Shown here piece by piece: positions 1 to 61,409 of a stretch of DNA of 61,409 nt; position 1 is the stretch's first letter, and each line of letters opens with the position of its first letter. The DNA is from an uncultured Oscillospiraceae bacterium (GTDB lineage Bacteria > Bacillota > Clostridia > Oscillospirales > Oscillospiraceae), in contig CANPXW010000003.1 in the NCBI GenBank assembly GCA_947587025.1, positions 1-61,409 on the forward strand, written 5' to 3'. The notes beneath the pieces are model-generated. The model was not told where the DNA came from and did no database searches. It saw only the letters and a program-made list of their open reading frames with translations. Made by a program: the position numbers and the translations under genes.

Positions 1-188
1 ACGGCCTTGACGATGGCGGTGCGCTCGGCGCAGATGGTGGAGCCCAGGGCGGCGTTCTCCACGTTGCAGCCGGTGAATACGGAGCCGTCGGCGCACTCCA
101 GCGCCGCCCCCACCGGAAAGCGGGAGTAGGGCACATAGGCGTTCTGCGCGGCTTCACGCGCCATATTGAGAAGGTCCCGGTCGGTCAT
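1..188 (-). CDS. cdd: Cytidine deaminase, N-terminal part (cut by window edge)
   Basis: Cytidine deaminase hydrolyses cytidine and deoxycytidine to uridine and deoxyuridine in pyrimidine salvage. The first 62 codons are visible. They read AYVPYSRFPVGAAL, then FTGCNVENAA and TICAERTAI, which are the family's substrate loop and the first zinc/catalytic motif (C/H-A-E). The second motif, PCxxC, lies outside the window. The ATG is at 186-188 behind a GGGGG-rich ribosome-binding site. The gene follows the solute-binding lipoprotein by 61 bases on the same strand and may share its transcript; a purine/pyrimidine salvage theme with pgeF upstream is possible. Confidence 0.93.
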   Translation of the reverse strand, partial: MTDRDLLNMAREAAQNAYVPYSRFPVGAALECADGSVFTGCNVENAALGSTICAERTAIVKA

Positions 189-249
189 AGCTTTATCCCC
201 CGTCTGGTTTCTGTTCCGCCCTTGGGCGGTATTTTTTATAGTGTATGGC

Positions 250-1860
250 TCACTCCAGGTTCACGTTCCAGTCCTGCATATCGTTGAAGTAGTTGTCCTG
301 GGTGGGGTCGATGGTGGTCAGCACGCCCCGGTGGTACAGCACCTGGATGCGCTCGAAGCACACGGCGGTGATGGGCGCGTTCTGGGCGATGTAGGTGTAC
401 AGCGCCTCGGCGTTGGCGGCCTGGGCTGCGGCCGGGTCCTCCGCCATGGAGGTGTCGCCCCCCAGGAAGGCCTGGATGTAGCTGGTCAGGGTCATGTCCT
501 GGATGCCGGTGTAGTTCAGCTCCCCGCCCGGCGTCAGCAGCTGGGTCAGGTCCCAGTCGTTGCACAGCTTCACCTCGGCGTAGTACATATCGTACGCCCC
601 GGTCTGCAGCGCCTCCATGTACCCGTCGTAGGTCTGCTCGGACATGGTGACGTTGAAGCCCACGCTGCGCAGCTGGGCGGCGATCATACGGGCGGCGGAC
701 ACCTTCGCGCCGCTGTCGGTGCACACCAGGAAGGTGATGTCCGCCGGCTGGCCGCCGAACTCCACCACCCCGTCCATGTTGCTGTCGACGCCGCCCAGAT
801 TGGTGACCACGGTCTGCAGCGACTCCGGGTCGAACTCCAGGGTCTTGCCCACGGCGGCGGGGTACAGGCTGCTGTTGGGGTGGATGGGCAGCGTGGCCGC
901 CACGCCGGAGCCCTGCATGGCGTTGGAGACGATGGTGTCCCGGTCGATGGCGTAGGTGACCATCTGCCGGTAGGGGGCGTAGGAGAACAGCCGGCTCTGC
1001 AGATTGTAGCCGATGAAGTGCAGATTGGAGGTCTCCACATACTTGATGAGGTTGGACCGGGAGTAGCCCAGGCTGGACATATCGGAGGGGTTGTTGACCA
1101 CCAGGTCCAGCAGAGAGTCCTCGAAGGCCTGCAGCACGTCCTCGTTGGCGGTGTAGCTCTTCAGATAGATGGTCTTCAGGGGCATCTGGTCGTACAGCGG
1201 GTGGTTGCGGTCCAGCGTCAGCCGGGTGCCCGTCCGGCTGAACTTATACGGCCCCGTACCGGGGGGCCGGTCCTCGAAGAGGGAGCCGGTCTCGATGCAG
1301 GGGATGTTCAGCAGCTGGTAAAACTGCCAGTTGGGCTCGTCCAGGCCCACGGTGAAGGTGGCCGTGTCCACCGTCTGCAGGCTGATGACATGGGAGAAGC
1401 GGCGGATATACCGGCCGGTATACTCGTTGCGGGCGCACTCGATGGAGTACACCGCGTCGGAGGCGGTCATCACGCCCCCGTCGTGGAAGGAGCGGTCGGT
1501 GTCCACGGTGAAGGTCCAGTTCCGGCCGTCGTCGCTCTGCCAGTTGGTGATCAGGTTCGGCCGGGCCTCGAAGTCGCTGGTGGTGGACACCAGCGTCTCA
1601 TAGACCAGCATCCCCACCACCCGGTTCCACAGCGTGGTGGCGGTGTGGGGGTTGAAGCTGTCGCCGGTCACCCGGTTGAGGGAGAAGATGTGGTCGGCCT
1701 TATAGGTGTCCTGGATGACCTCGCCGGTGCTCTCGCCCTCGCCGGCCTCCAGGGCCGCGTCGTCCGCCTGCTGGGCGGCGTCCTGCCCGCAGCCGGGCAC
1801 CGCCGCCAGCATCACGGCCGCCAGCAGCAGGGACAGTATTTTCAAAAAAGCTCTGTTCAT
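250..1860 (-). CDS. ABC transporter substrate-binding lipoprotein, peptide/nickel family (SBP_bac_5)
   Basis: 536 aa. It begins with a lipoprotein signal whose lipobox is AVPGC, giving lipidated Cys24, so the mature protein should sit on the outer face of the membrane. The body has the layout of DppA/OppA-type solute-binding proteins: an early NPHTATTLWNRVVGMLVYETL segment, then FTVDTDRSFHDGGVMTASDAVYS and an RQMVTYAIDRDTIV segment. The ligand cannot be told; the family covers oligopeptides, nickel and some sugars. No permease or ATPase is adjacent, so this is an orphan binding protein, or it uses a transporter elsewhere. Its ATG overlaps the pgeF stop (ATGA), so it is translated in the secA-pgeF transcript. 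Confidence 0.85.
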   Translation of the reverse strand: MNRAFLKILSLLLAAVMLAAVPGCGQDAAQQADDAALEAGEGESTGEVIQDTYKADHIFSLNRVTGDSFNPHTATTLWNRVVGMLVYETLVSTTSDFEARPNLITNWQSDDGRNWTFTVDTDRSFHDGGVMTASDAVYSIECARNEYTGRYIRRFSHVISLQTVDTATFTVGLDEPNWQFYQLLNIPCIETGSLFEDRPPGTGPYKFSRTGTRLTLDRNHPLYDQMPLKTIYLKSYTANEDVLQAFEDSLLDLVVNNPSDMSSLGYSRSNLIKYVETSNLHFIGYNLQSRLFSYAPYRQMVTYAIDRDTIVSNAMQGSGVAATLPIHPNSSLYPAAVGKTLEFDPESLQTVVTNLGGVDSNMDGVVEFGGQPADITFLVCTDSGAKVSAARMIAAQLRSVGFNVTMSEQTYDGYMEALQTGAYDMYYAEVKLCNDWDLTQLLTPGGELNYTGIQDMTLTSYIQAFLGGDTSMAEDPAAAQAANAEALYTYIAQNAPITAVCFERIQVLYHRGVLTTIDPTQDNYFNDMQDWNVNLE

Positions 1861-2636
1861 AGTACGATCAGATCAGCCTGTGAGCCGCGCGCCGCGCCCA
1901 TGGCCCGGTGGGACCAGAACCGGTCCGGATGGCACATGGTGCATATGCCCAGCTCGTCGATGTTGTCCTCTGTCAGGCCCAGCTGCAGCAGCCGGCGGTG
2001 TACCGCGCCGGGCAGGTCCGTCCGGAACCGGCCCGCCTCGCCCTCGTCCGGGGCGTACAGTCCCTCGGAATCGCCGCCCAGCAGAGCGTCGATGGCCGCC
2101 GGTACCTCCGGCCCGGTCTGGAAGCAGCACCGGCGGATGCCGGGGCCGATGGCCGCCCGGATGTCCTGGGTCCGCGCTCCCAGCGCGCGCATGGCCTCCA
2201 CGGCGTTTTTCTCTATGTCCGCCACCGTGCTGCGCCAGCCGCAGTGCACTGCGGCGACGACGCCGGCGGCGGGGTCCTGCATCAAAAGGGGCGTACAGTC
2301 GGCGGTGAACACCGCCAGGGGAAGGTCCGGCACGTCGGTGACATACCCGTCCGCGCCGTCCCAGCCGGCGGGCTCGTCGATAGCGTGCGCATCCTCACGC
2401 CGGGCGATGCGCACCAGCGAGCCGTGGACCTGCCTGCCGTGGACGAAGCGGGCCGTATCCGCGCCCACCGCCGCGCCGAAGCGCCGCCAGTTCTCCCGGA
2501 CATTATCCATGCTGTCGCCCCGGTTGGCGCCCAGGTCCAGGCTCTCGTATATCCCGCCGCTCACCCCGCCCAGCCGGGTGGAGAACCCGTGCCGGCAGGT
2601 GAGCAGGTTTGATCTTATAACGATAGCCCCGTCCAT
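1857..2636 (-). CDS. pgeF: Purine nucleoside phosphorylase/laccase-domain protein YfiH (PgeF)
   Basis: 259 aa from the ATG at 2634-2636; a longer upstream reading would lie inside secA. The family (formerly DUF152 or multicopper polyphenol oxidase) has purine nucleoside phosphorylase/adenosine deaminase activity, and in E. coli it edits a peptidoglycan-precursor error. The zinc-ligand motifs are present: VFTADCTPLL, AVHCGWRSTV and the GPGIRRCCF segment, followed by CTMCHPDRFWSHR near the C-terminus. It starts 2 bases after the secA stop codon and overlaps the next gene by ATGA, so it is translationally tied to both. Function is assigned from family membership only. Confidence 0.88.
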   Translation of the reverse strand: MDGAIVIRSNLLTCRHGFSTRLGGVSGGIYESLDLGANRGDSMDNVRENWRRFGAAVGADTARFVHGRQVHGSLVRIARREDAHAIDEPAGWDGADGYVTDVPDLPLAVFTADCTPLLMQDPAAGVVAAVHCGWRSTVADIEKNAVEAMRALGARTQDIRAAIGPGIRRCCFQTGPEVPAAIDALLGGDSEGLYAPDEGEAGRFRTDLPGAVHRRLLQLGLTEDNIDELGICTMCHPDRFWSHRAMGAARGSQADLIVL

Positions 2637-2638
2637 TT

Positions 2639-5419
2639 TCACTGGTTGCGGCCGCAGCACTCCTTGTATTTGAGCGGGCGGCTGCCGTCGGCCTTCCACT
2701 TGCCGCAGGGGCAGGGGTCGTTGCGGCCGGGCTTTTTTATCTTCTTGATGGGCTGGCGCTTGACGGAGCTGTCGCCGCCCACGTTGTTGACGTTGGCCTT
2801 CGCGGCGGCCTTGCGCTCGATGGTCTGCTCCCGGCGCACCTGCACGGTGAACAGCCGGCGGACCACCTCCTCCCGGATGCCCCGGATCATGGCCTCGAAC
2901 ATCTCGAAGCCCTCCTGCTTATAGGCGTCCACGGGCTTGACGTTGCCGTAGGCCCGCAGGCCGATGCCCTGGCGCAGATCGTCCATGGCGTCGATGTGCT
3001 CCATCCAGTACTCGTCCACCACCCGCAGCAGGATGACCCGCTCCAGCTCCCGCATGAGGGGCGTGCCGTCGGGGGCGGCGCCGAAGGCCTGCTCCCGCTG
3101 GGCGTACACCTGGCCGGCGATGGCGAGCAGCTTTTCCGTGAGCGCGTCCACCGTCAGCGACCGCAGTCCGCCCTCGCCGGGGTCGATCTGTCCCTTGCGG
3201 AGGAAGAGCTGATAGAACGGCTCCAGGACCGCTTCCAGCTGCTCCTCGCTCTCGGGATGGCCCACCGCGCCCAGCGTGCCGGCCACCTCGGAGCGGACGG
3301 TCTCGTCGATCATGCCCTGGACGGCCTCGCGTATATCCTCCCCGTCCAGCACCTTGCGCCGCTGCTCGTAGATGATGTTGCGCTGCACGTTCATCACGTC
3401 GTCGTATTCCAGGGTGTTCTTCCGGGCCTGGAAGTTGCGGCTCTCCACGGTCTTCTGGGCCTGCTCGATGGCCCCGGAGAGCATCTTGGCGTCCAGAGGG
3501 GTGTCCTCGTCCAGGCCCACGGCGTTCATCATGTTCATGATGCGGGGCGAGCCGAACAGGCGCATCACGTCGTCGGTCAGGGCCAGGTAGAACCGGCTCT
3601 GGCCCGGGTCGCCCTGCCGGCCGGACCGGCCCCGCAGCTGGTTGTCGATGCGCCGGGACTCGTGGCGCTCGGTGCCCAGGATGAACAGCCCGCCGGCGGC
3701 CCGGACCTGCTCCGCCTCGGCGGAGGTGACCTTCTTATGCTCCGCCTGCCGCTCGGCAAAGAGCTTCCTGGCCTCCAGGATGGTCTCGTCGGCTGTCTCG
3801 GCGTAGCCGGTGGCCTCAGCGATCACGTCCTCCTCGTACCCGGCCTTTTTCAGGTCCTGCCGGGCCAGGTACTCGGCGTTGCCGCCCAGCATGATGTCCG
3901 TGCCTCGGCCGGCCATGTTGGTGGCGATGGTGACCGCGCCCAGCTTGCCCGCCTGGGCCACGATCTCCGCCTCCTTCTCATGGTGCTTGGCGTTGAGCAC
4001 GTTGTGGGGCACGCCCCTGGCCTTCAGGAGCTTGGACAGATACTCGCTCTTTTCGATGCTCACCGTGCCCACCAGCACCGGCTGGCCCTTCTCGTGGCAG
4101 TCCAGTATCTGCTGGATGATGGCCCGGTTCTTGCCCGCCTCGCTCTTGTACACCACGTCGGGCATGTCCACCCGGATGACGGGCCTGTTGGTGGGCACCT
4201 CGATGATGTCCAGGTTGTAGATGGCGGCGAACTCCTCCTCCTCGGTCAGGGCCGTGCCGGTCATGCCGGAAAGCTTGTCGTACAGGCGGAAGTAGTTCTG
4301 GAAGGTGATGGTGGCCAGGGTCTTGTTCTCCTTTTGGACCTCCACGCCTTCCTTGGCCTCGATGGCCTGGTGCAGGCCCTCGGAGTACCGCCGGCCCAGC
4401 ATCAGGCGGCCGGTGAACTCGTCCACGATGATGACCTCGTTGTCCTTGACAACGTAGTCGATGTCCCGCTTCATGATGCCGTGGGCCTTGATGGCCTGGT
4501 TGATGTGGTGGCTGAGGGTGGTGTTCTCCAGGTCGGAAAGGTTCTCCACGCCGAAATACCGCTCCGCCTTGGCGATGCCGCCGGCGGTGAGGGTGGCGGT
4601 GCGGGCCTTCTCGTCCACCAGGTAGTCCGCGTCCTCGTCGGCGGTCTCGATCTCCTGCTTCTCGTCGGCGGACACCACCACGCCGCAGCGCAGCGTGCGC
4701 ACGAAGTCGTCCGCCCGGCGGTACAGGTCCGTGCTCTCGTCCCCCTGGCCGGAGATGATCAGGGGCGTTCTGGCCTCGTCTATCAGGATGGAGTCCACCT
4801 CGTCCACGATGGCGAAGTGGTGGCCCCGCTGGACCCGGTCCTTCTTGTAAAGGGCCATGTTGTCCCGCAGATAGTCGAAGCCCATCTCGTTGTTGGTGCC
4901 GTAGGTGATGTCGGCGTTGTAGGCCCGCTGCCGCTCCTCACGGGTCAGGCCGTGGACGATCAGGCCTACCTCCAGGCCCAGGAAGCGGTACACCTTGCCC
5001 ATCCACTCTGAGTCGCGCCGGGCCAGGTAGTCGTTGACGGTGACCACGTGCACGCCCTCGCCCTCCAGGGCGTTGAGGTAGCAGGGCAGCACCGCCACCA
5101 GGGTCTTGCCCTCGCCGGTCTTCATCTCGGCGATGCGGCCCTGGTGCAGCACGACGCCGCCGATGAGCTGGACCCGGAACGGACGCATGCCCAATACCCG
5201 GTCCGCCGCCTCGCGGGCGGTAGCGAAGGCCTCCGGCAGGATGTCGTCGGTGGTCTCGCCGGCGGCCAGGCGCTGTTTGAACTCGTCGGTCTTGGCCCGC
5301 AGCTGGTCGTTTGTCAGGGTGCGGAACTTGGGCTCCAGGGCCTCGATCTTGTCCACCAGGGGCTGGAGCTTCTTTACCTCCCGGGCCGAGTGGGAGCCGA
5401 ATATCTTATCAAGGATCAT
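2639..5419 (-). CDS. secA: Preprotein translocase ATPase SecA
   Basis: 926 aa from the ATG at 5417-5419 ([11 protein letters not shown]), the usual SecA N-terminus; the open frame continues upstream but has no SecA-like sequence. SecA is the cytosolic motor that pushes unfolded preproteins through SecYEG. Visible are the Walker A MKTGEGKT, the DEAD-type [13 protein letters not shown], the helicase motif [14 protein letters not shown] and the C-terminal zinc finger (CPCG...CC). It heads the transcript secA-pgeF-SBP-(cdd). The window is rich in exported proteins, which suits, but SecA is a universal housekeeping gene. A single SecA1-type sequence is seen. Confidence 0.98.
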
Positions 5420-5473
5420 CCTCTTGTCGCCTTTCTCCCTGTGGGTACGCTTTGGTGTGCATAGTATCAAGGT

Positions 5474-5479
5474 ATTATA
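5474..5479 (-). promoter_or_regulatory. Extended -10 promoter for secA
   Basis: On the minus strand the sequence TGTTATAAT gives an extended -10 (TG, one base, TATAAT). It lies about 55 bases upstream of the secA ATG. No good -35 is present at 17 bases (TTTTCA at best). Assignment is by motif only. Confidence 0.5.
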
Positions 5480-5540
5480 ACACAACATACCGTTGTTGAA
5501 AAGAGAAAAAACACAAAATATATGCGCCGGCCGGCATGAC

Positions 5541-5575
5541 AAAAGCCCCGCCCGGCGGATATGCCGGACGGGGCT
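5541..5575 (-). terminator. Intrinsic terminator of the choline-binding lipoprotein gene
   Basis: 13-bp stem (5544-5556 with 5563-5575, one mismatch, 6-base loop) followed on the minus strand by TTTT. It lies 28 bases beyond the lipoprotein stop codon and separates it from secA. Confidence 0.8.
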
Positions 5576-5603
5576 CGCGCTCGATGTTTGCTTCTGTCAG
5601 GTC

Positions 5604-8600
5604 TTATTTCAGCGAGCCGTCGCTGTTGAAGGTGTAGGTCTTGCCGCTGATCTTCTGCTTGCCGGTGAGCATCACGCCGCTGGAGTTGAAGTAGTACTTC
5701 TTGCCGTCGATGGTCTGCCAGCCGGTCTTCATCACGCCGTCGGTGCCCAGGTAATACTTCTTGCCGCTGATGGTCTGCCAGCCGGTCTTCATCACGCCGC
5801 TGCCGTCGAAGTAGTACTTCTTTTTGCTGATGGTCTGCCAGCCGGTCTTCACCACGCCGTCAGTGCCCAGATAGTACTTCTGCCCGTCAATGGTCTGCCA
5901 GCCGGTCTTCGCGATGCCGTCGGTGCCGAAGTAGTACTTCTTCTTGCTGACGGTCTGCCAGCCGGTCTTCATCACACCGTCGCTGCCCAGGTAGTACTTC
6001 TTGCCGCTGATGGTCTGCAGGCCAGTCTTCATCACACCGTCGCTGCCCAGATAGTACTTCTTGCCGTCGATGGTCTGCCAGCCGGTCTTCATCACGCCGT
6101 CGGTGCCCAGGTAGTACTTTTTCTTGCTGATGGTCTGCCAGCCCGTGAGCATCACGCCGCTGGAGTTGAAGTAATACTTCTTCTTGCTGATGGTCTGCCA
6201 GCCGGTCTTCATCACGCCGTCAGTGCCCAGATAATACTTCTTGTCGCTGATGGTCTGCAGGCCGGTGAGCATCACGCCGTCGGTGCCCAGGTAGTATTTC
6301 TTCTTGCTGATGGTCTGCCAGCCCGTGAGCATCACGCCGCTGGAGTTGAAGTAGTACTTCTTTTTGCTGATGGTCTGCCAGCCGGTCTTCATCACGCCGT
6401 CGGTGCCCAGGTAGTACTTCTTGCCGCTGATGGTCTGCAGGCCGGTGAGCATCACGCCGTCGGCGTCGAAGTAGTACTTCTTCTTGCTGATGGTCTGCCA
6501 GCCCGTGAGCATCACGCCGCTGGAGTTGAAGTAATACTTCTTCTTGCTGATGGTCTGCCAGCCGGTCTTCATCACGCCGTCGGTGCCCAGATAGTACTTC
6601 TTGCCGCTGATGGTCTGCCAGCCGGTCTGCATCGCGCCGTCGGTGCCCAGATAGTATTTCTTGCCGCTGATGGTCTGCCAGCCGACCTTGATCGTGCCGT
6701 CGTTGTTGAAATAGTACTTCTTGCCGGAGACGGTCTTCCAGCCCTTGCCGGTGGTCTGCACGCCGTTGGCGTCAAAGCAGTAGTACTTGCCGTTTACCTT
6801 TGCGCCGCTGGTCTGCATCGCGCCGTCGGTGCCCAGATAGTACTTCTTGCCGCTGATGGTCTGCAGGCCGGTGCGCATCTTGCCGTCGGCGGGCCCGAAG
6901 TAGTACTTCTTGCCGTCCACAGTCTGCCAGCCGGTCACAGCGTAGCCGCTGGCGTCCGCGCAGTAGGTGGCGCCGTTCGCCTCGACGAGCTGCTTCTGCG
7001 AGGCGGCGGCCACGCTGAAGAAGCCGCTGTAGGAGACCTCGATCACAGGCTTGACGGGGATCTGCCCATACTCCGTAGTGCCGCAGACGCTGCACTTGTG
7101 CCTCTGCTGGCCCTCGTTCAGGAAATCGGCGTCGCGGACGATGATCCAGTCGCCCCACTTATGGCCCTCGGTGTTGTACGCGTTCTCCTCGCGGGCACGC
7201 TCCTCGCCGCAGCGGGCGCACTTGTCATAGTAAGTGGTGTGGCGGCAGTCCACGATCTCCGCAGGCTTGCTCTCGTCCAGCTGCCAGTCGTGGCCCAGGG
7301 CGGGAACGGAGTACTCATAGGCCATATCCTCTTTCCCGCAGCGCAGGCACACCAGGTGCTTCTTGCCCGCTTCGGTGCAGGTGGGATCCTGATAGATATG
7401 CACGCCCTTGGCGGAGCGGGAATCGTAGACGTGGCCGAGAGGATAGCCCTCTTCCACCTTCGTTACCTCGCAGCCGTCCACGCTGCAGCTGTAATGGGTC
7501 TGGGTGCCGTTCTCGCAGTCGGCCTCGCCGGTGGTCTCGCCCTTGACCCACTGGTGGTAGAAGCTGACCTTGGCGTCGGTGTTGGTGTGGATAACGGCCT
7601 CTCCGTCGGCGGCGTTGGTCTTGCCGTCGGCGCTGACGGTGACGGCATACATCCCGCCGCGTACGTCGCTGATGACCAGGTCATAGCCGTGGGCCGTCGC
7701 GGTGATGTCGCCGTCCGCAGTGGAGACGGACCTCTCCTCGTTGGGCCGCAGCTCCAGCGTCAGGACCTCGGGCTTGGCCGTGAACGTGGACCGGAGGTCC
7801 TGGCCGGTCTTGAGGACGCTGATGGTCCAGGTGATGTCGTTGACCTGCGCGCGCACGGGGAAGCGCTGCAGGGACAGGGCGAAGCTCGCGCCCGGCGCGG
7901 CGTGGGTGCTCCCCTCCATAGAGGAGCTCAGCTGGCCCAAGATACGCAGGAACTCCAGGGGGCCGGCGGCCGGGTCGTTACGGTCGAAGGTCTGGCTGCT
8001 CTCCTCGCCCTTGGTCCACACGGCATAGATGCTCTGCTCATTCTCGAGCACCGTCTCGCCGGCCACCACGTCGGGCGTCTCCGCGTTGGGGCTGGTGGCC
8101 CAGCCCAGGAAGATGTAGCCGTTGAAGCCGCCGTTGGCGTTCTTGCCGCTCCAATAGGCGTCCAGGTCAGCCTGAGAGTTGAACGCCACATCGTGCTCGC
8201 CATCCCAGTTGACATAACGCAGGGCCAGATCGCCGGCCGTGAGGGTGTATCCGCCGGCCTTCCCGTCATAGAGGCGGGTGCTGGTCATGCAGTGGCCCCA
8301 CATGCCGTCGATGCCGTTCAGATCAAGATAATAGGTGACGCGCTTGTCGCTGTCCAGGATCGTGTCGTCGGCCTTGTCGGCAAACACAGCGTACAGGACC
8401 TGCACGCCCTCGGGGACCTTTTCGCCGCTCTTGATCTGCTCGCCGTTCTTCCCGGCGGTGCTCCAGACCTCGTACTGGGCGCCGCTGGCGTCCTCGACGA
8501 CCTTCAGGGTCTCGTTGGGGGACTGGGTGTACCAGCCCTCGAACTGGCCGTGGCTGCGCTCGGGGATGATGGTGTCGACGCTCTCGGGAAGGACCCGGCC

Positions 8601-9512
8601 GTCCTCCAGCTTGACGAAGATGGAGGCAAGGTCCGCAAGGTCCTGATCGTGATAGGTATGGGGCTCCTCGCCGGCGAACGTGCCGCCGAAGCTGCCGTTG
8701 ACCACGTGCAGCAGTATCCACATCTCATCCTCCGGGGTGGGAGCTTCCTCCCAGCCGGCGTACAGGGCGGTCACATTGGCCTCGATGACGTCGCCCTCTT
8801 CCACGCGCTTGCCCACCGGGGTCCCCAGACCGGGATCCTGTTTGTACCAGCCGGTGAACACGTAGCCGGGCAGCTCGGGCTGATACCCATACAGGCCCTT
8901 GGGCGCCAGTCTGCCGGGCTGCAGCGCCATCGTGATCACAGACCAGCCGCTGATGCTGCCGTTGGAGCAGATCAGCTCTATATACTCCACGCTGTCCGCC
9001 TCGGGTATATCGGTGGGGAGGGACGCGCTCACGGCGGCAGGCTCGTCGGCCGCCTCGGGAGCGGACGGGACATGATCGCCGGCGGACGGCTCCTCGAAGC
9101 CGGGGCTCTCCATACCCGTGCCGTTGGCCTGCTGCGCCTGCTGGGCCTGCTCGGCCGCCTGACGGGCGGCCTCCGCGTCGGCCTCGGCCTGCTGGCGGGC
9201 GGCTTCCTCAGCGGCAGCCTGTTCCGCCGCCTGCAGACGGGCCGCCTCTTCCTCGGCGGCCTTCTTGGCGGCCTCGGCGGCAGCGGCTTCCTCCGCCGCC
9301 TGACGGGCTGCCTCTTCCGCCTCGGCGGCCAGCTTGGCAGCCTCATCGGCGGCGGCCTGCTCAGCCTCGGCGGAAATAGCGGTGACCTGGTCCTCCGGGC
9401 CCTCGCCCATGGGGACGCTGTTGTGCTCGATCTGGATAGCCTCGGCGCAGCCGGTGAGCAGCGTCGACGCCATCAGCATCGCGAGCAGCAGACACATCGC
9501 TCTTTTCTTCAT
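5604..9512 (-). CDS. Giant surface lipoprotein with alanine-rich coil, InlB-type repeats and 22 choline-binding-type repeats
   Basis: 1302 aa. The lipoprotein signal ends at LLTGC (Cys22). Then, in order: an Ala/Glu-rich coiled coil (about 48-130); a middle region with FTGWYKQDPG, FEGWYTQSP and FLGWATSPN segments typical of Listeria-Bacteroides (InlB B/Flg_new) repeats (about 190-470); a region with CxxC pairs in 40-aa units (VCLRCGKED, KCARCGEER, KCSVCGTTE; about 640-800); and from about residue 850 to the end, 22 units of 20 aa of the type GWQTISGKKYYLGTDGVMKT. Such aromatic repeats belong to the choline/glucan-binding family and bind choline-substituted or other wall polymers. A protein tethered at both ends, to membrane lipid and to wall polymer, is the natural inference. 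No enzyme domain is recognised. Confidence 0.85.
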   Translation of the reverse strand: MKKRAMCLLLAMLMASTLLTGCAEAIQIEHNSVPMGEGPEDQVTAISAEAEQAAADEAAKLAAEAEEAARQAAEEAAAAEAAKKAAEEEAARLQAAEQAAAEEAARQQAEADAEAARQAAEQAQQAQQANGTGMESPGFEEPSAGDHVPSAPEAADEPAAVSASLPTDIPEADSVEYIELICSNGSISGWSVITMALQPGRLAPKGLYGYQPELPGYVFTGWYKQDPGLGTPVGKRVEEGDVIEANVTALYAGWEEAPTPEDEMWILLHVVNGSFGGTFAGEEPHTYHDQDLADLASIFVKLEDGRVLPESVDTIIPERSHGQFEGWYTQSPNETLKVVEDASGAQYEVWSTAGKNGEQIKSGEKVPEGVQVLYAVFADKADDTILDSDKRVTYYLDLNGIDGMWGHCMTSTRLYDGKAGGYTLTAGDLALRYVNWDGEHDVAFNSQADLDAYWSGKNANGGFNGYIFLGWATSPNAETPDVVAGETVLENEQSIYAVWTKGEESSQTFDRNDPAAGPLEFLRILGQLSSSMEGSTHAAPGASFALSLQRFPVRAQVNDITWTISVLKTGQDLRSTFTAKPEVLTLELRPNEERSVSTADGDITATAHGYDLVISDVRGGMYAVTVSADGKTNAADGEAVIHTNTDAKVSFYHQWVKGETTGEADCENGTQTHYSCSVDGCEVTKVEEGYPLGHVYDSRSAKGVHIYQDPTCTEAGKKHLVCLRCGKEDMAYEYSVPALGHDWQLDESKPAEIVDCRHTTYYDKCARCGEERAREENAYNTEGHKWGDWIIVRDADFLNEGQQRHKCSVCGTTEYGQIPVKPVIEVSYSGFFSVAAASQKQLVEANGATYCADASGYAVTGWQTVDGKKYYFGPADGKMRTGLQTISGKKYYLGTDGAMQTSGAKVNGKYYCFDANGVQTTGKGWKTVSGKKYYFNNDGTIKVGWQTISGKKYYLGTDGAMQTGWQTISGKKYYLGTDGVMKTGWQTISKKKYYFNSSGVMLTGWQTISKKKYYFDADGVMLTGLQTISGKKYYLGTDGVMKTGWQTISKKKYYFNSSGVMLTGWQTISKKKYYLGTDGVMLTGLQTISDKKYYLGTDGVMKTGWQTISKKKYYFNSSGVMLTGWQTISKKKYYLGTDGVMKTGWQTIDGKKYYLGSDGVMKTGLQTISGKKYYLGSDGVMKTGWQTVSKKKYYFGTDGIAKTGWQTIDGQKYYLGTDGVVKTGWQTISKKKYYFDGSGVMKTGWQTISGKKYYLGTDGVMKTGWQTIDGKKYYFNSSGVMLTGKQKISGKTYTFNSDGSLK
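5616..6735 (-). repeat. Tandem 60-bp coding repeat array
   Basis: The choline-binding-type repeats are also near-identical in DNA. Successive 60-base units share the phrase TGGTCTGCCAGCC (plus strand) at almost constant phase, with alternating subtypes (SKKKYYF, SGKKYYL, DGKKYYL). Such arrays expand and contract by slippage or recombination, and short-read assemblies often miscount them. Confidence 0.9.
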
Positions 9513-9824
9513 ATCGGGTTCTCCTTTCTGGGTCGGATCGCCTGTGCGATCTCATTCTGACGGCCCCGGAAGGCCTGCCGCCAGGACAGCGAAACGGTCA
9601 GGTAAGCGTTCTGCGCGCCTGCCGCCGTGCGAAGGCAACTGCTGTTGAGGCTGTTACCCCCCCGAGTTTCCCGCTCTTCGCGGGGATCCGGCAACGGGGG
9701 TGTCCCGCTTCTGTATACTAAGGCTTGAAAACGGGATAAAACGGCTCAGATTTTTCCAAAAAATTTCAGAAATATTTTCTTTTCCATAAGAAAATCCTTA
9801 TGGTCCTGTCCCGTTTTCTTCCCC
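9513..9824 (-). promoter_or_regulatory. Long structured 5' leader of the lipoprotein gene
   Basis: About 310 bases lie between the promoter and the lipoprotein ATG. On the minus strand, 9640-9705 can fold as ACCCCCG paired with CGGGGGGGU, enclosing the phrase GCCGGAUCC and a CCGC/GCGG hairpin followed by GAAACU. This resembles the 5' half of ydaO-type (c-di-AMP) riboswitches, which often precede cell-wall genes. The usual 3' half (CCGACAGCUAACC) was not found, so the class is open. A GGAG ribosome-binding site precedes the ATG. Confidence 0.4.
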
Positions 9825-9830
9825 GCCTAC

Positions 9831-9860
9831 ATTATAAAATAGATGCGGCATCCGTTGCAA
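9831..9860 (-). promoter_or_regulatory. Sigma-A promoter for the lipoprotein gene
   Basis: Minus strand: -35 TTGCAA (9855-9860), 18-base spacer, -10 TATAAT (9831-9836). It would start transcription near 9824 and produce a roughly 310-base leader. Confidence 0.65.
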
Positions 9861-9944
9861 GCGTTTTGCCGCGAAAAACATTAGAGCATCTTACAAAAAT
9901 GCAGCCGTGGATTCGTGCATTCGCACGATTTTCCCATACAGACG

Positions 9945-9992
9945 AATATCCGTTCCCGGCGGCCATCATACCGGCCGCCGAAAACGGATATT
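9945..9992. repeat. 48-bp imperfect palindrome in an AT-rich gap
   Basis: AATATCCGTT (9945-9954) pairs with 9983-9992 and GGCGGCC (9958-9964) with 9973-9979, separated by a 3x3 internal loop and an 8-base apical loop. It lies 96 bases beyond the stop of the kinase gene. No T-run follows on either strand, so it is a poor intrinsic terminator. The rest of 9861-10087 is AT-rich with several ATATTC-like words and no gene. Confidence 0.6.
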
Positions 9993-10087
9993 ATCATATA
10001 CATCGCGAATATAGTGGTATATTCTTATATTATCGTGCATATTCTGGAGAATATTACACCAAATTCACTCGATATTCACTATATCCA

Positions 10088-11023
10088 TCAATATTCGTAT
10101 ATGCCTCCGCCGGTGAATTCCCGGAGCATGGCGTCGGCGGGCAGGTACTTCAGGTCCAGGGGCACGAACCGGGACAGGGCAGGTCCCACCTGGGTCAGCT
10201 CCCGGTAGGGGATGTCGTCGGGCACGTGGGCCAGCAGGGGCTCGGCGATGGGCCGCATGATGCAGGGCTCGTAGCCGAAGGCGGTGTCCAGCTGGACGTT
10301 GGCCTTGTTCTTGAAGGGGGAGATGTTGCGTATCTCCCCATGGCGCACGTTCTCCCACATGCGCATGGTCTCCGTCGGGTCGGCCCCCCGGAACAGGTGG
10401 TCCCGCACCACCCGGCGGGTCAGCCGCAGCCAGGTGCCCTTGTAGGCGTACTCCCCGTCGTCGTCCACGATGTTGGACCGGGCGCTGACATAGAGCTTGA
10501 AGGCCTCCGGGTGCACGTCGGTGATGGAGTCGTTCAGCGCGTGGATGCCCTCGAAGATGGCCACCTCATTCTTCCCCAGCCGCAGGGAGATGCTGGGCTC
10601 GATGGTGCGCATTTGGCGGGCGAACTCGTACTTGGGCACGAAGATGCGCTCTCCCCGGCTGAGCAGGGAGAAGTGTTCGTTTAAAAGCTCCATATCCATG
10701 CACAGGGGGCTCTCCAGGTCCGGCTCGCCGGTCTCGGTGCGGGGGACGGTCTCGGGCCGGACGGTCTTGAAGTAGTTATCCATGGAGATGCTGTGGCTCT
10801 TCACGCCCCGGCGGGCCAGCTCGTCCCGTATCTTCATGGCCGTGGTGGTCTTGCCGCTGCCGGAGGGACCGGACAGCAGCACGATGGGGCTGTTGGGCAG
10901 ATTGGCGATGATCTTCTCCGCCGTCTTTGCGATGCGCTCGGCGTACATCCGGTCGCACTCCTCGATGAATCTTTCCGGGAAATCCGCCGCTGCCCGGTTG
11001 ATCTGCTCCAGGTCAAACGCCAT
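10088..11023 (-). CDS. Uridine kinase/phosphoribulokinase-family nucleoside kinase
   Basis: 311 aa from the ATG at 11021-11023; a GTG three codons earlier is also possible. The P-loop SGPSGSGKTT lies at residues 51-60, followed by the family segment HSISMDNYF, where the Asp corresponds to the substrate-binding acid of uridine kinases. IFEGIHAL is a Walker B-like strand and RLTRRVVRDHLFRG is a lid-like Arg cluster. This is the clostridial branch of the PRK/Udk family, longer than Udk at the N-terminus, whose true substrate is generally not established. It overlaps the 3' end of hemZ by 11 bases, so the two are co-translated. Confidence 0.8.
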   Translation of the reverse strand: MAFDLEQINRAAADFPERFIEECDRMYAERIAKTAEKIIANLPNSPIVLLSGPSGSGKTTTAMKIRDELARRGVKSHSISMDNYFKTVRPETVPRTETGEPDLESPLCMDMELLNEHFSLLSRGERIFVPKYEFARQMRTIEPSISLRLGKNEVAIFEGIHALNDSITDVHPEAFKLYVSARSNIVDDDGEYAYKGTWLRLTRRVVRDHLFRGADPTETMRMWENVRHGEIRNISPFKNKANVQLDTAFGYEPCIMRPIAEPLLAHVPDDIPYRELTQVGPALSRFVPLDLKYLPADAMLREFTGGGIYEY

Positions 11024-12419
11024 TCGACTCACTCATCCTTTCGATATATTCCTTGGGGTACTTGGGGTTGGTGCGCCGGCGGACGGAGCCGTCCGGGCCG
11101 GTGTATTTGGTGGAGCCGCCCGCTCCCATGGCCAGCACGGTGGCCAGCTCCTCCATCATGATGATGTTGTAAAGGCTGCCCGTGCCGGGCTTGGCCCAGC
11201 CCACGTTCTCAAAGCCCCCGGACATGTACTTCTGCCGGTAGAGGTAATAGGGCTCGTACCCCGCCGCCCGCAGCCGGCCGCCGGCCAGGTCCACCATCCG
11301 GCCCACCGCTTCCGGTCCCGGCAGCGCCTCGGGCCGCTGGGCCAGGTAGGAGCCGTTTTTGATGGCCAGGGTGTGGACGGTGACGTTCTCCGGTGCCAGC
11401 GCCAGCACCTTTTCCAGGGTGTCGGCAAAGCCCTCGGGCGTATCGCCGGGCAGGCCCGCGATCAGGTCCATGTTCACCGCAAAGTCCCCCGCCGCCCGGA
11501 CCAGGGCCAGGGCGTCCAGGATGTCCTGAGCGGTGTGCTTCCTGCCGATGGCCTGGAGCACCGCGTCGGACATGGTCTGAGGGTTCACCGACACCCGGCC
11601 CACGCCGTGCTTTTTCAGCACCGCCAGCTTTTCCGCCGTGATGGTGTCCGGCCGGCCGGCCTCCACGGTATACTCCCGCAGGGCGGAAAGATCGAAGCTG
11701 GCCGCCAGCGCCGCGCACAGCGTGTCCAGCTGCGCCGCCGTCAGGGTGGTGGGGGTGCCCCCGCCCAGGTACAGGGCTGCGGGCCGCTGTCCGGTCCGGC
11801 GGACCTCCTCCCCTGTGCGGCGTATCTCCCCCAGCAGCGCCTGCAGATAGGGCTCCACCAGCTTTTGGCTGGTGCCCATGGCGCTGGAGATGAACGAGCA
11901 GTAGGCGCACCGGGTGGGACAGAAGGGGATGCCCACGTAAAGCCCCACGTCTCCCGGCGCCAGAGACGCCCTGGCGTCCAGCGCCGCCCGCGCGGTCTGC
12001 TCGCACAGGGCCGCCCGGTCCGCGTCTACGTCAAAGTCTGCGGCGAACTCCGCCGCCGTCCTGCCCTCACCGAGGTACCGGGCCATCAGCTTGCCCGGCT
12101 TGACCCCGGTCAGGGCCCCCCACACGGGCTTGGGCACCCCGGAGCTGAGGGCCGCCCGGTAGAAGCTCAGCTTCACCGCCTGCTGCTCCAGCCGCACCCG
12201 CTCCCGCTGGGTGCTCCAAGGCCGCACCGCCGCCCGGCCGGTATAGGCCAAGCCATCCCGGACCAGGGTGCAGACCGCCTCGCCCTCCGACAGGACGATG
12301 CGCGCCCCGTCCCCGGCCAGGTCCCCCGCCGGGTACACGGGCCGCTGGTCCGGGAACAGGCTCAGCAGCATCTGCTCGGCGGCATATTTATAGTTGTGTC
12401 CCACCAAATAAAGGTCCAT
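11013..12419 (-). CDS. hemZ: Radical-SAM coproporphyrinogen III oxidase-like protein HemZ
   Basis: 468 aa. The radical-SAM cluster motif is CPTRCAYCSF (CX3CX2C) after GLYVGIPF, followed by YLGGGTPTTL, the SAM-binding GGGTP motif. The N-terminal region of about 150 residues before the cluster is characteristic of HemZ rather than HemN. HemZ/HemN-like enzymes act on porphyrinogens or, in the HemW branch, on heme. Whether this organism makes heme cannot be judged here, and misannotation between HemZ and HemW is common. Its last 11 bases overlap the kinase gene. Confidence 0.85.
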   Translation of the reverse strand: MDLYLVGHNYKYAAEQMLLSLFPDQRPVYPAGDLAGDGARIVLSEGEAVCTLVRDGLAYTGRAAVRPWSTQRERVRLEQQAVKLSFYRAALSSGVPKPVWGALTGVKPGKLMARYLGEGRTAAEFAADFDVDADRAALCEQTARAALDARASLAPGDVGLYVGIPFCPTRCAYCSFISSAMGTSQKLVEPYLQALLGEIRRTGEEVRRTGQRPAALYLGGGTPTTLTAAQLDTLCAALAASFDLSALREYTVEAGRPDTITAEKLAVLKKHGVGRVSVNPQTMSDAVLQAIGRKHTAQDILDALALVRAAGDFAVNMDLIAGLPGDTPEGFADTLEKVLALAPENVTVHTLAIKNGSYLAQRPEALPGPEAVGRMVDLAGGRLRAAGYEPYYLYRQKYMSGGFENVGWAKPGTGSLYNIIMMEELATVLAMGAGGSTKYTGPDGSVRRRTNPKYPKEYIERMSESNGV

Positions 12420-12521
12420 CCGGGCCGTCCTCTTGACATTGGCGATTTATCCGTGTTTTAATAAGTATAGCATACTTTCCCGGTATGCGCACCACTTTTC
12501 GCCCAATGGGAGGAAAAAACC

Positions 12522-13910
12522 TTGAAAACTGACGTCGCCATCGTGGGCGCCGGTCCCGCCGGCATCTTCACGGCCATCGAGATGCTCCGCCTGGGGAGCC
12601 ATAAAAAGATCGTCATCCTGGAGAAGGGCAAGAGCGTGGAAAAGCGCCGCTGCCCCAAGGCCCAGACGGGCCGGTGCATGAACTGCCAGCCCTACTGCGC
12701 CATCACCACCGGCTTCTCCGGGGCGGGGGCCTTCTCCGACGGGAAGCTGTCCCTCTCCTGCGAGGTGGGCGGGGAGCTGCCCAGCCTTATCGGCGAGCGC
12801 CTGGCCCAGGAGACCATCGACTACACGGACAAAATATATCTGGAGTTCGGCGCGGACGAGCATGTGGAGGGCCGGGAGGAGACCGAGGAGGTCAAGCGCA
12901 TCCGCACCCGCGCCATCCAGGCGGGGCTGAAGCTGGTTTCCTGCCCCATCCGCCACCTGGGCACGGAAAAGGCCCAGCAGCTGTACACCGACATCGAGCA
13001 CTGGCTGCTGGACCGGGGCGTGGAGATCCTCTTCGACGCTGAGTGCACCGGTCTGCTGGTGAAGGACGGCCGCTGCCAGGGGGTCACCTGGTCCGACGGC
13101 CACGCCGAGCACGAGCTGACCGCCGCCGAGACGGTGATCGCCACCGGCCGCCGGGGCGCGGACTGGCTGGAGGGCATGTGCTCCACCTATGGGGTGGACC
13201 ACGTGCCCAGCACCGTGGACATCGGCGTGCGGGTGGAGGTGCGCAACGAGGTCATGGAGGTGGTCAACCGGGCCTTTTATGAGTCCAAGCTCATCGGCTA
13301 CCCGCCCCCCTTCAAGAACAAGGTCCGCACCTTCTGCCAGAATCCCGGCGGATTCGTGGCCCAGGAAAATTACGACAACGGCCTGGCGGTGGTCAACGGC
13401 CACTCCTACAAGGAGCTGAAAAGCGACAACACCAACCTGGCCATCCTGGTGTCCCACAACTTCTCCGTGCCCTTCAACCAGCCCATCGCCTACGCGCAGA
13501 AGGTGGGCGAACTGACCAACATGCTGGCCAACGGCCAGCTCCTGGTGCAGCGCTTCGGGGACATCCTGGACGGCAAGCGCACCTGGCAGAAGGAGCTGGA
13601 CCGGTCCAACGTCCGCCCCACCCTGCCGGACGTGGTGGCCGGGGACATCACCGCCGCCATGCCCTACCGGGCCATGATAAACATTATCAACTTCATCAAG
13701 GCCATGGACCAGGTGGTCCCCGGCTTCGCCGCCTATGAGACACTGCTGTACTCCCCGGAGCTGAAGTTCTACTCCAACCGCATCCGTATGGACGAGGACT
13801 TCAACACCAACGTGGCGGGGCTGCACTGCCTGGGAGACAGCTCCGGCTGGACCCGGGGGCTGATGATGAGTTCGGTCATGGGCGTGCTCATGGGCCGCAA
13901 GCTGGTCTGA
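12522..13910 (+). CDS. FAD-dependent oxidoreductase (COG2509-like dehydrogenase)
   Basis: 462 aa. The start is TTG at 12522, chosen because GGGAGG lies 8 bases upstream and the next residues (MKTDVAIVGAGPAGIF) give the Rossmann dinucleotide-binding motif GxGxxG at residues 9-14. A Cys pair (CMNCQPYC) sits at about 52-60, before TGFSGAGAFSDGKLSL. The C-terminal GLHCLGDSSGWTRGLMMSS is the second FAD contact. Proteins of this layout are common in anaerobes and annotated as uncharacterised FAD-dependent dehydrogenases. It is transcribed divergently from hemZ and is followed by the DUF362 gene after 43 bases. Confidence 0.85.
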   Translation: MKTDVAIVGAGPAGIFTAIEMLRLGSHKKIVILEKGKSVEKRRCPKAQTGRCMNCQPYCAITTGFSGAGAFSDGKLSLSCEVGGELPSLIGERLAQETIDYTDKIYLEFGADEHVEGREETEEVKRIRTRAIQAGLKLVSCPIRHLGTEKAQQLYTDIEHWLLDRGVEILFDAECTGLLVKDGRCQGVTWSDGHAEHELTAAETVIATGRRGADWLEGMCSTYGVDHVPSTVDIGVRVEVRNEVMEVVNRAFYESKLIGYPPPFKNKVRTFCQNPGGFVAQENYDNGLAVVNGHSYKELKSDNTNLAILVSHNFSVPFNQPIAYAQKVGELTNMLANGQLLVQRFGDILDGKRTWQKELDRSNVRPTLPDVVAGDITAAMPYRAMINIINFIKAMDQVVPGFAAYETLLYSPELKFYSNRIRMDEDFNTNVAGLHCLGDSSGWTRGLMMSSVMGVLMGRKLV

Positions 13911-13953
13911 AAAAACGGATATACTACCATAGAATCTGTCTGGAGGTCATATT

Positions 13954-14820
13954 ATGGCAAAGTCGATCGTCTATTTCACGAAGGAGCGCACCCCTCAGGC
14001 GCTGGTGCGCATGTACGAAACGCTGAACGTCCAGCTGCCCGGCAAGGTGGCGGTGAAGCTCCACTCCGGCGAGGTGGGCAACCAGAATTTCCTGCGCCCG
14101 GAGTTCATGGCCCCCGCCATCGAGCGGGTGCAGGGCACGGTGGTGGAGTGCAACACCGCCTATGACGGCGGCAGGAACACCACCGAAAAGCACTGGAAGA
14201 CCATGGACCTGCACGGCTGGAGCCGCCACTTCACCGTGGACATCCTGGATGCCGAGGGTCCCGACCTGGAGCTGGCCATCCCCAACGGGGCGTGCATCCA
14301 GAAGAATTTTGTCGGCAAGAACATCCAGAACTATGACTCCATGCTGGTGCTCAGCCACTTCAAGGGCCACCCCATGGGCGGCTTCGGCGGTGCGCTCAAG
14401 CAGCTGTCCATCGGCCTAGCCTCCTCCTTCGGCAAGGCGTATATCCACGGCGTGGGGGACCCCAGCAACTTCTGGCACTCCGACCACGACAGCTTCCTGC
14501 GCTCTATGGCAGACGCGGCTTCCAGCGTGGTGAAGCTCTTCGACGGGAAGATCGCCTACGTCAGCGCCATGATGAACATGAGCGTGGACTGCGACTGCTG
14601 CGAGGTGGCCGAGGACCCCTGCATGGCGGACATCGGCATCCTGTCCAGCCTGGACCCGGTGGCCCTGGACAAGGCCTGCCTGGACCTGGTCTACGCCTCC
14701 AAGGACCCCGGCCGGGACCACCTGCTGGAGCGCATCGAGTCCCGCAACGGAGCGCTGATCATCGACGCCGCCGCTGCCCTGGGCATCGGCAGCAAGGAGT
14801 ATGAGCTCATAGAGGTGTAA
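13954..14820 (+). CDS. DUF362 domain-containing protein
   Basis: 288 aa, ATG at 13954 behind GGAGG. DUF362 proteins are thought to be iron-sulfur related, and some carry ferredoxin domains. Here the family core is seen (VAVKLHSGEVGNQNFLRPEF; LSHFKGHPMGGFGGALKQLSIG), plus a cysteine cluster CDCC...C near residue 212. No separate CxxCxxCxxxC ferredoxin is present. The gene is probably co-transcribed with the FAD oxidoreductase upstream, which suggests a shared redox role, but the reaction is not known. Confidence 0.85.
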   Translation: MAKSIVYFTKERTPQALVRMYETLNVQLPGKVAVKLHSGEVGNQNFLRPEFMAPAIERVQGTVVECNTAYDGGRNTTEKHWKTMDLHGWSRHFTVDILDAEGPDLELAIPNGACIQKNFVGKNIQNYDSMLVLSHFKGHPMGGFGGALKQLSIGLASSFGKAYIHGVGDPSNFWHSDHDSFLRSMADAASSVVKLFDGKIAYVSAMMNMSVDCDCCEVAEDPCMADIGILSSLDPVALDKACLDLVYASKDPGRDHLLERIESRNGALIIDAAAALGIGSKEYELIEV

Positions 14821-14838
14821 GACCTTATCAAGACAGCA

Positions 14839-14870
14839 AAAGGGCACGGCGTCCGCCGTGCCCTTTCCCT
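14839..14870. terminator. Bidirectional terminator between convergent genes
   Basis: AAAGGGCACGGCG (14839-14851) pairs perfectly with 14854-14866. The plus strand ends in CCCTTTCCCTATCATTTTT, and the minus strand reads out into TTTGCTGTCTT. It serves the DUF362 gene and the SLH protein gene. Confidence 0.8.
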
Positions 14871-14877
14871 ATCATTT

Positions 14878-17130
14878 TTACCGCTCCATGAACCGGGCCA
14901 GCAGAGCCGCCGCGTCGGCGCGGGTGAGCGTCTCGTCCGGCTCCAGCTTCTTCCCATCGGCCAGGCCCAGGGCCCGTGCGATGGCGGCGATGGCCTGGTC
15001 GGCCTCGTCCACGTCGGAAAAGCCTGCGTCCCAGACGCCGGTGAGGGCGGCCGCGTAGCCGTAGCGGGAGGGCGTGAGCAGCATCCGCAGATACTCTATG
15101 CGCGTCACCGCCGCCTGCGGCTCGAACTGGCCGTCGGGCACAAGGCCCTGGTGATACGCCTGCTCGGCCAGGCGCTCGTCGTCATCCTCCGGGGCGTAGT
15201 TGCCGCCGGCCCGCAGCAGCAGCACCGCCGCGTCGCGGCCGGTCAGCTCCTGGTCCGGCAGGAAGCTGCCCCCGGAAAAGCCCACGCCCGCCAGGCCCAG
15301 CAGTTCGATCTTATCCCCGTTTTCCACGCCGTCCAGATCGTCGTAGGTGTACGCGTCCTCCAGCTGCCGGTCCAGCACCGCCTCGGCGGTGACGGCGTCC
15401 ACGCCCTCTACCTTGTCCGTGCCGGCGAAATAGTAGGCCAGGTGCAGCTCCTCCACGTAGGTGGTGCCCCAGCGCAGCCAGTCGGCATAGGGCCCGTCCG
15501 GCTCTTTAGTCACGTCGATGGGCCAGGCCACGTAGCCCAGGGTCAGCTCCAGCGCGTCCGTATAGGCGGCCAGGGCCTCGTCGGCGTCGATGACGTCCTC
15601 CGACGGGCCGAAGGCAACGTCCTCGTCCCAGGTATACCAGAACTGGTCCACCACCCCGGAGGTGGGGTCCACATGGATCTCGATGCGGTCGTCCGGGTAG
15701 AAATACCCCTCGTACATCCGGGCGAAGGTCAGCTCTTCCCCCTCATCATAGCCCTTGAGGGTGCAGCCGGCCACCTCCGCCGCCAGCTCCGGCACGGTAT
15801 CAGCGATGAACTGCTCGGCAAATCCCGCCTGGTCCACCAGGCCCAGCATGCCCTCCTGCTTCTCCCAGATGGGATAGCTGGTGGACAGGCTCTTGATCGC
15901 GCCGGTCTTAGCGTCCAGGGTGAAGTATTTGTAGATGGTCATGTCCTGACCGTCCTTCACCGCCTGCTCGAAGGCCTCCTGGGAATAGCCGTACAGCCGC
16001 TCGTCCGTCATGGTCCCGGTGTAGCGCACCGAGGCCGTCACGTCCCCGCTCTCCGCGTCCATGGCGTAGGAGCAGCGCGCCTGCTCGAAGCCCTCCAGCC
16101 CCAGCGCCTCGTTGGCCTGCAGGGCCTTGTCGATGGCCGCGCCGTCCAGCACGTCGCCGTAATTTTCGATGGAGGCGATCTCCGTCTCGGTCAGGGACAC
16201 GCCGCCGTCGGCCATGGCTTCCTCCGCCATAGGGGCCTCGGCGGCCATGGTGTCGTAGGCGTAGTTCATGCCCTTCTCGTCCAAGGACTCATACAGCGCG
16301 TCCATATCCACCGCCTCGCCGGTGACTGGGTCCGCCACGGTCCGGGGCCCCACGGGCACGTACTGCAGCCGCGCGCCGCCCTCCCCGTCGGAGACCCAGC
16401 GCAGCTCCAGCTGGACCGCCCCGGCCAGAGACGCCTCCGCCCCGGCCTCGTCGCCCTTGACCGCCTCGGGGAGCTCGCCCACATACCCGTTCTGGTCCCG
16501 GCGATAGAAGCTGGTCAGGCCGGAGCCGTCGATGACCATATCGAAGGTGATGGGGCTGTCCAGCCCGTTTTTCAGCACCGTGCCGCTGACCCGGTAATAG
16601 CCCTCCGTGCCCAGATAGACCCGGGTCTCGTCCAAGCGGGCGCTCTCCTCGCCGGTGAACAGCTTTTCGCACCAGCTCTCCGCCTGGGCGGTCGCCTGGT
16701 CCATGGTGATGGCCGGGAAGGCCGGGTCGAAGCCGTAAAAGCGCTCGTTGACGCCCCCGTTCTCCCAGCGGTACATGTTCACCACCGTGCCGTCCGGCCG
16801 CGCCTCCACGGTCAGCTGCCGGGTCTCATCCGACCAGCCCAGGCTCCACAGGGGGCTGGGGCCGTCGTAATAGTCGCTGGAAAAGTCGGTGTAATCGTCG
16901 TCTATGTCCAAGGTCTGCTTGACCTTCAGCGTCAGCGCCGACAGGTCCGCGTCCATGGTCTGCTCCTGCTCCGGCACCGGGAAGGACACGGTCCCCTCGC
17001 CGGGCTCCAGCATTCCCAGGTCGATCTGGGGCTCCTGGCCCTCCTCGGGCTCGTCCCCCGCCGCCAGCACCGGCACGGTCAGGCTCACAGCCAGCGCCAG
17101 GGCCAGCAGCAGCGCAAATGCTCGTCTCAT
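14878..17130 (-). CDS. Secreted YcdB/YcdC-like protein with C-terminal SLH-type domains
   Basis: 750 aa. The start is ATG at 17128-17130 (MRRAFALLL), because GGAG lies 8 bases upstream of it; an ATG six codons earlier would place the ribosome-binding site inside the gene. A signal peptide ends near VPVLAAG. The body looks like YcdB/YcdC repeat units, each with a WSLGWSDETRQLTVEARPDG-like strand pair. After residue about 600 come surface-layer-homology-type segments (GRDAAVLLLRAGG; TRIEYLRMLL; TRADAAALLARF), which bind pyruvylated wall polymers. It therefore is probably a non-covalently wall-bound protein; the function of the YcdB part is unknown. Confidence 0.72.
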   Translation of the reverse strand: MRRAFALLLALALAVSLTVPVLAAGDEPEEGQEPQIDLGMLEPGEGTVSFPVPEQEQTMDADLSALTLKVKQTLDIDDDYTDFSSDYYDGPSPLWSLGWSDETRQLTVEARPDGTVVNMYRWENGGVNERFYGFDPAFPAITMDQATAQAESWCEKLFTGEESARLDETRVYLGTEGYYRVSGTVLKNGLDSPITFDMVIDGSGLTSFYRRDQNGYVGELPEAVKGDEAGAEASLAGAVQLELRWVSDGEGGARLQYVPVGPRTVADPVTGEAVDMDALYESLDEKGMNYAYDTMAAEAPMAEEAMADGGVSLTETEIASIENYGDVLDGAAIDKALQANEALGLEGFEQARCSYAMDAESGDVTASVRYTGTMTDERLYGYSQEAFEQAVKDGQDMTIYKYFTLDAKTGAIKSLSTSYPIWEKQEGMLGLVDQAGFAEQFIADTVPELAAEVAGCTLKGYDEGEELTFARMYEGYFYPDDRIEIHVDPTSGVVDQFWYTWDEDVAFGPSEDVIDADEALAAYTDALELTLGYVAWPIDVTKEPDGPYADWLRWGTTYVEELHLAYYFAGTDKVEGVDAVTAEAVLDRQLEDAYTYDDLDGVENGDKIELLGLAGVGFSGGSFLPDQELTGRDAAVLLLRAGGNYAPEDDDERLAEQAYHQGLVPDGQFEPQAAVTRIEYLRMLLTPSRYGYAAALTGVWDAGFSDVDEADQAIAAIARALGLADGKKLEPDETLTRADAAALLARFMER

Positions 17131-17260
17131 ATGGAAAGCTCCTTTCATCGTCGGTCTGTCTTTCAGACGCTTTTGGCGGCAGAATGTTCCCGCTTCTCAT
17201 TATAAATGGCCGGAACAGCTTTGACAAGCGGTCAAAACAGGCGGAAAAAGCAAAAAACAC

Positions 17261-17289
17261 TTGACAGCCGGGGAAAAGTCTGGTATCAT
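17261..17289 (+). promoter_or_regulatory. Strong sigma-A promoter of the rplJ-rplL operon
   Basis: -35 TTGACA (17261-17266), exactly 17 bases, -10 TATCAT (17284-17289). It lies directly upstream of the L10 leader. Confidence 0.85.
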
Positions 17290-17297
17290 AATTGCCG

Positions 17298-17400
17298 TTC
17301 AAAGACAGCTGGCAGCCCGTCAGGGCGTAAGTCCCGCCGAGGACGTCAAATAGGATCATGATGTTTCTATGTGTCGTTGTCTCTTTGGACAAGGACATTT
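17298..17400 (+). ncRNA. Ribosomal protein L10 leader (autoregulatory)
   Basis: The segment AAAGACAGCTGGCAGC...CCCGCCGAGGA matches the conserved phrases of the Firmicutes L10 leader, where the L10(L12)4 complex binds its own mRNA and limits rplJ-rplL expression. It sits between a consensus promoter and rplJ, which is the expected place. The exact ends are approximate. Confidence 0.8.
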
Positions 17401-17419
17401 TTCTTTTACAGGAGGTGAA

Positions 17420-17965
17420 ATGAAACTCATGCCCAGCAAAGCGATCCTTACTGAGAAGCAGGCCATCGTTGAGGCTCTGGCCCAGCGGCTGCAGGCGGCC
17501 CAGGGCGGCGTGCTGGTGGACTACAAGGGCATCAACGTTGCCCAGGACACCGAGCTGCGCCGCGATCTGCGGGAGAAAGGCGTGGAGTACACGGTGGTGA
17601 AGAACACCCTGACCCGCCTGGCCCTGGATAAGGTGGGTCTGTCCGGCCTGGACGACCACCTCAACGGCACCACCAGCCTGGCTACCAGCGACAGCGATCC
17701 CCTGGTCCCCATCCACGAGCTGACCGAGTTCAGCGACAAGATGGGTCAGCTGTTCACCATCAAGGGCGTGTTCGTGGACGGCAAGGTCCTCAGCGACGCC
17801 GAGGTGGCGGAGCTGGCTCCCATGCCCAGCCGCGACGCGCTGTACTCCAAGGTCCTTGGCACCATGCTGGCGCCCATCACGTCCCTGGCCGTCGTCCTGG
17901 GACAGGTCCTGGAGCAGAAGGGCGGCGCTCCCGCCCCCGCCGAGGAAGCCCCCGCCGCCGAGTGA
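17420..17965 (+). CDS. rplJ: 50S ribosomal protein L10
   Basis: 181 aa from the ATG at 17420 (MKLMPSKAIL), which has GGAGG four bases upstream; a second ATG at 17429 also fits the same site with a 13-base gap. L10 anchors the L7/L12 stalk to 23S rRNA and recruits translation factors. The family layout is clear: ILTEKQAIVEALAQRL, then VLVDYKGINVAQDTELRRDLREKGVEYTVVKNTL, and an Ala/Glu-rich C-terminal tail that binds L7/L12. Followed after 49 bases by rplL. The usual rplA-rplK genes are not directly upstream. Confidence 0.97.
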   Translation: MKLMPSKAILTEKQAIVEALAQRLQAAQGGVLVDYKGINVAQDTELRRDLREKGVEYTVVKNTLTRLALDKVGLSGLDDHLNGTTSLATSDSDPLVPIHELTEFSDKMGQLFTIKGVFVDGKVLSDAEVAELAPMPSRDALYSKVLGTMLAPITSLAVVLGQVLEQKGGAPAPAEEAPAAE

Positions 17966-18014
17966 TGCGGCACACCACATCTGACATCTGATTAATTTTA
18001 AAGGAGAAAGTAAA

Positions 18015-18389
18015 ATGGCTAGCGAAAAAGTTACCGCTATGATCGACGAGATCAAGGCTATGTCCGTGCTGGACCTGGCTGAGCTCGTGCATGCTATCGA
18101 GGAGGCGTTCGGCGTCTCCGCCGCCGCCGCTGTGGCCGCTCCCGCTGCCGCCGCCGCCGGCCCCGCTGTGGAAGAGAAGACCGAGTTCGACGTGGTCATG
18201 ACCGACTTCGGCGCTGAGAAGATCAAGGTCATCAAGGAAGTCCGCGCCATCACCAACCTGGGCCTGGCCGAGGCCAAGGCGAAGGTGGAGGGCATCCCCG
18301 CCGTCATCAAGGAGCAGGTCTCCAAGGAAGAGGCCGAGGAGCTGAAGAAGCGCCTGGAGGACGTGGGCGCGAAGGTAGAGCTCAAGTAA
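18015..18389 (+). CDS. rplL: 50S ribosomal protein L7/L12
   Basis: 124 aa. N-terminal dimerisation domain, Ala-rich flexible hinge ([16 protein letters not shown], about 38-55) and C-terminal factor-binding domain (EKTEFDVVM...[24 protein letters not shown]), all at family length. It forms the mobile stalk that stimulates GTPases of translation. GGAG lies upstream of the ATG. Second and last gene of the operon, ended by the terminator at 18448. Confidence 0.98.
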
Positions 18390-18447
18390 GTCATTTGAAA
18401 GGCAGAGCCTTTCAAATGAAAAGGCTGCAGCCCGCTGCAGCGCAAAG

Positions 18448-18474
18448 CGCACCCGTCCGGTTCGGACGGGTGCG
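18448..18474 (+). terminator. Terminator of the rplJL operon
   Basis: A perfect 12-bp stem, CGCACCCGTCCG (18448-18459) with 18463-18474, and a 3-base loop. The tail TTCACGTTT is only moderately T-rich. Confidence 0.65.
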
Positions 18475-18579
18475 TTCACGTTTGCGGGCTGAGAAGTATT
18501 TTTCCGAGGCGCATGTCCCCGGAAAAAATGATCCGACTTTCTTTGCGCCTGCGGGCGCAAACTCTGCGAGGCTATTATT

Positions 18580-19128
18580 ATGCGCTATGAAGCGAAGACC
18601 GTGATATTGAAGGACGGCGCCGCCGCCCTGTTCCGCTCCCCGGAGCCGGAGGACGCCGACGCCTTTCTGGACTTTTTCAGCGCCGTCCGGGCCGAGACGG
18701 ACTTTCTGCTGTCCGGCCCTCTGGACCCGCTGCCGACTGCGGAGGAGGAGCGGGCCTGGATCGAAAACATCCTTGATTCGCCCCTGCAGCTGATGATCGC
18801 CTGCCAGATGGACGGCCGGATCGCAGGCAACTGTCAGCTCGCCCTCAATCCCAACGCCAGGAACCGCCACCGGGCCAGTCTGGCCATCGCCCTGCGGGAA
18901 AAATACTGGGGCCGGGGCATCGGCACCGCCATGTTCACCGAGCTTTTCGCCGCAGCCAGGGCCCATGGTGTGACCCAGCTGGAGCTGGACTATATCGAGG
19001 GCAACGACCGGGGAAAGGCGCTCTATGAGAAGATGGGCTTTGTCCCCTGGGGCGAGCTGCCCGACGGCATCCGCTATCCCGACGGCACCTCACGCAAGCT
19101 CATCTACATGCGGAAGACGTTAGATTAA
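18580..19128 (+). CDS. GNAT-family N-acetyltransferase
   Basis: 182 aa. GNAT fold with a RimJ/RimL-like acetyl-CoA-binding segment: ASLAIALREKYWGRGIGTAMFTELFAAAR carries the R/Q-x-x-G-x-G/A pyrophosphate loop as WGRGIG, followed by VTQLELDYIEGNDRGKALYEKMGF. The acceptor substrate (protein N-terminus, amine, antibiotic) cannot be read from sequence. It lies alone, between the rplL terminator and the XRE region. Confidence 0.85.
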   Translation: MRYEAKTVILKDGAAALFRSPEPEDADAFLDFFSAVRAETDFLLSGPLDPLPTAEEERAWIENILDSPLQLMIACQMDGRIAGNCQLALNPNARNRHRASLAIALREKYWGRGIGTAMFTELFAAARAHGVTQLELDYIEGNDRGKALYEKMGFVPWGELPDGIRYPDGTSRKLIYMRKTLD

Positions 19129-19139
19129 CATAATTCAGT

Positions 19140-19311
19140 TTACGTAATCTTTTTATCTTTCAGCCTAATAACAGTACCGTTCTCCCCGGCTTTTATGTAT
19201 AATTCCTCGCACGCCCGCTGGGCGGCGATCAGCGTATCGATCGCTTCCTCCGTTGCCTGTAACCATGCGGCGGTACAGCTCCGCATAATCCACTTCCGGC
19301 TTCTGCTCCAT
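19140..19311 (-). pseudogene. Small helical protein, split by a one-base frameshift
   Basis: Starting at the ATG 19309-19311 (MEQKPEVDYAELYRRMV) the frame shifts at about 19260. If one base is dropped in GTTACAG, reading continues as QATEEAIDTLIAAQRACEELYI and ends at TAA 19140-19142, giving a 56-aa protein. Both parts have natural coding character, and GGGGG precedes the ATG. Short proteins with the pattern EEAI..LI.AQ..CEELYI are common partners of XRE regulators in Clostridia and their mobile elements (recalled, not searched). It is either a real mutation or a sequencing error; a 48-aa start inside the second frame is a less likely alternative. Confidence 0.5.
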
Positions 19312-19416
19312 ATCAGCGCCCCCTTTTTTCATTTTGCTCCTATATAAGTGCAACTATATCTCATTTCTCCCCTAAAATCAACACATACTGCACCTATGCG
19401 GGTGCGAAGGGTGTTG

Positions 19417-19647
19417 ATGGGGATGAACGCTGCATATGAAAAGGCACTGGGGCAGAACATACGCGCGCTGCGGATGGAGCGCCGGCTCTCCCAGGAGCAG
19501 CTGTCCGCGCGGCTGCAGGTGATGGGCTGTGACGTTACCCGCAGCGCCCTGGCAAAAATCGAAGTCGGGCAACGTCACATCTATCCCGACGAGCTGAAGT
19601 GTCTGCGGGAGATATTCGCCGTCAGCTATGACGCGCTGCTACCCTGA
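19417..19647 (+). CDS. XRE-family helix-turn-helix regulator
   Basis: 76 aa, taking the ATG at 19417 (GAAGGG ten bases upstream); the ATG at 19423 is an alternative. The HTH is EKALGQNIRALRMERRLSQEQLSARLQVMGCDVTRSALAKIE, a Cro/C1-type domain of standard size with no extra effector domain. It faces the frameshifted small ORF. In the shared 105-base gap there is an inverted repeat GCACC (19390-19394)/GGTGC (19401-19405) and a second GTGCA word, which could be operator sites for autoregulation. Targets unknown. Confidence 0.85.
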   Translation: MGMNAAYEKALGQNIRALRMERRLSQEQLSARLQVMGCDVTRSALAKIEVGQRHIYPDELKCLREIFAVSYDALLP

Positions 19648-19656
19648 AAACGAATG

Positions 19657-19696
19657 AGGGCCTGCCAAATGACAGGCCCTTTGCTTGTTTTTTCTT
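19657..19696 (+). terminator. Terminator of the XRE gene
   Basis: AGGGCCTG (19657-19664) with CAGGCCCT (19673-19680), an 8-base loop and the T-rich tail TTGCTTGTTTTTT. On the other strand it may also serve mrp. Confidence 0.8.
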
Positions 19697-20511
19697 TACA
19701 GCTTCTGGGCAAAGTCCCAGATGCGGCTCAGGTCCACTTCCTCGATGCGGCCTTCGTCGCAGGCGGCGGCCAGGGCGGGGTCCATGGGCAGGCTCACGGT
19801 GTTGCCCACGCCCAGGCGCATGCCCTGCTCCTCCACGTGGCTCTGGCCGAAGATGTTCAGCTTCTGCCCGCAGCAGGGGCACTCGTACCAGGCCATATTC
19901 TCCACGATGCCCAGCACGGGCACGTGCATCATGCCGGCCATGTTGACCGCCTTTTCCACGATCATGCCCACCAGGTCCTGGGGGGTGGTGACCACCACAG
20001 CGCCGTTCACCGGCAGGGACTGGAACACCGTCAGGGGCACGTCGCCGGTCCCGGGAGGCATGTCCACGAACAGGTAGTCCAGGTCCCCCCATATCACGTC
20101 CGTCCAAAACTGCTTCACCGCCGAGGCGACGATGGGCCCGCGCCACACCACCGGGTCGGTCTCGTTGTCCAGCAGCAGGTTGATGCTCATCACCTTCACG
20201 CCCGCCTTGCTGTCCAGGGCGGGCATGCCCTTATCGGTGCCGTAGGGCTTGCCGTGCACGCCGAAAGCCGTGGGGATGGAAGGGCCGGTGATGTCTGCGT
20301 CCAGCACGCCCACCTTCTTGCCGGCCTTGGCCGCGCACAGGGCCAGCAGGCTGGTGACCATGCTCTTGCCCACGCCGCCCTTGCCGCTGACAACGGCTAT
20401 GACCTTGCCGACACGGGAAAGCTCGTTGACCGGCTCCAGCAGGCTGGCCGGTCCCTGGCGCTGGGCGCAGTCTACGCCGCAGCTGCCGCAATCGTGGTTG
20501 CAATCTGCCAT
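19696..20511 (-). CDS. mrp: Mrp/NBP35-family iron-sulfur cluster carrier ATPase
   Basis: 271 aa. A deviant P-loop, VVSGKGGVGKSMV (Mrp/MinD type), an N-terminal Cys set C..DCGSCGVDC as in Nbp35-type proteins, LDADITGPSIP, the FVDMPPGTGDV switch, and a late CPCCG pair that holds a bridging 4Fe-4S cluster in dimers. Family members carry and deliver Fe-S clusters to apoproteins in the cytosol. The N-terminal cysteines are typical of the anaerobe/archaeal branch. No isc or suf gene is adjacent. Confidence 0.93.
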   Translation of the reverse strand: MADCNHDCGSCGVDCAQRQGPASLLEPVNELSRVGKVIAVVSGKGGVGKSMVTSLLALCAAKAGKKVGVLDADITGPSIPTAFGVHGKPYGTDKGMPALDSKAGVKVMSINLLLDNETDPVVWRGPIVASAVKQFWTDVIWGDLDYLFVDMPPGTGDVPLTVFQSLPVNGAVVVTTPQDLVGMIVEKAVNMAGMMHVPVLGIVENMAWYECPCCGQKLNIFGQSHVEEQGMRLGVGNTVSLPMDPALAAACDEGRIEEVDLSRIWDFAQKL

Positions 20512-20556
20512 GTTATCCTTGCTCCTATGACTCCTATGATATAGATTATAAAGTCC

Positions 20557-21195
20557 TCAGTACTCCAGCTTCAGCTCGGTGCGCACCTTTTCCGGCTCAG
20601 GAGGCCGCAGCGCGCCGCACAGGCGCTTATACAGCAGCCACAGCACCAGAAACCCCGCCGCCAGCAGCAGCACGGCACGCAGCACCGGCCAGCCGGCCCA
20701 AAGCTCCCCCAGCAGCACGTTCACCGCCGTCAGCAGCACCGCCCCCAGGGCCAGCCACTTCAGGTTCTTCTTCCGAAACAGCTCCCGGAGCTTTTTGTGT
20801 GGGAACAGCAGCTTATACACCAGGGCGAATACCGCCGCCAGCGCGGCGGCGTGCAGCCCCAGCCCCAGCAGCGCCTGCCAGAAGGGCGTCAGCGCCGTCA
20901 CCAGCGCCGCCGGCACGGCCCCGATGGCCCACAGGGGCAGCAGGACCGCCGACTTCACCGCCGTGGGCAGGCGCAGGAACCACGCCCGCGCCCGGTCGGC
21001 CCGGCCCATGCGCCGCTCCTCGGTATAGGCGGCCACCACGGCCTCGTCCGGCTGCAGCTGGACATGCTCCTCGATCTGGGTATGGGAGGGCTCCGTCACC
21101 TCATGGGTCAGCTCCGACGGCTCAAAGACCTGGTTGACCCCCACGCCAGCAGCCACCACTGCGGCGGCCACGCCGGCCTTGACCTTTTTGTCCAT
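20557..21195 (-). CDS. Integral membrane protein of unknown function
   Basis: 212 aa. N-terminal hydrophobic stretch KAGVAAAVVAAGVGVNQVF, then a charged soluble segment to about residue 70, then about four hydrophobic helices (about 78-100, 105-128, 143-160, 168-190) and a charged tail. No domain is recognised. It lies between mrp and the acyltransferase on the same strand, separated by 45 and 67 bases. Confidence 0.7.
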   Translation of the reverse strand: MDKKVKAGVAAAVVAAGVGVNQVFEPSELTHEVTEPSHTQIEEHVQLQPDEAVVAAYTEERRMGRADRARAWFLRLPTAVKSAVLLPLWAIGAVPAALVTALTPFWQALLGLGLHAAALAAVFALVYKLLFPHKKLRELFRKKNLKWLALGAVLLTAVNVLLGELWAGWPVLRAVLLLAAGFLVLWLLYKRLCGALRPPEPEKVRTELKLEY

Positions 21196-21262
21196 CCTCC
21201 CGCCCCCTTTTCAGAGCTTGTCCTCTCTTATTATTGTACCACGCCCCGCGAAAAAAGCAACC

Positions 21263-22108
21263 TTACGGCCGGTCGTTTTCCTCTCCGGCCCGCTCCAGGC
21301 ACGCCCGGACCCGCTCGCCCAGGGCCTTGGTGGAGCTGGCGGTCACCTCGTCGGCGGGAATGCACGCGCAGAAGTCGATGGTCACGTCCGTGCGCCGCCA
21401 GGGGCAGTTCTTTCCTATTTTCTCGCTGCCGGCGGTCTGGGCCACCAGGATGGGCACCTTCGCCTTCTGGGCGATCTTGAACACCGCGTTGTGGAACGGG
21501 CCCATCTGCACCGCCTTGCTGCGGGTGCCCTCCGGGTACACCCCCACGTTCACCACGTCCCGGCCCAGCAGGTCTGCTGCGGCGTTGATGGTGGCGATGG
21601 CACGGCGGGGATCGTCCCGGTCGATGACCAGAAAGTTGGCCTTGTGTATCAGCCGCACCAGGGGTATCTTCATGTTCTCCGGCTTGGTGATGAAGGCCAC
21701 GTCTACGCCCCGGCGGCGCATGGCCCACACCGCCGCGATGGGGTCGTAGTTGGACCGGTGGTTGCCCACCAGCAAAAACCGCCCTTCCGGCACGTTCTCC
21801 CAGCCCTTCACCGTGATGCGCAGCCGGCCCACCCGGACCAGCAGGCCGATGATGGTGATGCACAGCCAGCGGTAAAAGGGCCTGTCCTCTGCCTCGGGCT
21901 TAGAAAGGTCCACCGTCAGGGACACCAGCCACACCAGTATCACCCAACAGAGCACCACGCCCACGTACCAGGCGGCAAAAAAGCCTGCGAGCACCGCCGC
22001 CATGACCCAGCCGCGCACGCCGCAGGCCAGGGTGCACACCACGGCCCCGATCAGCGCCAGAGGCGCCGCCCAGAACAGCAGCTCGTCCTTTTTTCGGCCC
22101 ATATCCAT
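21263..22108 (-). CDS. plsC: 1-acyl-sn-glycerol-3-phosphate acyltransferase family protein
   Basis: 281 aa. Two or three N-terminal membrane helices, then the PlsC catalytic motif NHRSNYD (H-x4-D) at about 115, the FLVIDRDDPRRA segment and the GVYPEGTRS substrate motif. The enzyme would acylate lysophosphatidic acid to phosphatidic acid at the membrane. The N-terminal hydrophobic region is longer than in minimal PlsC. Other lysophospholipid acyltransferases share the motifs, so the exact acceptor is inferred. Confidence 0.85.
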   Translation of the reverse strand: MDMGRKKDELLFWAAPLALIGAVVCTLACGVRGWVMAAVLAGFFAAWYVGVVLCWVILVWLVSLTVDLSKPEAEDRPFYRWLCITIIGLLVRVGRLRITVKGWENVPEGRFLLVGNHRSNYDPIAAVWAMRRRGVDVAFITKPENMKIPLVRLIHKANFLVIDRDDPRRAIATINAAADLLGRDVVNVGVYPEGTRSKAVQMGPFHNAVFKIAQKAKVPILVAQTAGSEKIGKNCPWRRTDVTIDFCACIPADEVTASSTKALGERVRACLERAGEENDRP

Positions 22109-22134
22109 CCCTCGTTTCCTTCCTCTTTATCCGT

Positions 22135-22163
22135 ATCATACCACATTCCGCCCCCGGCGGCAA
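22135..22163 (-). promoter_or_regulatory. Promoter of plsC
   Basis: Minus strand -35 TTGCCG (22158-22163), 17 bases, -10 TATGAT (22135-22140), about 27 bases upstream of the ATG. Confidence 0.6.
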
Positions 22164-22169
22164 CAGCCC

Positions 22170-22197
22170 TTGCAATCGCCGGAAAAAACGGTATAAT
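22170..22197 (+). promoter_or_regulatory. Promoter of the flavin reductase-rubredoxin gene
   Basis: -35 TTGCAA (22170-22175), 16 bases, -10 TATAAT (22192-22197), divergent from the plsC promoter. Confidence 0.7.
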
Positions 22198-22229
22198 GGA
22201 CCTATCAGAAATACAAGGAGGACACGCCC

Positions 22230-23030
22230 ATGCCCATCGACAAGAACGCCTCACGCGCCCTCACCTACGGGCTTTTCGTGCTCACCGCCCGGCAGGGGGA
22301 CAAGGACAACGGCTGCATCGTCAACACGGTCCAGCAGGTGTCCGGCTCGCCGCTGCGCATCTCGGTGGCGGTGAACAAGGAAAACCTCACCCACGACATG
22401 ATCGCCCAGACCGGCCTGTTCAACGTCTCCGTGCTGGACGTGACGGCCCCCATGTCCCTTTTTGAGCATTTCGGCTTCCAGAGCGGCCGGACGGCGGATA
22501 AGTTCGCCGGCTTCACCGCCGCAGTCCGCAGCGAGAACGGCCTTTACCGCCTCACCGAGCACGCCAACGCCTATTTTTCCGCCAAGGTGGTCGCCGCCCT
22601 GGACAGCGGCAGCCACACCCTGTTCCTGGCGGACGTGACCGAGGCCGGGAGCCTGGCCAAGACCGAGAGCGTCACCTATCAGTACTACTTCGCCCACATC
22701 AAGCCCAAGCCCGCCGCCAAGAAAAAGGGCTGGGTGTGCAAGATATGCGGCTATGTCTATGAGGGGGAGGAGCTTCCCGCCGACTACGTCTGCCCGCTGT
22801 GCAAGCACGGCGCGGAGGACTTCGAGCCTCTGGAGCCTGAGACCAAAAACGAAAAGAAGGAGGAGAACACCATGAAGAAATACGTCTGCGACGTGTGCGG
22901 CTGGACCTACGACGAGGCCGCCGGCGACCCCGAGCACGGCATCGCCCCCGGCACCAAGTGGGAGGACCTGCCCGCCGACTTTGAGTGCCCCGTCTGCGGC
23001 GTGGGCAAGGACAGCTTCAACGCCGAGTGA
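22230..23030 (+). CDS. Flavin reductase-like protein fused to two rubredoxin domains (Hrb-type)
   Basis: 266 aa. Residues 1-155 form an FMN-binding flavin reductase-like domain ([32 protein letters not shown]). Residues about 168-205 form a short rubredoxin-like knuckle pair ([11 protein letters not shown]...[12 protein letters not shown]) lacking the central insertion, as in rubrerythrins. Residues 215-266 form a full rubredoxin ([31 protein letters not shown]...ECPVCG). High-molecular-weight rubredoxins pass electrons to oxygen- or NO-reducing flavodiiron proteins in anaerobes. The second rubredoxin starts at an ATG (22872) with its own GGAGG site, so it may also be made alone. Confidence 0.88.
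22872..23030 (+). other. Possible internal translation start for a free rubredoxin
   Basis: In the linker, AAGGAGGAGAACACC precedes the in-frame ATG at 22872. The SD lies at normal spacing and the resulting 52-aa product ([10 protein letters not shown]...) would be a complete stand-alone rubredoxin. Confidence 0.45.
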
Positions 23031-23046
23031 GCCCATAACGCGCATA

Positions 23047-23077
23047 CCGCCGGACGCCACCGCGTCCGGCGGTTTTT
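23047..23077 (+). terminator. Terminator of the flavin reductase-rubredoxin gene
   Basis: Perfect 11-bp stem CCGCCGGACGC (23047-23057) with 23062-23072, CACC loop, followed by TTTTT. Confidence 0.92.
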
Positions 23078-23091
23078 ACATACATTTTACA
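23075..23091 (+). promoter_or_regulatory. Candidate Pho-box direct repeat
   Basis: TTTACA at 23075-23080 and again at 23086-23091, an 11-base period, resembles the TT(A/T)ACA repeats bound by PhoP in Bacillus. It precedes a PhoPR-like pair whose likely -10 is TATACT (23124-23129), so it could serve autoregulation. Confidence 0.4.
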
Positions 23092-23152
23092 TCCCACAGA
23101 TGGAAAAACGCGCCCGGTCCGTTTATACTTGGCATGGAAAGGGGGCCGCGCC

Positions 23153-23833
23153 GTGAGCCTGATATACTGTCTGGAGGACGACGAGAGCGTCCGCAACCTC
23201 ATACTGTACACGCTGAACGCCGCCGGCTTCGACGCGAGGGGCTTTGCCGAGAGCGGCAGCTTCTGGCGGGCGGTGGACGAGACCGTGCCCGCGCTGGTGC
23301 TGCTGGACATCATGCTGCCCGGCGAGGACGGGATAGAAGTGCTGCAAAGGCTCCGGCGAAAGCCGGGCACCGCCGCCGTTCCCGTCATCATGACCACCGC
23401 CAAGGGTACGGAATACGACAAGGTGACCGGTCTGGACAGCGGCGCGGACGACTATCTGGTCAAGCCCTTCGGCATGCTGGAGATGGTCTCCCGCATCCGG
23501 GCGGTGCTGCGCCGGTCGGAGCAGCCGGAGGACGGCCAGGCGCTGCGCATCGGCGCTCTGGAACTGGACCCCGACAGTCACACGGTCACAGCGGACGGCC
23601 GGCGGGTGGCGCTCACGCTCAAGGAGTTCGAGCTGCTGCGCCTGCTGATGTCCAATCCCGGCCGGGCCTTCGACCGGGAGGCGCTGCTGCAGCGGATATG
23701 GGATATGGACTACCTGGGAGAGACCCGCACGGTGGACGTGCACGTCCGCTCCCTGCGGGCCAAGCTGGGCCCCGCCGCAGACTGCATCCAGACGGTCCGG
23801 GGCGTAGGCTACCGGCTGGACGCGGAACCATGA
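23153..23833 (+). CDS. OmpR/PhoB-family response regulator
   Basis: 226 aa from the GTG at 23153; the AAAGGGGG site upstream supports it over an ATG at 23129. Receiver domain with acidic pair ED/D near residues 8-10, phospho-acceptor Asp52 in [11 protein letters not shown], and Lys in DDYLVKPFG. The winged-helix output domain follows ([30 protein letters not shown]...[14 protein letters not shown]...TVRGVGYRL). Its stop overlaps the kinase start (ATGA), the usual arrangement for a cognate pair. The TTTACA repeats in front suggest autoregulation of PhoP type. Confidence 0.93.
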
Positions 23834-25155
23834 CCAAGCGGATATTCCGCTCCCACCTGGCGCTGGCGCTGACGGTGCTGCTGGCGGCGCTGGCGCTCAT
23901 CCTGGGGGCGTTGTACAGCTACTTTTCATCCATCCAGCAAAGGCAGCTGGCCATGCAGACCCAGCTGGCCGCTCAGGGCGTGGCCAAGCTGGGCATGGCC
24001 TATTTCGACGGGCTGGACGTGCGGGATTACCGGCTCAGCTGGATAGACGCCGACGGCACCGTGCTCTACGACAGCGCCGCCGACACCGCTGCCATAGAGA
24101 ACCATCTGCAGCGGCCGGAGGTGCGCCAGGCCCTGGCGGAGGGGCAGGGCCAGGACCGCCGGCTGTCCTCCACCATGATGGAGCGGTATCTTTACACCGC
24201 CCAGGCGCTGCCCGACGGCACAGTGCTGCGCCTGTCCATCGCCCAGAGCTCCCTGCTGGCCATGGTGCTGGGGGCGGGCCAGGCGCTGGCGGTGGTGCTG
24301 CTGCTGGCACTGGGGCTCTCAGCGCTGCTGGCACGGCGGCTGAGCCGGCGCATCGTGGAGCCGCTGACGGAGCTGGACCTGGACGCGCCGCTGGAAAACG
24401 ACAGCTACGAGGAGCTGGAGCCCCTGCTGCACCGGCTGGACAGCCAGCAGCGGCAGCTGCGGGCCCAGACCGAACTGCGCCGCCAATTCACCGCCAACGT
24501 CTCCCACGAGCTGAAAACGCCCCTGCACGTCATCTCCGGCTATGCGGAGCTGATCGAGAGCGGCATGGTCCGCGATGAGGACATCCGTCCCTTCGCCGGG
24601 AAGATATGCGCCGAGGTGCGGCAGATGGTCAAGCTGGTGGAGGACATCATCAGCCTGTCCCACCTGGACGAGGGGGCGCAGAACGTGCGCCTGGAGCCGC
24701 TGGACCTGTACGCCGCAGCCGGAGACGCGGTACAGGCGCTCATCCCCGAGGCGGAGCGGGTCGGCGTGGCGCTGGAGCTGTGCGGCCGGAGCGCGAAGGT
24801 ACTGGCCGCTCCCTCTCTGCTGCACAGCATCGTGTTCAACCTCTGCGAAAACAGCGTGAAATATGGCCGGCCCGGCGGACACGTGTGGGTCCGGGCCGAG
24901 CCGGAGGAGGACGGCTGTGCGCTGCTCACCGTGCGCGACGACGGCCCCGGCATCCCCCTCGAGCAGCAGGAGCGCATCTTCGAACGGTTCTATCGGGGCG
25001 AGAAGAGCCGGTGCAAGGACGTGCCCGGCACGGGCCTGGGTCTGTCCATCGTCAAGCACGCCGCGCTGGTGCTGGGCGCGGACATTCGTCTGGACAGCGT
25101 CCCCGGCAGGGGGACCGCCGTCACCGTGCGCTTTCCCCCTCCCGCCGGCGGTTGA
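23830..25155 (+). CDS. PhoR-like sensor histidine kinase
   Basis: 441 aa. Transmembrane helices at about 9-33 and 143-168 enclose an extracytoplasmic sensor region of about 110 residues. Then come a short linker, the phosphorylation site [11 protein letters not shown] (His226), the N box [17 protein letters not shown] and GTGLGLSIV of the ATPase domain. The signal sensed is not evident. Phosphate limitation is a guess from similarity to PhoR and from the repeats upstream; no pst or phoU gene is near. Its stop codon lies within the -35 of the next promoter. Confidence 0.92.
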
Positions 25156-25180
25156 CATGTCCGCGCCGGGGGCGTATAAT
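25152..25180 (+). promoter_or_regulatory. Perfect sigma-A promoter of the thiamine gene
   Basis: -35 TTGACA (25152-25157), 17 bases, -10 TATAAT (25175-25180). The TGA stop codon of the kinase is part of the -35. Confidence 0.92.
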
Positions 25181-25198
25181 GGACGCACAATCGAAAAG

Positions 25199-25290
25199 GG
25201 GCGCTGGGTGTGGACCCGGCTGAGAGGGCGCGTGAAACGCGCCGACCCTGGAACCTGATCCGGATAATACCGGCGTAGGAATATGGCAGC
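25199..25290 (+). ncRNA. TPP riboswitch (THI element)
   Basis: The conserved CTGAGA is at 25220-25225 and the second half ACCTGATCCGGATAATACCGG with GTAGGAA at 25253-25281, the diagnostic TPP aptamer phrases. Thiamine pyrophosphate binding should repress thiT. The 5' GGCGCTGGG can also pair with CCCAGCGCC at about 25298-25306. A second hairpin (CGCCGTCGGG with CCCGGCGGCG, about 25304-25329) lies before the ribosome-binding site and may be the expression platform; it has no good T-run, so control may be at translation. Confidence 0.95.
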
Positions 25291-25355
25291 CACGCTGCCC
25301 AGCGCCGTCGGGTCATCGCCCGGCGGCGTCGCTTTCAAGCGGGAAAGGAGCTTTC

Positions 25356-25928
25356 ATGAAGAAGATCGAAACGCGCAAACTGGTGGAGAGCGCCATGCTC
25401 ATCGCGGTGGGCACGGTGCTGAGCCTGGTGAAGCTGGACATGCCCATGGGCGGCGGCGTCACATTGTGCAGCATGCTGCCGCTGATCGTCCTCAGCCACC
25501 GGTACGGCTGGAAGTGGGGCACGGTCAGCGCCCTGGTCTACAGCCTGCTGCAGCTGGTGCTGGGGCTGGACAACGTCCGCTACGCCACGGGCGCGGGCAT
25601 GGCCATCGCCATCGTGCTGCTGGACTATGTGGTGGCCTACACGGTCATCGGCCTGAGCGGCATATTCGACAAGCCCCTTGGCAAGGGCCGGGCGGCGGTG
25701 ATGGCCGGCGTGGCGGTGACGTTCTGCCTGCGGTTCGTCTGCCACTTTATCACCGGCGTGTGGATATGGGACGCCATGTGGCCCAACGAGTACGGCATGA
25801 CCAGCGTGGTCTACTCCATCGCCTACAACGGCTCGTACATGCTGGGAGAGCTCATCGTCACGGAGATCGTGGCCGCGCTCATCTACAAGCCCCTGGGCAA
25901 ATACTTCCGGGGCGAGGACCTGGCGTAA
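25356..25928 (+). CDS. thiT: ECF transporter S component ThiT (thiamine)
   Basis: 190 aa, about six hydrophobic helices, ATG at 25356 behind AAAGGAG. ThiT is the membrane substrate-binding subunit of a group II ECF transporter and works with a shared EcfAA'T module encoded elsewhere. The helix with GWKWGTVSALVYSLLQLVLG, the VRYATGAGMAIAIVLLDYVVAY segment and the TGVWIWD tryptophan-rich loop agree with ThiT. The TPP riboswitch directly upstream independently supports thiamine as the substrate. Confidence 0.93.
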   Translation: MKKIETRKLVESAMLIAVGTVLSLVKLDMPMGGGVTLCSMLPLIVLSHRYGWKWGTVSALVYSLLQLVLGLDNVRYATGAGMAIAIVLLDYVVAYTVIGLSGIFDKPLGKGRAAVMAGVAVTFCLRFVCHFITGVWIWDAMWPNEYGMTSVVYSIAYNGSYMLGELIVTEIVAALIYKPLGKYFRGEDLA

Positions 25929-25945
25929 CGCTGCGGCGCACACAT

Positions 25946-25992
25946 GCAAAAATGGTCATTTCGGCTCTCCGCTGAAATGACCATTTTTGCTA
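25946..25992 (+). terminator. Terminator of thiT
   Basis: A 17-bp perfect inverted repeat, GCAAAAATGGTCATTTC (25946-25962) with 25974-25990, and an 11-base loop; the 3' arm ends in ATTTTTGC. The symmetrical A/T arms make it bidirectional. Confidence 0.85.
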
Positions 25993-26017
25993 TAGCTCCA
26001 GGCTGCCGGAAAAACTC

Positions 26018-26046
26018 TTGCACTCAAGAAAACAACGCGCTATAAT
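26018..26046 (+). promoter_or_regulatory. Sigma-A promoter of the unassigned RNA
   Basis: -35 TTGCAC (26018-26023), 17 bases, -10 TATAAT (26041-26046). Confidence 0.75.
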
Positions 26047-26052
26047 GGCAGT

Positions 26053-26250
26053 AACGAGATAACAAAGGCGGGCCGCAAGGTGCTAGCGACACCTCACGGC
26101 CCTATGCAGGAGTGGAGGCTCCTACACAGCAATAATGCGCCCAAGGCTCATTATACCTGTTCCCTTGTGTTTTTACAAGGGCGGGTTGTGCGGCTTTTGT
26201 GTTGTGTTGTGCGCGGTGTGGGGTTTTACCCTGCGCCGCCTTTGTTGTTT
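26053..26250 (+). ncRNA. Structured RNA of unknown class (small RNA or attenuator leader)
   Basis: Between a good promoter and an intrinsic terminator, about 198 bases fold into successive helices. GGGCCG (26070) pairs with CGGCCC (26097-26102) around AGGTG/CACCT; AGGAG pairs with CTCCT (26108-26123); ATAATG (26132) with CATTAT (26149-26154); CAGG (26107) can close with CCTG (26156); CCCTTGT (26162) pairs with ACAAGGG (26175-26181). The terminator is 26213-26223 with 26229-26239, followed by TTTGTTGTTT. It matches none of the riboswitch or housekeeping RNA consensus phrases I know. It lies 135 bases before a secreted-protein gene on the same strand, so it is either an independent sRNA or a cis leader with conditional termination. 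A further hairpin occupies 26264-26297. Confidence 0.55.
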
Positions 26251-26384
26251 CGGCGGGAAAGTTCGCGGGGCAGGGAGAAAAGACCCTGTTCCCGCGGGCA
26301 AGTACCGTTGAGACAGCGCAGCGCGACACCGCCGGGAATAATATTGACGGTGGCTGTAGATCTATCAAGGAAGGAAAGCAAAAG

Positions 26385-27554
26385 ATGAAGAAAAGAACAT
26401 TGGCGATGCTCCTGGCCCTGTGCATGGTCCTGTCCCTGGGGGCCGCAGCCTTCGCAGACGGGGAGGAGCTGGTGGAGCCCGAGGGGCTGCCTGACGGGAT
26501 GTGGGAAGAGATGTCAGACGAAGAGAAAGCAGAACTTGTAGAATACCTGGCGTCTAAAGAAGCCGAACATGAACAGGCAAAATGCGAAAAGCCATCGGAG
26601 TCCCAGGATGGGGAAGAGCTCAGCGATGCACAGAAGGCGCTGGCAGAAGCACAGGCTGCCCTGGACGAATCATTGGCCAGGAACGCAGCCTCGGCCAGCA
26701 GCAATGCCGCAAACGCCGCCATGGAAGGCATCTCCGCCGAGGAGCAGGTGATCTACGACGAGAACAGCATAAAGATCACCGTCACGGATCTGCGCTATGA
26801 CAGCGGCAAGGCGGTGTTCACCCTCCGGGTGGACAACGCCATCGCCGACCGGGAGCTGAGCCTGTCCTGCCCCGACGCCGTGGTCAACGGCTGGATGGTC
26901 TACGGCCTGAGCGTCTGGGACGGCAACCAGTACATCCCCGCCGGCGGCAGCGGCGAGGTGACGGTCTCCATCCCCTACATCGCGCTGTCCGACCAGATGA
27001 AGGCCGCCGTGGGCGCGTTTTCCGACATCCAGCTGGATATTTCCATTTCCGGCTGGACGGCTTTGCATGACCTGGGCGACATACTGCGTTACCGTGCCCT
27101 GTGCCCGGTGCAGACCAGCATCCCCACCGACCAGACGGCTGGCGTCTGGAAGCCCGCCGAGCCCGTCTATGACGCGGACGGCGTCGTCTTTGCCCCGGCG
27201 GGCGAGGCGCAGATCGTGGAGATGGACGGCGGCGCCTATACCGGCGCGCTGCTGTACTGCGAGAACAACACCGACATGCTTCTGTCCGCCGGCTGTACCG
27301 GCGGCGCGCTGGACGGCGCGGAGCAGTGGATGGAGCTGATGACGGCGGACGGCGGGGCCACATTCGCCATGGGCCTGCACGGCGACCCGGTACCGCAGCT
27401 GCTCCAGCCCGGCGCGAAGGCGCTGCTGCCGCTGGTCTGTGAGGACAGCGAGGCTTTCGAGGCAGCGTCGGAGCTGACCGCGTCCATCGGCCTGCAGGAC
27501 GTCAGCGGCGGGCAGTCCCTGCCGGAGGCGTCTCTTACCATCCCCCTGGCATGA
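26385..27554 (+). CDS. Secreted protein of unknown function
   Basis: 389 aa, ATG at 26385 behind AAGGAAGG. Signal peptide MKKRTLAMLLALCMVLSLGAAAFA, then an acidic Glu/Ala-rich segment with predicted helices (to about residue 110), then a beta-rich region with two immunoglobulin-like stretches (ITVTDLRYDSGKAVFTLRVDN; QIVEMDGGAYTGALLYCENN). No cell-wall sorting motif, no SLH and no catalytic motif are seen. The long leader and structured RNA in front suggest regulated expression. Confidence 0.75.
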   Translation: MKKRTLAMLLALCMVLSLGAAAFADGEELVEPEGLPDGMWEEMSDEEKAELVEYLASKEAEHEQAKCEKPSESQDGEELSDAQKALAEAQAALDESLARNAASASSNAANAAMEGISAEEQVIYDENSIKITVTDLRYDSGKAVFTLRVDNAIADRELSLSCPDAVVNGWMVYGLSVWDGNQYIPAGGSGEVTVSIPYIALSDQMKAAVGAFSDIQLDISISGWTALHDLGDILRYRALCPVQTSIPTDQTAGVWKPAEPVYDADGVVFAPAGEAQIVEMDGGAYTGALLYCENNTDMLLSAGCTGGALDGAEQWMELMTADGGATFAMGLHGDPVPQLLQPGAKALLPLVCEDSEAFEAASELTASIGLQDVSGGQSLPEASLTIPLA

Positions 27555-27599
27555 CCTTTCCCGGTGACACCGGGTGCAAATTATGTGCACAACAGACAG

Positions 27600-27634
27600 C
27601 GGATGGCGCAAACTGCGCCATCCGTCGTTTTCTG
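27600..27634 (+). terminator. Terminator after the secreted-protein gene
   Basis: CGGATGGCGCA (27600-27610) pairs with 27614-27624 around AAC, followed by TCGTTTTCTGTT. A second perfect palindrome, CCCGGTG-A-CACCGGG, lies at 27560-27574. Convergent with the next gene. Confidence 0.8.
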
Positions 27635-27646
27635 TTCATTTTGCAG

Positions 27647-28942
27647 TCAATGCTCCTCCGGCGGCTCGGCGGTCTCCAGCAGGCCCCACACCACCCACAG
27701 CATGGGCGTGGTCAGGGAAAGGCCCAGGCCGAAAAAGTCCTGGATAAGACAGCAGGTCAGCGCCGCTCCCAGGGCCGGGTACAGCGCCCCATGGGTGCGC
27801 CGTTTATACCAGGTGACCATGCTGCACCCGATGGCGGCCAGGTAGGGTATGAGCCCCAGCACGCCGATGTTCACCAGGTACCCCAGGTACACGTTGTGGG
27901 CGTTTGTGACCCCCACGGTCTGGTCCCGCACCGCGCTGTACCAGCGGATGTCGAAGCGCAGGGCGGTGGTGCCCGGTCCGCCCCCCAGCCAGGGCTTCTG
28001 CAGGAAAAGCTGCCATGCCTGCTTCCATATCTGCCCCCGGTGGGAGCCGAACTCGTCGGCCAGATGGCCGTGGAGCGCCTGGCTCATCTCGTAGAGCGTC
28101 CCGCTCGTCCCCGGCCAGAACCACAGCGTCCCCAGCCCGGCCGCCGTCAGCGCGCCGCTGACGCACCCGGCGGCGCGGGCGGCCATTTTGCCGCGTATGA
28201 CCATGGGCACGGCGACGAGCGCGCACCCGGCCACCGCCACCACCCCCGCGTCCACGTCCATCAGCGCGATGATCGCCAGCACCACCGCCGCCGGCAGGAG
28301 CAGCAGCCGGTCCCGCTTATGCGCCGACAGCAGCGCGTACACCGGCAGCAGTCCCGCCGGCAGGGTCAGGAATGCCGCCAGCTGGCCCGTGTTGCCGATG
28401 GTGCCCAGAAAGGCCCCGTTATAGGCCACGTACTTGTCGTAATAATTCGTCCCGTCTGGGTACAATCCAAAGGGGTCATAGCCCAGCAGCTGCACGATGG
28501 CCACGGCGCAGCACGCCAGCGCCGATGCCCCCAGCACCCAGGCGTACCGCCGTCGGGGCGCCGCCAGCTGGGACACGCCGAAGAAGATGAGGCAGTACAG
28601 CGCCGTGGTCAGATACCCGTCGTATCGGTTGGCCCCCAGCAGCGTCACCGCCCCGTACTCGGAAAGGCACGCCGACACGCCCCCTATCGCCAAAAACGCC
28701 CCTATCGCCAGGTGGGCCGGCCGCACGTCCAGCCGGTACCGCTCCCCCCGGACGAGCCCGCAGGCCAGCAGCACCAGCACCGCCAGGGCCCATACCCCTG
28801 TGGCGGCGGCGAAGAACCAGAACTTGGAGGCGGTCACCCTGGCGTAGCCGTGAAAGCCCACGAACAGGGGGAACAGGCCAAGCATCGCCATTATGAACTT
28901 GTCCGTGACCCACCGGGCCCTCTCCAGCCAGGGAAAATCCAT
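27647..28942 (-). CDS. O-antigen ligase/polymerase-family membrane protein
   Basis: 431 aa from the ATG at 28940-28942, 7 bases after GAGGAGG; the ATG five codons earlier would overlap that site. Ten or more hydrophobic helices. The large loop carries HRGQIWKQAWQLFLQKPWLGGGPGT and TNAHNVYLGYLVNIGVLG, the H-N-x-Y motif of the Wzy_C (O-antigen ligase/WaaL) family. In Gram-positive bacteria such proteins ligate or polymerise surface glycans or glycosylate proteins. No glycosyltransferase cluster is adjacent, so the substrate is open; glycosylation of the many surface proteins nearby is one possibility. Confidence 0.83.
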   Translation of the reverse strand: MDFPWLERARWVTDKFIMAMLGLFPLFVGFHGYARVTASKFWFFAAATGVWALAVLVLLACGLVRGERYRLDVRPAHLAIGAFLAIGGVSACLSEYGAVTLLGANRYDGYLTTALYCLIFFGVSQLAAPRRRYAWVLGASALACCAVAIVQLLGYDPFGLYPDGTNYYDKYVAYNGAFLGTIGNTGQLAAFLTLPAGLLPVYALLSAHKRDRLLLLPAAVVLAIIALMDVDAGVVAVAGCALVAVPMVIRGKMAARAAGCVSGALTAAGLGTLWFWPGTSGTLYEMSQALHGHLADEFGSHRGQIWKQAWQLFLQKPWLGGGPGTTALRFDIRWYSAVRDQTVGVTNAHNVYLGYLVNIGVLGLIPYLAAIGCSMVTWYKRRTHGALYPALGAALTCCLIQDFFGLGLSLTTPMLWVVWGLLETAEPPEEH

Positions 28943-28968
28943 AAAACGCCTCCTCATATAGCGGGACC

Positions 28969-28998
28969 ATTATAGCATGGTTCCAGCCCTGTTCACAA
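28969..28998 (-). promoter_or_regulatory. Promoter of the O-antigen ligase-like gene
   Basis: Minus strand -35 TTGTGA (28993-28998), 18 bases, -10 TATAAT (28969-28974). Confidence 0.65.
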
Positions 28999-29002
28999 GT
29001 GA

Positions 29003-29031
29003 TTGAAAAATCATCGTGCATATGATATAGT
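29003..29031 (+). promoter_or_regulatory. Promoter of the yfbR-like/glyQS operon
   Basis: -35 TTGAAA (29003-29008), 17 bases, -10 TATAGT (29026-29031); back to back with the minus-strand promoter. No T-box specifier/antiterminator elements are seen before glyQS. Confidence 0.7.
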
Positions 29032-29067
29032 GTAAAATACGCTTGAGAGAAAGGGGCTGGCGGCGGC

Positions 29068-29691
29068 ATGGACAATTTCTACGCGCTCATCGCCCGGATG
29101 AAGAACATCGACCGCTGGGCGCTGATGCGCTCCGTCACCCGGGAGAACGTGCAGGAGCACAGCCACATGGTGGCGGTGCTGGCCCACGCGCTGGCGGTGA
29201 TACGCCGGGACGTGTTCGGCCGGGACTGCGAGCCGGAGAAGGCCGCCACGGCGGCGCTGTTCCACGACGCAGGGGAGATACTCACCGGCGATCTGCCCAC
29301 CCCCATCAAGTACTATAACCCGGAGATCATGGCCGCCTACCGCCAGGTGGAGGCCGCCGCGTCGGAGAAGCTGCTGGCCATGCTGCCGGAAGAGCTCCGC
29401 CCGGCCTACGCCCCGCTGCTGGCCGAGCCGGACCCGGAATTGAGGCCGCTGGTGAAGGCCGCCGACAAGCTGTCGGCGTACATCAAGTGCATCGAGGAGC
29501 GCCGGGCCGGCAACGACGAGTTCCTGCAGGCCGAGCAGAAGAGCCTGGAGACCCTGCGGGGCTATCACATGCCCGAGGTGGACTGGTTCCTGGAACGGTT
29601 CATCCCCGCCTTCGAGCGGACGCTGGACGAGCTGGGGACCATGGACTTCCGGGAGCCCAAACTGGAAATACCATCCGAAAAGGAGATATAA
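29068..29691 (+). CDS. YfbR-like HD-domain 5'-nucleotidase
   Basis: 207 aa. HD phosphohydrolase core: [19 protein letters not shown] carries the first metal His, [19 protein letters not shown] the HD pair, and [15 protein letters not shown] the distal Asp. YfbR enzymes dephosphorylate deoxyribonucleoside 5'-monophosphates and are metal dependent. Family length about 200 aa matches. It is followed 4 bases later by glyQS, so both are co-transcribed; there is no evident functional link. Confidence 0.87.
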
Positions 29692-29695
29692 TAAC

Positions 29696-31132
29696 ATGCG
29701 TATGCGCGCCGAAGACAAGACCATGGAAAAGATCGTGGCCCTGTGCAAGAACAGGGGCTTCATATTCGCCGGCTCCGAGATATACGGCGGTCTGGCCAAC
29801 TCCTGGGACTACGGTCCTCTGGGCGTTCTGATGAAGCAGAACGTGAAGAACGCCTGGTGGAAGAAGTTCGTCCAGGAGAGCCCCTATAACGTGGGCCTGG
29901 ACGCCGGCATCCTGATGAACCCCCGCGTGTGGGAGGCCTCCGGCCACGTGACCAACTTTAACGACCCGCTGATCGACTGCAAGGGCTGCAAGCGCCGTCA
30001 CCGCGCCGACAAGCTGATCGAGGAGTGGGCGAAAGAGACCGGCACGGACGTGAACGTGGAGGCCCTGTCCAACGACGAAATGGTGGACTATATCCGCGAG
30101 CATGCCATCCCCTGCCCCGGCTGCGGCGCCACGGATTTCTCCGACATCAAGAAGTTCAACCTGATGTTCAAGACTCACCAGGGCGTCACCCAGGAGAGCG
30201 GCACGGACGTGTATCTGCGCCCGGAGACCGCCCAGGGCATCTTCGTGGACTACAAGAGCGTGCTGCGCACCACCCGGAAAAAGCTGCCCTTCGGCATCTG
30301 CCAGATCGGCAAGTCCTTCCGCAACGAGATCACCCCGGGCAACTTCACCTTCCGCATCCTGGAGTTCGAGCAGATGGAGCTGGAGTTCTTCTGCCAGCCG
30401 GGCTCCGACCTGGAGTGGTTCCAGTACTGGCGCGAGTTCTGCCACAAGTGGCTGCTGGAGCTGGGCATGAACGACGAGTATCTGCGTCTGCGTGACCACA
30501 CCCCCGAGGAGCTGAGCTTCTACTCCAAGGCCACCACGGACTTCGAGTATCTGTTCCCCTTCGGCTGGGGCGAGCTGTGGGGCATCGCCGACCGGACCGA
30601 CTACGACCTGACCCAGCACCAGACCTTCTCCGGCGAGAAGATGGAGTATAAGGAAGAGGGCATGGCCGAGGGCTTCATCCCCTATGTCATCGAGCCCAGT
30701 CTGGGCGCGGACCGTGTGATGCTGGCCTTCCTGATAGACGCCTACGACGAGGAGCAGGTGGGCGTGGACAAGAAGGGCAATCCCGACGTGCGCACGGTGC
30801 TGCACCTGCACCCCCAGCTGGCCCCCTTCAAGTGCGCGGTGCTGCCGCTCAGCAAGAAGGACGTGCTGGCCGGTCCGGCGAAGGAGCTGTACGAGCAGCT
30901 GTGCAAGCAGTTCTCCTGCGACTATGACGAGGCCGGCTCCATCGGCAAGCGCTACCGCCGCCAGGACGAGATCGGCACTCCCTTCTGCGTCACCCTGGAC
31001 TTCCAGACCGTGGGCGACGGGGAGATCCCGGCCGACAACTGCGTCACCGTCCGGGAGCGGGACTCCATGGAGCAGGTGCGCATCCCCATGGCGGAGGTGG
31101 CGGACTACATCGCCCAGCGCATCAAGTATTAA
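29696..31132 (+). CDS. glyQS: Glycyl-tRNA synthetase, dimeric type
   Basis: 478 aa. Class II synthetase of the alpha2 (eukaryote/Gram-positive-like) type that charges tRNA-Gly. N-terminal [23 protein letters not shown], then [20 protein letters not shown], the insertion with a zinc-binding set (CKGCKRRH...CPGCG), motif 2 [26 protein letters not shown], motif 3 [12 protein letters not shown], and the C-terminal anticodon-binding domain. Ribosome-binding site AAAGGAG about 11 bases before the ATG. The small membrane protein starts 3 bases after its stop. Confidence 0.98.
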
Positions 31133-31135
31133 GAC

Positions 31136-31504
31136 ATGAACGAGGAAAAACGGCCCGCGGAGGAAAAGCTCACTGCGGGCCAATCCTTTATAAAGACCAT
31201 CCGGCCGGCGGGGTGCGCGCTGTTTCTCATCCTGGCGGTGCTGGTGACGGCGGTGTGCTTCACCGCCGGCCGGGACCCCATCCCCGGCTATACGCCGCCG
31301 GAGCGGGCCAGCTATGAAAACGACCTTACTCAGCTGGCGGCCGTGCTGGAGACGCAGGTCTTTCCAAAGCTGGACCAGTACGGGCTGACCGCCGCCGTCA
31401 CCGGGGACACGGTGACCGTGACGGTACAGGGCAACCTGGCCGCCGCCCGGTCCGCCATCCTGCACTATTTCCCCGAGGACCTGATCACCTTTGAAAGGGG
31501 CTGA
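31136..31504 (+). CDS. Small membrane-anchored protein of unknown function
   Basis: 122 aa. Charged cytoplasmic N-terminus, one membrane helix (about 24-46, CALFLILAVLVTAVCFTAG), then an external domain of about 75 residues with the pattern TVTVTVQGNLAAARSAILHYFP. It is packed tightly behind glyQS and only 5 bases before the NadE-like gene, and may work with the latter. No family recognised. Confidence 0.7.
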   Translation: MNEEKRPAEEKLTAGQSFIKTIRPAGCALFLILAVLVTAVCFTAGRDPIPGYTPPERASYENDLTQLAAVLETQVFPKLDQYGLTAAVTGDTVTVTVQGNLAAARSAILHYFPEDLITFERG

Positions 31505-31509
31505 ACCAC

Positions 31510-32706
31510 GTGAAGATCAAAGTAGCCGCCGCCGCGCCGGAGATCCTGCCCGGCCAGCCGGGGCGCAACATGACCAACGTCCTGGCCGCCATCACCCGGG
31601 CCCGTGACGACGGGGCCTCCCTGCTGGTGCTGCCCGCCGGCCTGCCCGAGGACATGAACCAGGGCGCCATCGCCCGGCAGGCGGGGAAGATGACGGTCTA
31701 CCCCCTGCTCAAGCCGTCCCTCGCCCCGGAGCAGCTGAAGCAGCGCCATGACGACATGGACATCCTGTGCTGCTCCTCCGACAGCCCCGCCACCGTCACC
31801 TCCCACATGGAGACCGACGAGCTGGCCGCCCTGGCCAGCCATGACAACGCCGCCGTGGTGGTCATGGCCTGTCCCCTGGGCGGAGACGGGGGCGCCCTCT
31901 ACACCGGCCGGTGCGTCATCGCCCAGAACGGCGCCATCGTGGCCGCCGCCGACGGCTACGTCACCGCCACGGTCAGCTATCCCAAGCGGGACATAAAGCA
32001 GCCCACGGAGGGGACGGTCACCGGCCAGCCTCTGACTCCCTGGACGCCTCTGCCGGAGCTGCTGCCCCGCATCCTGCGCCTGCAGGCGGACGGGCTTGCC
32101 CGGCGGATGATGGCCCAGGGGGCCACCTCCCTGAGCGTGACCATCAGCCGCAGCGCCTCCTCCCTGCTGGCACTGGCCGCCTGCGTGCAGGCGGTAGACC
32201 ATCTGAAGCTCTCCCGCCGGAACATCCACGCCGTGGCCGACGGCAACCGGGCCGGTCAGATCGCTTCAGCCCTGGGCCTGACCGTGGGCGGCCAGGGCGG
32301 CCTTGCGGTGGACAGCGCCGACCTGACGGCCCGCGCCATAGAGGGCGTGCAGCCGGAGCACTACGCGGTCAACGCCTTCGTGCCCCGGTACACGGCGGCC
32401 CTGGCGGTGCGCTGGTGGGCCAACACCTTCGGCAGCGCGGCCGTGTCCGTGCCGGTGCGCTCCATCGTCCGGGACGACCACGAGCCCTGGGAGCTTTACG
32501 ACTTTCTGCTCCACTATTCCCTGCTGTACGACATGTCCAAGTGGACCCAGGCCCGGCTGCTGGAGGACACCTTCGGCGGCCTCTACGACAGAGCGGCCAT
32601 CAACGCCGTGCTGGACCGGTTCTTCGACAACTATCGCCGGCCCGATCCCTGCGGCGGCCCGGAGGTATTCGACATCCGTCCGCGCACGGACCTCTCCGGT
32701 ACATAA
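31510..32706 (+). CDS. Degenerate NAD synthetase-like protein (probable pseudoenzyme)
   Basis: 398 aa, GTG start at 31510. The layout follows clostridial glutamine-dependent NAD synthetases: a nitrilase-like N-terminus (GRNMTNVLAAITRARDDGASLLVLPA), a synthetase-like middle (LSVTISRSASSLLALAACVQAVDHLKLSRRNIHAV) and the NadE C-terminus (WELYDFLLHYSLLYDMSKWTQARLLEDTF). Key residues are missing. The PP-loop SGGxDS reads SRSASS, the nitrilase Glu after FP is Ala, and no catalytic Cys segment is found. The protein is also about 240 residues shorter than the usual 640. It cannot be a normal NadE; a regulatory or scaffolding role is inference. Confidence 0.7.
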   Translation: MKIKVAAAAPEILPGQPGRNMTNVLAAITRARDDGASLLVLPAGLPEDMNQGAIARQAGKMTVYPLLKPSLAPEQLKQRHDDMDILCCSSDSPATVTSHMETDELAALASHDNAAVVVMACPLGGDGGALYTGRCVIAQNGAIVAAADGYVTATVSYPKRDIKQPTEGTVTGQPLTPWTPLPELLPRILRLQADGLARRMMAQGATSLSVTISRSASSLLALAACVQAVDHLKLSRRNIHAVADGNRAGQIASALGLTVGGQGGLAVDSADLTARAIEGVQPEHYAVNAFVPRYTAALAVRWWANTFGSAAVSVPVRSIVRDDHEPWELYDFLLHYSLLYDMSKWTQARLLEDTFGGLYDRAAINAVLDRFFDNYRRPDPCGGPEVFDIRPRTDLSGT

Positions 32707-32722
32707 ATAAGGAGGGCAGATC

Positions 32723-33568
32723 ATGAAAAAGCTATTCGCGTTCATCCTGGCGGCGGCGCTTTTGACCACGCCTGTGCTGGCCTCCGCCGGCCCGGCCAGC
32801 CGCTCCGTCGACCCGGCCAGCTGCGCCCACCACTTCGAGGTGTCCGTGGTGAAGGATGCCACCTGCAGCCAGAAGGGGCTGCTGGCCTACACCTGCGCCA
32901 AATGCGGGCTGACCTACACGGCGGAGACCCTGCCGGACGAGGACGCCCACGACTACCAGCTGACGGACTGCACCGCCACCTGCACCGAGGACGGAGAGTA
33001 CATATACACCTGCTCTCTGTGCGGCGCCAGCTACACCGAGCCCGCCGAGGCCGCCGGCCATGTGCCCGCCGCCGACGCGCCCGGCTGCGAGGAGCCGCTG
33101 CTGTGCGAAGTGTGCGGCGAGATACTTCAGCCCGCCGCCGGCCACGAGTATGCCTATCAGTATGACGCGGTGTTCGGTGAGGACGGCGAGCTGATCGACT
33201 GCGGCACCTGGAAGTGCGGCCGCTGCGGCGCGGTCATGCAGGCCACCGAGGGCAACGTGCGGGAGTATTACGGCCTGGAGGAGCCCGCGCCGGAGGAGGA
33301 TACCGGAGCCGAAGCGGAGGCGGAAGAAGAAGACGCCGCCGACAGCTCCGACACCGACCTGGCGATGTACGAGGACGACGACTCCCCCGTGGACGCCGCG
33401 CCCGTGGAGCCGGACGACGGCGGGGACGTGCTGGACGAGGCGTCCGAGCCCGTCACAGACCGAAAGACCGGCCTGTGGATCACCATCTCTGCGGTGGTGC
33501 TGTGCGTGGTCATCGTGGAGGCCGTGGTGCTGACCGGCTCCCTGAAAAAGGACAAGACCACGCTGTAA
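32723..33568 (+). CDS. Secreted Cys-pair repeat protein with C-terminal membrane anchor
   Basis: 281 aa. Signal peptide (MKKLFAFILAAALLTTPVLASA). Then about three 40-residue units each with Cys pairs (YTCAKCGLTY; YTCSLCGASY; LCEVCGEI; WKCGRCGAV) and interspersed GH/AH motifs, a zinc-ribbon-like repeat frequent in clostridial surface proteins and also present in the lipoprotein at 5604-9512. A very acidic linker (about 190-245) leads to one C-terminal helix and a KKDK tail. Probably an extracytoplasmic metal- or ligand-binding domain tethered to the membrane; function unknown. Confidence 0.75.
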   Translation: MKKLFAFILAAALLTTPVLASAGPASRSVDPASCAHHFEVSVVKDATCSQKGLLAYTCAKCGLTYTAETLPDEDAHDYQLTDCTATCTEDGEYIYTCSLCGASYTEPAEAAGHVPAADAPGCEEPLLCEVCGEILQPAAGHEYAYQYDAVFGEDGELIDCGTWKCGRCGAVMQATEGNVREYYGLEEPAPEEDTGAEAEAEEEDAADSSDTDLAMYEDDDSPVDAAPVEPDDGGDVLDEASEPVTDRKTGLWITISAVVLCVVIVEAVVLTGSLKKDKTTL

Positions 33569-33572
33569 GGGC

Positions 33573-34796
33573 ATGTTCCAGAATCGGAAATTCGGCTTTT
33601 GCGCCGTCGTGCTGTGCCTGACGGGCTTTGTGTACACGCTCCTGTGCGCCTGCCTGGAGGGCGGGCAGCTGGAGCTGCTCCGGGGCGGCTGGTCCGCGTC
33701 GGCGCTGCGCGCGCCCGTCACCGTGGGGACCGTTCTGTCCGTGCCGGCGGCGTATTTGTGCCTGGAGGACTTTCGCCGGCGTGGCGTGCGCCAGGGCGTG
33801 ATCGTATGGGGCGCGGCGGCGGCCCTGGGCTGCGTGGGTCTGGCCAATGCGGCGGGGCTCTACTGGCTGTTTTTCGTCTCGATGGCGCTGGTGCGCTGCG
33901 CCTGCATGGCGCTGCAGCTGGGCATGGCCATGCTGTGCTGTCAGTGGTTCATCCGCTGCCGGGGCCGGGCGCTGGGTCTGGTGACCATGGGCGTACCGGT
34001 GTTTTCCGCGCTGGGCGCGGCGGAACTGGCCGGCTTCATCCAGTCCCGGCTGGACGGCGACGCCGGGCCGTTTTATCTGACCATCGCGGTGCTGCTGGCG
34101 GCGCTGGCCCTGGCGGTGCGGTTCCTGCTGCGGGACCGGCCGGAGGACACGGGGCTGTACCCCGACGGCGCGGCCTTCGCCCCCGAGGAAGAGGACGGGA
34201 CAGAGCCTCCGCCCATCGGACAGCTGCTGCGCGGCGGGCGGTTTTGGCTGGTCCTGGCCGTGACCGGCGCGCTGATTCTGACCGCTGCCGGCTGTCTGGG
34301 CACGGTAGAGGCCCGGCTGCTGGCCAAGGCCGCCGGCGGTGTTACGCTGCTGCGGCACGCCGCTCCCTGGCTGGCTCTGGGAGCCATTTTCGCCATCCCC
34401 GCCAGCTATATCTTCGGCTTGCTGTGCGATAAGCTGGGGGAGCTGTGGACCGCTCTGCCGCTGTTTTTGGCGGAGCTGGGATGCGCGTATCTGCTATGGA
34501 CCTTCCCCAAGGACGTGGATATGTCCACGGGCGTGCCCCTGTGCCTGACGCTGGCCTGCCTGCTGGGCGGGGTCTCCACCCTGGTCCCCTCACTGGCGGC
34601 GCGCGCCTTCGGCCGGCGGCCGCTGCTGACCGTCTGCCGGGCGCTGGTCCCCGCGCTGGTGCTGCTGGGCGCTCTGCCCGGCCTGCTGGGCGGCGGCGAA
34701 CGTGCCTGGCTCTATGCGGCGCTGATGGCCGTCGCGGCGGCGGGGCTGATATGCCTTCCGCTCCTGGGCCGGACGCTGAAGAAAAAGGAGCGCTGA
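33573..34796 (+). CDS. Major facilitator superfamily transporter
   Basis: 407 aa, about 12 hydrophobic helices in two halves, with a soluble central loop (about 190-215, FLLRDRPEDTGLYPDGAAFAPEEEDG). The RPEDTGLYPDG phrase at the end of the first half is typical of the OFA/oxalate-formate and monocarboxylate-type MFS branch. The transported compound is not determined. It starts 4 bases after the preceding gene. Confidence 0.82.
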   Translation: MFQNRKFGFCAVVLCLTGFVYTLLCACLEGGQLELLRGGWSASALRAPVTVGTVLSVPAAYLCLEDFRRRGVRQGVIVWGAAAALGCVGLANAAGLYWLFFVSMALVRCACMALQLGMAMLCCQWFIRCRGRALGLVTMGVPVFSALGAAELAGFIQSRLDGDAGPFYLTIAVLLAALALAVRFLLRDRPEDTGLYPDGAAFAPEEEDGTEPPPIGQLLRGGRFWLVLAVTGALILTAAGCLGTVEARLLAKAAGGVTLLRHAAPWLALGAIFAIPASYIFGLLCDKLGELWTALPLFLAELGCAYLLWTFPKDVDMSTGVPLCLTLACLLGGVSTLVPSLAARAFGRRPLLTVCRALVPALVLLGALPGLLGGGERAWLYAALMAVAAAGLICLPLLGRTLKKKER

Positions 34797-34799
34797 GCC

Positions 34800-35264
34800 A
34801 TGCGGAAAAACACCCTGTTCACCGTGCCGCTGTTCTGCGTCGCGGCCAGCCTGCTCACCTTCTTTGTGGTGGCCTTCGGCGTGGGCCGTTTCGCCGTGGT
34901 CACCGGGCCGGACGGCTCTGTCTCCAGCGACGAGGGGCGGGTACTTCTCATTTACGGGTGCGTCTTCGCCGCCGGGCTCATCATCGGCGGGGCATATCTG
35001 TTCAGCCGGCTGACACGAAAGGAGATATGCGTCTCCGCCACCGTCATGGTGGTATATCAGCTGGTCATCATCCTGCTGAACACGGTGCTGGCCCCCAACG
35101 GGCGGCTGGCCATGACCTTCTACTATCTGAGCATGGCGGGCGAGTGGTGCTCCTTCGTGCCGCTGGTGCTGTACCGCCTCACCGGCAGCCTCATCCTCAG
35201 CGACGTGCTGGGGGCCTTCACACCATACGTACTGGTCCTGTTCGGCAAAAAGAGACTTGAATGA
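34800..35264 (+). CDS. Four-helix membrane protein of unknown function
   Basis: 154 aa with four hydrophobic stretches (about 5-30, 47-70, 80-102, 112-150). The start codon lies 3 bases after the MFS stop, so the two are co-transcribed; its job may relate to the transporter. No family recognised. Confidence 0.7.
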   Translation: MRKNTLFTVPLFCVAASLLTFFVVAFGVGRFAVVTGPDGSVSSDEGRVLLIYGCVFAAGLIIGGAYLFSRLTRKEICVSATVMVVYQLVIILLNTVLAPNGRLAMTFYYLSMAGEWCSFVPLVLYRLTGSLILSDVLGAFTPYVLVLFGKKRLE

Positions 35265-35267
35265 ACG

Positions 35268-35295
35268 ACGCCGCCCTGCCGGGCGGCGTTTCTTA
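35268..35295. terminator. Terminator between convergent genes
   Basis: ACGCCGCCC (35268-35276) pairs with GGGCGGCGT (35281-35289), TGCC loop, then TTTCTTAT on the plus strand. It closes the plus-strand operon and is entered from the other side by sfsA. Confidence 0.8.
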
Positions 35296-35961
35296 TATCC
35301 GTATCTCCACCGGGTGATTTATGGTCATGCTGTCCGGGGTCACCCGGCAGTCGTATGCCAGGAGTTGCACCCCCGCACTGCGGGCATCCCGCAGCGCCGC
35401 AGCGAAGGCCGGGTCCGTCTCTGCATTGGGCGTGAAGTGCTCCACGTTCTCCATCTGAATGACGAACAGCACATACGCCTGGCCCGGAAAGGCGGCCAAT
35501 TGGCGCAGGTGCTTGACTCCCCGCGCTGTGGGCGCGTCCGGGAACAGGACCACCCCGTTCCGCTCCAGGGTGACGCCTTTTACCTCCAATAAGGCCAGCT
35601 CCGGGCAAAATGCCGCCACATCAAACCGGCTCTCGCCGTAGGTGTACTCCGGCCTGATCTCGGCCCCGGCGGGAAACACATTCCCCGCCCGCAGCCACTC
35701 CAGCGCCGCCGCGTTGGGGGCCTGGCTGTCCATGTTGATCAGCCGCTCCCCCTTTTGTACCGCCACCAGGTCATACCGGGTCTTCCGGGCAGGGCTGCTC
35801 CCCTCCGCCAGGTATACCGCCGCGCCGGGCACCAGCAGCTCCCGGCACCGGCCGGTGTTCTTCACGTGCACCGTCTCGGTATGGCCGTCCAGCTCCACGT
35901 ACGCTATAAACCGATTCGGCCGGGCGAGGAACCGCCCGGCCACGACATTATCATACTTCAT
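35293..35961 (-). CDS. sfsA: SfsA family DNA-binding/nuclease-like protein
   Basis: 222 aa from the ATG at 35959-35961 ([24 protein letters not shown]), the canonical SfsA N-terminus. SfsA has an OB fold and a nuclease-like domain; it was named for sugar fermentation stimulation in E. coli and its biochemical role remains unclear. Conserved segments include [35 protein letters not shown] and LLEVKGVTL (nuclease-like E-x-K). It overlaps the upstream ABC ATPase gene by 11 bases, so it is the last gene of the transport operon. Confidence 0.92.
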
Positions 35962-36700
35962 CCCGCACCGCCTGGAGCAGCTTTTTCGTGTACTCATGCT
36001 GCGGCCGGTCGTACACCTGGTCCACCGTGCCCGACTCGATGACGCGCCCGTCCTGCATCACCAGCACCCGGTCGCATATGGAGTAGACCACGTTCAGATC
36101 GTGGCTGATGAACAGATAGCTCAGGTCCAGGTCCCGCCGCAGGTCCCACAAAAGGTCCAGCACCTGGGCCTGGATGGTCACGTCCAGGGCCGACACCGGC
36201 TCGTCGGCGATGATGAACCGGGGCCGCTGGATAAGCGCCAGGGCGATGGCCACCCGCTGGCGCTGGCCGCCAGAGAGCTGGGCCGGCTTTTGATTGACAT
36301 AACTTTCTTCCAACCCCACCCGTGCCAGCATGTCCGCCACCCGGCGGCGCCGCTCGGCGGCGTCGTACTTGCCGAAGATGCGCAGGGGCTCTTCCAATAT
36401 CCACCCCACCGTCCGGGCGGGGTTTAGACTGGACCGGGGGTCCTGGAACACCATTTGGGGCCGCTTCGTGTAGTGGGTGACAGTCCCGGTCACGTTTTTG
36501 GCCGGGAGCATGCCCAGGATCGCCTTGGACAGGGTGGACTTGCCGCAGCCGGACTCGCCCACCAGCCCGACCACCTCTCCGTGGTTTACATAAAAACTAA
36601 CATCGTGGACCGCCTCGTAACCGGTCCCCCGGCCGAACACGTTGGTGTCGGCGTAGCAGACGGTGAGGTGCTCCACCTCCAGCACGCGCTCACTGTTCAT
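35951..36700 (-). CDS. Oligopeptide/dipeptide ABC transporter ATP-binding protein (DppF/OppF type)
   Basis: 249 aa. Walker [11 protein letters not shown]-loop [13 protein letters not shown], signature [12 protein letters not shown], Walker [14 protein letters not shown] and the H-switch FISHDL. The DPRSSLNP phrase identifies the OppF/DppF branch. Unlike many OppF proteins it lacks the long C-terminal oligopeptide extension with the 4Fe-4S cysteine motif. It overlaps the DppD-type gene by 11 bases and is the second ATPase of the transporter encoded at 35951-40744. Confidence 0.93.
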
Positions 36701-37481
36701 GGCGTTTCCTCGTAGGGATGGCAGCGATGAGCCGCTTTGTGTACTCGTCCTGGGGGGCAGTGAACACCCTCTGCGTGTCCCCCCGCTCCACGATGCGGCC
36801 CTGGTGCATCACCGCCACGCTCTCGCACAGCCGCCGCACCACGGAAAGGTCGTGGCTTATCAGCAATATGGCCACGCCGAAGTCCGCGCTGACGGACTTG
36901 AGCAGGGACAGTATCTGGGCCTGGACGGTCACGTCCAGGGCGGTGGTGGGCTCGTCGCATATGAGCAGCTTGGGCCGTATCACCATGGCCGAGGCGATGA
37001 CCGCCCGCTGACGCTGGCCGCCGGAGAGCTGATGGGGGTACTTCTCGTACGTCCGCGCCGGGTCCGGCAGGCCCACCTGCTCCATGGCCTCCAGGGCCTT
37101 TTCCCGGCGCTGGTCGGGTGACAGGTCCGTGTGTATCCGCAGCACCTCCTCCACCTGGCGGCCCACCCGCATCAGGGGGTTGAGGCTGGTCATGGGCTCC
37201 TGGAACACCACGCCGATGTCCTTGCCCTGGACCGTGCGCAGCTGGTCCCGGGAGCAGGCCAGCAGGTCCCGCCCGTCAAAGAGCACCTGGCCGGACATGT
37301 CCACGTTCCACCGCTCGATGAGCCCGGACAGCGCCATGGCGGTGACGGTCTTGCCCGAGCCGGACTCCCCCACCAGGCCCACCCGCTGCCCGGCCTGGAC
37401 GGTCAGGTCCACGCCCCGGACGGCCTGCTTGCCGGTGGAGAGGAACTTCACGCGCAGATCGCGTATCTCAAGCAGCGCCAT
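36690..37481 (-). CDS. Oligopeptide/dipeptide ABC transporter ATP-binding protein (DppD/OppD type)
   Basis: 263 aa from the ATG at 37479-37481 ([13 protein letters not shown]); the open frame extends further upstream but that part is permease sequence in another frame. Walker [24 protein letters not shown], signature [13 protein letters not shown], Walker [13 protein letters not shown]. The QEPMTSLNP phrase marks the DppD/OppD branch. It overlaps the permease gene upstream by 14 bases and the DppF-type gene downstream by 11. Confidence 0.93.
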
Positions 37482-38274
37482 AGTCCCCTCCCATCCCCTC
37501 GCTGAGCAGGCCGAAGCCCAGCACCAGCAGCACGATGGCCGCGCCGGCGCCCAGCACGTACCAGGGCGCGGTGAGCAGATACCCCTGGGCCTCGCCCAGC
37601 ATCCGGCCAAGACTGGCGTCCGGGGGCTGGACCCCCACGCCCAGATAGCTCATGGACGCCTCAGCCAGCACGGCGTTGTTGAAGCCGATGGCCACGCTGG
37701 GCAGCAGCACCGGCACGATGTTGGGCAGGATGTGCAGGAACAAAATGCGCATATCCCCCGCCCCCATGAGCTTGGCCAGGGCCACGTAATCCAGGCTCTT
37801 CTGCCGCGCCACCTCCGCGCGGACGATGCGTGCAAAGCTGGGGATGAACAGCAGCCCCAGGGCCAGGATGATGTTATACTTGCCGCTGCCGAACAGAGCT
37901 ATCAGCACCAGGGCCAGCAGGATGCTGGGGAAGGCGGCGATGGCGTCGTTCAGGCGCATGAGGCACTCGTCCAGCCACCCGCCGTAATAGCCCGTCAGCC
38001 CGCCGATGATGAGGCCCGCTGCCAGGCCGATGGCCACTGTGGCTGCGGCGATGACGAACGTGGCCCCGGCCCCCTCGATGACGCGGGAGAGGATGTCCCG
38101 GCCGAAGTTGTCGGTGCCCAGGGGGTGGGCCAGGCACGGGGCCAGCATTTTCGCCTTGCCGTTCATGGCGTTGGGGTCGTAGGGCGTCCACACCATGCCC
38201 ACCAGGATGACCGCCAGCATCACGGCGGTGATGACCGCCCCCGCTGTGAAGTTTTTGTTGTGTCTGAGCTTCAT
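37468..38274 (-). CDS. Dipeptide ABC transporter permease (DppC type)
   Basis: 268 aa with about six hydrophobic helices. It has the N-terminal helix and TPYDPNAMN segment typical of DppC/OppC, the HPLGTDNFGRDILSRVI motif, and the EAA cytoplasmic loop EVARQKSLDYVALAKLMGAGDMRILFLHILPN, which contacts the ATPases. It forms the channel with the DppB-type partner, whose gene lies 4 bases upstream. Confidence 0.93.
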   Translation of the reverse strand: MKLRHNKNFTAGAVITAVMLAVILVGMVWTPYDPNAMNGKAKMLAPCLAHPLGTDNFGRDILSRVIEGAGATFVIAAATVAIGLAAGLIIGGLTGYYGGWLDECLMRLNDAIAAFPSILLALVLIALFGSGKYNIILALGLLFIPSFARIVRAEVARQKSLDYVALAKLMGAGDMRILFLHILPNIVPVLLPSVAIGFNNAVLAEASMSYLGVGVQPPDASLGRMLGEAQGYLLTAPWYVLGAGAAIVLLVLGFGLLSEGMGGDYGAA

Positions 38275-38278
38275 ATGC

Positions 38279-39220
38279 TCACCCCAGTCGGACGCGGGGG
38301 TCGATGGTCTGGGTGACCACGTCCGCCAGATAGTTCATGAATACCACCACAAATGCGATGATGACCACGATGCACTGCACCACGGGATAGTCCCGGTTAC
38401 CGATGCTGGCCAGCAGCAGCCTTCCCAGCCCCGGCAGAGCGAACACCTGCTCCACGATGATGGACCCGGCCACGATGTCCGCCAGGGTCATGGCCACGAA
38501 GGTGACCACCGGCAGGATGGCGTTGCGCAGCACATGGCCCCGCAGCACCCCCCAGCGGGAGTTGCCCCGGCTGTAGGCCGTGCGCACATAGTCCTCGTCC
38601 ATCTGGTCCAGGATGGAGCTTCGCAGCAGCTTGGTGACCATGGCGGCCTTGGGGATGGCGATGGCCAGGGCCGGGAAGATGAGATAGCCCAGAAACCCCC
38701 AGAGGCTCTCGCCGGGCCCCACGAAGCCGCCGGGCACGAACAGCTTCAGCACCAGGCCGAAGATGTAGGTGAAAAGGATGCCCAGGAAGAACGGGGGAAT
38801 GGCCATGAACACCTGGTTCATGGCCACGAATGCCCGATCGATGCGTCGGCCCTGCCAGCGCGCCAGCGCGATGCCAAGAGGGATGCTGATGGCGATGACC
38901 AGAAGCCAGGCCATGACCGACAAGGCCGCCGTAACGACACCCTTGCCATCCATGACCGCCTCCACGCTCATGCCGTAGCTGTAGCTGGCGCCCATATCCC
39001 CGGTGACGAACCCGGTGAGCCAATCCCAGTAGCGCACGAACACGTTCCTGTCCAGTCCCATCTCATGGCGCAGCGCCGCCGCCCGCTCCGGGGTATAGTC
39101 TGAGCCCAGAAGCTTGGTGGTGGGGTCGCCGGGGACGATCTGAAAGGCCAGGAAGGCGAGCAGGGATATGAGGAGCAGGGTGACGAGCAATACTCCTGTT
39201 TTTTTCAGTACGTACCGCAC
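38279..39220 (-). CDS. Dipeptide ABC transporter permease (DppB type)
   Basis: 313 aa, six helices. The start is GTG at 39218-39220, immediately adjacent to the stop of the binding-protein gene. N-terminal MRYVLKKTGVLLVTLLLISLLAFLAFQIVPGDPT is the DppB/OppB signature, and the EAA loop reads DQMDEDYVRTAYSRGNSRWGVLRGHVLRNAILPV. Substrate specificity lies in the binding protein; dipeptides, oligopeptides or nickel are family options. Confidence 0.93.
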   Translation of the reverse strand: MRYVLKKTGVLLVTLLLISLLAFLAFQIVPGDPTTKLLGSDYTPERAAALRHEMGLDRNVFVRYWDWLTGFVTGDMGASYSYGMSVEAVMDGKGVVTAALSVMAWLLVIAISIPLGIALARWQGRRIDRAFVAMNQVFMAIPPFFLGILFTYIFGLVLKLFVPGGFVGPGESLWGFLGYLIFPALAIAIPKAAMVTKLLRSSILDQMDEDYVRTAYSRGNSRWGVLRGHVLRNAILPVVTFVAMTLADIVAGSIIVEQVFALPGLGRLLLASIGNRDYPVVQCIVVIIAFVVVFMNYLADVVTQTIDPRVRLG

Positions 39221-40744
39221 TTACGCGGTCTTATAGACCCCGGCCAGGTCCATCACGTACAGCGGATAGAACTGATAGCCGGACACGTTCGGCTGCATGA
39301 CCACGAAGTCCGCCAGGTCCTGGAGGTACACGTTGGCCGCCTGCTCGGTGAGGATGTGCTGGCAGTCCAGGAAATGCCCGACCTGCTCGGCGTCGTCCGT
39401 GGTGGCCAGCGCGGCGGCGTAGGCCGCGTCGTAATCGGCGCTGTCAAAGCCGATGAAGTTCTTGGCGTTGTCGCTGACGAACCGGGCCAGCAGCGCCGAC
39501 GCCGTCAGGGTAGAGGCGTCCATGCCGTGGAGCGTGGCCTGGAAATCCCGGCCCTGGTACACGTCGGAGTACCAGGCGGCGTTCTCCATCTGCACGATCT
39601 CGGCCTCGACCACGCCGGTCTGGCGCAACAACTCCACCACCGCCTGGGCAGCGTTGACGTGGGGCGTGTAGGCCTCCACCACGTTGATGGTGAACTCCAG
39701 GGGGTTCGCGGCGGTGTAGCCGGCCTCGGCCAGCAGCTCTATGGCCTTCTCCACGTCCGGCTCGTACCAGTCGGTCAGCTCCTCGTCAAAGTACTTGCCG
39801 AAGGCGGGGTACATGCTGCTGCCCAGGGCCGCGCCGTGGCCGTCGGCGGCCAGGTCGATGACCATGTGCTTGTCGATGGCGTAGCACAGCGCCTGGCGCA
39901 CCCGGATGTCGTCGAAGGGGGGCTGGGCGTTGTTGAGGTACAGCGCCTGCACCAGGTTCATGCTGCCCTCCAGCACGGTCAGGTCGGCCAGCTCCGCCAC
40001 CTGGCTGGCCTCCAGATGGGCGGCCAGGTCGATGGCGCCGGAGCGCAGGCTCATCACCATGGTCTGACCGTCCTCGACGACCTTGAAGGTCACCTTGGCG
40101 CACTTGGCCTTCTCCCCCCAGTAATCGTCGAAGCGCTCCATGACGATGTTCTCCTGGGGCGAGCGGGAGACGTATTTGAACGGTCCCGTGCCGACGATGC
40201 CGTCGGCGGGGTCGCTGCCCTCCGGGATGATGGCAGCGGTGGTGTACGCGAGGAACTCCGCGTCCGGCGCGGAGAGGGTGACGACCACGGTCCGGTCGTC
40301 GGTGGCTTCCACACTGGCGACGCCCGCCAGAGTGGCCATCAGGGGCTCGCCGGTCTCAAGACCTGCCGCACGGGTCAGGGAATACACAACGTCCCCGACC
40401 GTGACCTGCTGTCCGTTGTGGAACCGCACGCCCTCACGCAGGGTGAAGGTGTATTCGTCTGCGGTCTCATTGACGGTGTAGCTTTCGGCGACGGCGGGGA
40501 CGAGATCTCCTTGGGTATCGGGCTTGGTCAGCCCTTCATAGATGTTGAATAGGACTTCTCTGGTTCCTGCCAACGACGAAGATACGTGCGGGTCAAGACT
40601 GCTGTCCAGGTCTGAGGCGATGCCGACGGTGAGCTCGGCATCTCCGGCGGAGCCATCTGCCGCCCATACCGACTGGCCGCCTCCGATAAAGAGTGCCGCC
40701 GCCATAGCGAGCGTCAGCGCAAGAGTGAGAATGCGTTTTTTCAT
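39221..40744 (-). CDS. ABC transporter substrate-binding protein, dipeptide type, without lipobox
   Basis: 507 aa from the ATG at 40742-40744; the longer frame upstream crosses the promoter. SBP_bac_5 fold: DLDSSLDPHVSSSLAGTREVLFNIYEGL, then FTLREGVRFHNGQQVTVGDVVYSL, then VRQALCYAIDKHMV. It heads a complete operon SBP-DppB-DppC-DppD-DppF-sfsA. Unusually, the signal peptide (MKKRILTLALTLAMAAALFIGGGQSVWAAD) has no Cys for lipidation. In Gram-positive bacteria such proteins are normally lipoproteins, so this one would be released or held by another contact. Confidence 0.92.
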   Translation of the reverse strand: MKKRILTLALTLAMAAALFIGGGQSVWAADGSAGDAELTVGIASDLDSSLDPHVSSSLAGTREVLFNIYEGLTKPDTQGDLVPAVAESYTVNETADEYTFTLREGVRFHNGQQVTVGDVVYSLTRAAGLETGEPLMATLAGVASVEATDDRTVVVTLSAPDAEFLAYTTAAIIPEGSDPADGIVGTGPFKYVSRSPQENIVMERFDDYWGEKAKCAKVTFKVVEDGQTMVMSLRSGAIDLAAHLEASQVAELADLTVLEGSMNLVQALYLNNAQPPFDDIRVRQALCYAIDKHMVIDLAADGHGAALGSSMYPAFGKYFDEELTDWYEPDVEKAIELLAEAGYTAANPLEFTINVVEAYTPHVNAAQAVVELLRQTGVVEAEIVQMENAAWYSDVYQGRDFQATLHGMDASTLTASALLARFVSDNAKNFIGFDSADYDAAYAAALATTDDAEQVGHFLDCQHILTEQAANVYLQDLADFVVMQPNVSGYQFYPLYVMDLAGVYKTA

Positions 40745-40795
40745 AGCGTTTTTTCTCCTTTTGGCTCCATATTCAGTTTTCTCTTGGCGGGATAG

Positions 40796-40824
40796 AGCAT
40801 AGCACAATTCCCCGCCCCGGTCAA
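40796..40824 (-). promoter_or_regulatory. Promoter of the dipeptide transport operon
   Basis: Minus strand -35 TTGACC (40819-40824), 17 bases, -10 TATGCT (40796-40801), about 50 bases upstream of the ATG. Confidence 0.78.
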
Positions 40825-40859
40825 GTGGGAACGAAAAGATCGCCCTCCAGTCAGCGGTA

Positions 40860-40888
40860 AAAATATACCTCCCTCTGACGAGGGAGGT
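40860..40888 (-). terminator. Terminator of the metallophosphoesterase operon
   Basis: ACCTCCCTC (40867-40875) pairs with GAGGGAGGT (40880-40888), TGAC loop, followed on the minus strand by ATATTTTTACC. It lies 79 bases past the sbcD-like stop; the bases between hold nothing recognisable. Confidence 0.8.
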
Positions 40889-40967
40889 AAAGAAGGTCAT
40901 CATACGAAACGCGGCATTGAAAGAAAACCAGAACGCGCCGAGGCAGCGGGGCACCAAGTCTGCCGGC

Positions 40968-42071
40968 CTACGCCAGGGGCGGCTCCTCGCCGTTCTCCAT
41001 GGCGGCCAGGCCGTACCGGGCGGCCAGCTCGATCTGGGCCCGCTCGGCGTCGGACTGGGCGGCCTCGTATTTCTTCCACAGCCCGGCCAGGAATATCCCC
41101 CGCAGGCTCAGCACCTCCCGGCCGTCCCACACGTCCTTGCGCAGCCGGGTCTCGTCCCGCAGCTCCAGGGCGAAAAAGCGCCCCTCCAGCGCGCCCCGGA
41201 TGGCCGCCAGGTCCGGACTGCGTTCCGGCTGGCCGGTGAGCGTCACCCGGTACACGTCCCGCGACGCGTCCCGGCCCACTGCGTCCAGCACGCTCCTGAC
41301 GTGGTCGGCGCTGTCGGTCAGGTCCACGGCGAGGGCCTCGTACCGCCGGCCGCCCAGGGGAACAGCGCGGGCACGGCACTCGTCGCCGTCCAGCTCCACC
41401 AGCAGCACGCCCTTCACGCCGGTCTCGTCGAAGCCCCGGCCCTCCGGGCAGCCCGGCCAGGCGTAGAATGTGTCCCCCGCCTGCCGCAGGCCGCCGCAGG
41501 CGTGCACGTGGCCCAGGGCGATGTAATCCATCCCGCTGCCGGCGATGTCCGCCTCGGATATGGCCCCGTAGGGGGAGCCGGGCACGCCCACCTCGCCGTG
41601 CAGGACCATCACGTCCGTGACGCCCTCCTCTTTTTCCGCGTGAAAGCCCGCCAGCGGCGGCTTTCTGTGCTTGCCGCTGAAGGCCGCGCCCCATACCCGC
41701 ACGCCCAGCGCCGGCAGCGGCACGCACTCCACGGCCTCGCTTGCGAACACGTGCACGTTCCTGCCCAGGTCCATCCGGGCCCAGGGGGACCGGGGGCCGT
41801 ACCAGTCGTGGTTGCCCGGGGCGACGAACACCGGCGCGCCCATGGCGGGCAGCACCTGCTCCAGCAGGCGGGTGGTCTCGGAATAGGGCTCGTCCGCGTC
41901 GAACAGGTCCCCCGCCAGCAGCACCAGGTCCGCCTTCTCCCGGGCGGCCAGGTCCGCGATGCGCCGCAGCAGCTGGCGCTGCTCGCCCCGGCGCTGGACC
42001 GCCTTTTCCCGGCTCAGCCCCTGGAAGGGAGAGTCCAGATGCAGGTCTGCGGCATGTAATATCCGTATCAT
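40968..42071 (-). CDS. SbcD/Mre11/YhaO-like DNA repair exonuclease (metallophosphoesterase)
   Basis: 367 aa from the ATG at 42069-42071 (MIRILHAADLHLDSPF). Metallophosphoesterase motifs in order: ADLHLD, LAGDLFD, PGNHDWYG, LHGEVG, ALGHVHACGG. The C-terminal half matches the YhaO branch rather than E. coli SbcD. Its partner, a SbcC/YhaN-like ATPase, is usually next to it, but no such gene is present on either side here. It overlaps the YmdB-like gene by 4 bases and is co-transcribed. Confidence 0.85.
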   Translation of the reverse strand: MIRILHAADLHLDSPFQGLSREKAVQRRGEQRQLLRRIADLAAREKADLVLLAGDLFDADEPYSETTRLLEQVLPAMGAPVFVAPGNHDWYGPRSPWARMDLGRNVHVFASEAVECVPLPALGVRVWGAAFSGKHRKPPLAGFHAEKEEGVTDVMVLHGEVGVPGSPYGAISEADIAGSGMDYIALGHVHACGGLRQAGDTFYAWPGCPEGRGFDETGVKGVLLVELDGDECRARAVPLGGRRYEALAVDLTDSADHVRSVLDAVGRDASRDVYRVTLTGQPERSPDLAAIRGALEGRFFALELRDETRLRKDVWDGREVLSLRGIFLAGLWKKYEAAQSDAERAQIELAARYGLAAMENGEEPPLA

Positions 42072-42847
42072 ACGATCCTCATCGCCTCCGCTTTCACGCA
42101 CCGGCCGGTCTCGGTGTCGATGTCGAACAGACAGCACTCCATCTTCCCATCCCCGTCGCCGGACTTATAGCGCATGGGCGGGTCGCCCAAAAACTTGTTC
42201 ACCGACTGGGTCACGTCGATGCCCAGCACGCTGTGGGAAGCGCCGGTCATGCCCAGGTCACTGATATAGCCGGTGCCCTGGGGCAGCACGCAGGCGTCGG
42301 AGGTCTGCACGTGGGTGTGGGTGCCCCATACGGCGCTGACCCGGCCGTCCAGGAACCAGCCCATACCGAGCCGCTCGCTGGTGGCCTCGGCGTGCATATC
42401 CACCAATATCATCCTCGGCAGCGGGTCCAGCTCCTTGAGCAGCACGTCCACCTCCACGAAGGGATTGTCCGTGTTGGTGTCCAGAGTGAACCGGCCCAGG
42501 GCGTTGATGACACATATCTCCCCAAAGGGGGTGCGGTAGACCCCGAAGCCCCGGCCGGGGCACTGGGGGGCGTAGTTGATGGGCCGCAGCACGTGCACGT
42601 TGTCGGCCAGGTAGGGCTTCAGCTCCCAGCGGGTCCAGGTATGGTTGCCCAGGGTGATCACGTCCGCGCCGGCGTTCAGAATGCGGTCGCACTGCTCCGG
42701 CGTGACGCCCACCACGTTGGCGTTCTCCCCGTTGACCACCACGAAGGATATGCCCAGCTGCTTGCGCACGGCCTTGAGCCGCTTTTCCAGAAACGTCAGC
42801 CCCGGCGCGCCGCACACGTCGCCCACGGCCAATATGCTGATGATCAT
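42068..42847 (-). CDS. ymdB: YmdB-family metallophosphoesterase (2',3'-cyclic-nucleotide phosphodiesterase type)
   Basis: 259 aa from the ATG at 42845-42847, 6 bases after GAGGAG. Motifs GDVCG, VNGENANVVG, TLGNHTW, DMHAEATSE and GTHTHVQTSD define the TIGR00282/YmdB family, and size agrees. B. subtilis YmdB cleaves cyclic nucleotides in vitro and influences biofilm and motility decisions. A surface-structure island lies nearby, but a link is speculation. ymdB often neighbours rny, which is not seen here. Confidence 0.92.
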   Translation of the reverse strand: MIISILAVGDVCGAPGLTFLEKRLKAVRKQLGISFVVVNGENANVVGVTPEQCDRILNAGADVITLGNHTWTRWELKPYLADNVHVLRPINYAPQCPGRGFGVYRTPFGEICVINALGRFTLDTNTDNPFVEVDVLLKELDPLPRMILVDMHAEATSERLGMGWFLDGRVSAVWGTHTHVQTSDACVLPQGTGYISDLGMTGASHSVLGIDVTQSVNKFLGDPPMRYKSGDGDGKMECCLFDIDTETGRCVKAEAMRIV

Positions 42848-42929
42848 GGCATGCTCCTCAAAAAAGTTTTTCCGCATTAAATATAACACGGTTTCGCGGG
42901 AAATACTAGCCAGGAAAGAGGGGTAAAGC

Positions 42930-43091
42930 ATGAATAATATGTCGTTTGTCAAGGGCATGGGCGTCGGCCTGATGGTCGGGTCCGTGGTAGGCATGGCGGT
43001 CACGCCGAAGAAAAAGAAAATGAACATCGGCAAGACCATCAAATCCATGGGCGATGTGATGGACAGCATCGCGGGCACGCTGGGGCTGTAA
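42930..43091 (+). CDS. Small glycine-rich/basic protein, YtxH-like
   Basis: 53 aa: MNNMSFVKGMGVGLMVGSVV, then GMAVTPKKKKMNIGKTIKSMGDVMDSIAGTLGL. AGAGGGG lies before the ATG. A short glycine-zipper helix (about 5-25), a Lys cluster and an amphipathic tail make it look like a small membrane-associated protein of the YtxH-like type. Such proteins are common and poorly studied in Clostridia. It lies alone on the plus strand, just before tRNA-Arg, and the spurious-ORF risk is modest given the codon pattern. Confidence 0.65.
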   Translation: MNNMSFVKGMGVGLMVGSVVGMAVTPKKKKMNIGKTIKSMGDVMDSIAGTLGL

Positions 43092-43108
43092 AAAGTTTCA
43101 AAAACCCC

Positions 43109-43137
43109 TTGCAATCCGGCCGGGCTTATGCTATCAT
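43109..43137 (+). promoter_or_regulatory. Promoter of tRNA-Arg(ACG)
   Basis: -35 TTGCAA (43109-43114), 17 bases, -10 TATCAT (43132-43137), 12 bases before the tRNA. Confidence 0.8.
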
Positions 43138-43149
43138 ACTTGAGCACAT

Positions 43150-43226
43150 GCGGCATTAGCTCAGCTGGATAGAGCGTCTGGCTACGGACCAGAAGGCCGG
43201 GGGTTCGAATCCCTCATGCCGTGCCA
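43150..43226 (+). tRNA. tRNA-Arg (anticodon ACG)
   Basis: 77 bases with encoded CCA. Acceptor GCGGCAT pairs with ATGCCGT (first pair G-U); D arm AGCTCAGCTGGATAGAGC; anticodon stem TCTGG/CCAGA with loop CTACGGA (anticodon 43084+100, i.e. 43184-43186); T arm GGGGGTTCGAATCCCTC. A34 should be deaminated to inosine to read CGN codons. Confidence 0.97.
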
Positions 43227-43264
43227 ACACCGGAGTAAAGGAAACTTTGCTCCGGTGTTTTTTG
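43226..43264 (+). terminator. Terminator of tRNA-Arg(ACG)
   Basis: AACACCGGAG and AAAG pair with CTTT and CTCCGGTGTT around GAAA, followed by TTTTTT. The stem begins on the last A of the tRNA CCA. Confidence 0.93.
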
Positions 43265-43341
43265 CCACTGTGTTTTGGTTTGCATTGATACAGAGAGGGC
43301 GCGCCGCGAGGCGTGCCCTCCTGATGTTTTCTTATGCGTTT

Positions 43342-46300
43342 TCAGCCTCTGGCCTTTCTGCGGCGGCCGTCGCATACCAGGGCTATGGCTGCGGAGAGGA
43401 CCAGCGCGCCGCCCAGCGCGTACAGCATCATCGTGCCTGCGCCGCCGGACTCCGGCAGCTCATAGCTGCTGGGGTCGGTCACAGCGATCTCGAACACCGG
43501 CTCGCTGGTAGGCCCCACCGGATAGGTCACGCCCTCCGGCGCGCTCACCACCTGGAGCTTGCCGTCCTTCGTCATGTAGAGCACGATCTGCCCGTCCACC
43601 AGGATGTATCCGTCGGGGGCTTTCGTCTCGGTCAGGATGTAGTACTTGTCCGGCGTCAGCTTCAGCTCTTCTCCGCTGCCGTCCCACCGGACGCTTCCCT
43701 GCTCGCCCTTGGACTGGCCGGTATAGCTCTTTCCGCCGTCCGCCGGGACGTAGGCGCCCTCACCGTTCTCCACCGCCTCGCAGAGCTGGAACTGTGCGCC
43801 CTCCAGCGGGAAGGGGTCCTCGCCGGCGCTTCCCTTTTTCACAACGCGCAGGGCCTGGATGGGCGTGTTCTCCACCGTCAGGCTGCCGTTGGGGATGGCC
43901 AGCTTCGCGCCGGGATGCGTTTCCGCCTCCTCATCGTTCGCCAGCCCGAAATAGAACAGGATGGGCTCTTCCAGCTTCATATAGCCCTCAGGCGCATCCG
44001 TCTCCTCCAGGATGTAATAGCTGCCCGGCTCCAGCCAGTTCATATCCTTTGTGATCGCAAAGCGGCCCCCTTCCCCTGTGGTGAAGGCCCATTCATCAGC
44101 CGAATAGCCACGGTAATTCACACCGTCTATCACGAAGTTCTTGATCTTATCGGTGTACTCGTTGAATCGGGAGTCCTCTTTCAGCACGACATAGAACTTG
44201 AATCCCGCTCCTGCCAGCCCTTCGCCGGTATCCCCGTCCGCCTTTATGAAGTTGAGCGAATACTGGTGGGCGGAGCCTTCGGTCTTGATGTCCTGGACCT
44301 GCAGGGACCCATTGTAATTGCTCTTGGAGCGCTCTACGCCCTCGATGCCGGCCGCGTTGGACACCTGCACGTTGTCCCCCGACACAGTGATGACCGCCTG
44401 ATAGGTGACGATCAGATGTCTGCCGTTGGGGATGACCAGCTTGAACTGGCCCTCCTCGTCCGGGGGAAGCGTCCCCCAGTCGTTCTCGCCCCAACTGTTG
44501 TTCCTGACGATCTGCTCCCGGTCCTGTCTTCCGACGCCATTGAGCGGCTCATTGCTCTGGGCGTCGAGCACCTGGATGGTATCCTCCATGACCTGCAGAT
44601 TCTCGCTTTTGTCCGTCACGAACAGATAGCTCTGCGCCTCGTCAAAGCCATCCTGGACGAACTTTCTTCCCTCCGGATTGATGTCCAGGGTGAACTGCAG
44701 CAGATTGCCGCCCTCCTCTACCTGCTTTGCCTCCTTGGTAAGCTTGTCGGGGAAGTATAACTCCTCGTTGCTCGTGTCCCAGCGCCCTGTCTCTTCTCTG
44801 TCACTGATCGCGGCATAGTTCGTCACCACAACGCCGTCATCGTCACGGCTGTGCGCCGCCAGCCACTCCGAAGTGGCCTTCAGCGTGTAGGTAAAGGTCA
44901 TCTCTGCCAAATTAACAGAAAATGCATTGAAGAACTCAAAGTTTTTATTATTATATCCGGTCCCGGCTTCATTATAGAAGAAAACCAGCGGCGCGGAAAT
45001 CGCTCTGCCCTCTTCTACCAAGGGGGAAACACCAAATTTTTCCTCGTTGTAGGGGAAAGTCTGCTCGAGACCATCCTTGTCACGCGTCTTCACCCACAGG
45101 CTCCCGGGCTCATACTCCCAGCCATCGGGCAGTTTGTCATAGAATACCGCCTGCATGCTGTCCGCCCACATTTTGGAGTTGTTCCACTTATATATACCGG
45201 CTTGATTGTACCAGTCCGTTTTTATATCCTGGAAATACTGATTGACCGTCTCATCCGTCGCATTCATGGTGACGGTGTAGTCGATGTAGACGTCCTTGCC
45301 GTTTTTCCTCACCTCGCCGGACTTGTTGATCTCGTCGGCGTTGTTGAAATACACCTTGTATCCGGGGTAATAGGGGCCGTAGCGCAGGTAGACGTTGTTC
45401 GTGATGCCCGCCAGCAGCACGTCGTCCGGGGACACCTGGATCGTTGTGTCCGGGTCTCCCATCTTTACGAGCGTGACCGTCCTCCCGGCCTTCTCAGACA
45501 TGACCAGGTCGTACTCCGTGACGATCAGCCGGTCATTCTCGTACTTCCAGCTGCCCCACTCTCCATGATTAGGCTGCTTCCACCCCTGATAGCCGAAAAC
45601 GATATTCAGGTTCTGCCCTCCCAACCGGGCGACGTATTCTTCCACACTCTTAGAGTTATAGCCAGCCAGAAGGTCAGGCCAGTTCCAGTCAAAATCACCG
45701 CCCTCCAGCTGGTAGCCTTTCAGAGGCTCGCTCGCTTTCGCCGCCTTTATGGTCTCCTCCAGTCTCGCAAACTTCTCGGCGTCGTTGGCACTGTCATCCA
45801 AACCGTCGAACCAGCCATCCGGCAGGTCCGCCGCATGGACCTGGAGATTTTTGACCCGGCCGGTGCCGTCCGCCTTGAACTCCGGCAGATACCACTTCTC
45901 GCCCTGGTACTTCACGACCATATCGTCAAAGATATACAGCGGCGCCCATGTGCCCGCCGGCACGGTCGTATAGAGGGTATAGTGCAGCGTTTTCGTGTAT
46001 TCGCTATAACTCTGGTCCTTGCTCACGATGCCCTTGCCGGGAGGCGTCACCCGCATCTCGACGCTGTTTTTGTCCTTCTCCGTGAACTCTTGCTCTTTGG
46101 GCGGATCTTCCGGGTCTTCAGGTCCCTCTGTCACCATCTTGCCGTTGACCGTGGCCTCGTTCTTCACCTCGGCCCACAGTTTTCCGGTAGAGCTCTTCTC
46201 ATTGTAACCCACGGCATAATCGTAGGTGACGGAGACCTCGTCGCCCTCCTGCATGTTCGCGTAATCGCCCTTCAGCTTGACCTGGAAGGTCTTTTTTCCG

Positions 46301-47289
46301 GGGTTATCAGAGTCCGGCACCTGCACCAGCTCATAGTCTTCAGGGGAGGTCAGCTCGATGCTCTCTTCCTCGCCCGCCGCATTCTTCCGCTTGAACGTGA
46401 CGGTGACGTTCTCGGGCCCGCCATCCAGGACAAAGGCGTCGCTCTGGGGCGGGGTGAACTCGTCGGTGAGGACCACGTCCTTGACCTGGCCGTGCTTCAC
46501 CTTGGTGGTCACGGTATAGCTCAGCTCGCCGCCCTCTCTGCCCAGTTCGGCATACTTGCCCTCTTTGGTCACGTCGACCAGCGGCTGGTCCACGATCTCG
46601 AAGCGGAAACTCTCGCCCGCACCGCCGAAGTCGACCGTGCCGTCGCCGGAGTCCGTCAGGGGAACGGCCTCGGCGGACATGTCAAAGGCAAACGAAAGGG
46701 CTGATGTATTCTTGAGCATTTCCTTGCCTTCCGGGGTCAGCGAAAGCGTGAGCTTTCCCTCGTCGTCGATGGAATAATAGCCGAGCAATACCTCCTTACC
46801 GTCGACCTCGACCCTCAGCTCCTTGTCCTTAACGGGGTCGATCTTGAAGGCCTTCGGGATCTGATAGGTGAGCGTATCCGACTCGTCGTCGAATTGAAGA
46901 GACTGCTGACCTCTCTCTCCGAACTGCAGATGTATCGTATACTTCTCGCCCACATAGAGGGTGCCGCCTTCCGGCTCGACCGTTTTCCCCTCGCTGTCCG
47001 TGATAGTCAGACCGGTAAGGAAATTCCGCAGATCGGTCCGGTCCTTTTCATCGGCGCTGCTGGTGATGCCGCTCACAAACGCCAGATCGCCATTGCTCCC
47101 GCCGATGGGCGCAGGCTCAGAGGTGGCCTCTGCCGGAGCCGGCCCGTCGGCGGCAGCGTCCATGGGGATCGCCGCCAGCAGGCACAGCGCCAGCACCAGC
47201 GCGCCAAAACGCCGCAGCAGGACAGAGCCTCCGCCCTGCCCGCAAAACGCTTTTTTCGCGGCGTCCTTCATTCTTGTGAGATTCATCAT
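43342..47289 (-). CDS. Giant LPXTG-type adhesin/pilus tip protein with Cna-B (SpaA) domains
   Basis: 1315 aa. Two adjacent ATGs (47289 and 47286) follow GGAGGTGGC. An N-terminal signal helix (RRFGALVLALCLLAAIPMDAAADG) is preceded by a long basic stretch. The middle 900 residues are beta-rich adhesin sequence (isopeptide-type Cna-A-like collagen-adhesin folds, by inference). From about 1040 on are at least two SpaA/Cna-B domains with E-box motifs (ILEETDAPEGY; ILTETKAPDGY). The C-terminus has the sorting signal LPESG, a helix and RRRKARG. A sortase would join it to wall or to a pilus, probably as tip adhesin. It is the last gene of the island on this strand and is separated from the other pilus genes by the AP2 gene. 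Confidence 0.88.
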   Translation of the reverse strand: MMNLTRMKDAAKKAFCGQGGGSVLLRRFGALVLALCLLAAIPMDAAADGPAPAEATSEPAPIGGSNGDLAFVSGITSSADEKDRTDLRNFLTGLTITDSEGKTVEPEGGTLYVGEKYTIHLQFGERGQQSLQFDDESDTLTYQIPKAFKIDPVKDKELRVEVDGKEVLLGYYSIDDEGKLTLSLTPEGKEMLKNTSALSFAFDMSAEAVPLTDSGDGTVDFGGAGESFRFEIVDQPLVDVTKEGKYAELGREGGELSYTVTTKVKHGQVKDVVLTDEFTPPQSDAFVLDGGPENVTVTFKRKNAAGEEESIELTSPEDYELVQVPDSDNPGKKTFQVKLKGDYANMQEGDEVSVTYDYAVGYNEKSSTGKLWAEVKNEATVNGKMVTEGPEDPEDPPKEQEFTEKDKNSVEMRVTPPGKGIVSKDQSYSEYTKTLHYTLYTTVPAGTWAPLYIFDDMVVKYQGEKWYLPEFKADGTGRVKNLQVHAADLPDGWFDGLDDSANDAEKFARLEETIKAAKASEPLKGYQLEGGDFDWNWPDLLAGYNSKSVEEYVARLGGQNLNIVFGYQGWKQPNHGEWGSWKYENDRLIVTEYDLVMSEKAGRTVTLVKMGDPDTTIQVSPDDVLLAGITNNVYLRYGPYYPGYKVYFNNADEINKSGEVRKNGKDVYIDYTVTMNATDETVNQYFQDIKTDWYNQAGIYKWNNSKMWADSMQAVFYDKLPDGWEYEPGSLWVKTRDKDGLEQTFPYNEEKFGVSPLVEEGRAISAPLVFFYNEAGTGYNNKNFEFFNAFSVNLAEMTFTYTLKATSEWLAAHSRDDDGVVVTNYAAISDREETGRWDTSNEELYFPDKLTKEAKQVEEGGNLLQFTLDINPEGRKFVQDGFDEAQSYLFVTDKSENLQVMEDTIQVLDAQSNEPLNGVGRQDREQIVRNNSWGENDWGTLPPDEEGQFKLVIPNGRHLIVTYQAVITVSGDNVQVSNAAGIEGVERSKSNYNGSLQVQDIKTEGSAHQYSLNFIKADGDTGEGLAGAGFKFYVVLKEDSRFNEYTDKIKNFVIDGVNYRGYSADEWAFTTGEGGRFAITKDMNWLEPGSYYILEETDAPEGYMKLEEPILFYFGLANDEEAETHPGAKLAIPNGSLTVENTPIQALRVVKKGSAGEDPFPLEGAQFQLCEAVENGEGAYVPADGGKSYTGQSKGEQGSVRWDGSGEELKLTPDKYYILTETKAPDGYILVDGQIVLYMTKDGKLQVVSAPEGVTYPVGPTSEPVFEIAVTDPSSYELPESGGAGTMMLYALGGALVLSAAIALVCDGRRRKARG

Positions 47290-47370
47290 GCCACCTCCAA
47301 AACCCTTTCCAAAAACACTTATTGAAGCTCCCCTGTCTTCAAGTCCGTTTTTCCTGCGGACCCGCCGCGC

Positions 47371-48018
47371 TCACGATGTGACGGGTCTTTTGTGCTGCTC
47401 GTAATACCACTCCAGGAAGCTGTCATAGATCTCCTCGCCCCTTTGCCGGGCCTTCACCGCGTCCTGGATGTCCTTATAAGAGCCCAGGTAGTAGGTCTTG
47501 CCCTTGAAGGTGATCTGCGCCCGCCAGCGCCTCGTTCTTTCGTTCCAATACACACCGTTGTAGCCGCTGGTGTTGGACGCGATAGGCGTCTGCATGCGGT
47601 TTTCGATCAGCGTCACGGACGTGCCGTCCACCAGGCGCAGATTGTCCTTGTACATCTGCCTTTGCAGACAGCCACAGCTCTTGGTGTGTCCGTTCAGCAG
47701 ATTCTTTTGCAGCGCCAGCGTCTGCTTTCCGCAGTCGCACTTACAGCGCCAGTACTGGTGATTATCCTGCTGGCCGGCGTACTCCTCCACTACCAAAGAG
47801 CCGAAACGCTGGCCCGTCAAGTCTAAACGGAGCGGCTGGCGCATGCAGCCGCAGCTTTTCTTGTATCCGCGGCTCAGCTGTGAGCCGCTGGCCATGCATT
47901 CCCTGCCGCAATCGCACCGGCACCGCCATATCACGGAACCGTTCTCCCCTCTCTCCTGTGTCGGCTCGATACAGGTCAGCCGACCATACCTTTCTCCTCT
48001 CCGATCCTTTACTGCCAT
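47371..48018 (-). CDS. AP2-domain protein with two zinc-ribbon-like repeats
   Basis: 215 aa from the ATG at 48016-48018 (MAVKDRRGERYGRL). Two copies of a repeat (GERYGRLTCIE...WRCRCDCGRECMASGSQL...KSCGC and GQRFGSLVVEE...WRCKCDCGKQTLALQKNL...KSCGC) each hold a Cys quartet suited to zinc. The C-terminal AP2/ERF domain follows: SGYNGVYWNERTRRWRAQITFKGKTYYLGSYKDIQDAVKAR. This is the layout of proteins encoded by phages, homing elements and conjugative elements; AP2 binds DNA. It interrupts the pilus operon and has a 343-base gap in front. Confidence 0.85.
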   Translation of the reverse strand: MAVKDRRGERYGRLTCIEPTQERGENGSVIWRCRCDCGRECMASGSQLSRGYKKSCGCMRQPLRLDLTGQRFGSLVVEEYAGQQDNHQYWRCKCDCGKQTLALQKNLLNGHTKSCGCLQRQMYKDNLRLVDGTSVTLIENRMQTPIASNTSGYNGVYWNERTRRWRAQITFKGKTYYLGSYKDIQDAVKARQRGEEIYDSFLEWYYEQHKRPVTS

Positions 48019-48362
48019 TTTTATGGCTCCCTTTCTACGCGCCGCAGGCGTTTGCCCACGGTCAGGAGCGGTACCGCCGTGGCAGTGCGCCCGCATGGGC
48101 ACACTGCGCTTCACCCGCTCCAGCAGGTGCGCGTAGGGGCCAGGGCTTACGTCCTTCCCCGCGTTCGCGTCGCCTTGGTGATAAACTCACCTGCGGCCGC
48201 GTTGTTCTCCACCGTTCGGTGGGTATTTTTTCTCGTTTCCGAGCCGCCGTGGAACACATCGCATCCCCTGACGCCGCTTCCGCCTTTGCGTACGCCATAC
48301 TCCCCGTGGGGACGGATGATCCGATTCTTTTTCGACCTCCTTTGCCGTTTATTTTTTACTGT
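48019..48362. other. 344-base non-coding gap inside the pilus cluster
   Basis: No convincing gene. It contains an imperfect hairpin (48084-48092 with 48097-48105, one mismatch) and a perfect CCACCG-TT-CGGTGG hairpin at 48209-48222 followed by TATTTTTT on the plus strand, which resembles a terminator for an antisense transcript. A GGAGG site at about 48340 and the ATG-rich frame after it give only an unlikely 78-aa reading. It may be the 5' region belonging to the AP2 element. Confidence 0.4.
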
Positions 48363-49355
48363 TTACTGCTTTGCACGTTTTTTCCTGACCATTGTCACCG
48401 CCAGCGCCGCGATCACGATGAGGATCGCGCCCAGCAGGCCCACGGCCACATAGAGATCCGACCGCACCTTGTCCCGCGCCTGCTGCAGCTCGGTCTTGGG
48501 TTTCTGCCTGATATGGGGGGTGCCGCCTGCGGGCGTTTCGTCCAGGTCGATGATCTCCGCAGGGCCCTGGTCCAGCGGGGTCTGCTCGTCCTCGATGTTC
48601 GCGGTCTCCGGCTGGGCCTCCGGCGCAGCCGCAGGCTCCTCTGCCGGCACGACGGCCTCACCGCCGCCGGCGGGTGCCGCGCCGCCGCCTATCTCCTCGG
48701 TCACCGGGGCCTCGGGCTCCTCCGCCGCGCCCTCGGTGTACACGTAGGGCGTGGGCTGCGCCGCCGGCTCCGGGGTCGCTGTCACCACTGGGGTGTACTC
48801 AAATTTGACGATCGGGTTCGACTCCGTAAGCGTCCAGGTAATGTTGTACGCCTGGGGCTCGTAGCCGTCGATGTAGATATAAGAGACGACCGGCTTATCG
48901 CCCACATTGCCATAAAAGGTCTGTCTGGGCGCAAGATCAGTCTCCGTGCCTTCTATCACGTATCGCACGGTATAGGGCACCAGCTGTCCCCGTATACCGT
49001 AGGCCACCACGTAATCCGCGTCCCCCGTCACCGTCAGCGGCGTGGACTCCACGGTGTTGTTGTCATGGCCGCTGGGACGGATGCACTTGACGTAGTACTT
49101 CCCGTCATACGTCATGCTCTCGTTCAGTCCGTCCACAGAGAACGGGAACGGGTCGCCATAGCTGCACTGCACGGTCATCACGTAGGAGCCGTCAGCGAAC
49201 GTCGCCGCCTGCCCCGCCTCCGTATCCAGGCCGCCGCTGCCCGCGAACAGACGCACCGTATAGGTATCGCCCTCCGCCAGGGCGCCGGCGCCCAGCGCCG
49301 CCAGCACCAGCACCGCCAGAAGAACGCTGACGAGCCGCTTTGCGCCTTTATTCAT
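48363..49355 (-). CDS. Secreted MucBP-like protein with C-terminal membrane anchor
   Basis: 330 aa. Signal peptide (VSVLLAVLVLAALGAGALA), two small beta domains, the second like MucBP (VPYTVRYVIEGTETDLAPRQTFYGNVGD...YIDGYEPQAYNITWTL), a long Pro/Glu/Ala-rich spacer (about 190-285), then one helix (VAVGLLGAILIVIAALAVTMV) and a KKRAKQ tail. No LPXTG motif, so it is membrane-tethered and spans the wall by its spacer. Its start overlaps the preceding gene by 8 bases; last gene of the tight pilus operon before the AP2 gene. Confidence 0.8.
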   Translation of the reverse strand: MNKGAKRLVSVLLAVLVLAALGAGALAEGDTYTVRLFAGSGGLDTEAGQAATFADGSYVMTVQCSYGDPFPFSVDGLNESMTYDGKYYVKCIRPSGHDNNTVESTPLTVTGDADYVVAYGIRGQLVPYTVRYVIEGTETDLAPRQTFYGNVGDKPVVSYIYIDGYEPQAYNITWTLTESNPIVKFEYTPVVTATPEPAAQPTPYVYTEGAAEEPEAPVTEEIGGGAAPAGGGEAVVPAEEPAAAPEAQPETANIEDEQTPLDQGPAEIIDLDETPAGGTPHIRQKPKTELQQARDKVRSDLYVAVGLLGAILIVIAALAVTMVRKKRAKQ

Positions 49356-50118
49356 CCCCGTTCTCCTCCTTGTACTTCTTGTTTCGCCGCAGCGCCACGA
49401 CGCCCAGCACCAGCGCCGCGATACCGCAGCCCAGCATCACGCCGCTCCACAGCAGCAGATTCGTCTCATCGCCGGTGCGCACGGCCCGCCAGGTGATGTC
49501 GTTGCGGCCAGGCGTGGTCCGGTGCAGCTCCACCGCGAAGTTCATCTGCAGCTGCGCCAGGGTGTCCTGATAGGTATTGCCCTGGGTCTCGCCGTCCAGC
49601 GCCACCCGCAGTGTGACCTTCCCCTTCTCCCCCTGCTTCAGGGTGTCCAGATAGAACATATCCTCCAGGGAGATAGTCGCCTCGTTCAGGCCTTCCCGGT
49701 CCTCGCCGTTTATCCTCTGCGCCTTGTCCTCGCCGCCTACGCGGGAGCTGGTATACAGCACATCCTCATGCCCATCCGGGCCCACGTATCGCAGATCGTA
49801 GCTGTATGCGCCGCCGCTGGCCATGTACTGCCCCTCAGTGGCCTCCAGACTCTGCAGCACCTGGTTGGACATGTACCAGTCCGTGGTGGCCGCGTTGTCG
49901 TTGCTCAGCTCCATATAGAACGTGGCATCGTCACCCGGCTGCAGCCCGTTGAGCGCATCCACCATGCCGAAGTCGTCGAACTGCATGTCGTCGTACATCC
50001 TCTCGTCCGACGTGAACGTCACATGCCAATCTCCGCCGGTCCACGATTCTGCATACGCCGTCGTCCCCAGAGCCGCCGCCAGGACCAACGCCATCGCCAT
50101 ACTCAAAAACCGCTTCAT
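49348..50118 (-). CDS. Secreted pilus-operon protein with C-terminal membrane anchor
   Basis: 256 aa. Signal peptide (MKRFLSMAMALVLAAALGTTAYA), an extracytoplasmic beta-rich domain (DWHVTFTSDERMYDDMQFDDFGMVDALNGLQPGDDATFYMELSN; GKVTLRVALDGETQGN), then a helix (LLLWSGVMLGCGIAALVLGVVAL) and a charged tail RRNKKYKEENGDE; no LPXTG. The N-PGD-x-A-x-F-x-M-x-L-x-N phrase resembles the conserved strand of TasA/CalY-like fibre proteins. It lies 13 bases after the preceding gene. Role in pilus or matrix assembly is inferred from position. Confidence 0.75.
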   Translation of the reverse strand: MKRFLSMAMALVLAAALGTTAYAESWTGGDWHVTFTSDERMYDDMQFDDFGMVDALNGLQPGDDATFYMELSNDNAATTDWYMSNQVLQSLEATEGQYMASGGAYSYDLRYVGPDGHEDVLYTSSRVGGEDKAQRINGEDREGLNEATISLEDMFYLDTLKQGEKGKVTLRVALDGETQGNTYQDTLAQLQMNFAVELHRTTPGRNDITWRAVRTGDETNLLLWSGVMLGCGIAALVLGVVALRRNKKYKEENGDE

Positions 50119-50131
50119 GGTCCAGTCCTCC

Positions 50132-50872
50132 TCAGCCCAGAGTGCCCCAGGCGCTCATTTTCGCGTCCGACGCGTTGTTGGTCTGCACCGCGTCCACGTC
50201 CGCCCGCAGAACGAACTGACAGCCGTTGTAGGTGTACGTCGTCGTGATGACCGTTTCGCCTGCCTCGTTGGTGCTGTATTCCTTGGTGACCTCCGCCTCG
50301 ATGCCCTCGTCGTCTATCTCCAGCGTGTCCGAGAACGCCGGCGTCGTGTCGCCGGATGCCAGAATGGGCCTGTAATACAGCACCGTCCGTTCCTCTGTCC
50401 GGGAGCTCTCGTCCTCGTACCAGTCGTCTCCCAGTGTCAGGTGCAGCTTGATCAAGCCTGAATTCAGGCTCGGGATCTTCTTTCCGCTGCCATCCGCCCA
50501 GTACCGGTAGATGGTCACCCGCACGTACTCGTCGATGGTGCCGGAGTTGCGTACCGCCAGCTCCTCCCTATAGGCGCGGCCCAGCTTCAGCCCCTCCGGT
50601 GTGCCGTCCTTGCCGGTATCGAGCATCTTCGCCACCAGCACGCCGTTGCCGCCGGACCACTCGTCGTTGCTGCCCAGGTAATCACGGCTGCTCACCGGCT
50701 CGCCGTTCTCCAGCAGCGTCACGCCGATGTCCTGCATCTGCACCTGCGCCTTATATAGCTTTGAAGTATACTGCAGCGCTGCCTGGGAGCTGCCCACCGC
50801 GCTGAAGCAAAGCAGTGTGGCCGCCGCCGCGAACAGGGCGATGGTCAGAAATCCGCCTTTTGCGTGTTTCAT
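50132..50872 (-). CDS. TasA/camelysin-like exported protein (N-terminal anchor)
   Basis: 246 aa. N-terminal helix (FLTIALFAAAATLLCFSAVGSSQAAL) followed by QYTSKLYKAQVQMQDIGVTLLENG and then an Ig-like domain with LAVRNSGTIDEYVRVTIYRYWAD. The pattern of hydrophobic start, short spacer and N-G/D-G-x-x-x-x-V-x-V strand recalls SipW-dependent TasA-family proteins, though similarity is loose. No C-terminal anchor. It is 4 bases from its upstream neighbour, with which it may form a pair. Confidence 0.7.
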   Translation of the reverse strand: MKHAKGGFLTIALFAAAATLLCFSAVGSSQAALQYTSKLYKAQVQMQDIGVTLLENGEPVSSRDYLGSNDEWSGGNGVLVAKMLDTGKDGTPEGLKLGRAYREELAVRNSGTIDEYVRVTIYRYWADGSGKKIPSLNSGLIKLHLTLGDDWYEDESSRTEERTVLYYRPILASGDTTPAFSDTLEIDDEGIEAEVTKEYSTNEAGETVITTTYTYNGCQFVLRADVDAVQTNNASDAKMSAWGTLG

Positions 50873-50876
50873 CCTC

Positions 50877-51392
50877 TCAGCCCTCCTTCGCTGTCAGCGT
50901 CCAGTCCGCATAGGGCATGCCCGCGTCGTCGTACAGCACCTTCGTGCTCTCCGTCACCACGACCACGTTCAGCTCCGTGCCAGGCTCGATAGGGTGCAGC
51001 TCGTCCTCGCCTGTGGGCATCGCGATGCTCGCCTTCAGCACCGGCGTGACGTCTTTCGGCTGGATGGGGGTCCCGTAGTAATACCAGCCGTCCGCCTCGT
51101 TGAGCTTCCAGCCCTCGCCGTCGTAGCTTATCTCCACGCCCGCAGGCGCGATCGCCTTCGCCCGCACCCAGCACTCGACCTCGCCGGTGTTCTCCACCGT
51201 GATGCTCTTCACGCTTCCCTCCACGTGCTCGTGGGGGATGGTCCGCACATCGTACAGCTGCAGCGTATACCCGCCCTGGGCCGTCACATAGGTGGTGAAG
51301 TAGCTGTATGCGGCTCCCGCCGAAGCGCCCAGCACCAGCGCCGCCGCCAATACCGGCAGCACCGCCCTGTTGAGCCATTTGTGTCCTCTCAT
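50877..51392 (-). CDS. Small TasA-like exported protein (SipW-type leader)
   Basis: 171 aa. The leader VLPVLAAALVLGASAGAAYSYFTTYVTAQGGYTLQL matches the SipW-type pattern (helix, then A-Y-x-Y-F-T-x-x-x-x-A-x-G-G). The domain that follows contains ITVENTGEVECWVRAKAIAPAG, again an N-T-G strand as in TasA/CalY. No sipW-like signal peptidase is visible in the window. Its ATG overlaps the upstream stop (ATGA). Together with the next gene it suggests a fibre or matrix component beside the sortase pilus. Confidence 0.72.
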   Translation of the reverse strand: MRGHKWLNRAVLPVLAAALVLGASAGAAYSYFTTYVTAQGGYTLQLYDVRTIPHEHVEGSVKSITVENTGEVECWVRAKAIAPAGVEISYDGEGWKLNEADGWYYYGTPIQPKDVTPVLKASIAMPTGEDELHPIEPGTELNVVVVTESTKVLYDDAGMPYADWTLTAKEG

Positions 51393-52441
51393 CGATCTTT
51401 CTCCCCCTCATAGACCCAGCCGGTCCCGTCGTACACGTACCGGTTCACCACCGACCCGTCCGGGATACGCTCGTTCGTGTAGGTGTTGGTGAAGGGCACG
51501 CGGTTATAGTCCCCCTCCGCCGGCATCGGCAGCTCTTTGATCTCCACGGTCACTTTGCCGTCCTTGGGCTCGTAGCTTCCGCCGGAATGCACCTCTGTCA
51601 CCGTCACGTGCGCCCCCACCGGGATGCCGCTCACCGTCGTGCTCTGGGTGCCCGGTCCGCCGAGCGTCAGGCTCACCACGTTTCTGTAGACCACGTCGCC
51701 GTCTATATCAGCCGTCACCTCGAAGACGAAGGTCGTCTGGCCCAGGGTGGCGTTATACTCCGGCAGGGATTTCTCGATCACGATGTCCGTCAGACGCCGC
51801 TCACGGTCGCCCTTGAGATACATCGGCACCTGGTACTGCCACCGATCCCCGTCCAGGCCGTTCTCCGCCGTGGCCCGCTGGATGGATGGCACCGCCAGCA
51901 GCGCCGGATTGAACTCGTACGCCCACAGCGCGGTCTCTGCCTTCTCCGGTATCACCAGGAACAGGCCCTGGCTATAGCCCTCCGGCAGCTCGATCTTCCC
52001 GCCGTTCGCCGCCGCCTCAGTCTCCAGCAGCGGCTCGACAGCCGGCTCCGCAGGAGGCTCTCCCTCTGTTGGCTCCGCCGGCTGCACCAGCGCCAGCGCC
52101 GCTTTCAGCAGCTCCACTATCTGGGTATCGCTGCCCACATCCGCGCTGTTGGTGAGGATACCGCCCCGCCAGTATTCGTTCTCCTGCAGGTCTTTGAACT
52201 CGTCCGTCAGGCCGAACGCGCCGGACCGGTTCACCGTCGCCACCTGATACACCTGGACGCCGACCTTCGCATCCGCCAAGTCCTCCCGGAAGGCGGCGTT
52301 GTCCTCGCCCTCCTGCAGCTTCACGATGATGCTTCCCGGCTGGGCCGCGTCGATCTCGCCCAGGGCCAGCGCCGGTACCGCCAGCGCAAGCGTCAGCACC
52401 ATCGCCGCCGCCATCGCTATCGCTCTCTTGGTTCGGGTCAT
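51389..52441 (-). CDS. Pilus-operon Cna-B-like exported protein without sorting signal
   Basis: 350 aa from the ATG at 52439-52441 (MTRTKRAIAMAAAM), 9 bases after GGAGG; ATGs three codons earlier overlap that site. Signal peptide ends near VPALALG. N-terminal half resembles the first domain of SpaH-type pilins (GSIIVKLQEGEDNAAFREDLADAKVGVQVYQVATV), with a Pro/Glu-rich insertion. The C-terminal half is Cna-B/DUF5979-like (GIPVGAHVTVTEVHSGGSYEP; VPFTNTYTNE). It lacks an LPXTG motif and a C-terminal helix, so it would be secreted or incorporated non-covalently. Directly downstream of the sortase gene. Confidence 0.78.
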   Translation of the reverse strand: MTRTKRAIAMAAAMVLTLALAVPALALGEIDAAQPGSIIVKLQEGEDNAAFREDLADAKVGVQVYQVATVNRSGAFGLTDEFKDLQENEYWRGGILTNSADVGSDTQIVELLKAALALVQPAEPTEGEPPAEPAVEPLLETEAAANGGKIELPEGYSQGLFLVIPEKAETALWAYEFNPALLAVPSIQRATAENGLDGDRWQYQVPMYLKGDRERRLTDIVIEKSLPEYNATLGQTTFVFEVTADIDGDVVYRNVVSLTLGGPGTQSTTVSGIPVGAHVTVTEVHSGGSYEPKDGKVTVEIKELPMPAEGDYNRVPFTNTYTNERIPDGSVVNRYVYDGTGWVYEGEKDR

Positions 52442-52465
52442 TCCCATCATCCTCCCCGTCTCTCC

Positions 52466-53284
52466 TCAACTTCTTTTCTGCTTCGGGAACAAAATACGCA
52501 CCAGCATCACCAGCAGCACCGGCAGCGCCAGACCGCCCGCCACAAGCAGCGGCTCGATCTGCTCCGCATCCTCCGGCACTACAAGCTCCCGCTCCTCCGG
52601 CAGATCGCCTATCCGCTCGCCCCGTATCAACAGCCGGTGGGAGTTGACCCCGTAGGGCGTGCATGTCACCAGCGTGCAGTAGTCCCGGCCGGGCTCCATC
52701 GCCAGGTCGTTTAACTTCTCCGGCTCCACGATCACGATCTGGTCCACCTGGTAGGTCAGCGTCCGGTCCAGCACCTCCAGCATAAACACGTCCCCCAGCG
52801 CCATCTTGTCCAGGTCCGTGAACAGCCGGGCGGACGGCAGGCCCCGGTGCCCGGATAGCACACAGTGCTGGCCCCGGCCGCCTACCGGCAGGCTGGTGCC
52901 CTCGATGTGTCCCGCCGCGATCTGCAGCACCGTCTCGTCCGTGCCGTGGTAGATGGGCAGCGATACGTCGATGGACGGTATCTCGATGTAGCCCATGATG
53001 CCCGTGCCGGTCACGTCCAGCGTGCTGACGTACTGCTGGTGCTCCGCCTCGTCGGAGATGTATCGGTTATCTTTCCGGGCCAGCAGGTCGTTGTAGGCCT
53101 CCGCCTCAGCCCACATTTCCCTGTAAGCCTCATCTGTCATCGACTCCACCGCCTCGGTGTAGCCGGCGATGGCGCGGGATTGATGGTACTGGTTCCACCA
53201 GTCTGACACTGTGGGATACAGCAGTAAGGACAGCCCTGCGAGCAAAACGAGTATTAAGATGATCGTTGACGACCGTTTGCGCAT
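52466..53284 (-). CDS. srtC: Class C (pilus-polymerising) sortase
   Basis: 272 aa. Transpeptidase that links pilin subunits through their LPXTG signals. N-terminal membrane helix (STIILILVLLAGLSLLLYP) and a late C-terminal helix (PLLVAGGLALPVLLVMLVRILF), the two-helix topology of class C. Catalytic motifs: His in LSGHRGLPSARLF, Cys in YCTLVTCTPYGVNSHRLLIRG, with Arg in SHRLL. Near the N-terminus NQYHQSRAIAGY precedes the substrate lid. It sits between the pilin gene and the Cna-B-like gene. No housekeeping class A/E sortase is in the window. Confidence 0.95.
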   Translation of the reverse strand: MRKRSSTIILILVLLAGLSLLLYPTVSDWWNQYHQSRAIAGYTEAVESMTDEAYREMWAEAEAYNDLLARKDNRYISDEAEHQQYVSTLDVTGTGIMGYIEIPSIDVSLPIYHGTDETVLQIAAGHIEGTSLPVGGRGQHCVLSGHRGLPSARLFTDLDKMALGDVFMLEVLDRTLTYQVDQIVIVEPEKLNDLAMEPGRDYCTLVTCTPYGVNSHRLLIRGERIGDLPEERELVVPEDAEQIEPLLVAGGLALPVLLVMLVRILFPKQKRS

Positions 53285-53357
53285 ATGCAGGGTTCTCCTT
53301 GCTGCTGTCGGCCGGGCTGACGTTCCGACGCCGCGCCCGGCCAGCGGGAACTCCTTG

Positions 53358-53381
53358 GGGCGGAGCTGGGTGGCTCCGCCC
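53358..53381 (-). terminator. GC-rich hairpin between pilin and sortase genes
   Basis: GGGCGGAGC (53358-53366) pairs with GCTCCGCCC (53373-53381) and TGGGTG forms the loop. There is no T-run on the minus strand. A leaky attenuator or mRNA-stabilising hairpin that keeps the pilin level above the sortase level is a fair inference. Confidence 0.5.
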
Positions 53382-53397
53382 GCAAGGTCTGTTTCGT

Positions 53398-55011
53398 TTA
53401 CTTCTCCGCGCCGTTGACGCGCCTCTTCGTCACCAGCAGGATGACCGCTGCGGCCACCAGGATGGCGCCGGCCACGTAGAAGATCGTGGTGCCGATGCCG
53501 CCGGTGCTGGGCAGCTCCATGCCGGTCAGGTTCTCGATATTGGTCTGGCCCATGGCCGTGCCCTCAGCGGGTTCCAGGGTGAAGCTGAAGCCCTCGGTGC
53601 CGGTCACACCGGTCAGCTCCGGAGCGTCAGACTCTACGTCATGCTCAGCGCTGACGGTGAAGTCCTTCGGGTCGATGGCGTTGTAGCCGTCGGGCGCCTT
53701 GGTCTCGACCAGCTTGTAGTCGCCGTCGTCCAGGCCCTTGCCGTAGAACTTGGCATTCTCGGCTTCGCCCTTCTCATTTTTCAGCGTCTTCTGCTCCAGG
53801 GGCACAGGCAGCCACTCCTTCACGGCTCCTTCGGCGTCCTCGCCAAGCTGCTTGCCCTTCTCGTCCAAAGCGACAGCGCCATCGGTGTCGGGGGCCACCT
53901 TCTTGTACAGCGCGAACGCAGCGCCGGTCAGGGGCTTGCCGTTGCCGTCGACCTTGTTCACGTCCAGGTCAAAGGTGAAGACCACGACCTTGTCTTCAGG
54001 GGTCTTGCCGGTGCCTTCCTCATAGGGGTTGTTGCTGTACTCGATGTGCATCTCGTTGGGGTTGCCGACGCCGCCGATAACGGCGCTGTCCAGCAGCTTG
54101 GAGGTGTACTCCACCGTGATCGTGTTAAGGTCAGCCGCATTGAAACCGGCGATGCTCTTGATGTCAGTGAACGTCACATCGAAGGTGCAGCCATCGGCGC
54201 CAGGAACGCTCACGGAGTAAGCGCTCTTATCAACCTCCTTGCCGTTGAGCTTGACAACAACGTCATTGTTGAAGGACAGGCCTTTGCTCTCCTTATCGTG
54301 GAAGGCCAGCTTATAGCTCTTATAGGAAGAGGTGGTGCCGGCGGGGATGGTGGCCGTCAGCTGGAAGGGAACGTCGTCGCCGATGTCGTAGTCGGCGCTG
54401 TCCTGCCAGCCAGTCTCACTGTCAGCGGCGGAGTCGTTCACGTCCTTGACCTTCTTCTCGGAGGAGGGTTTCTCCTCCTTGGTGGTCACGTCAACGGCGG
54501 CGCGGCCGGCGGTGTCCAGCATGACCAGGGACTTCACGCCAACGCCTTCCCCGTCAGCGGCGGCCGTGGTCTCGACGATCAGGTAGTAGCCCTGCTCAAC
54601 ATTTTCAAATACGTTCCCGGCAGCTGTGATGTCAGTAGGCATGCCCTTGATGGCCTCGTACACCGCGTCCGCGAACTTGCGGACAGCGTCGGCGTCAGAG
54701 CTGTGCTCCTCAAGGTACTTGATGACGGCCTCGTCTGAGCCCACCCCGGCAGCTTCCTGCATGGCAGCACTGTAATCGGGATCCACGGTATAGGAGAAAT
54801 GCTCGTTGTCCTCGGAAGTGGTCAGCGTCATCAGCTGATAGGCAGCGTATACGCCGCCGGTCGAGCTTCCGTCACTCTCTTTGACCGTGATAGTCGTCCT
54901 GACGTTTTCGCTCAGTCCTGGGACCAGTCCAGCCGCGAAAGCGCTCGCGCCCAGGCTCAGGACCAGGGTCAGCACCATCACGATGCTGAGCAGTTTCTTG
55001 ATGCTTCTCAT
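53398..55011 (-). CDS. Major pilin, isopeptide-forming, LPXTG-anchored (SpaH/EbpB family)
   Basis: 537 aa from the ATG at 55009-55011 (MRSIKKLLSIVMV). Signal peptide ends near ASAFAAG. An N-terminal pilin domain (TTITVKESDGSSTGGVYAAYQLMTL; VEQGYYLIVETTA) is followed by a Lys-rich strand (TTKEEKPSSEKKVKD), where the pilin-motif lysine is likely, a D2-like domain, and a C-terminal Cna-B domain with KVDGNGKPLTGAAFALYK and the E-box LVETKAPDGY. The sorting signal is LPSTG, then a helix and KRRVNGAEK. Self-made Lys-Asn isopeptide bonds would lock the domains. The gene is adjacent to srtC, as is usual for a pilus backbone. Confidence 0.93.
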   Translation of the reverse strand: MRSIKKLLSIVMVLTLVLSLGASAFAAGLVPGLSENVRTTITVKESDGSSTGGVYAAYQLMTLTTSEDNEHFSYTVDPDYSAAMQEAAGVGSDEAVIKYLEEHSSDADAVRKFADAVYEAIKGMPTDITAAGNVFENVEQGYYLIVETTAAADGEGVGVKSLVMLDTAGRAAVDVTTKEEKPSSEKKVKDVNDSAADSETGWQDSADYDIGDDVPFQLTATIPAGTTSSYKSYKLAFHDKESKGLSFNNDVVVKLNGKEVDKSAYSVSVPGADGCTFDVTFTDIKSIAGFNAADLNTITVEYTSKLLDSAVIGGVGNPNEMHIEYSNNPYEEGTGKTPEDKVVVFTFDLDVNKVDGNGKPLTGAAFALYKKVAPDTDGAVALDEKGKQLGEDAEGAVKEWLPVPLEQKTLKNEKGEAENAKFYGKGLDDGDYKLVETKAPDGYNAIDPKDFTVSAEHDVESDAPELTGVTGTEGFSFTLEPAEGTAMGQTNIENLTGMELPSTGGIGTTIFYVAGAILVAAAVILLVTKRRVNGAEK

Positions 55012-55076
55012 ACTTTGGTTTCCCTTCCTCAAAAAATTTTCTGCTTTCTCTTTAATAACAAGGGCATTTGCCCATA

Positions 55077-56876
55077 TTAGAAGTTGCCGGAGAAGGTGGC
55101 CGAGTTGTTCTCCACGTCGGAGTCGGCGTCCAGCATCTCAACGCTCTCGCCGTCGAAGTGGAGCACGGCGGCGGTGTTGTCCACCGCGAAGCCATCGCTG
55201 TCCTTGAACTGCACTTCCACCTGGACCTCGGTCAGCGGCTCGATCTCGCAGTTGTGCTCGTCGAAGAAGCCGATGTTATAGACGACCATCTGGCCGGCAG
55301 TCAGTTCGCTCTCATCCAGCTTCGCGGAAGCCTGGGCCAGGCGCTCGGCGTAACGCTCCGGGTCGCTCTCGGCGGTGACTTTGTAGGCGATGAGCCGGGC
55401 GTCCTCCGGCAGGCCGGCCTCGGGGCCGTAGGAGGCGGTGACGACCACGTCGTCGTTCTCGAAGGTCTTCTGCCGCAGGCTGGCCGCCTGGACCTGGGCC
55501 TCGTCCGGGTCCTCAACGCCCTCGGGCAGCTGGAAGCAGGCCACGTCGTGCAGGTGCTCCTGCTCGCCGCAGGCAAGCTCGCCGGCCTCGTTGTAGCAGG
55601 CCTCGGTGTGGAAGTGCTCGCTCATGCCGCACACCAGGATGGGGCTCACCCCGTCCAGGCCGGGGATGGCGTAGCACTCGCCGGTGTGGGTGTGGGGAGC
55701 CACGCCGCACACGTAGTTCATGTTCTCGTCCATGCAGTTGGTGCTGTGCTCGTGTTCGCTCATGCCGCACACCAGCACGGGCATCGCGAAGTGGGGAACG
55801 CCGTCCTCGGCGATCTGGACCAGGTCGTCCTCGATCTGGACGATGCCGTCGTCGATCTCCGCGATCTCGGTCTCATCGGCCACAGCCTCGTCGGCAGCGG
55901 TCTCGGTCTCAGCGGCCTCGGTCTCAGCGGTCTCGGGGGCCACGTAGCAGGCCTCGCTGTGCTCATGCTCGGGCTTCGTGCAGGTCAGGGTCATCAGGTA
56001 GCACAGGTCGGTGTGCTGGTGGGGCCGCTCGATGGTCTGCTCGTAGGTATAGAAGCAGTCGGCGGTGTGGATGTGCTCGTTGACCTCGGTCATGCCGCAG
56101 GTGCGCTCGGTGATCTCGGTGCCGTCCTCCAGGACGGTGGTGGTGTAGCAGTCGTCGGTGTGGGTGTGCAGGATGACCTCGGGCTTGGAGCACACCAGCC
56201 GCTTCTCGGTGATGAAGCAGGCGTCGGAGTGGGTGTGGCCCTCGCTCTCGCTCTGGCCGCAGGTCAGCTCCATGGTCTCCACGTTGGCCCAGCAGGCGTC
56301 GGTGTGGGTGTGGCCCATGCTCTCGGGCTCGGTGCAGGTCAGCTCGGTGACCAGTTCGGTGGCGTAGCAGGCGTCGGAGTGGGTGTGGCCCTCGCTCTCG
56401 GGCAGCCCGCACACGTTCACCAGCTCCTCCACGTAGCAGTTCTCGTCATGGGTGTGGGGCTCCACCTGGGGCAGGGGGCAGACCAGCGCGCCGCTCTCGT
56501 CGTAGCAGTCGGCGGTGTGCATGTGCGCCAGGAAGTCGGCGTAGCCGCAGATCACGCTGCCGGCCTCGTCATAGCAGTCAGCGGTGTGCTGGTGGGCCGC
56601 AGCGGTGCAGGCCAGCCCGATGACGGCCTGGGCGCTCTGCAGGACCTGGCCTTCCTCATAGCCGCAGGCCAGCTGGGCCGTGTAGCACTCGTCGGTGTGC
56701 TGGTGGGCCTCCAGCCCGCAGTAGGTGTCGCGCTCCATGGCGATAGCGGGGAGGATCAGCGCGTAGGTGGTGACGAACACCACGATCGCTGCGGGGACGG
56801 CCACCACACGCTGCCAAAGCCGGCGCTTGGCATTTCCACGGGCCATCCGCTCGACCTTTCTCATCATATTCTCCAT
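55077..56876 (-). CDS. Surface protein with 15 His-x-His-x3-Cys repeats, first gene of the pilus operon
   Basis: 599 aa from the ATG at 56874-56876 (MENMMRKVERM), 7 bases after GAGGAGG. N-terminal helix VVAVPAAIVVFVTTYALILPAIAM acts as anchor or uncleaved signal. Then come 15 units of the type GHTHTDACY, alternating with Cys-Gly pairs (CGLPESEG, CGMSEHEH), to about residue 470, interrupted by an acidic Glu/Ala stretch (about 300-345). The C-terminal 130 residues form a beta domain. The regular His/Cys ligands suggest metal binding or disulfide-locked knots. Relatives usually continue into Cna-B domains and LPXTG; this one ends after SATFSGNF without anchor. Confidence 0.8.
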   Translation of the reverse strand: MENMMRKVERMARGNAKRRLWQRVVAVPAAIVVFVTTYALILPAIAMERDTYCGLEAHQHTDECYTAQLACGYEEGQVLQSAQAVIGLACTAAAHQHTADCYDEAGSVICGYADFLAHMHTADCYDESGALVCPLPQVEPHTHDENCYVEELVNVCGLPESEGHTHSDACYATELVTELTCTEPESMGHTHTDACWANVETMELTCGQSESEGHTHSDACFITEKRLVCSKPEVILHTHTDDCYTTTVLEDGTEITERTCGMTEVNEHIHTADCFYTYEQTIERPHQHTDLCYLMTLTCTKPEHEHSEACYVAPETAETEAAETETAADEAVADETEIAEIDDGIVQIEDDLVQIAEDGVPHFAMPVLVCGMSEHEHSTNCMDENMNYVCGVAPHTHTGECYAIPGLDGVSPILVCGMSEHFHTEACYNEAGELACGEQEHLHDVACFQLPEGVEDPDEAQVQAASLRQKTFENDDVVVTASYGPEAGLPEDARLIAYKVTAESDPERYAERLAQASAKLDESELTAGQMVVYNIGFFDEHNCEIEPLTEVQVEVQFKDSDGFAVDNTAAVLHFDGESVEMLDADSDVENNSATFSGNF

Positions 56877-56901
56877 CGTTTTTCCTCCTCGATGTTTCAT
56901 A

Positions 56902-56919
56902 GAGTACTAAACTCCACGA
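56902..56919 (+). repeat. Left inverted repeat of the switch
   Basis: GAGTACTAAACTCCACGA, the exact reverse complement of 58260-58277; the match stops at the neighbouring base on both sides. The inner GAGT-ACTAA-ACTC symmetry looks like two short recombinase arms around a 5-base core. Confidence 0.9.
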
Positions 56920-56955
56920 AAAAGCGGGGAGGACCGGCTCTCCGGTCCTCCCCGC
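56919..56955 (-). terminator. Strong terminator of the recombinase gene
   Basis: Perfect 14-bp stem, 56924-56937 with 56942-56955, 4-base loop, followed on the minus strand by TTTTT running into the left repeat. It lies 19 bases after the recombinase stop and insulates the pilus operon. Confidence 0.95.
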
Positions 56956-56973
56956 CTGTGGCTCCTGCGTCGC

Positions 56974-57973
56974 TCAGAGCCCTGCCTGGGACAGCTTGTT
57001 CATATTGCTGCGCTTCAGGTCCATAGATGCGTGCACATATCGGTTCAGGGTGATGGAGGTATCGGAATGACCCAACACCTCGCTGAGGCTTTTCAGCTCA
57101 AAGCCCACCTCCACGCTCCGGGTGGCAAAGGTGTGCCGCAGGGTGTGGAAGTGCACCCCCTCCAGGCCGCAGAGGTCCGCGAACTTTTTTATCCGCAGCT
57201 GGACCACTCTTGGCTCCATATACCGCTCCGTGCCGGTGAGGACGTAGCAGTCCGGCCCGCAGCCCTCCATCTGCCGGCACAGATCCGACACACTCTCGGA
57301 CATGGGTATGGCCCGCACGGCGGCGTCGCTTTTAGGACTGCCCACGACCACATGGGTCCTGCTGCCGCCGTCACCGTCCAGCACCCGCAGCCGCTGCATG
57401 GTGGCGTCGATGAAGATGACACGCTGCTCCATATAGATGTTGCCCCACCGCAGGGCGCACAGCTCTCCCAGGCGCATACCGGTCAGCAGCGCCAGCAGCG
57501 TGCCGAACTTACAGCAGTCCATGTCCCGGCGCAGAAAGGATACGAGACGATCCTGCTCTTCACGGGACAGCACCCGTATCAGTTTGCGCGGCTCTCTGGG
57601 GATGCGGATATACAAGCCCGGAGAGACCGCCCAGCCCTGGCCGGCCGCATATATCAGGATGGAGCGCAGCACCGTCAGTATGTCACGGCGGGTCTTGGAT
57701 GCCAAGCCTTGCTCCAGCATGCTCTGGACGAACGCCTCTATCACCTGCATGTCGACGTCGCCGGTACGCAGGCTTCCCAGTGCCGGGGCGATGTGGCGGC
57801 GCCAGGTGACTTCATATTTTAATATAGGTGGAGTCCTTTACAGCCAGCTTTCGGCCCCTGAGCCACCGTGTGCCCGCCTCGTTCACATCGTGAAGTAGCT
57901 CTGACGGCGGCTGGGGCATAGAATAGTCTCGCAGCGGCAGCGATACAGCGCGGCCGGTCATCTGTTGTTTCAT
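56974..57973 (-). pseudogene. Tyrosine recombinase (integrase), split by a one-base frameshift
   Basis: The C-terminal 258 residues (ATG-in-frame at 57750) hold the catalytic set: Arg in TGMRLGELCALRW, the KSDAAVRAIP lysine hairpin, HTLRHTFATR (H-x-x-R), LGHSDTSITLNRYVH (His and nucleophile Tyr). The N-terminal part starts at ATG 57971-57973 (MKQQMTGRAVSLPL), runs through TRWLRGRKLAVKDSTYIK and stops at TGA 57812-57814. Removing one A from the run at 57817-57820 joins the two as STYIKYEVTWRRHIAPALGSL, a normal SAM-like core-binding domain; the repaired protein has about 332 aa. An inactivated gene, a phase-variable A-run or a sequencing error are the options. Confidence 0.85.
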
Positions 57974-58026
57974 GATATGATCTCTCCCTGATATAGATTT
58001 GAGCCGCCATCATGCCACAGCGCACA

Positions 58027-58055
58027 TTGACAGCTCATAAAATGAAAACTATAAT
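58027..58055 (+). promoter_or_regulatory. Perfect-consensus sigma-A promoter inside the invertible segment
   Basis: -35 TTGACA (58027-58032), exactly 17 bases, -10 TATAAT (58050-58055), start near 58062. On the plus strand there is no gene to serve: transcripts run over the direct repeats and the right inverted repeat into a terminator at 58302. After inversion it would drive the pilus operon. It is divergent from the recombinase gene. Confidence 0.9.
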
Positions 58056-58104
58056 AAAAAATAATTTGGGCGATGCGCGGCCGAAGGCCCGTATTTTCCC
58101 TATA

Positions 58105-58184
58105 TTTTCCATTCAAAGACGGCCTCTGATTTCCTGTATTTTCCATTCAAAATATTCTCTGATTTCCTTCTTTTTCCATTCGAA
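58105..58184 (+). repeat. Three iteron-like direct repeats
   Basis: TTTTCCATTCAAA at 58105-58117 and 58139-58151, and TTTTCCATTCGAA at 58172-58184; periods of 34 and 33 bases, about three helical turns. CTCTGATTTCCT also recurs before copies two and three. Candidates for accessory recombinase sites or a regulator's operator. Confidence 0.75.
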
Positions 58185-58259
58185 AAAAATAATCACAAAA
58201 ATCAAAAAATATTGAGCCATTTTTCGCGGGCAAGTCGTCTTGTATTAGTGAAAAGGGAG

Positions 58260-58277
58260 TCGTGGAGTTTAGTACTC
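58260..58277 (-). repeat. Right inverted repeat of the switch
   Basis: TCGTGGAGTTTAGTACTC, the exact reverse complement of 56902-56919. Confidence 0.9.
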
Positions 58278-58301
58278 AACGATTTCTAATATCACACAAC
58301 A

Positions 58302-58333
58302 AAAAAGCGGCCTGTTATCCAGGTCGTCTTTTT
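58302..58333 (+). terminator. Terminator just outside the right repeat
   Basis: AAAAAGCGGCCTG (58302-58314) pairs with 58320-58333 (one bulge, one G-U), TTATC loop, ending in CTTTTT. It would stop transcripts leaving the invertible segment in the present orientation. Confidence 0.8.
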
Positions 58334-58351
58334 CGGTTGAATACTCCGTTC

Positions 58352-58420
58352 AAAAGAAAAACGCCCCTGACCGACGAATAGGGATCTGCAAGCAGGTCCC
58401 CATCGTCTTCAGGGGCGTTT
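58352..58420 (-). terminator. Terminator of tRNA-Arg(CCT)
   Basis: AAACGCCCCTGA (58359-58370) pairs with TCAGGGGCGTTT (58409-58420); inside, GACGA pairs with TCGTC and a GGGA/CTGC arm with GCAG/TCCC, making one long hairpin. The minus strand continues TTTTCTTTTG. Six bases after the tRNA 3' end. Confidence 0.85.
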
Positions 58421-58425
58421 CAACG

Positions 58426-58502
58426 TGGCACCCATGAGACGATTCGAACGTCCGACCTACCGCTTAGGAGGCGGTTGCTCTATCCTGCTGAGCTACATGG
58501 GC
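58426..58502 (-). tRNA. tRNA-Arg (anticodon CCT)
   Basis: 77 bases with encoded CCA. Acceptor GCCCATG pairs with CATGGGT, D arm AGCTCAGCAGGATAGAGC, anticodon stem ACCGC/GCGGT with loop CTCCTAA (anticodon at 58466-58468), T arm GACGTTCGAATCGTC. Reads AGG. Confidence 0.96.
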
Positions 58503-58523
58503 GCGTGCTGTGACATTGTAAAC

Positions 58524-58557
58524 GAAAACCGGGCCCGTGTCAAGCCACGGACCCGGT
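58524..58557 (-). terminator. Terminator of the V-ATPase operon
   Basis: ACCGGGCCCGTG (58528-58539) pairs with CACGGACCCGGT (58546-58557, one mismatch), 6-base loop, followed on the minus strand by TTTTCGTTT. It lies 13 bases after the subunit D stop. Confidence 0.85.
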
Positions 58558-58569
58558 GCTTTCGGGCTT

Positions 58570-59223
58570 TTATCGCTCGTAGTGGTGAGCGTTCTGCAGG
58601 ACCATTTCCTTCACCTTGATCAGGCGGACCTTGGTGGAGGACTCGTTTTCCGCCAGCTTCATGGTGATGTAGCGGATATTCTCCTGCAGCTCCGGGATCA
58701 TCACGTACTCCAGGGCGTTGACACGCCGGCGGGTCTTTTCGATGTCCTCGGCCAGCAGCTGCATGGTCTTCTCCACCTGGGCCAGCTCCAGCATGTCGTT
58801 GAACACGTCGAACAGCCGGCGCAGCGCGTCATCCAGCTCGCCGCTGGTCTGGGCAAAGCCGTAGGGCAGCTCGCCGGTCTGGTCCGGGGACTGGTTCTGA
58901 AAGTCGTAGACCGGCACGTTCACGCTCATGATATTCTTATGGCTCACGCCCAGCTCCACCCGCTGACGGGCGTACAGCAGGCTCTGCTCCAGCATCTCCG
59001 GGCTCATCACCGCGCTGGCCATGCTCATGGCGGCGAAGGCCTCGGACAGGCCCTGGTCCACCTTCTCCCGCAGCTCCTTGTTGCGGCGGACGATGTCCAT
59101 GAACTGGCGCATCTCCTCGTCCCGCTTGTCCTTTAAGAGCTTGTGGCCGCGGGTGGCGGTGCGCAGACGCCCCTTGAGCTGGTTGAGCACCATTCTTGTG
59201 GGGGTCACAGCGCTTTTCGGCAT
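58570..59223 (-). CDS. ntpD: V/A-type ATP synthase subunit D
   Basis: 217 aa. Central rotor-stalk subunit of the V/A-type ATPase, linking A3B3 to the membrane ring. The long N- and C-terminal helices that form the antiparallel coiled coil are clear (TRMVLNQLKGRLRTATRGHKLLKDKRDEEMRQFMDIVRRNKELREKV; KTMQLLAEDIEKTRRRVNALEYVMIPELQENIRYITMKLAENE). The ALE-VMIP phrase is a family hallmark. It is the last gene of the operon, 33 bases after subunit B. In anaerobic Clostridia such enzymes pump protons or sodium ions; the ion cannot be read from this subunit. Confidence 0.95.
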   Translation of the reverse strand: MPKSAVTPTRMVLNQLKGRLRTATRGHKLLKDKRDEEMRQFMDIVRRNKELREKVDQGLSEAFAAMSMASAVMSPEMLEQSLLYARQRVELGVSHKNIMSVNVPVYDFQNQSPDQTGELPYGFAQTSGELDDALRRLFDVFNDMLELAQVEKTMQLLAEDIEKTRRRVNALEYVMIPELQENIRYITMKLAENESSTKVRLIKVKEMVLQNAHHYER

Positions 59224-59256
59224 AAGATCACCTCGCTATCCGGACCTGGGTCCGGC

Positions 59257-60639
59257 TCATTCCTCGGCCTTCTTGGGCATATACTTCTCGATCTGCTCCA
59301 CCTTGACGCGTTTCAGCTCGCTGCGGGGCAGCAGGCTTAAGAGCTCCCAGCCCAGGTCCAGCGTCTCGATGATGGAGCGGTTGGTCTGGTTGCCCTGGTT
59401 GACGTAGCGCTTTTCAAACTCGTCGGCAAAGTGGGCGAACTTCTTGTCCGTCTCGCTCAGAGCAGCCTCGCCCAGGATGGTCATCAGCTCCTTGGCCTCC
59501 TTGCCGGAGGCGTAGGCGGAGAACAGCTGGTTCATGGTGCCGGCGTGGTCCTCGCGGGTACGGCCCTCGCCCACGCCCTTGTCCTTCAGACGGGTCAGGC
59601 TGGGCAGCACGTCCACGGGGGGCACGATGCCCTTGCGGTGCAGCTCACGGGAGAGGATGATCTGGCCCTCGGTGATGTAGCCGGTCAGGTCGGGGATGGG
59701 GTGGGTCTTGTCGTCCTCGGGCATGGTCAGGATGGGGATCATGGTGATGGACCCCTTCTTGCCGATACGCCGTCCGGCCCGCTCGTACAGGGTGGCCAGG
59801 TCGGTGTACATGTAGCCGGGGTAGCCGCGGCGGCCGGGCACTTCCTTCTTGGCCGCAGAGACCTCGCGCAGGGCCTCGGCGTAGTTGGTGATGTCGGTGA
59901 GGATGACCAGCACGTGCATGTCCTTCTCGAAGGCCAGGTACTCGGCGGCCGTCAGGGCCATACGGGGGGTGGAGATGCGCTCCACGGCGGGGTCGTTGGC
60001 CAGGTTGGAGAAGACCACGGTGCGGTCGATGGCGCCGGTGCGCCTAAAGTCGTTGATGAAGTACTCCGACTCCTCGAAGGTGATGCCGATGGCGGCGAAG
60101 ACCACCGCGAAGCTCTCGTCGGTGCCCAGCACGCGGGCCTGACGGGCGATCTGGGCGGCCAGGGCGGCGTGGGGCAGACCGGAGCAGGAGAAGATGGGCA
60201 GCTTCTGGCCGCGCACCAGGGTGTTCAGCCCGTCGATGGTGGACACGCCGGTCTGGATGAACTCGGCTGGGTAGGCGCGGGCGGAGGGGTTCATGGGCAG
60301 GCCGTTGATGTCCTCGTACTTCTCCGGCAGGATGGCGGGGCCGCCGTCGATGGGCTCGCCCATGCCGTTGAAGACCCGGCCCAGCATGTCCTCAGACACG
60401 CCCAGCTGCAGCGGGTGGCCCAGGAAACGGACCTTGGAGCCGGCCAGGTTGATGCCCTGGGCGCTCTCGAACAGCTGCACCACGGCCACGTCGCCGTCTA
60501 CCTCCAGGACCTTGCAGCGGCGCTTCTCCCCGTTGGGCAGCTCGATCTCCGCCAGCTCGTCGTAGGTGACGCCCTCCACGTTTTTGACCATCATCAGAGG
60601 GCTCGCTATCTCACTGATCGTCTGATATTCCCGGATCAC
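59257..60639 (-). CDS. ntpB: V/A-type ATP synthase subunit B
   Basis: 460 aa, GTG start at 60637-60639 overlapping the subunit A stop. Regulatory, non-catalytic subunit of the A3B3 head. Typical segments: [68 protein letters not shown], where a degenerate P-loop replaces GxxGxGKT as expected for B, then [45 protein letters not shown] and [24 protein letters not shown]. Confidence 0.97.
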
Positions 60640-61409
60640 TGGTCCTCACCTCCCACGGTAAGCTTCTGGATCTGCTGCTGCATCTGCTCTTCGATGTCGG
60701 CATATGCCTCGGCGTAGGCGTCGGGGGCCTCCATCTTGGCCCGGCCGATGCGCTCCCGGGCGGGGATGGCGAACAGGGCGTTCATATCCGCGCCCTTGGC
60801 CATGGCCGCGCGGCACAGCTCGTCGTATTTGATGATAAGGCCCATCAGCCGGAACTGCTTGTCGTAGGAGGAGTAGGCGTCCTCGTCCACGAAGGCGTTC
60901 TGCTGCAAAAAGTCCTCACGGAGCATCTTGGCGGTCTCCAGGGTCATCTGGTCCTCGGCGGACAGGCTGTCGCGGCCCACCAGCTTGACGATCTCGTTGA
61001 GGCTCTCCTCCTCCTGGAGGATGGCCATGGACTTATCCCGCAGGGCCATGAAGCCGGGGAACTGGCTGTCGTACCAGTCCTTGAGGGTATCCACGTACAG
61101 GCTGTAGGAGGTCAGCCAGTTGATGGCCGGGAAGTGACGGGCGTAGGCCAGGGAGCTGTCCAGGCCCCAGAACACCTTGACGATGCGCATGGTGGACTGG
61201 CTGACGGGCTCGGAGGTATCGCCGCCCGGAGGCGACACGGCGCCGATGGCGGTGATAGAGCCCTGGCGGCTGTCGGAGCCCAGGCACTCCACCACGCCGG
61301 CCCGCTCATAGTACTGAGCCAGGCGGCTGGCCAGGTAGGCGGGGTAGCCCTCCTCGCCGGGCATCTCCTCCAGACGGCCGCTCATCTCGCGCAGGGCCTC
61401 GGCCCAGCG
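60636..61409 (-). CDS. ntpA: V/A-type ATP synthase subunit A, C-terminal part (cut by window edge)
   Basis: The visible 257 codons start inside the conserved [39 protein letters not shown], followed by [50 protein letters not shown] and the C-terminal helical bundle. This is the catalytic ATP-binding subunit; the P-loop and the subunit A bulge lie beyond the window. Its stop overlaps the start of subunit B (GTGA), so the order A-B-D is translationally coupled, the common order in V/A-type operons. Confidence 0.97.

Follow-up and report, generated by a model that had tools for sequence, protein, structure and literature searches.

The window, by which we mean the whole 61,409-nt stretch of DNA analysed here, carries on its minus strand a pilus operon lying directly beside a segment bounded by inverted repeats. 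The operon starts, as proposed earlier, with the ATG at 56876, which has a good ribosome-binding site and lies 25 nt from the left repeat arm. Its first gene (55077-56876) encodes a His/Cys-repeat surface protein without a Pfam match and is followed by genes for a SpaH/EbpB-type LPXTG major pilin (53398-55032), a class C (pilin) sortase (52466-53284; 6.5e-84), a probable minor pilin with a DUF5979 profile match (51389-52450) and four further proteins of the same run (48363-51392), which are probably exported and gave matches below the cut-off or none. Pilin and sortase exceed the NCBIfam cut-offs (NF033902, NF033745), in keeping with the previous description of the target as a sortase-pilus operon. 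A gene at the end of the operon (47371-48114) shows a weak AP2 match below the cut-off, and its homolog is found directly upstream of a pilus operon in the sister species (G012:C63).

The same genome holds a paralogous operon of His/Cys-repeat protein, pilin and sortase genes at 3215-11998 of locus L094 (contig G000:C1). This operon has a fixed, perfect TTGACA-17-TATAAT promoter, and inverted repeats of at least 15 bp were absent from 12 kb there. Judged from sequence, the genome thus apparently contains one fixed and one switchable pilus operon.

The two 18-bp arms of the segment (56902-56919 and 58260-58277) are perfectly complementary and separated by 1,340 nt, exactly as the earlier note had described, and with their flanks counted the repeats reach 23 bp at 91% identity. 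The predicted operon-side recombination site (56897-56919, plus strand; core 56902-56919) has imperfect palindromic arms around ACTAA, while the distal one (58260-58282, minus strand; core 58260-58277) forms the imperfect palindrome TCGTTGAGT-ACTAA-ACTCCACGA. Such an imperfect palindrome is the form expected for the core site of a tyrosine recombinase, and the sites of many relatives look similarly palindromic by eye. The 61-kb window contains 26 non-overlapping exact inverted repeats of at least 15 bp; one of them measures 19 bp, its arms lying 29.6 kb apart, and one more has 18 bp like the pair described here. Three of the 26 have their arms within 2 kb, the 56902/58260 pair being the longest of these. 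Repeat length alone is therefore unexceptional in the window, and the case for its significance rests on the cassette family described below. With up to 2 mismatches, the 18-mer of the site is absent from all other genomes among the 35 of the genus, and no further site was found in the window's own genome. Scanning of viral contigs with the 18-mer returned one stretch with a single copy and one ORF of 132 aa within 1.3 kb, which was dismissed as chance; the recombinase gave no match there. The repeats enclose a promoter beside the target operon, which is the arrangement of an inverton (invertible-promoter phase switch).

The tyrosine recombinase reported between the repeats is indeed present, but its reading frame is interrupted in this assembly. 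The C-terminal 258 aa (56974-57750, minus strand) match Pfam Phage_integrase at E 8.9e-25, which is the sole Pfam match of the protein, none being to a serine recombinase. Residues R93, K140, H202, R205, H228 and Y238 (numbering of the C-terminal piece) correspond to the R..K..HxxR..H..Y set with its familiar catalytic roles in tyrosine recombinases and are identical in all 41 aligned recombinases. An N-terminal piece of 53 aa (57812-57973, minus strand), matching the start of the G012 recombinase protein, lies in a different frame from the rest, which is 287 aa long from stop to stop; the gene is interrupted between the two, and an uninterrupted gene with an N-terminal core-binding domain was not found in the window. 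At 38 of the 41 loci examined the recombinase frame is open and reaches a start codon 55 or more codons upstream; the three others are the window, L061 (51, narrowly below the cut-off) and L062, which lies at the end of a contig. No other recombinase match at E 1e-30 was seen in the window's own genome, whose assembly is 80% complete and split into 154 contigs. The earlier suggestion of an autonomous working switch in this genome is thus not supported, since the frame is broken in the assembly; the window copy is either locked OFF or mis-assembled at that point.

Inside the segment, an exact TTGACA-17-TATAAT promoter (58027-58055, plus strand) points right and away from the operon, as had been noticed before. 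After inversion this sigma-A-type promoter would end 248 nt before the operon ATG, close to the previous estimate of about 240. The view that the operon lacks its own promoter also holds: between 56700 and 58500 the sole minus-strand promoter scoring at least 9/12 is at 57705-57677, inside the recombinase gene and before a terminator, and no such site lies between segment and operon, so that a promoter outside the invertible segment, as in a cwpV-type switch, was not seen here. That terminator (56924-56955, minus strand), between the recombinase and the operon-side site, consists of a 14-bp stem followed by TTTTT and folds at -34 kcal/mol. Another terminator (58307-58327, plus strand) stands just beyond the distal site, in the path of the outward transcript as the segment now lies; both had been correctly recognised. 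Further out, an 11-of-12 minus-strand promoter (58515-58543) before a tRNA-Arg gene reads toward the segment, but the tRNA and the segment are separated by a long hairpin with a T-rich tail (58359-58420; -44 kcal/mol when its flanks are included), which probably shields the switch from tRNA read-through.

A second, closer promoter-like element, TGAGCC-N17-CGTCTT at 58213-58241 (plus strand), ends 18 nt before the core of the distal site and had been overlooked. Inversion would place its end 62 nt upstream of the operon ATG and thus reposition this element before the operon as well, so that both promoter elements would be switched together. Its bipartite form, which we take to resemble that of ECF-sigma promoters, and the kind of genes that follow the motif lead us to predict an ECF-sigma-like promoter here. 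The leader between the two promoter elements holds three copies of TTTTCCATTC on the plus strand (starting at 58105, 58139 and 58172; 58105-58181 in all) at a spacing of about 34 nt, which were not seen by eye in the leader of the sister species.

TGAGCC-N16/17-CGTCTT is present in the window segment, in the G012:C47 cassette and upstream of the fixed pilus operons of G000:C1 and G012:C63, and was not seen in the segments of other cassettes. The strict motif TGAGCCGTTT-N9-13-CGTCTT has 19 matches in 10 of the 35 genus genomes as compared to 0 for the reversed pattern; the window's copy differs from it at one base and is outside these 19. By eye, a gene for an exported protein or a signal peptidase follows 17 of the 19 matches, the remaining two being in the G012 cassette (facing away) and near a contig end. 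A looser form gave 5 matches in the window's genome against 1 for the control, two of the five looking like chance.

From this anatomy and the comparisons given below it seems very probable that the segment is a self-contained invertible promoter cassette, in which its own tyrosine recombinase flips promoters to switch the pilus operon, and that the window copy is OFF. The recombinase encoded within the segment would recombine the two 23-bp inverted sites so that the 1.38-kb segment flips. In the OFF state the recombinase would read toward the pilus operon and be stopped by the terminator, while the sigma-A-type and ECF-like promoters would fire outward, away from the operon and into the second terminator. 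In the ON state after inversion, the genes for the His/Cys protein, the pilins and the sortase would be co-expressed. Catalysis by the window recombinase, activity of the promoters and an ON state of the window copy are what we infer here; with its recombinase frame interrupted, this copy may now be locked.

At the family level, relatives of the recombinase were found in 26 of 400 genomes (E <=1e-45); the genus gave 4 of 35 (1e-30) and the phylum 5 of 398 (1e-50), the window's own genome being included in these counts. The family search gave 35 places in its 26 genomes, of which G060:C202 was left out of the long-flank examination. Altogether 42 recombinase hits in 41 loci were examined, 31 of them with enough flanking DNA; the tree and the residue counts comprise 41 rows, the partial L018 being left out. 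Exact inverted repeats of at least 15 bp enclose 25 of the 31 recombinases with room, as compared to 14 of 1,506 random intervals from the same loci. The other six lack such repeats, L048 among them having a 14-bp pair. With three near contig ends included, 28 cassettes have repeats of at least 15 bp.

Promoters in these cassettes occupy a preferred place and direction. On the 5' side of the recombinase, an outward promoter of at least 10/12 lies no more than 320 nt from the repeat in 21 of the 28 cassettes (39 of 560 shuffles), while an inward promoter at this end occurs in 2 and an outward promoter at the other end in none; in 7 of the 28, a 10-of-12 promoter is missing at the expected end. 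The insulating terminators described earlier are both present in the window but are not general, since only 7 of the 28 cassettes have one on the 3' side of the recombinase, two of these seven being the repeat palindrome itself, and 3 have one outside the far repeat. Repeat-flanked and unflanked recombinases are not cleanly separated in the tree (8 label changes), four of the six unflanked ones falling in one clade. Cassettes built in this way are found at loci whose flanks are unrelated.

Neighbours of the cassettes were chosen by simple ORF rules, and of 20 proteins searched against Pfam one (L010) had no match. Adjoining genes include those for SLH S-layer proteins (L065, L074 and L076), giant proteins with FctA (L047) or DUF11 (L053) domains, a Cna_B adhesin (L052), a SpaA-domain protein (L014), a camelysin-like protein (L061), a repeat surface protein (L055) and HA-helicases (L011 and L056), and a signal peptidase gene lies 570 nt away at L017. 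TadZ genes stand near the cassettes of L072 and, at 642 nt, L075, and their position suggests phase-variable Tad pili in Clostridia. Other neighbours are not obviously surface genes: those for Rrf2 (L059), a chemotaxis receptor (L070, 716 nt) and integrase-like proteins (L049 and L051), as well as ORFs outside the set searched against Pfam. At L014, two different cassettes (1936-3354 and 4907-6312) with different sites are present 1.5 kb apart on one contig. The contig of L018 (G012:C61, 1-7160) begins inside a recombinase of the family and continues, by eye, with an HA-like helicase, a chain-length-type gene and a sugar transferase; from this gene content L018 is a possible switchable polysaccharide locus.

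Orientation was compared in 8 pairs of loci with homologous flanks within 2.5 kb, leaving out the matches that L014 gave to itself and to the L064 segment. Cassettes are oppositely oriented in 4 of the pairs and similarly oriented in the other 4; the four opposite pairs amount to three independent contrasts, as L076 occurs in two. Four further selected pairs share orientation (L016/L017, L066/L067, L011/L012 and L047/L048), L016 and L017 being from the same genus with near-identical recombinases. The cleanest contrast is provided by two paralogous cassettes of G305 (C24 and C49), which have identical 21-bp sites and segments 81.6% identical. Their homologous flank (79.9% over 1,223 bp, beginning at the site) is attached to the recombinase-3' end in one cassette and to the promoter end in the other. 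S-layer paralogs of G049 are also oppositely oriented, with a flank alignment beginning about 85 nt outside the site. Opposite orientations were found only between paralogs and between species.

The sister species G012 bears on the state of the window. Its C47 cassette stands before a homologous operon in the same orientation as the window, and its paralogous C63 operon is directly preceded by promoter, leader and one site. Since no recombinase lies upstream of the latter in the 1.6 kb present on the contig, C63 represents a paralog in the ON layout and not the same locus flipped. When C47 was inverted in silico, its alignment with C63 reached 413 columns, 357 of them identical, and ran from the promoter across the site and on into the gene; uninverted, the alignment starts at the site and covers 222 columns (216 identical). 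A plain local alignment of the window leader with G000:C1 gave 82 of 106 columns in both orientations, so the inverted form aligns no better and the link between window and C1 rests on the shared bipartite element. As G012 thus has one pilus operon in the window layout and a paralogous one in the layout of the inversion product, the window is read as OFF, in agreement with the original assignment. Cassette anatomy, the family and the opposite orientations among paralogs and relatives are established here at the level of sequence comparison.

Other readings of the locus were weighed against this one. A formerly working switch might now be locked OFF, the frame change having inactivated the recombinase so that the operon is silent or depends on a recombinase acting in trans. 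We regard this as a real possibility, if one that we would lean against. The N-terminal 53-aa piece and the remaining 287-aa frame are out of register, the gene is open at 38 of the 41 loci examined, and the window's genome offers neither another recombinase at E 1e-30 nor another site at up to 2 mismatches. However, in an assembly of 154 contigs and 80% completeness, a misassembly or a minority variant would give the same picture, and the window keeps its catalytic residues, its terminator, its promoters and its perfect sites, as would be expected for recent decay or none. An orientation with the recombinase reading toward the target might instead be a low-expression ON state, fed by read-through from the recombinase promoter. 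No terminator between recombinase and site was found in 21 of the 28 cassettes, as this reading would have it, but strong ones, which would stop such read-through, stand there in the window (-34) and in G012:C47 (-34.6 kcal/mol), and we consider this reading unlikely.

It is very improbable that the recombinase is the integrase of a mobile element beside the tRNA-Arg gene, with the repeats as a by-product. The tRNA-Arg(CCT) gene does start 149 bp beyond the distal core, and the family match is Phage_integrase, the nearest solved chains being named Int protein, presumably a transposon's integrase. However, the repeats are inverted rather than direct, and the architecture is repeated at loci with unrelated flanks. 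The 3' end of the tRNA is single-copy within the window, without a direct att repeat or duplicated tRNA 3' end, and an integrase-at-tRNA reading was set aside on this ground. A Hin-like, self-contained switch design built on a tyrosine recombinase and present in the OFF orientation is the reading that we retain, and it is well supported by the sequence comparisons.

A wider proposal is put forward more tentatively, as one about which we remain nearly evenly divided. Portable phase-variation modules of about 1.1-1.8 kb, each with a tyrosine recombinase and an outward promoter between its own sites, may have spread before unrelated surface operons of a Clostridia family, comprising those for sortase pili, S-layer proteins, Tad pili, giant isopeptide adhesins and possibly polysaccharide loci. 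The window's genus would add an ECF-type promoter, so that its pili might answer to the flip as well as to an envelope or host signal. If true, a large Clostridia family diversifies its cell surface by Hin-like modules built on a tyrosine recombinase, and the flip combined with the ECF-like promoter would be a two-key control of pili.

Several known switches share parts of this design. Like the window, the E. coli fim system (FimB/FimE) combines a tyrosine recombinase with an invertible promoter controlling a pilus; fim pili are not sortase pili. According to the accessible portions of the papers cited here and below, fimS is 314 bp long (PMC9993118) and its recombinases are encoded beside the switch and not inside it (PMC2784873), unlike in the window. 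The cmr switch of C. difficile is likewise a clostridial tyrosine-recombinase switch with its promoter in the invertible element, and it too is under dual control, a further promoter being accompanied in that case by a c-di-GMP riboswitch (PMC8844915). In contrast to the window, RecV serves several switches and is encoded outside the segment, the second cmr promoter lies upstream of the switch and not within it, and the targets are signal-transduction genes and not pili (PMC8844915). The cwpV switch, which the earlier note had offered as an invertible-promoter parallel, does not serve as one: its 195-bp inversion region is described as having no promoter or ORF, and a terminator mechanism has been proposed (PMC2784873). 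Like the window, it pairs a recombinase from a clostridium with inverted repeats ahead of a gene for a surface protein, but its segment contains neither promoter nor gene and recV is remote (PMC2784873).

Inverton group 139 with invertase group 35 of gut Clostridia is comparable in that a tyrosine recombinase is encoded near the invertons, one of which, found in Intestinimonas, differs when surface-attached cultures are compared with free ones (PMC11892184). The two examples given with coordinates in the portions available have about 205 and 227 bp between their repeats (PMC11892184), which is too short to hold a recombinase. That survey (PMC11892184) counts invertases intersecting an inverton and keeps gene-intersecting invertons, and cassettes of the window type might therefore be present in its tables. 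One gut survey discarded invertible regions containing or overlapping coding sequences (PMC8748976), and the PhaseFinder genome search is described in a review as a search of intergenic regions (PMC11868660); as far as these accounts go, such modules would escape there. A promoter cassette with the tyrosine recombinase inside was not found for Clostridia in the literature searched, which included accessible portions of PMC11892184, PMC5903667, PMC8748976, PMC2784873, PMC11868660, PMC9187656 and PMC8844915, with supplements not covered and subscription papers mostly outside its scope.

The closest known system in layout is Hin of Salmonella. There, the operon next to the segment is driven by an outward promoter in one of the two orientations, and the window segment similarly contains both a recombinase and an outward promoter. 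The recombinase gene lies inside the inverted segment in the Hin/fljBA system too (PMC5903667, PMC2784873; accessible portions). Hin differs from the window enzyme in being a serine recombinase, with other sites and other targets, and the ECF-like second promoter element is a further feature that sets the window apart. The Hin-like layout is already known, and its combination with a tyrosine recombinase and a second, ECF-like promoter element would be a variation on it.
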